From assembly GCA_016186945.1 (NCBI GenBank), contig JACPKR010000076.1, forward strand, positions 1-19,055: 19,055 nt of DNA, in the 5' to 3' direction. Positions 1 through 19,055 of the stretch are shown one piece after another. Below the pieces are notes generated by a model that ran no database searches, was not told the origin of the DNA, and saw only the letters and a program-made list of their open reading frames with translations. Within the stretch, counting starts at the first letter, position 1, and each line of letters starts with the position of its first letter. This DNA comes from Deltaproteobacteria bacterium (lineage in GTDB: Bacteria; Bdellovibrionota_B; Oligoflexia; Oligoflexales; Bog-1112). A program made the position numbers and the translations under genes.

Positions 1-45
1 ATCAATTCCCACGTTGACAGTTTTTCCTTGATAAGAGACTCTCAT
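1..45 (-). CDS. Transposase N-terminus (probable IS110 family), cut by the window edge
   Basis: Only the first 15 codons lie in the window. Read on the minus strand from the ATG at 45-43 they give MRVSYQGKTVNVGID. A strong Shine-Dalgarno (AGGAG, five bases before the ATG) supports a real start. The VGID near the N-terminus fits the first acidic residue of the DEDD RuvC-like domain of IS110-family transposases, which usually continue as VGIDVHK or similar; that continuation is outside the window. IS110 elements recombine without classical terminal inverted repeats, and many carry a structured bridge RNA in a non-coding end. The family call rests on very few residues and is tentative; the existence of a gene start here is more secure than its identity. 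Confidence 0.45.
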   Translation of the reverse strand, partial: MRVSYQGKTVNVGID

Positions 46-47
46 AC

Positions 48-78
48 AAACTCCTATGATGTGTTGATCTAGGAGTTT
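48..78 (-). promoter_or_regulatory. Hairpin covering the transposase ribosome binding site
   Basis: A perfect 9-base inverted repeat, AAACTCCTA (48-56) and TAGGAGTTT (70-78), encloses a 13-base loop. On the minus strand the second arm contains the AGGAG ribosome binding site of the gene starting at 45, so the folded leader would hide it. Several insertion sequences are known to use such a hairpin to block translation from transcripts that read in from outside. On the plus strand the same hairpin is followed by CCTTTTTT and could act as a terminator. The pairing is visible; either role is inferred. Confidence 0.55.
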
Positions 79-214
79 CCTTTTTTGTGGGCCAGGTCGC
101 TACTACTATTCAACATAGTAACTCGCCCCCCCAAACCCCCTCTCCATTTTTTTGGAAACGCGGCGAAATCCTCCCCCTTTTCAAAGGCGAGATGAAAGCC
201 GCCTGATCAATCTG
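79..214. other. Non-coding stretch with C-rich runs
   Basis: No supported gene lies between the transposase start and the promoter region of the ATPase gene. Runs of seven and five C occur in the stretch 125-141 and another C run near 173-177. The wording around 125-150 resembles the C/G-rich interior of the element at 16390-16533 read on the other strand, though the match is low-complexity. If the transposase is of the IS110 group this stretch would hold the element's end and possibly its bridge RNA, but no boundary can be placed from sequence alone. Confidence 0.3.
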
Positions 215-259
215 TTTTAAGGTGTCACTTTAAAATAGATCGATATTTAGACGCTAAAT
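215..259 (+). promoter_or_regulatory. Two operator-like palindromes upstream of the ATPase promoter
   Basis: The first palindrome has ten-base arms TTTTAAGGTG (215-224) and CACTTTAAAA (226-235) around one central base, with a single mismatch. The second is ATTTAG-ACG-CTAAAT (245-259), perfect over six bases, ending one base before the putative -35 box. Their position suits binding sites for a regulator, but none is identified and AT-rich DNA produces short palindromes by chance. Confidence 0.35.
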
Positions 260-260
260 G

Positions 261-289
261 TTGACTAATTAAAGGTAGCGGTTTAAAAT
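261..289 (+). promoter_or_regulatory. Sigma-70-type promoter for the AAA/DUF4143 gene
   Basis: TTGACT (261-266) and TAAAAT (284-289) are separated by 17 bases, each matching five of six consensus positions. Transcription would begin near 296, giving a leader of about 32 bases before the TTG start at 329. Confidence 0.5.
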
Positions 290-328
290 GGTTGATGTAG
301 TTAGGCTTTTAGGATTGAGGAGAAAAGC

Positions 329-1531
329 TTGTTTACGAGAGCATTGACTGAGACGCTACAAAGATATGCCAAATTTCCGGTGGTAGCCCTCTTGGGGCCC
401 CGACAGTCGGGAAAAACAACACTCGTTCAAAGCACGTTTCCAAATCATAAATTTTTGAGTTTAGATAACGAGGTAACCCAGGCATTTGCTTTGGAAGATC
501 CGGAAGGATTTTTATTAACCAACGAAAATGAGCATGGCCTTATTTTAGATGAATTTCAGTACGCTCCAAAGCTCACAACCTACATAAAACTGGACGCTGA
601 CAAAAAAAAACGCCCCGGCTATTTCATTCTCACCGGATCACAAAACTTTTTGGTTAATAAGGCAATAACTGAATCGTTGGCCGGCAGGGTTGGCATCCTA
701 AATCTTTTGCCGCTATCCAACAAAGAGATATTGGAAAACAAATTAGCATCCGAGTCAATCAGCGAGGTAATATTCAATGGGGGCTACCCAAGAATTTACG
801 CGGAAAAGATCTTGCCAACAGAATTTTATCCTTCTTATATTTTGTCCTACATTCAAAGGGATGTCGGACAACTCATAAACCCAAAAAATATGACAATCTT
901 CCATCGCTTTGTTCAGCTCTGTGCTGGTAGAATTGGCCAATTATGTAATGTAAGTGCTTTGGCGGCTGAAACAGGAATCTCTGCCCCAACAGCCAAAGAA
1001 TGGCTTTCTATTTTAGAGGCCAGCTACATCTTATTTTTTTTAGAACCTCATTTTCAGAATTTTAATAAGAGATTGGTAAAAACACCGAAGCTCTATTTTT
1101 TTGATACCGGCCTAGCGTGCTCGCTCTTAAGGATTGACTCTCCGGGTGCATTAAGTAATTCACATTTTCAGGGATCTCTTTTTGAGTCATTAATCATCGC
1201 TGATTTCTACAAGCAGTATTGTAACCAAGGATCTCGTCCATCAATATACTTTTGGCGTGACAACGGAGGGGCTCATGAAATTGATTGCATCTTAGATCAT
1301 GGCACTAAAAGTTATCCTGTGGAAATCAAAGCAGGCAAAAGTGTTGCAAGCGATTCGTTTCGCGGACTTGATTATTGGAATGAACTTGCCGGCGCCGACC
1401 CACATGATTCATATTTAATTTATGCAAATGAGGAAAAACAGCTAAGAAAGCAGGGAAATGTTATTGGGTGGAAGGATTCAAGTTCTTTAATAAATATTAT
1501 TATAGGAGAGAAGAAGGGCGTTGTTGAATAA
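329..1531 (+). CDS. AAA ATPase with C-terminal DUF4143 / nuclease-like domain
   Basis: The 400-residue protein has the N-terminal AAA_14 ATPase fold followed by DUF4143. Walker A is GPRQSGKTT (residues 23-31), Walker B is LILDE (71-75), and LTGSQN (101-106) fits the sensor region. A winged-helix-like middle around 207-250 precedes a C-terminal EID...VEIKAGK pattern (E317, D319, E332, K334) typical of a PD-(D/E)XK-like fold. Such proteins are common, often horizontally exchanged, and their cellular role is mostly unknown; no target can be named here. The start is TTG with GAGGAGA about seven bases upstream. It stands alone, is more AT-rich than the genes further right, and lies next to a probable insertion sequence, consistent with an acquired accessory gene. 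The family call is firm. Confidence 0.9.
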   Translation: MFTRALTETLQRYAKFPVVALLGPRQSGKTTLVQSTFPNHKFLSLDNEVTQAFALEDPEGFLLTNENEHGLILDEFQYAPKLTTYIKLDADKKKRPGYFILTGSQNFLVNKAITESLAGRVGILNLLPLSNKEILENKLASESISEVIFNGGYPRIYAEKILPTEFYPSYILSYIQRDVGQLINPKNMTIFHRFVQLCAGRIGQLCNVSALAAETGISAPTAKEWLSILEASYILFFLEPHFQNFNKRLVKTPKLYFFDTGLACSLLRIDSPGALSNSHFQGSLFESLIIADFYKQYCNQGSRPSIYFWRDNGGAHEIDCILDHGTKSYPVEIKAGKSVASDSFRGLDYWNELAGADPHDSYLIYANEEKQLRKQGNVIGWKDSSSLINIIIGEKKGVVE

Positions 1532-1702
1532 TTCGCTTCACGACGTCGTGCTTGCCTGACTGGTGGTCGTCTATCTTACCCATCTCGTCGAGGTCTCAGT
1601 CTTCGGCATTCCGATTCCGGTGAAGTGGTTGAGGATATCAACCTTGATAGCAGCCTCTGTAGCTTGATTTGTGTCAGATCGTGACTGAAGATGGCCGCTA
1701 AA
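1532..1702. other. Intergenic region with a possible gene remnant on the minus strand
   Basis: No complete gene is seen. On the minus strand a frame without its own start runs from above 1690 down to a TAG at 1573-1571. It includes TEAAIKVDILNHFTGIGMPK, which has protein-like composition and may be the 3' remnant of a decayed gene. I do not recognise the family. A chance open frame cannot be excluded. Confidence 0.25.
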
Positions 1703-1742
1703 AGCATCCTAACTACAGGATGCTCGGGAATTTATTCCCGAG
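1703..1742 (-). terminator. Double hairpin between convergent genes, terminator-like on the minus strand
   Basis: AGCATCCT (1703-1710) pairs with AGGATGCT (1717-1724), and CTCGGGAA (1723-1730) pairs with TTCCCGAG (1735-1742). The two hairpins share two bases, so they cannot both be fully formed. Read on the minus strand the distal hairpin is followed by TTTTAG, a short U-tract suiting intrinsic termination of the two-lipoprotein operon. It also sits downstream of the plus-strand ATPase gene. Confidence 0.6.
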
Positions 1743-1749
1743 AGGGATG

Positions 1750-3081
1750 TCAGAACTCACCCAACGTCTCAAGTTCTGCATCAATCTGCTGAAGCTTTTC
1801 CTGTTCCCGCCCCAGGACTGCCTGAAAGCCTTCCCATTTTTTTGCCATCACGACCTCGGCTTGGCATTTTCGGGTGGCTAATTTTTCGGGGTCGTTGATG
1901 GCAGTGTCAAGGTTGCGGATCACTTCAGCAAAGTGCCCTACTGAATGCACGGGGTTAGCCGCGGAGGCAAACTGCTTTGCCGTTTTTTTGAGAATGCCTC
2001 CAAAGCTGCAGATATCCCCCCAGGCATCCTCTCTCTGTTCGTAAGTCGTACAGTGCTTCTCAACATCTTTTTTCGACCAAGAGCCATACCGTCTTTGTGT
2101 ATCGGCCACGCAATCTTGATCGACAGTACCTTTCGTACAATATTCGTTGATTTGCTCCTCCGTCCAATCTGTCCCTCGATCTTTCAAATCCTGTACGCAC
2201 TGCTCGTTAACTTTCGCCTTATCGCAGTCAGCGTCTATCTGATCGCCAAGCCAGTCGAGTCCGTCCACAGTATATTTTCCCGCATCTTCAGCTCCTGTGG
2301 CGACGATGCCAGGAATCCCATCGAGGGCTTTGTCGATGGACTGCCCCGTGTTTTTAACCCCTTCGATGAACCAATTCACGGGGGTTTTGAGAAGCTGGTC
2401 AATGATGCGAATTTTGGCTCGCAGTCGTTCTTCTACATCTGCATTATGTTCGAGGCAAAATTGCAGATCGTCACGGTATTCAACAAAGATCTGGTATTTG
2501 TCACGGCCTAATTTTTCGAGTGCTTTGATCACATCCTGCCGCCTTTGATAGAGGTTGCGCAATTTTAAATCCGGCGTTCCCGGCTGGTATTCCTTGTCGG
2601 CGAAAGTTCCGCAAATCTCTCTGCTGGTCGCTTTGTCAGGTTCCACACAACCTTTCACAGAGACTAGGACTTTTCCCTCGAAAAGTTTGGGGACCACGAC
2701 TCGATTGTAGGGCGTGACGTTCTCCACGCATTCACCACCGACCGAACAAGTTGTTCTCCCTTCCGGGCATTCCTGGAAGGTTTGCTCCATGGGACAGATG
2801 CGCCAGAAGGCGTAGTCCGCCTTCCCACTGATGGAGTAGCTTATAATCTCCGCTTTCTTGCCCTTGTCTGCCAACTTGCCAACGGAAAGGTTGAAGATTC
2901 GAAGTTTTGCTGCGTCCACCTTCTCAGGAGGTTTCGGTTCTTCCGCAAGCCTTTGTTCTCCCCCCTGTTGGGAGACATCAGCGTCTGTCGTTGCTGTTGC
3001 TTTCTTAGTTTTTACCTGGGCCTCTTGCTGGGGAGCACAGGCACCCAGGAGAAGAAAGAAAATTGCGAACCGTCCTTGCAC
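1750..3081 (-). CDS. Predicted lipoprotein with a 29-residue Trp/Cys repeat
   Basis: The 443-residue product begins with a short signal ending in the lipobox LLGAC (Cys15), so it should be lipid-anchored outside the cytoplasm. The start is GTG with AAGGG upstream; no later start keeps the signal. A low-complexity charged linker (about 20-57) follows. Residues 84-160 are Cys-rich (C96, C105, C112, C118, C145, C157) and probably disulfide-bonded. Residues 274-348 hold a 29-residue repeat: W277/W306/W335 and C286/C315/C344 recur at exactly 29, and C295/C324 as well. The C-terminus (about 400-443) is helical and likely coiled-coil. It lies nine bases after the lipoprotein gene at 3091-4707, so the two are probably one operon. 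I do not recognise a family and assign no function. Confidence 0.75.
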   Translation of the reverse strand: MQGRFAIFFLLLGACAPQQEAQVKTKKATATTDADVSQQGGEQRLAEEPKPPEKVDAAKLRIFNLSVGKLADKGKKAEIISYSISGKADYAFWRICPMEQTFQECPEGRTTCSVGGECVENVTPYNRVVVPKLFEGKVLVSVKGCVEPDKATSREICGTFADKEYQPGTPDLKLRNLYQRRQDVIKALEKLGRDKYQIFVEYRDDLQFCLEHNADVEERLRAKIRIIDQLLKTPVNWFIEGVKNTGQSIDKALDGIPGIVATGAEDAGKYTVDGLDWLGDQIDADCDKAKVNEQCVQDLKDRGTDWTEEQINEYCTKGTVDQDCVADTQRRYGSWSKKDVEKHCTTYEQREDAWGDICSFGGILKKTAKQFASAANPVHSVGHFAEVIRNLDTAINDPEKLATRKCQAEVVMAKKWEGFQAVLGREQEKLQQIDAELETLGEF

Positions 3082-3090
3082 GTTTAGCCC

Positions 3091-4707
3091 TTATAAAGAT
3101 TGATCACAGTCCGTTCGTTGCATGAGGGCTACCCAGTGTTCATTCGCCCGGAAATTCGGCTCCGTCCACTCCAGTCGCGCCCCCCCTTTGTATCGGGCAC
3201 TGGCAAAGAGCAGGTTGAGGTTGGGGTTGCTATAGATCAGGAAACCATTGGCGCGAATTTCTATGCTGGTGAGACTGATCGCCCAATTCTCATAAACATC
3301 GAAGTATATTTTTCCTCCGAAACCAAGGATGCCACTCATTTGTCCACGCTCGTTGTCGTAATCCACCCCTTTTTTTGAAATTCTGAGGTATTGAATGTTA
3401 CTGACGGCAACATCCTCCAAAACTACCCGCACCCCTTCGGAAGCATCGAGGATATTTTCCTTACTCAAGTCTCTGGTGATGTTAACTGCCGAGCCTAATT
3501 CGATAGCCAACTCAGATGGATTGCCTCCTTTAGGGGAGTCCATTGCCTCACGCAATTCACTTTCAATGAGTTTTCTATTCAGTTTGCTCCCTTGAATAAT
3601 AATTTGCAGGTCTTTGATAGGCTCGTTAGCATGACAACCTACCAAGATTTCCGGTTTGAGTTCGTTACTCAGACGCGCAAGACGGTTTTTCTCATCTTCG
3701 AGGATGACCATTCTGTCCTCGATTTGTTTACGAATACCGCGGATCTGGGAAATGAGGGATCCTTTGGCATCTTCCGACTCGTCAGCCCCTCTTTTTTGAG
3801 CACGTGCGAAGGTCTGTTTTCGTTCCTGTGCGTTTTGCCCTTCTAAATTAGCCCTGATTTGGTCCTTGATGCTGTTGAGTTCTTCCAGAGTAACCCGGCA
3901 TCGGCCCGAGTTGCGTTCCTTTTCGATGGAACTTAGGCCGAGAATGTAACGAAAGTCCTTCATTTTCTCGTCCGGATAGTCGATGGGTCTACCCTCGACA
4001 AGCTTCGTACCTTTATATTGGACAATGACTTGGAAACCGTCCTTCGCTGGAAGTTTTTGGTCTTTCACTTTCTCCTTGTCTGCGATAATTTCCGATGTCT
4101 TCTCCTGTGCTCTCATGATTTCCAGTTTCGTGATCTGCTGAATTTGCGGTGCCATATCTTCCCGAGCCATCCCGTCGGTGTGAAATTTGATGGGTACTGT
4201 TGGACCCGCACTGAAAACGTTACTTTTATAGCTATCGTTAGCAATGAGCACGAATTCCCCTGACACGTCGGTGGGTAGCCATACGGTGATGGGAGGAGTC
4301 GACGCACCAGTCTTTGTTTCGCCCTCATCCGTAAACGCGCATTTCAAATCCTTATAACCCTGAGGAATGATTCTATTGGCGACACTACAACTTTCTCGAA
4401 GCTCTTTGAGCCTTTTACAAAGTGCTTCGTTCTGGGCGCTTATGATCGCAAGGTCTTGGATTTCACTATCATTTTGAGTTTTCCTCTGTTCGTATTCGTC
4501 TTTCAATTCTTCTGGTGTCAGGGAAAGTAAATCGTCATCTCCGTCCTCTTCAGCAGCTTCTGCTTCTCCCTTTGCCTCTGCTCCCTCCAGAGCCATATCT
4601 GTGCCCGCCCGAATTTTTCTTTCCGTTGGAGCTTGTTCAGGAGCGCATGAACTCATAGAAAGGATGGTGACCATGAGGGGGTTTAACAATTTAAAAAGAT
4701 TGGTCAT
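3091..4707 (-). CDS. Predicted lipoprotein of unknown function, coiled-coil rich
   Basis: The 538-residue product has a hydrophobic N-terminus ending in SMSSC (Cys21), a plausible lipobox, followed by CAPEQAP, much as its operon partner has CAPQQEA. An acidic linker (about 40-62) leads into charged helical stretches near 65-110 and 270-350 that look coiled-coil. The C-terminal third (about 400-535) is richer in aromatic and beta-type sequence, with GILGFGGKIYFDVYENW, and could be a globular beta domain. The ATG start has AAGG five bases upstream. It is the first gene of a minus-strand pair and diverges from the LD-carboxypeptidase gene. No family is recognised; the shared lipoprotein character and spacing suggest the two products work together at the envelope. 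Confidence 0.75.
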   Translation of the reverse strand: MTNLFKLLNPLMVTILSMSSCAPEQAPTERKIRAGTDMALEGAEAKGEAEAAEEDGDDDLLSLTPEELKDEYEQRKTQNDSEIQDLAIISAQNEALCKRLKELRESCSVANRIIPQGYKDLKCAFTDEGETKTGASTPPITVWLPTDVSGEFVLIANDSYKSNVFSAGPTVPIKFHTDGMAREDMAPQIQQITKLEIMRAQEKTSEIIADKEKVKDQKLPAKDGFQVIVQYKGTKLVEGRPIDYPDEKMKDFRYILGLSSIEKERNSGRCRVTLEELNSIKDQIRANLEGQNAQERKQTFARAQKRGADESEDAKGSLISQIRGIRKQIEDRMVILEDEKNRLARLSNELKPEILVGCHANEPIKDLQIIIQGSKLNRKLIESELREAMDSPKGGNPSELAIELGSAVNITRDLSKENILDASEGVRVVLEDVAVSNIQYLRISKKGVDYDNERGQMSGILGFGGKIYFDVYENWAISLTSIEIRANGFLIYSNPNLNLLFASARYKGGARLEWTEPNFRANEHWVALMQRTDCDQSL

Positions 4708-4790
4708 TTCGCCTTACCTCTGTGTGGCACTCATCTTCTCCGGTATTATCGGATAACTATTGAAAAACTTTATGGGTTTATTGGCCGGGG

Positions 4791-4840
4791 CAAGGAGGTG
4801 GTTTGGAGGAAACTGCGCAGCTGGTTCCTCCAATAAATTC
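4791..4840 (+). repeat. Dispersed palindromic repeat, copy 1
   Basis: The 50-base unit starts CAAGGAGGTGGTTTGGAGG and contains a 31-base imperfect palindrome (4803-4833) whose arms TTGGAGGAA and TTCCTCCAA enclose CTGCGCAGCTGG. Nearly the same unit occurs at 18874-18923 and inverted at 16463-16511; a diverged palindrome is at 13593-13625. This copy lies just upstream of the LD-carboxypeptidase start, and its TTG at 4803 is an in-frame but probably unused start. Confidence 0.85.
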
Positions 4841-4868
4841 CTTGGAGAAGGCGGGGGGGGAATCTCGA

Positions 4869-5726
4869 GTGACAAGATCGGTACGTATCATTTTCCCATC
4901 AAGCGGAGACGAGCAAGACATCCTCGGTTCGAATGTGGAAAGTTTCGAGCGCAACGGCTTCCGGGTGACCTATCGGAAACCAAAATCGGAGCCGCTCCTG
5001 CCCTTCCTCTCGGCCTCATTGCGTTACCGGGTTGACGAGCTGACATCCTCTCTCCTGGACCCCGAAACAGACGTGCTAGTCTGTGCGCGAGGAGGTTTCG
5101 GAGCTGGCGACCTGCTCCCCCACATCCCATGGGAGAGCCTGCGCCAGGCGACTCCCAAGTGCATCGTCGGCTTCTCCGACATTTCCGCCCTGCATAGTGC
5201 GTTCTTTGCCAAACTAGGCTGGGCAGGCATTCACGGTCCCATGCCGGCGACAGAATACTGGACAGAAGACGGAGAGGACGTCGATCAATTATTCAAGCTT
5301 CTCCACGATCAAGAACATCAAGGGGGCAAGCTTCGTGTGAAACCGCTTTCCCCAACGGCCACAGTGAGCGGCTGGTTGTTTGGTGGGTGCTTGAGCGTCT
5401 TGTGTTCCCTCATAGGAACGCCCTATTTCCCCAAGCTGGACGGAGCCATTCTGTTTCTGGAGGACGTGGGGGAACATCCAGGCCGACTCCTTCGTTACGT
5501 CAATCAACTTAGCTTGAGCGGCGTGATAGCGCGGACCAATGCTGTCATGCTGGGATCCTTGGGCGATGAGGACGTTTTTCTACCTGTGAAGAAAGAGATC
5601 GCCAGAAGACTGCCGCTCCCCGTCTTTTCGTCGCAAGATTTCGGCCATTGTTTTCCCAACTTCCCTTTGACGATTGGTTCAAAAGCTGAGATTGATGGGC
5701 AAACTCTAAGGTGGGGAACGAAATGA
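4869..5726 (+). CDS. ldcA: LD-carboxypeptidase (peptidase family S66)
   Basis: The enzyme removes the terminal D-alanine from murein tetrapeptides, yielding tripeptides for recycling in the cytoplasm. From the GTG at 4869 the protein has 285 residues, close to the family norm of about 300, and opens with the expected RIIFPSSG strand. Visible S66 features are CARGGFGAGDLLPHI, the nucleophile Ser103 in GFSD, the GPM loop, FLEDVGE with Glu198, and the GHCFPN His260, giving the Ser-Glu-His triad. The frame stays open to a TTG at 4803, but those 22 extra codons fall in the dispersed repeat and do not resemble the family, so the GTG is preferred although its ribosome site is weak (a G-run). There is no signal peptide. 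The stop overlaps the mpl start (ATGA), which fits the joint recycling role. Confidence 0.88.
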   Translation: MTRSVRIIFPSSGDEQDILGSNVESFERNGFRVTYRKPKSEPLLPFLSASLRYRVDELTSSLLDPETDVLVCARGGFGAGDLLPHIPWESLRQATPKCIVGFSDISALHSAFFAKLGWAGIHGPMPATEYWTEDGEDVDQLFKLLHDQEHQGGKLRVKPLSPTATVSGWLFGGCLSVLCSLIGTPYFPKLDGAILFLEDVGEHPGRLLRYVNQLSLSGVIARTNAVMLGSLGDEDVFLPVKKEIARRLPLPVFSSQDFGHCFPNFPLTIGSKAEIDGQTLRWGTK

Positions 5727-7156
5727 AAAGCCAAGAATCCATCTACTTCGTCGGCCTTTCCGGAATCGGCATGGCAACCGTCGCAGGTCTTGTGAAAGAA
5801 GCAGGCTACACGGTTCTGGGGAGCGACCAGAACATTTTCCCTCCCGCTTCAGACTTGTTGCGGGAGATGAATATCCCTGTCCTCACACCTTACGCCCGGC
5901 AGAATGTCGAAGCCCATGCGCAGTCGCTCTTTGTGATCGGCAATAGCCTTTCCGCCAAACATCCAGAAATTGCGGCGATTGTGGAAAAAGGATTGCCGTA
6001 CAAAAGTTTTCCGCAGCTTCTTAACGAGCTTTTCCTGCAGAATACGAAAAATGTCGTCGTCTGTGGAACGCACGGGAAAACGACTACATCCTCCCTCCTA
6101 GCGTTCTGCTTGATGTCGCTAGGCGAAGACCCGAGCTACATGATTGGAGGAGCCCCTCACGATTTGGGCTTTGGCTTCCACGTGGGAAAGGGCAAGCTTT
6201 TTATCCTGGAAGGCGATGAGTACGACACGGCCTTTTTTGACAAAGGTTCTAAGTTCCTCCACTACAACCCTTCTTACATCGTGTTAAACCACCTTGAACT
6301 TGACCATGCCGACATTTTCAAAGACTTCGAAGCTGTAAAAGCGACCTTTCACAAATTGCTCGACCTAGCACCTTCGACATCTGTAGTTGCCAACCCCGAT
6401 GACAGCGGCGTGGGGGATTTGATGCAAGAGCACGGTTGGGAAATGGTGCATGCAGCAGATGTTCGTCTGAAGGGGATGCCCCGTTTTGGGGGAGGCATCT
6501 GGCAGGGCGACTTTGAAACCAAACTCTGGGGAACCTTACATGTATCGACTTCACTCCCCGGCGCTTATAATTTTAGCAACATCGCCCAAGTCCTGCGTAC
6601 CCTCTCCCTACTTACAGAAAAGGGGGAACTTCGCAGGTCCCCGACCAGGACGGACTTAGAGCTTATCCTCGCAAAGTTTCATGGTGTGGCAAAACGCTTC
6701 GATCGCCTTAGCTCGCAAGCTGGGGTCGATGTCTACCTCGACTTCGCCCACCACCCTACTGCTGTAAGGAATGTGTTACAAAACCTCCGGCAGATGCACC
6801 CCCACAGTCGGATTATCGTCGCGTTTGAGCCGAAGAACGCAACGTCACGCCGCAGCATCTTTCAGCATGAGTTTGCTGAAGTTTTCAAGCTAGCAGACGT
6901 CGCACTCATAGGCCCCACGCCGCATGATCCTCGGCTAAGTGATAAGGAGAAGCTGGACACCCACTTGCTTGCGGAAAGTATAAGCAAGGATGCTCGCGCT
7001 TTCTCCGACTTTGAAAGCCTCGGAGTCTGGCTACAGACAAATTATGGAAAGGGGGACGTGGTCGCTTTCCTCACCTGCGGCGATTTCGGAGGGGTACATA
7101 GGACCTTTGTAAAATGGCTGGAAACCACAAACAGCTTACGCATTGCAAAACTTTAA
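5723..7156 (+). CDS. mpl: UDP-N-acetylmuramate:murein tripeptide ligase Mpl
   Basis: Mpl joins recycled L-Ala-gamma-D-Glu-meso-DAP tripeptide to UDP-MurNAc using ATP, bypassing MurC, MurD and MurE. The 477-residue protein shows the Mur ligase layout: an N-terminal Rossmann domain with FVGLSGIGMA (9-18), the ATP-binding GTHGKTT (115-121), and the central NHLELDHADIF (189-199). Mpl rather than MurC is indicated by GDEYDTAFFDKGSKF (164-178), characteristic of this subfamily. FAHHPTAVRNVL and FEPKNATSRR lie in the C-terminal domain. ATG at 5723 is chosen because AAGGTG lies about nine bases upstream and it overlaps the ldcA stop by four bases, implying translational coupling; an upstream GTG at 5711 would add four residues. 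Pairing with LD-carboxypeptidase makes substrate supply and use one operon. Confidence 0.93.
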   Translation: MKSQESIYFVGLSGIGMATVAGLVKEAGYTVLGSDQNIFPPASDLLREMNIPVLTPYARQNVEAHAQSLFVIGNSLSAKHPEIAAIVEKGLPYKSFPQLLNELFLQNTKNVVVCGTHGKTTTSSLLAFCLMSLGEDPSYMIGGAPHDLGFGFHVGKGKLFILEGDEYDTAFFDKGSKFLHYNPSYIVLNHLELDHADIFKDFEAVKATFHKLLDLAPSTSVVANPDDSGVGDLMQEHGWEMVHAADVRLKGMPRFGGGIWQGDFETKLWGTLHVSTSLPGAYNFSNIAQVLRTLSLLTEKGELRRSPTRTDLELILAKFHGVAKRFDRLSSQAGVDVYLDFAHHPTAVRNVLQNLRQMHPHSRIIVAFEPKNATSRRSIFQHEFAEVFKLADVALIGPTPHDPRLSDKEKLDTHLLAESISKDARAFSDFESLGVWLQTNYGKGDVVAFLTCGDFGGVHRTFVKWLETTNSLRIAKL

Positions 7157-7165
7157 CAGAAATGA

Positions 7166-7194
7166 TTGTAATCCAGGATTTCTTGTGAAATAAT
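7166..7194 (+). promoter_or_regulatory. Candidate promoter for pal
   Basis: TTGTAA (7166-7171) and AATAAT (7189-7194) are 17 bases apart, matching four and five of six consensus positions. The predicted start near 7201 gives a leader of about 37 bases to the ATG at 7238. It begins nine bases after the mpl stop. Confidence 0.4.
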
Positions 7195-7237
7195 TTTTTT
7201 CCATTGTCACTTAAGCGGTCACTAGGAGAAAAATTGT

Positions 7238-7714
7238 ATGTTGCTCGCAAAAAAAAGCTCACTTCTAAGTTTGATGTTGGTTTCAGCTCTTTCCTTTTAC
7301 ACCGGATGTACAAAGGATGAAGAAGCGATGGAATCTCCGATGGAACCTTCCGCAATGGGCGAAGTTGCTTCTCCCCCACAGGAAGGTGCGGAGTTTAGTC
7401 CTGTTTACTTCGCGTTTGACAGCTCCGTGATTAAAAAGGAGTTTCATGAACAGCTCGTCCAGATGGCCTCGCGCCTGAAGGAAACCAAAGCTACGATGCA
7501 AATCGAAGGTCATTGCGATGAACGAGGCACCGTGGATTACAACATCGCTCTCGGTAACCGCCGCGCACATTCGGTGAAAAAATTCCTCGTGCAGATGGGT
7601 GTTTCTGCTGACAACCTTTCGACCATAAGCTATGGGGAAGAACGCCCTGCGGTGGATGGACACAGTGAAGAAGCATGGCGAATGAACCGCCGGGCTGAAT
7701 TTGTAAGGCGATAA
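7238..7714 (+). CDS. pal: Peptidoglycan-associated lipoprotein Pal (OmpA-like domain)
   Basis: The 158-residue protein has a lipoprotein signal ending in YTGC (Cys24), an acidic, proline-containing linker (about 25-54), and an OmpA-type peptidoglycan-binding domain (about 55-158). Key segments are VYFAFDSS (57-64), EGHCDERGT (90-98), YNIALGNRRA (101-110) and SYGEERP (131-137), which match Pal closely and include the Asp and Arg used to hold the DAP-containing peptide. Pal anchors the outer membrane to the wall and normally works with TolA, TolB, TolQ and TolR; none of those is in the window. AGGAGA lies upstream of the ATG. It follows the recycling pair after 81 bases and appears to have its own promoter. 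Confidence 0.93.
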   Translation: MLLAKKSSLLSLMLVSALSFYTGCTKDEEAMESPMEPSAMGEVASPPQEGAEFSPVYFAFDSSVIKKEFHEQLVQMASRLKETKATMQIEGHCDERGTVDYNIALGNRRAHSVKKFLVQMGVSADNLSTISYGEERPAVDGHSEEAWRMNRRAEFVRR

Positions 7715-7730
7715 AACAGACCCTTCTCGC

Positions 7731-7748
7731 GCTGGTCGATCGACCAGC
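7731..7748. terminator. Perfect 18-base palindrome after pal
   Basis: GCTGGTCGATCGACCAGC reads identically on both strands and would fold into a seven-base stem with a GATC loop. It begins 16 bases after the pal stop. It lacks an immediate U-tract (pyrimidine-rich sequence follows about 17 bases later), so it may be a weak terminator or an RNA-stabilising hairpin. Confidence 0.4.
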
Positions 7749-7785
7749 CTCGCAAAGTATTTCCTCCTTTTATCTTTTTCATGTT

Positions 7786-7814
7786 ATCTCTTAAGGTCAC
7801 GTTCATATTATAAT
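7786..7814 (+). promoter_or_regulatory. Candidate promoter for rny
   Basis: A perfect TATAAT (7809-7814) lies 50 bases before the GTG of rny. The -35 side is poor: a 17-base spacer gives ATCTCT. The predicted start near 7821 leaves a 44-base leader ending in GGAGG. The call rests mainly on the -10 box. Confidence 0.4.
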
Positions 7815-7864
7815 GGCGAACTTTTCCGCCCCCTCCCCAATGGGCCGGAAGAGCGGAGGAATAG

Positions 7865-9433
<1,569 letters not shown>

Positions 9434-9465
9434 AGTAAAGAGTAACCCGCTTGTGGCAAGGAGGC

Positions 9466-9541
9466 TTGTGGAGAGAACCTTTAGTATTTGGGAAAAAGAA
9501 TTTGTGGAGAGGACCTTTTTTGAAAAAAAGTTCCCCTCCAC
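9466..9541. repeat. Direct repeats and a long imperfect hairpin after rny
   Basis: TTGTGGAGAGAACCTTT (9466-9482) recurs as TTGTGGAGAGGACCTTT (9502-9518), 36 bases apart with one difference. The second copy also forms the left arm of a hairpin: 9504-9521 pairs with 9524-9541 with two mismatches and almost no loop. The hairpin abuts the next inverted repeat exactly. It may end rny transcription, but repeat-element origin is equally possible. Confidence 0.6.
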
Positions 9542-9625
9542 TGTCATCCCGCGGCTTGACCGCGGGATCCAACGGCAGCTTTTTTGCGAATCAGTTGGAT
9601 CCCGCGGTCAAGCCGCGGGATGACA
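9542..9625. repeat. Perfect 32-base inverted repeat with nested palindromes
   Basis: Bases 9542-9573 and 9594-9625 are exact reverse complements separated by 20 bases. Each arm contains its own hairpin, CCCGCGG-CTTGA-CCGCGGG, flanked by GTCAT and GATCCAAC. Elements of this wording (GTCATCCCGCGGCTTGACC...) are, from memory, widespread intergenic repeats in diverse proteobacterial genomes. It lies between rny and the outer-membrane protein gene, where it could terminate transcription or block exonucleases. Confidence 0.9.
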
Positions 9626-9655
9626 AACACGTAAAAGGATGACAAACACGTAAAA
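9618..9655. repeat. 19-base tandem duplication
   Basis: GGATGACAAACACGTAAAA occurs twice in immediate succession (9618-9636 and 9637-9655). The first copy overlaps the end of the 32-base inverted repeat, so the duplication includes part of that arm. It looks like slippage or repair at the border of the element. Confidence 0.85.
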
Positions 9656-9706
9656 GTTTGTCCCCAAATTGATTATCTTGACACTACAGACATAAGGATT
9701 TTCATC

Positions 9707-11305
9707 ATGCAGAGTCGTGTTTCAAAATTCGTCAGTCAAACGCTTCTGAGCGTCGCTTCCCTTTGCTTAGGAACGTCCTCATTTGCTCTCTTCCTGGATG
9801 GATCGGGGCATTACGGTTTACGCGGAGAAATGCGCACAGCGCCGGGAGCTTCTTCGGGACGAGGCTTGCACCAAGCCACTGACCAAAGCTTCCTTCTCGA
9901 CGCCGAAGCTCGCGCGAACGACGCCGCAAGCTTTTTCCTTGAATTTAGGTTGTTCGATGACCCCCGCAACGCCTACTTGGGCGATAGTCCCCTCCCCCGT
10001 GACTGCAACGGAGAAGAAAGCTCCTGCAAAGACCGAGACGGGAAAACACGTTACCAACACAGCTCAGAACCAGGGTACAAGAAATACGTGCCCAAAGTTT
10101 CAAAGGCTTACTTCAGCTACGCTTTCGACTATTGCATCCTCGATGCAGGACGGCGGGGACGTGATTGGGGCTTGGGTCTCTTCATGGACTCAGGGACGAG
10201 ACCGTTCAGCATAGCCTCTTCCATCTATGACGGGATCAACTGCCACGTCAATTTGCAGAAATTCCAGGATATGGGTGTTTCGTTCGGAATCGACAAACTT
10301 GCAGAAACAGGACGAGATATTCGTTCCAATCCTGACGATCCAGCAAAACCAGGGCCATCCAATATTAAAGATGATATGGATCAATACTATTTCTCAATCT
10401 ATCTGGACGACCGCACGTCTCATCCTAATGCGACCTTCAACAAACATATTGGTTTCTACGTAGCCAACATCCGTTCGGGCGCACTTGATGGTGGGGGGGC
10501 AAAAACGGAAATGTCAGTTGCGGATATGTATTTGGCCTTTTATTTTCCCCGCATTACTTGGCGCAACGAATTTATCTTCCGTCTAGGGAAAAGTGCAGAC
10601 CCCAACTACCTGACGCTTGGGGGTGGTTACGAAAGTTCCGGTGAACCCACAACCAACAACCTGAACGCTATCGGCTTCGGGGGTAATGTCGATTGGCTCA
10701 TGTCAGGCCCGCGATCGACTCAGGAATCTTCTCCTTATGCGAGTGTTAGCGGCAATCGTCACATCCTTTTCCTGGACTATGCTTTCGCACCTGGAGACCG
10801 CGACGGGTACTATAATGACTTTACAGGTAAAACGGATCTTGGCATCCAAAAGCGCGATGGATATGCGACAGCTTTAGCCTTCCATCCCAATTTCAGCCCA
10901 GCCCTCATCCTTTTCACAGGACGTTCTGAGATCGACGACCTGAAAGTTGACGGCGTGTTCGACCCCGTCAGGATCATGAACGCCCAAGTCTACTCCCTCG
11001 GTTATCGCTTCGAAGGAGTCGACATCGGCAACTTTGAAACCCGCCTGCTTTACAGCTTTCTCAACATGACGCCCCAGGATGAAGTGATCAACCACTACAG
11101 AACCCAAAAGACAAAACCTGTCGGATACTACGGAGATGAGTTAGGATTAGAGTTGGACCTAAAATATTGGCGTTCCCTTAGCAAGGGAATCGACGGAGGA
11201 CTTGCGACAGGAGCCCTTTTCCCCGGTAAGGCATGGCAAGTGGAAGACGAAGAACAGGCTAAGAACAGCTACCTAATACAAGCTTTTCTAACCTTCAATT
11301 TCTAA
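9707..11305 (+). CDS. Predicted outer-membrane beta-barrel protein
   Basis: The 532-residue product starts with a Sec-type signal, with likely cleavage after SSFA (about residue 27). The mature part is rich in alternating aromatic and polar residues and glycines, for example SKAYFSYAF, YYFSIYLDD and RLLYSFLNM, and it ends in LTFNF with a terminal Phe, as outer-membrane barrel proteins do. This suggests a porin or barrel-type export/import protein. A disulfide could form within the DCNGEESSC segment. I do not recognise a specific family or substrate. AAGGA lies before the ATG. It is the first gene of a seven-gene plus-strand run: its stop is nine bases from the next start, so it is probably cotranscribed with the lysine/DAP genes. 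The preceding repeat block likely separates it from rny. Confidence 0.7.
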   Translation: MQSRVSKFVSQTLLSVASLCLGTSSFALFLDGSGHYGLRGEMRTAPGASSGRGLHQATDQSFLLDAEARANDAASFFLEFRLFDDPRNAYLGDSPLPRDCNGEESSCKDRDGKTRYQHSSEPGYKKYVPKVSKAYFSYAFDYCILDAGRRGRDWGLGLFMDSGTRPFSIASSIYDGINCHVNLQKFQDMGVSFGIDKLAETGRDIRSNPDDPAKPGPSNIKDDMDQYYFSIYLDDRTSHPNATFNKHIGFYVANIRSGALDGGGAKTEMSVADMYLAFYFPRITWRNEFIFRLGKSADPNYLTLGGGYESSGEPTTNNLNAIGFGGNVDWLMSGPRSTQESSPYASVSGNRHILFLDYAFAPGDRDGYYNDFTGKTDLGIQKRDGYATALAFHPNFSPALILFTGRSEIDDLKVDGVFDPVRIMNAQVYSLGYRFEGVDIGNFETRLLYSFLNMTPQDEVINHYRTQKTKPVGYYGDELGLELDLKYWRSLSKGIDGGLATGALFPGKAWQVEDEEQAKNSYLIQAFLTFNF

Positions 11306-11314
11306 GGGAATGAG

Positions 11315-12727
11315 ATGGCTGACTTTGATAAAGAAAATGTCCTTCGTATTGATAACACGTTGGTCGTCAATTTCTTCTCAAGTTCAGCAAGCATCCTTCT
11401 GAAACATGAAGTCATTTCAGACAAAGATGTGCAAGACTTCAGAAGCTCCCTCAACCGACAAGAACGACACCCTCTCGGTGCTCTGATCGAAAACAACGAT
11501 AAAATCCTCTACCTGCTTGAGAAGCGTTATGCGTCCCAGGGACTGATGCAAAACCTGGTGCACTACACTTGGAATCCTGCCCTAAGCTCCCTCATCGCAG
11601 TTCTCCAGCAGTGGGGAAGTGAACTGCTGGAAAAGTCCCACGTCTATTTCAATCGCGGGGTCCTGCTCACCTCTGATCCCTTGAGTAAGCGGAGCGAACT
11701 GTACTCGAAAATACTTGTAGACTTGGCAGAATCGCTTGATTCAAGCTGCAAGACTCTCAAGACCCTACTAATGACCCCCTGGCTAGCTCATTCGTTCTTC
11801 GCTCAGAAGGAGGAAAGCGAGACCTTTGAAAAGGAACTCAGTTCCGCCCTTGGTTTTGAAAAGGTTAAGGACCTGAACGCCGGAGTGAATGACGACGGTC
11901 CCGCAAGATTAGCAGACTGCCTTTCACACCTTCTTGCAAAAACGCATGCGTTTTATGCAGACAGTGAGCGTCTGACGAAGCTTCCACGTTGGCAGGAAAT
12001 TCTTGTGCTTCGAGAAGAACTTAAGCACTCTACCACGCGACTGAAATCAATGGAATTAGGAGCAGGTCCCCTTCAACTTCTTGAACTGCAAAGGCAGCAG
12101 CTTATAGCCCTCCTAGGAGAGATTCGAGTTCTCTGCAAGCAAGTGGGTGACCACTTTGTCCAACACCTAGCTGTCTGGGCAAAGCTACCGGGGGACGGAG
12201 AGAAGACCGTTTTATCGGATAACATCCATGCAAGACTCTGTTACGAACTAGGGCGTGACGGTATGCCCCCATCGCAAATTGACGACATCGTGTCCTCACT
12301 GATCCGCTATTGTGAGATGAGGCGTATCACCCCGCAAGAAATCCTTTCCGCAGAATGCCAGAAGATTCATCCCAACTTAAACAAGCGGGGGCTGGAAATC
12401 TTTCAGGCACTGACCCGACAAGATCTCTACAGTCGAACGTTTACCCGAGAGAAAGGGGAGACTCTTTCGAAGATAAAGATGCTGGAACAGGAATTTCTTG
12501 ATATGAAGACATTCGTATATTCCCTTTCTTTTGTCTCCGTCCTCGCTGGCTGTGGGGTGAGAAGCTCCCCCCAAAGTGACACGATGGATTTCAGACCCCC
12601 GGTTCCCTTCATAGAGCCACTAGAAACCACCAGCAAAGAGGGTGAGAGAAAAGGGAAGGCCACCCCACCTGTCGAAAAAGAGGAAAAAAAAGATGACAAG
12701 GGAAAAAATAAAAGCCCCCGATTGTGA
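11315..12727 (+). CDS. Argininosuccinate-lyase-like protein, probably inactive, in frame with a lipoprotein
   Basis: Residues 1-396 resemble the fumarase/aspartase superfamily, nearest to argininosuccinate lyase. The N-terminus (FDKENVL... ILLKHEVISDKDV), the ALGFEKVKDLNAGVNDDG segment (178-195), and the C-terminal helices (LCYELGRDGMPPSQIDDIV, 308-326) align by eye with ArgH. The catalytic signature GSSxMPxKxN is absent, as is the usual SRND motif, and this part is about 60 residues shorter than ArgH, so lyase activity is unlikely. From Met397 the same frame continues into a complete lipoprotein signal and tail (described separately at 12503-12727), with no stop between. Either it is a fusion or the lipoprotein is made from its own internal start. 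ATG at 11315 has AAGGGA upstream. The order lyase, lipoprotein, dapA, dapB matches arg/lys clusters known in delta-proteobacteria, suggesting a decayed argH. Confidence 0.6.
   Translation: MADFDKENVLRIDNTLVVNFFSSSASILLKHEVISDKDVQDFRSSLNRQERHPLGALIENNDKILYLLEKRYASQGLMQNLVHYTWNPALSSLIAVLQQWGSELLEKSHVYFNRGVLLTSDPLSKRSELYSKILVDLAESLDSSCKTLKTLLMTPWLAHSFFAQKEESETFEKELSSALGFEKVKDLNAGVNDDGPARLADCLSHLLAKTHAFYADSERLTKLPRWQEILVLREELKHSTTRLKSMELGAGPLQLLELQRQQLIALLGEIRVLCKQVGDHFVQHLAVWAKLPGDGEKTVLSDNIHARLCYELGRDGMPPSQIDDIVSSLIRYCEMRRITPQEILSAECQKIHPNLNKRGLEIFQALTRQDLYSRTFTREKGETLSKIKMLEQEFLDMKTFVYSLSFVSVLAGCGVRSSPQSDTMDFRPPVPFIEPLETTSKEGERKGKATPPVEKEEKKDDKGKNKSPRL
12503..12727 (+). CDS. LptM/YifL-like small lipoprotein nested in the lyase-like frame
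   Basis: Starting at the ATG at 12503, with AGGAA nine bases upstream, the frame encodes 74 residues: a lipoprotein signal ending in LAGC (Cys17), then GVR and a proline- and lysine-rich tail (RPPVPFIEP, later EKEEKKDDKGKNK). This is the pattern of the LptM (YifL) group, small lipoproteins beginning CG and encoded next to lysA/dap genes in many proteobacteria; in E. coli LptM assists LptD maturation. A lipoprotein signal works only at an N-terminus, so an independent product is more sensible than a C-terminal fusion. An ATGA lies at the start (TGA in another frame), as if the upstream gene once ended here. Its end overlaps dapA by 35 bases. Confidence 0.55.
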   Translation: MKTFVYSLSFVSVLAGCGVRSSPQSDTMDFRPPVPFIEPLETTSKEGERKGKATPPVEKEEKKDDKGKNKSPRL

Positions 12728-13634
12728 AGTTTGGACCGCCCTCGCCACGCCGTTTAGGAACGACGCTTCCATAGACCTTGCTGCCTGGGAAAAATTGCTC
12801 GCCATGCAGGTGAAGGGGAAAGTCACGGGTGTTGTGATCGCAGGTTCCACAGGAGAAGGCTCCACTCTTTCTGCCCAGGAAAAACTCTCGCTTGTAAAAA
12901 AAACCAAGGCCATCCTTGGGAACTCCCTTTCTATCATGGCAAGTGTGGGAACGAGTCAGACCACCCAAAGCGTGGAACTCGCCAGACTTTGTGAAGAAGC
13001 AGGGGCTGACTCCCTTCTTGTTGTCACCCCCCCCTATAACAAACCATCGCAAGCCGGGCTTAAACTTCACTTCTCTCAAATTGCAGGCAGTGTCAAAATC
13101 CCCGTCTGCCTTTATCACGTGCCAGGACGAACAGGGCAAAAACTTTCTGCGGAGCAGCTTGCAGAACTTTGCAAGATACCTAATGTTACAATGGTAAAAG
13201 AGGCCAGCGCTGACCTTTGCTTGTTCTCTGAAGCAGCAATGCTGTCGGATGAGACTTATTTAAGCGGTGACGATTTCACCTATCTGCCTTCTCTGTCGGT
13301 GGGAGGAAGGGGCGTCATCAGCGTCATTTCCAATCTTTTTCCCGAGGCATTAGTCAGGCTTGGCAAACTGTTTGTCGAGGGAAATCATGCAGAGGCCTTG
13401 GCGCTGCACCGTCTACTGTTCCCAATGAACCAGGTGCTTTACTGCGAATCCAACCCCGGTCCTTTAAAGGCAGCTCTTCATGCCTTAGGGATATGCGATG
13501 ACTACCTCCGTCCCCCCCTTGCCCGGGTGACGGAAAGTTCGCGCGGCAAAATAGTGAAAACACTGGAGCAGGTTTTAGGCAAGGAAGAAAGTTTGAGAGA
13601 AACCTGCGCAGCTGGTTTCCCTCAAGGGCTTTAG
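12693..13634 (+). CDS. dapA: 4-hydroxy-tetrahydrodipicolinate synthase DapA
   Basis: DapA condenses pyruvate with aspartate-semialdehyde, the first committed step to DAP and lysine. From the ATG at 12693 (AGGA eight bases upstream) the protein has 313 residues. It shows the TIM-barrel family motifs GSTGEGSTL (51-59), the YN of TPPYNKPSQ (Tyr115), LYHVPGRTG (Tyr141) and VKEAS with Schiff-base Lys169. The frame is open upstream to 12642, but those residues do not match the family. It overlaps the lipoprotein gene by 35 bases and precedes dapB by 25, so translation is probably coupled. The last 14 or so residues (from SLRETCAAG) are encoded by a copy of the dispersed palindrome and look like an added tail. 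A run of eight C (13027-13034) encodes part of the active-site loop. Confidence 0.93.
   Translation: MTREKIKAPDCEVWTALATPFRNDASIDLAAWEKLLAMQVKGKVTGVVIAGSTGEGSTLSAQEKLSLVKKTKAILGNSLSIMASVGTSQTTQSVELARLCEEAGADSLLVVTPPYNKPSQAGLKLHFSQIAGSVKIPVCLYHVPGRTGQKLSAEQLAELCKIPNVTMVKEASADLCLFSEAAMLSDETYLSGDDFTYLPSLSVGGRGVISVISNLFPEALVRLGKLFVEGNHAEALALHRLLFPMNQVLYCESNPGPLKAALHALGICDDYLRPPLARVTESSRGKIVKTLEQVLGKEESLRETCAAGFPQGL
13593..13625 (+). repeat. Dispersed palindromic repeat, diverged copy inside dapA
   Basis: Arms TTGAGAGAAACC and GGTTTCCCTCAA (one mismatch) enclose TGCGCAGCT. The centre matches copies at 4803-4833, 16469-16499 and 18886-18916, while the arms differ but still pair. It encodes the end of DapA and lies nine bases before its TAG ends. 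Confidence 0.7.
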
Positions 13635-13659
13635 AAACTCTTGAACGAGAGGGAACATC

Positions 13660-14406
13660 ATGACCACACAACCTAAACTCTGGGTCCATGGACTCACCGG
13701 AAGAATGGGAGCTTCCATCCGACAAGAGCTGGGCGCCTTCCACTTTTCGTTGGTCGGGGGATCGGGGCTGGAGAGCGGTCTTTCGGAACTTAGCTCCGGA
13801 CTGAGTGAAAGCGACTGCATAATCGACGTCACCTCACCAATTGGCCATGACACACTCATCGAAGCTTTCGAGGGCGGCGAGCTGACTAAAAAAAGAGTCT
13901 TGATATGCACGACTGGCTTGTCAAAACAACAGCTCGGGCACTGGAAACAAACAGCAAAGCCCCGGGGGCTTACAGTTCTTGCCGCTCCTAATACCAGTCT
14001 TGGCATCCTCCTCATGTTGAAAAGTGCCTTGGCTGTGGCAGGTCTCAGCCTGGCAAACGGTTTCGATATTGAAATGGAAGAGACACACCATAGGGGAAAA
14101 GCGGATGCACCGTCTGGCACAGCCATCTTCCTCGCAAGAAATTTGTGTAAAACAAACCCCAAGCTTAAAGTGACGAGTCAGCGCAAAGGCGCGCGAGAAA
14201 AAAACGAGATAGGCATTTCCGCAACCCGTGGAGGAGGAGTCTTCGGAGAACACAGAATTCGCTTCCTCGGAGACCATGAAGAACTTGCCATCACCCACCG
14301 CGCCTTCTCCCGCTCTCTTTTTGCGCGTGGCGCTCTGCTTCTCACCGAGTGGCTTGTCAAGCAGCAGCCAGGCTTTCATAAACTGGAAGAAGTTTCACTC
14401 AACTGA
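13660..14406 (+). CDS. dapB: 4-hydroxy-tetrahydrodipicolinate reductase DapB
   Basis: DapB reduces the DapA product with NAD(P)H in the DAP/lysine pathway. The 248-residue protein has the N-terminal dinucleotide-binding GLTGRMG (11-17), the CTTGLS segment (83-88; usually GTTG in the family) and the substrate-binding, catalytic ETHHRGKADAPSGTA (141-155), with His143/His144 and Lys147 in the expected places. FGEHRIRF (196-203) completes the C-terminal domain. The ATG start has GAGGGA upstream. It follows dapA by 25 bases and precedes the H-NOX gene by 32, all in the same direction. Length is slightly below the usual 265-275 residues because the region after the Rossmann strand is compact. Identification is firm. 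Confidence 0.93.
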   Translation: MTTQPKLWVHGLTGRMGASIRQELGAFHFSLVGGSGLESGLSELSSGLSESDCIIDVTSPIGHDTLIEAFEGGELTKKRVLICTTGLSKQQLGHWKQTAKPRGLTVLAAPNTSLGILLMLKSALAVAGLSLANGFDIEMEETHHRGKADAPSGTAIFLARNLCKTNPKLKVTSQRKGAREKNEIGISATRGGGVFGEHRIRFLGDHEELAITHRAFSRSLFARGALLLTEWLVKQQPGFHKLEEVSLN

Positions 14407-14438
14407 GCAAAATAGTCACAAAAAGGGAGGACCTATAA

Positions 14439-14990
14439 ATGAAGGGGATTATCTTTAATATTATCGAAGAATTTATCGGCGAAAATTGGGGAGAAGAAAA
14501 ATATGAAGAAATCTTGGGCCTTTGCCCCCTCCACACCAAAGAACCTTTTGTAGGGCCTGGCACCTATCCAGATTCTGACCTTATTTCTATTGTCGAAAAG
14601 GCCGCTGAGATCCTAGAAATCAGTGTTCCCGATGTTCTTCGTGCAGCTGGGAAATTCATGTTTCCAAAGCTCGTTGAAAAATTCCCTCAATTCATTGCCC
14701 TACATAAGCACCCTAAAGATTTTCTCGTGACCATCGACTCGGTCATTCACGTGGAAGTAAAAAAGCTTTATAGAGATGCCGAAACTCCTCGATTTCAATT
14801 CACCAGCCCCGCGCCGAATAAGCTCGCATTTGACTATCAATCGAAGAGAAAGTTCTGCGCCCTTGTTGAGGGAATGCTAGACGGTGTTGCGGAACATTAC
14901 AAAATGCCGATTCAATACCATCAAACTAAATGCACCCACAAAGGGGATACAGATTGCCATTTTGAACTTCAATTTGGGTCACGTGCATAA
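14439..14990 (+). CDS. hnoX: H-NOX heme-based nitric oxide sensor
   Basis: H-NOX proteins bind heme and sense NO, usually controlling a partner kinase or cyclase. The 183-residue protein begins with the family's MKGIIFN. Its proximal heme ligand is predicted as His104 in SVIHVEVKKLY, and the heme-propionate motif YxSxR is Y133, S135, R137. The position corresponding to the oxygen-stabilising distal Tyr of the Thermoanaerobacter protein is Leu142, suggesting NO selectivity over O2. Cys140, Cys165 and Cys173 match the spacing of the zinc-site cysteines of the Vibrio/Shewanella type, but the expected His is displaced: His161 sits one residue before it and Gln162 occupies the place. GGAGG lies before the ATG. 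The kinase gene starts six bases after the stop. Family and function class are secure; the zinc detail relies on a remembered alignment. Confidence 0.93.
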   Translation: MKGIIFNIIEEFIGENWGEEKYEEILGLCPLHTKEPFVGPGTYPDSDLISIVEKAAEILEISVPDVLRAAGKFMFPKLVEKFPQFIALHKHPKDFLVTIDSVIHVEVKKLYRDAETPRFQFTSPAPNKLAFDYQSKRKFCALVEGMLDGVAEHYKMPIQYHQTKCTHKGDTDCHFELQFGSRA

Positions 14991-14996
14991 GGAAAA

Positions 14997-16193
14997 ATGG
15001 GAATCATGGCGAACGAAATTAACTGGGAAAAGAAACATCAAAGGGCGAATCAGAAAATCGTTGTCCTTGAAAAACTAATCGAAGATTCAACTCGTGAACT
15101 TTACATTGCCCAAGAAAACCTAATATCTGTAAATTCGTACTTAAACAGCATCATCACTTCGATGATTGATATGCTCATAATCGTGGATGGCTCTGGAAAA
15201 ATCAAAATGACGAACCAGGCCACCTTGAACCTACTTCATTACTTTGATGTCACTCTAAACGAGAAAGACATCGGTTTCATTATTCCTCAGAATTGGGCCG
15301 AGTTTAATAAGGCATTACTACATTCCGGATCCAAAGTTCAAGAAATGCAGTGGGTTTCAAAAGACAGAGAACAAATTCATGTTTTGGTGTCCGGCTCAGT
15401 GATCAGAAATGACCAAGGTAATGTTTTGAGCTTTGTGCTTTTGGGTAGGGACATGAGGGAATACAAGAAAATTCAAAATCAACTCATGCACTCCAATAAA
15501 ATGACAGCCTTGGGTGAGCTTTTTGGATACGTCGCACACGAACTCAACACCCCCTTGGGAACGCTTTTTCTTCAAGGAAAGTTTCTGCTTGATCTTTTTA
15601 AAAAAATCCCAGTCAATACGGCTCAAACAACTGAAATAGTCACAAACATGCTTCAAATTACCGAACGAATCGCAGCTATCGTTCGGGAGCTAAACTCCTT
15701 TGTTCGAGAAGGCGGGAGCGATCCGTTTGTTCAAAAACACATTAAGGCTGTCGTTCTCAGCACCCTAGCATTTTGTGGTGATCGCTACAAAATGGCTGGT
15801 GTGAACATACAAGTTAACATCGACGAAAACGATGCCGATCTGACACTAGAGTGTCGACCCACTCAGCTTACCCAGGTTTTGTTTAACCTTTTTCAAAATT
15901 CTTCTGACGCTATCGAAAATCTTCCCGAAAAGTGGATCAAGATCTCTGCAAAATCTTTCAATGAGAGGATTGAACTTTCCATCGTCGATAGTGGAAATGG
16001 AATACCGGAACTAATAAGGGGAAAGATTTTTGACCCCTTCTTCACAACAAAGGAACTTGGCAAAGGAACCGGTATCGGGCTGAACGTCAGCGGAAAGTTA
16101 ATCGAAGCCCATGGCGGCACAATTTCCCTCGATCCAACAAATAACAACACATGCTTTGTCCTTTCCCTTCCTAAAAAGCAGAATGCACTATGA
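14997..16193 (+). CDS. hnoK: Soluble PAS histidine kinase, H-NOX partner (HnoK type)
   Basis: The 398-residue protein has no membrane helix. A coiled coil (about 10-50) leads to a PAS domain (about 50-155: [15 protein letters not shown]... [10 protein letters not shown]), then HisKA with the phosphoacceptor His181 in AHELNTPLG, and a HATPase_c domain with the N-box [15 protein letters not shown] (293-307), DSGNGIP (331-337) and GKGTGIGL (355-362). Kinases next to H-NOX genes are typically inhibited by NO-bound H-NOX and signal to response regulators affecting biofilm or cyclic-di-GMP. The start at 14997 has AAGGA only three bases away; ATG at 15006 is an alternative that removes three residues. 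No response regulator follows in the window, so its output partner is elsewhere. The tight six-base spacing from the H-NOX stop supports the functional pair. Confidence 0.92.
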
Positions 16194-16389
16194 ACTACTC
16201 CACTCAATCCTCAGCTGCGCACTTGAACCCACATTTCATGCAGTGATGAACCCGCTCAAATAATTGCTTCTTCATTTTGTAATGGCACTTCGGGTGCCGT
16301 GTAGTTAGCCACTACCGCTTCCCGCAGGACGACCAACGCAGTCGAGCGTATACATAAAGAGGTTAAGCGTAGGACGCGGGCTATGACAC
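16194..16389. other. Intergenic region after the kinase gene
   Basis: No gene is supported here. A short hairpin GGCAC-TTCGG-GTGCC lies at 16284-16298 and lacks a U-tract. Nothing resembles a clear intrinsic terminator for the long plus-strand gene run. Confidence 0.4.
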
Positions 16390-16533
16390 TAATGCGTAAG
16401 CCACTTGGGGCAAATAGGGAGAGGGGGGGGTTGGGGGGGAGAGTGAAGCGTCGCCTCCCCCGGATTTCTTGGAGGGACCAGCTGCGCAGTTTCCTCCAAA
16501 CCACCTCCTTGCCCCCAAGTGGCTTACGCATTA
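16390..16533. mobile_element. MITE-like element with terminal inverted repeats
   Basis: The left end AATGCGTAAGCCACTTGGGG (16391-16410) is mirrored at the right by CCCCAAGTGGCTTACGCATT (16513-16532); the right end has one extra C in its C run. If the element is taken as 16392-16531 it is flanked on both sides by TA, as after insertion by IS630/mariner-type transposases. The interior holds two G-runs (8 and 7) and one inverted copy of the dispersed palindrome. No coding capacity is evident. The terminal repeats are clear; mobility is inferred. Confidence 0.6.
16463..16511 (-). repeat. Dispersed palindromic repeat, copy 3 (inverted)
   Basis: On the minus strand this reads CAAGGAGGTGGTTTGGAGG and continues through CTGCGCAGCTGG to TCCCTCCAA. 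It differs from copy 1 by a single base in the 31-base palindrome (16469-16499) and slightly after it. It lies inside the element with terminal inverted repeats. Confidence 0.85.
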
Positions 16534-16553
16534 CAATATTCTAAATAATTTTG

Positions 16554-16582
16554 TTGACAATTCGATAATTGAATAAAAAAAT
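16554..16582 (+). promoter_or_regulatory. Weak promoter candidate for the glycoside hydrolase gene
   Basis: A perfect TTGACA (16554-16559) is followed after 17 bases by AAAAAT, four of six matches to the -10 consensus. CAATT-CGAT-AATTG (16558-16571) forms an operator-like inverted repeat overlapping the -35 box. The implied leader is only about ten bases, so the real start of transcription may differ. Confidence 0.3.
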
Positions 16583-16599
16583 GTAATAGGATGATTTTT

Positions 16600-18444
16600 A
16601 TGCGACATAAAAGATGGTTGTTGATTTTTACCTTGACGTTATTAAATTTATTACAATATTCGTGCAAGGGTTTGGGAACCCTATTCCAGCGGCAAGAACA
16701 AGAAAATGACAGCCCTTTAATTGATGGGAATCCGCATGGTATCGAAGCAATATTTGACAGCAAAACTTTTTATGAAAGACTGGGCCTGACCGAACAAGAA
16801 GTGCAGGATGAAGCAATCAGTAATGCTTCATCTCCAATTAATCTAAATTTGTCGCTCGATACTACCCCGGGAAGCGGCGCTGCCGGCATAACCGGAACCC
16901 AATGGGACATCAACGGGCATTTTATGAACGGTTTTCTCTGGGGTACGGCTATTTCCGCACACCAAGTGGAAGGCTACAACACTAATAATGACTGGTGGCA
17001 GTTTGAGACCTATTGCAAAGGCGGTATCATCTTTAAGGCCAAAATCACCTGCTGGCCCCAGTTTGTCCGCGATTCGGGACGGGCAGTTGATCACTTCTCT
17101 TTGTTTACCGATGCCGATTTGGATAAAGCCAAGGCCCTGGGTACCAATGCTATTCGCATAAGTATTGAATGGTCGCGCATCGAAACAGCCAAAGATACCT
17201 TTTCTGCTAGTGCCACCACCTATTACCGTAATTACCTGCAGAAAATCCGGGACCGGGGTATGAAACCGGTTGTAACCTTGTGGCACTTTACCCTGCCCAT
17301 CTGGGTACAGCGTCCGGGCTATAGTATCGACTTGCGGGGACGACATGATCAAATGGATAACAGCCTCAAAGGCTGGCAGAATAAAGCTGTAGTGTGGGAG
17401 TTTGCCGCTTTTGCCAAATATTGCGCGCAAAATTTCGGCGATTTGGTGGATATCTGGGTTACGCACAATGAACCGGTAGGTACGATCATGGTAGGCTATA
17501 TGGCCGGGTTTTTTCCGCCTGGTTATCTGTTACAATGGAAAAGAGCCAAGGCCGCTATTTTAAATATAGCGCGGGCGCACAATAAGGCTTACGATGCGAT
17601 TAAATCATTTGATCGTTGGGATTCTGACGCGACTTTACCGGTACCCCAACCCGATGGCGAAAATGCAAAAGTAGGTCTGGTTCAGGCTTTCCGTCATCTT
17701 ATTCCTAATAACAGCAGGGGTGCTGCTGATTTGGATTCCGCCAAAAAATTGGATTATTTTTATCATTACCAGACTATTGATGCCGCATATGCCGGGAGAC
17801 TGGATACTAACTGGGATGGCAACAGTGACGAAACCCTGGAGAATGGCGCACGCAAGCTTGATTTTATCGGCGTAAACTATTACAGCACCTTCATGGTGTC
17901 GCCGAAGTATGCGGGAAACCTGCCTTGGTTTTTAACCAAGGCCTATCCTGAAATTGGTTCTACCCTCTGGATTGCCGATAACAATGCCACTAATGTGCCG
18001 CATAACTCATTGGGCTGGCAGGTGTATCCAGACGGCCTTTATGAAGTGCTCATGAAAGTCAAAAACCGTTACGGTAACATTCCGGTGTATATTACCGAAA
18101 ACGGCATAGCCGACTCTGACGGCAGTACCAATAAGCGGGCACAGTACATTATTTCCCACCTGCAGATGATGCTGAAAGCCTACCGCGATGGTGCAGATAT
18201 TCGGGGCTACTTTTATTGGACGTTGATGGATAATTTTGAATGGCGGGAAGGACTGCGCAAAGAGGCGCATTTCGGTCTTTACCATGTTGATACCGGCGAT
18301 CATGATGTTTCTTTACCGAGCGATTCATTGGCCAGAACGCCGACGGCCGCGGTTAACGCCTATAAAGCCATCATAACTGAAAACGGTATTTCTTCGACGA
18401 TTTTAACGAATTACGGTAGTTATCCTGATATGCCGACTCCGTGA
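16600..18444 (+). CDS. Family 1 glycoside hydrolase (beta-glycosidase), predicted lipoprotein
   Basis: The protein hydrolyses beta-linked glycosides by the retaining mechanism. From the ATG at 16600 (ATAGGA about eight bases upstream; ATG at 16591 sits against its AGG) it has 614 residues. A signal segment ends in QYSC (Cys22), an imperfect lipobox, so surface or periplasmic anchoring is likely. Residues about 23-105 form a linker or extra domain absent from cytoplasmic GH1 enzymes, which have about 450 residues. The GH1 barrel starts at GFLWGTAISAHQVEG. The acid/base is Glu291 in THNEP, the nucleophile Glu500 in ITENG, and YFYWTLMDNFEW lies near the C-terminal side. A DTNWDGNSDE segment (402-411) resembles a calcium-binding loop. 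The gene stands alone between repeat-rich intergenic regions, as an acquired gene might. Substrate is not predictable. Confidence 0.9.
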   Translation: MRHKRWLLIFTLTLLNLLQYSCKGLGTLFQRQEQENDSPLIDGNPHGIEAIFDSKTFYERLGLTEQEVQDEAISNASSPINLNLSLDTTPGSGAAGITGTQWDINGHFMNGFLWGTAISAHQVEGYNTNNDWWQFETYCKGGIIFKAKITCWPQFVRDSGRAVDHFSLFTDADLDKAKALGTNAIRISIEWSRIETAKDTFSASATTYYRNYLQKIRDRGMKPVVTLWHFTLPIWVQRPGYSIDLRGRHDQMDNSLKGWQNKAVVWEFAAFAKYCAQNFGDLVDIWVTHNEPVGTIMVGYMAGFFPPGYLLQWKRAKAAILNIARAHNKAYDAIKSFDRWDSDATLPVPQPDGENAKVGLVQAFRHLIPNNSRGAADLDSAKKLDYFYHYQTIDAAYAGRLDTNWDGNSDETLENGARKLDFIGVNYYSTFMVSPKYAGNLPWFLTKAYPEIGSTLWIADNNATNVPHNSLGWQVYPDGLYEVLMKVKNRYGNIPVYITENGIADSDGSTNKRAQYIISHLQMMLKAYRDGADIRGYFYWTLMDNFEWREGLRKEAHFGLYHVDTGDHDVSLPSDSLARTPTAAVNAYKAIITENGISSTILTNYGSYPDMPTP

Positions 18445-18578
18445 TGACCGGTTATCGGCAATTGTCTGCCCGGTAGCATCATGCGTTAAAGGACATACAA
18501 TCATCCCACGGCTGTATAAATTCAGGACTTTTTCAGGTAAATTCAGGATGTTTAAAAATTCACCAATAAGGAACTCGT
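18445..18578. other. Intergenic region after the glycoside hydrolase gene
   Basis: No gene is supported. The phrase AAATTCAGGA occurs twice (about 18519 and 18539), a short direct repeat. Nothing else stands out before the hairpin cluster that follows. Confidence 0.35.
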
Positions 18579-18597
18579 AAAATGCTAAAGCATTTTT
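18579..18597. terminator. Intrinsic terminator-like hairpin with TAAA loop
   Basis: AAAATGC (18579-18585) pairs with GCATTTT (18590-18596) around TAAA, with another T following. The A-tract and T-tract make it suitable in both directions. It lies about 135 bases after the glycoside hydrolase stop. Confidence 0.55.
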
Positions 18598-18604
18598 CTC
18601 GTAC

Positions 18605-18716
18605 AGCGAAGGAGGGAGTGTGGACTCTCCCCTTCGCTTTGTCTCTTAACTCGGCCCTAAAGGGCCGAGTTTCTCTTCCTCGCGCTAAAGCGCTCGGAGT
18701 TTTTTGATAAAAATAA
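18605..18716. repeat. Cluster of three further hairpins, two with TAAA loops
   Basis: First, 18605-18638: AGCGAAGG pairs with CCTTCGCT, with a partly paired inner stem and a GTGG loop. Second, 18648-18671: AACTCGGCCC pairs with GGGCCGAGTT around TAAA, perfect over ten bases. Third, 18682-18693: GCGC-TAAA-GCGC, followed within about ten bases by a run of six T. The last could terminate plus-strand transcription; the clustering suggests a repeat family or a structured RNA. Confidence 0.6.
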
Positions 18717-18873
18717 AGTTGCGAAACAAGTGGGAAGGCTTTTTGGAAATTCTCCGCCTCCTTTACCTCAATGGCACTTTTCCTCAAGAATCTGGATTGC
18801 TTCGTCGGGTTTCGCAAGAAGTTTCTTCTCTAGCTGCCCCTCCGCCCCCCCTTAGTAAGGAGGAGGTCCACCT

Positions 18874-18923
18874 CAAGGAGGTGGTTTGGAGGAAACTGCG
18901 CAGCTGGTTCCTCCAAGAAATTC
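18874..18923 (+). repeat. Dispersed palindromic repeat, copy 4
   Basis: This 50-base unit matches copy 1 at 4791-4840 at all but one position, including the 31-base palindrome (18886-18916). Just upstream, CCACCTC-AAG-GAGGTGG (18869-18885) forms an extra perfect seven-base hairpin that overlaps the unit's left end. Confidence 0.85.
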
Positions 18924-19055
18924 ATTGGCGGAGCGATCCTTCGGCTTCGTTAAAAATGACATCCAATCCTCTCCGCCACGGAAGGCACTCGACATCCTTA
19001 ATGGTCTGTACGACGGGATCTTGCGAAAGCCATAGCTTTCGAACCTGCCCTCCGA
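18924..19055. other. Repeat-derived intergenic sequence at the window edge
   Basis: On the minus strand, GTCATTTTTAACGAAGCCGA and the bases after it resemble the common intergenic repeat that reads GTCATCCTGAGCGAAGCGAA (recalled from many bacterial genomes). TGGCGGAG near 18926 is mirrored by CTCCGCCA near 18971, and CGAAAGC-CATA-GCTTTCG (about 19023-19040) is a perfect hairpin. Two minus-strand frames stay open to the window edge, but their overlap with repeats argues against a gene. Confidence 0.4.

What the first reader, a model, noticed from the sequence alone, without database searches (positions are those of the whole stretch)
4791..18923. A palindromic repeat family with a fixed core and a re-paired stem
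Four copies (4803-4833, 13593-13625, 16469-16499 inverted, 18886-18916) share the centre TGCGCAGCTGG. Three have arms TTGGAGGAA/TTCCTCCAA or nearly so; the dapA copy has TTGAGAGAAACC/GGTTTCCCTCAA, different in sequence but still able to pair. Pairing kept while sequence changes suggests selection on a folded RNA or on hairpin DNA, as in REP elements mobilised by RAYT-type transposases. Four copies in 19 kb, touching or entering genes, suggests an abundant genomic element.
Basis: partly seen in the sequence, partly recalled or inferred. Interest (0 to 1): 0.75.

Follow-up and report, generated by a model that had tools for sequence, protein, structure and literature searches.

The report
REP-like hairpin repeat, no known mobiliser
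A roughly 45-base DNA hairpin with a fixed tip and changeable stems is scattered in about 370 copies, mostly between genes, in this uncultured Oligoflexia-related bacterium and two relatives; it behaves like the known REP repeats but has a different tag and no REP transposase was found.

Summary
The tip TGCGCAGCTGG occurs 374 times in the 2.66-Mb genome (reversed control: 3). The copies are mostly intergenic and show no orientation bias. Two other genera of the same family carry the same tip and a 5' tag, GCAAGGAGG, with different but still paired stems. Only 3 of 58 genomes of the class have it, and a same-genus genome lacks it. Covariation is strong across genera (46 double-changed cells against 15 in shuffles). 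As single-stranded DNA the four variants tested fold into the same tip: a GCA triloop on GC/GC, a T·T and usually an A·G mismatch, then the variable stem.

The dapA copy is absent from all seven relatives, so it was gained; it encodes most of a new DapA tail. Window copy 3 lies in a ~146-bp MITE whose genomic sisters have GTAA ends and 8-9-bp target duplications (IS66-like).

No RAYT, IS91 or IS66 transposase was found in this genome; IS200/IS605 TnpA genes are present but not flanked by the hairpin. I read it as a REP-like non-autonomous repeat of a new sequence type, copied partly by hitch-hiking in a MITE, partly by an unidentified, probably single-strand, mechanism. Template switching may re-pair its stems.

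The parts
4790..4833 (+). Copy 1: tag GCAAGGAGGTGG (4790-4801), left arm 4803-4811, tip 4812-4824 (ACTGCGCAGCTGG), right arm 4825-4833; followed by a degenerate MITE-like interior (CCTTGGAGAAGGCGGGGGGG)
13579..13625 (+). Copy 2 (minor subfamily): tag GCAAGGAAG, arms 13593-13602 / 13616-13625, tip 13603-13615; lies inside the 3' end of dapA and encodes most of the new C-terminal tail
16469..16512 (-). Copy 3: arms 16491-16499 / 16469-16477, tip 16478-16490, tag 16501-16512
16389..16534 (.). 146-bp MITE that carries copy 3; 21-bp perfect terminal inverted repeats TAATGCGTAAGCCACTTGGGG (16390-16410 / 16513-16533); sister copies in the genome have 8-9-bp target duplications, this one has none visible
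   Evidence: (I8)
18873..18916 (+). Copy 4: tag TCAAGGAGGTGG, arms 18886-18894 / 18908-18916, tip 18895-18907; followed by a degenerate MITE interior
12642..13634 (+). dapA (PF00701), extended at its C-terminus by the insertion of copy 2

Best explanation
The hairpin is a REP-like, non-autonomous mobile DNA repeat of a new sequence type. Its parts are an unpaired 5' tag GCAAGG(A/G)G, a stem of variable sequence (about 7-10 bp), and a fixed 13-nt tip (ACTGCGCAGCTGG) that as single-stranded DNA forms GC(GCA)GC with T·T and A·G mismatches. It multiplied separately in three genera of one family. Part of the spread in this genome is hitch-hiking inside a ~145-bp IS66-like MITE moved in trans with 8-9-bp target duplications (shown by the duplications; the transposase is not in the assembly). 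The remaining tag-hairpin copies were probably moved as folded single strands by a recombinase that reads the tip and tag, as TnpA-REP does for GTAG REPs (inferred; enzyme not found). Stem changes stay paired because hairpin template switching copies one arm onto the other, with or without selection for the fold (inferred).
For: 374 exact tips against 3 in control. Intergenic: a random point is 85% genic, whereas 97 of 139 hairpins are intergenic and most of the rest lie in over-extended ORF starts; co-directional gaps hold 21 same- and 30 opposite-sense copies. dapA copy absent from seven relatives. 13 of 19 two-ended MITEs have 8-9-bp duplications. Covariation score 0.344 against 0.094 shuffled and at most 0.098 slid. 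DNA fold z -2.1 to -4.1, RNA z -0.5 to -1.3. Untagged G007 copies have arms extended to 10-27 bp into mirror-image flank, and one G005 copy has the tip inverted relative to the tag.
Against: No enzyme for the solo copies was identified; neither RAYT nor IS91 (Y2) was found in G000 or G007. IS200/IS605 TnpA genes do exist in both but lack the hairpin at their ends. Solo copies could be decayed MITEs: 85 of 132 keep a MITE trait on at least one side. The assemblies are 91-92% complete, so absence of a gene is not proof. No movement was observed directly.
Confidence: 0.62

Rival explanations
1. Everything in this genome is explained by one IS66-like MITE family: the hairpin is just the inner end of the MITE, and 'solo' copies are truncated or decayed MITEs.
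For: 52 of 132 hairpins have MITE sequence on both sides and 33 on one side; target duplications show DDE-type transposition of the whole unit.
Against: 47 of 132 have no MITE trait on either side yet keep a sharp GCAAGG start, including the dapA copy and the minor subfamily. In G005 and G007 the same tag and tip occur in different contexts, such as the 253-476-bp inverted composite elements of G007.
Confidence: 0.2
2. A classical GTAG-type REP moved by a RAYT that is missing from the assembly or decayed.
For: Copy number, intergenic position, an unpaired 5' tag, a mismatched stem, and doublets. G005 has RAYT-like genes (L080 at 73 bits against cut-off 80; the L085-L089 group).
Against: The tag is GCAAGGAGG, not GTAG/GTGG or CGTC. 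No Y1 gene in the three genomes is flanked by the hairpin pair; only one core lies near a G005 RAYT-like gene. Neither G000 nor G007 has a RAYT above cut-off.
Confidence: 0.13
3. A structured RNA element (mRNA-end stabiliser, terminator or regulatory RNA) conserved because its RNA fold is selected.
For: Real covariation; intergenic placement with an excess in convergent gaps (25 copies, 57 gaps).
Against: No strand preference in co-directional gaps (21 same, 30 opposite); no terminator call at any window copy; no Rfam match in the window; RNA folding little better than shuffles while DNA folding is; absent from a same-genus genome.
Confidence: 0.05

Closest known systems
GTAG-type REPs / REPINs with RAYT (TnpA-REP) (PMC2817692, PMC3116915, PMC8266576)
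   Same: Short intergenic imperfect palindrome, hundreds of copies, unpaired 5' tag, conserved mismatches in the stem (as in E. coli REPs), re-paired stem variants, inverted doublets, likely read as single-stranded DNA
   Different: Tag is GCAAGGAGG instead of GTAG; the tip is almost invariant while the outer stem varies; no associated RAYT found
CGTC-type REPs (PMC3733652)
   Same: Palindromic repeat with an unpaired tag and no dedicated transposase
   Different: Tag, loop and stem sequences differ; this genome also holds a separate repeat of CGTC/TGTC type (125 copies)
IS66-family MITE (IS66: 20-30-bp inverted repeats starting GTAAGCG, 8-bp direct repeats; PMC11946415)
   Same: The ~145-bp carrier of window copy 3 has GTAA...TTAC ends and 8-9-bp target duplications in sister copies
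   Different: Inverted repeat continues TGCGTAAGCC; no IS66 transposase in the held genome; the hairpin inside is not an IS66 feature
IS200/IS605 ends and derivatives (general knowledge; PMC8266576)
   Same: Single-stranded hairpin with mismatches next to an unpaired guide-like tag; TnpA genes exist in the genomes
   Different: Hairpin not found at the ends of the intact TnpA genes examined

Membership tests
REP (repetitive extragenic palindrome), broad sense | Short palindrome in high copy number (>100) | tested here: met
   374 exact cores; at least 108 model hits in each of 3 genomes
REP (repetitive extragenic palindrome), broad sense | Extragenic | tested here: met
   97 of 139 clearly intergenic, most others at over-extended ORF starts; 85% of random points are genic
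REP (repetitive extragenic palindrome), broad sense | Pairing preserved among sequence variants | tested here: met
   per-genome columns
REP (repetitive extragenic palindrome), broad sense | Inverted doublets (BIME/REPIN) | tested here: inconclusive
   A-B tail-to-tail doublets in G000 and inverted pairs around 253-476-bp inserts in G007; most G000 copies are single
GTAG REP of a RAYT system | 5' GTAG/GTGG tetranucleotide | tested here: not met
   Tag is GCAAGGA in all aligned copies
GTAG REP of a RAYT system | rayt gene flanked by two inverted copies | tested here: not met
   limited by 91-92% complete assemblies
CGTC REP | CGTC/TGTC/CCTC tag, 8-9-bp stem, 4-5-nt loop | tested here: not met
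IS66-like MITE (carrier of copy 3) | 20-30-bp terminal inverted repeats starting GTAA | tested here: met
   the window copy itself reads CTAA at its left end
IS66-like MITE (carrier of copy 3) | 8-bp target duplications | tested here: met
   13 of 19 two-ended sister copies have 8-9 bp; not visible at the window copy
IS66-like MITE (carrier of copy 3) | Cognate IS66 transposase in the genome | tested here: not met
   PF03050: none in G000 or G007, 7 hits in G005
IS200/IS605 element end | Hairpin at the ends of a tnpA gene | tested here: not met
IS91/Y2 element end | Y2 transposase present | tested here: not met
   PF04986: none in G000 or G007
Intrinsic terminator | T-run after the stem | tested here: not met
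   right arm is followed by AAGAAAT

The most novel reading that the evidence does not exclude
The fixed tip is the recognition and joining site of an unknown single-strand hairpin recombinase in this family of bacteria: elements join at the tip, leaving 5' half-elements ending at AAAC^TGC, and foreign repeats land at the same spot, while stems are rewritten copy by copy through template switching. That would be a third class of REP system beside GTAG/RAYT and CGTC.
Probability: 0.22. Interest if true: 0.72.

Novelty: new variant of a known kind. Interest (0 to 1): 0.47.

Why it matters
It adds a REP-like family with a new tag in a poorly studied lineage and without a visible RAYT, so it bears on how REPs without a dedicated transposase (like CGTC REPs) spread. 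It offers natural material to separate two causes of compensated stems, selection and hairpin template switching, because tagged, mirror-extended and tip-inverted copies exist in three related genera. It also shows a REP-like hairpin being amplified by a DDE-type MITE.

Tried and rejected
RAYT association: Y1 genes found and classified, none flanked by the hairpin pair. IS91 (Y2), suggested by the CAAG in the tag: no hit in G000 or G007. IS66 transposase for the MITE: absent from G000. Known RNA family: none in the window; only sub-threshold microRNA matches on one long palindrome in a relative. Viral origin: no hit for the 19-mer in viral contigs. Terminator: no call at the hairpins. Gene flanked by inverted copies (REPtron search): 37 ORFs between inverted copies were looked at by eye only (first residues and size), none looked like a transposase; they were not profile-searched apart from those in the window. 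Strand bias with GC skew: none evident. The within-genome empty-site search by joining flanks gave mostly hits to the copies themselves and was not informative.

Full report
What was checked. In the window's own genome (G000, 2.66 Mb, 76 contigs, 91% complete) the exact core occurs 178 + 196 times, against 3 for the reversed pattern. A sample of 789 kb gave 126 exact cores and 141 hairpins with at least 6 of 10 arm pairs.

Anatomy. The consensus here is GCAAGGAGGTGG-TTTGGAGGAA-ACTGCGCAGCTGG-TTCCTCCAA-GAAAT. A minor subfamily, to which the dapA copy belongs, reads GCAAGGAAGGGAG-TTTGAGGGAAA-ACTGCGCAGCTGG-TTTCCCTCAA. Folded as single-stranded DNA, the four variants tested give the same tip: a GCA loop closed by GC/GC, then a T·T mismatch, a C-G pair, an A·G mismatch (a C-G pair in the dapA copy), then the variable stem, with the tag unpaired; z-scores are -2.1 to -4.1. 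With RNA energies z-scores are only -0.5 to -1.3.

Relatives. Among 56 related genomes the core is abundant only in two other genera of the same family, G005 (94) and G007 (89); a same-genus genome (75% complete) has none. A covariance model finds the family in 3 of 58 genomes of the class. Contig lengths identify G005 as the MAG 'Oligoflexales bacterium Go_Eff_bin_111' and G007 as 'Deltaproteobacteria bacterium RE-9nov16-152'. Tip and tag are the same in all three, stems differ: GGGGTCTGGGGAA/TTCCCCAG, TTCGGAA/TTCCGAA, CTAGGGGAA/TTCCCCTA and others. On 31 distinct copies 94.1% of cells pair, 46 cells change on both sides (15 in shuffles, at most 10 when slid), and the covariation score is 0.344 against 0.094. 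The copies were chosen for good pairing and the structure was derived from them, so the percentage paired is inflated; the double-changed cells and the slid controls are the better evidence.

Mobility. dapA: all seven relatives end the protein shortly after the position where the tag begins in G000, in most with dapB following directly, and none has the hairpin; G000 gains a C-terminal tail encoded largely by the element. The G005 gene reads GGCAAAGAAG at the equivalent place, close to the element's tag, so the target may resemble the tag (one case only). MITE: 19 two-ended copies of a ~145-bp element with GTAA...TTAC ends were found, 13 with 8-9-bp target duplications such as CTGAAGGT or GTTTCTTGG; this fits IS66, whose inverted repeats start GTAAGCG and whose direct repeats are 8 bp (PMC11946415). 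No IS66 transposase is in G000. Window copy 3 sits in such a MITE. In the sample 52 of 132 tagged hairpins have MITE sequence on both sides, 33 on one and 47 on neither; the classification uses loose patterns and old MITEs may be missed.

Enzyme. G000 has four Y1 hits and G007 one; the intact ones are IS200/IS605 TnpA by NCBIfam and below the RAYT cut-off, with no hairpin at their flanks. G005 has RAYT-like genes, not flanked by hairpin pairs. IS91 is absent from G000 and G007. So membership in the RAYT/GTAG REP system is not met, though the anatomy (unpaired tag, mismatched stem, hairpin in single-stranded DNA) is of the kind TnpA-REP reads (PMC8266576).

How stems stay paired. Published work shows that replication template switching can create compensated stems and inverted loops in one step (PMC8794818). 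Here, untagged G007 copies have arms extended to 10-27 bp into copy-specific flank, the left side being the mirror of the right; one G005 copy has the tip inverted relative to the tag; one G000 copy has the tag mirrored on the 3' side (C14 39985). These are signatures of template switching, so covariation alone does not show selection on a fold. I did not test the two against each other statistically.

Tip as a break and landing point. In G000 about 45 matches to the 5' part of the consensus stop within the first 33 positions; 20 of these stop at positions 24-29, that is at AAAC^TGCGC, and several are followed within about 20 nt by a new GCAAGG. Some shorter extents are point or indel variants rather than true truncations. 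Matching 3' halves are few. In G000 at least three copies continue after AAAC with a MITE end (GTAA), and in G005 several copies have a foreign repeat (CTTGCCCTGAGC...GGG) inserted exactly at AAAC^TGCG. Insertion sequences that target REPs are known (PMC1525189).

Position. The hairpins are mostly intergenic, with no strand preference in co-directional gaps and more copies per base in convergent gaps; genes were called by a simple ORF method, so counts are approximate. No terminator-like call falls on a window copy.

Verdict. A real, abundant, REP-like hairpin family of a new sequence type, amplified in part by an IS66-like MITE; the mover of the free copies is unknown. Known in kind, new in variant.

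Noticed in passing
window 9542-9573 and 9594-9625: A second palindromic repeat, TGTCATCCCGCGGCTTGACCGCGGGATCC, as an inverted pair; 125 matches to a 27-base pattern genome-wide, many in inverted pairs ~54-56 bp apart; fits the published CGTC/TGTC-type REP.
   Followed up: partly
L055-L062, L067, L173 (genome G007): Inverted hairpin pairs flank 253-476-bp inserts; in the ~465-476-bp copies a 27-36-nt perfectly paired stem differs in sequence from copy to copy while blocks such as CTCTCAAAATCGCAG are conserved.
   Followed up: partly
L135, L138, L140, L149, L161 (genome G005): A different GCCCTGAGC-type repeat is inserted at or near AAAC^TGCG in the tip of several hairpins.
   Followed up: partly
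L085-L089 (genome G005): A group of ~240-aa RAYT-like proteins, about 79-86% identical at DNA level, some next to short tandem repeats, without a hairpin pair.
   Followed up: partly
window 9618-9655: Perfect 19-bp tandem duplication GGATGACAAACACGTAAAA directly after the second palindrome.
   Followed up: no
window 7125-7156: Sequence similar to the MITE end (ACAGCTTACGCATTGCAAAAC) at the 3' end of the Mur ligase gene; possible degenerate MITE end.
   Followed up: no
window 3091-4707, 1750-3081, 9707-11305, 11315-12727: Large ORFs with no Pfam match at E 0.001.
   Followed up: no
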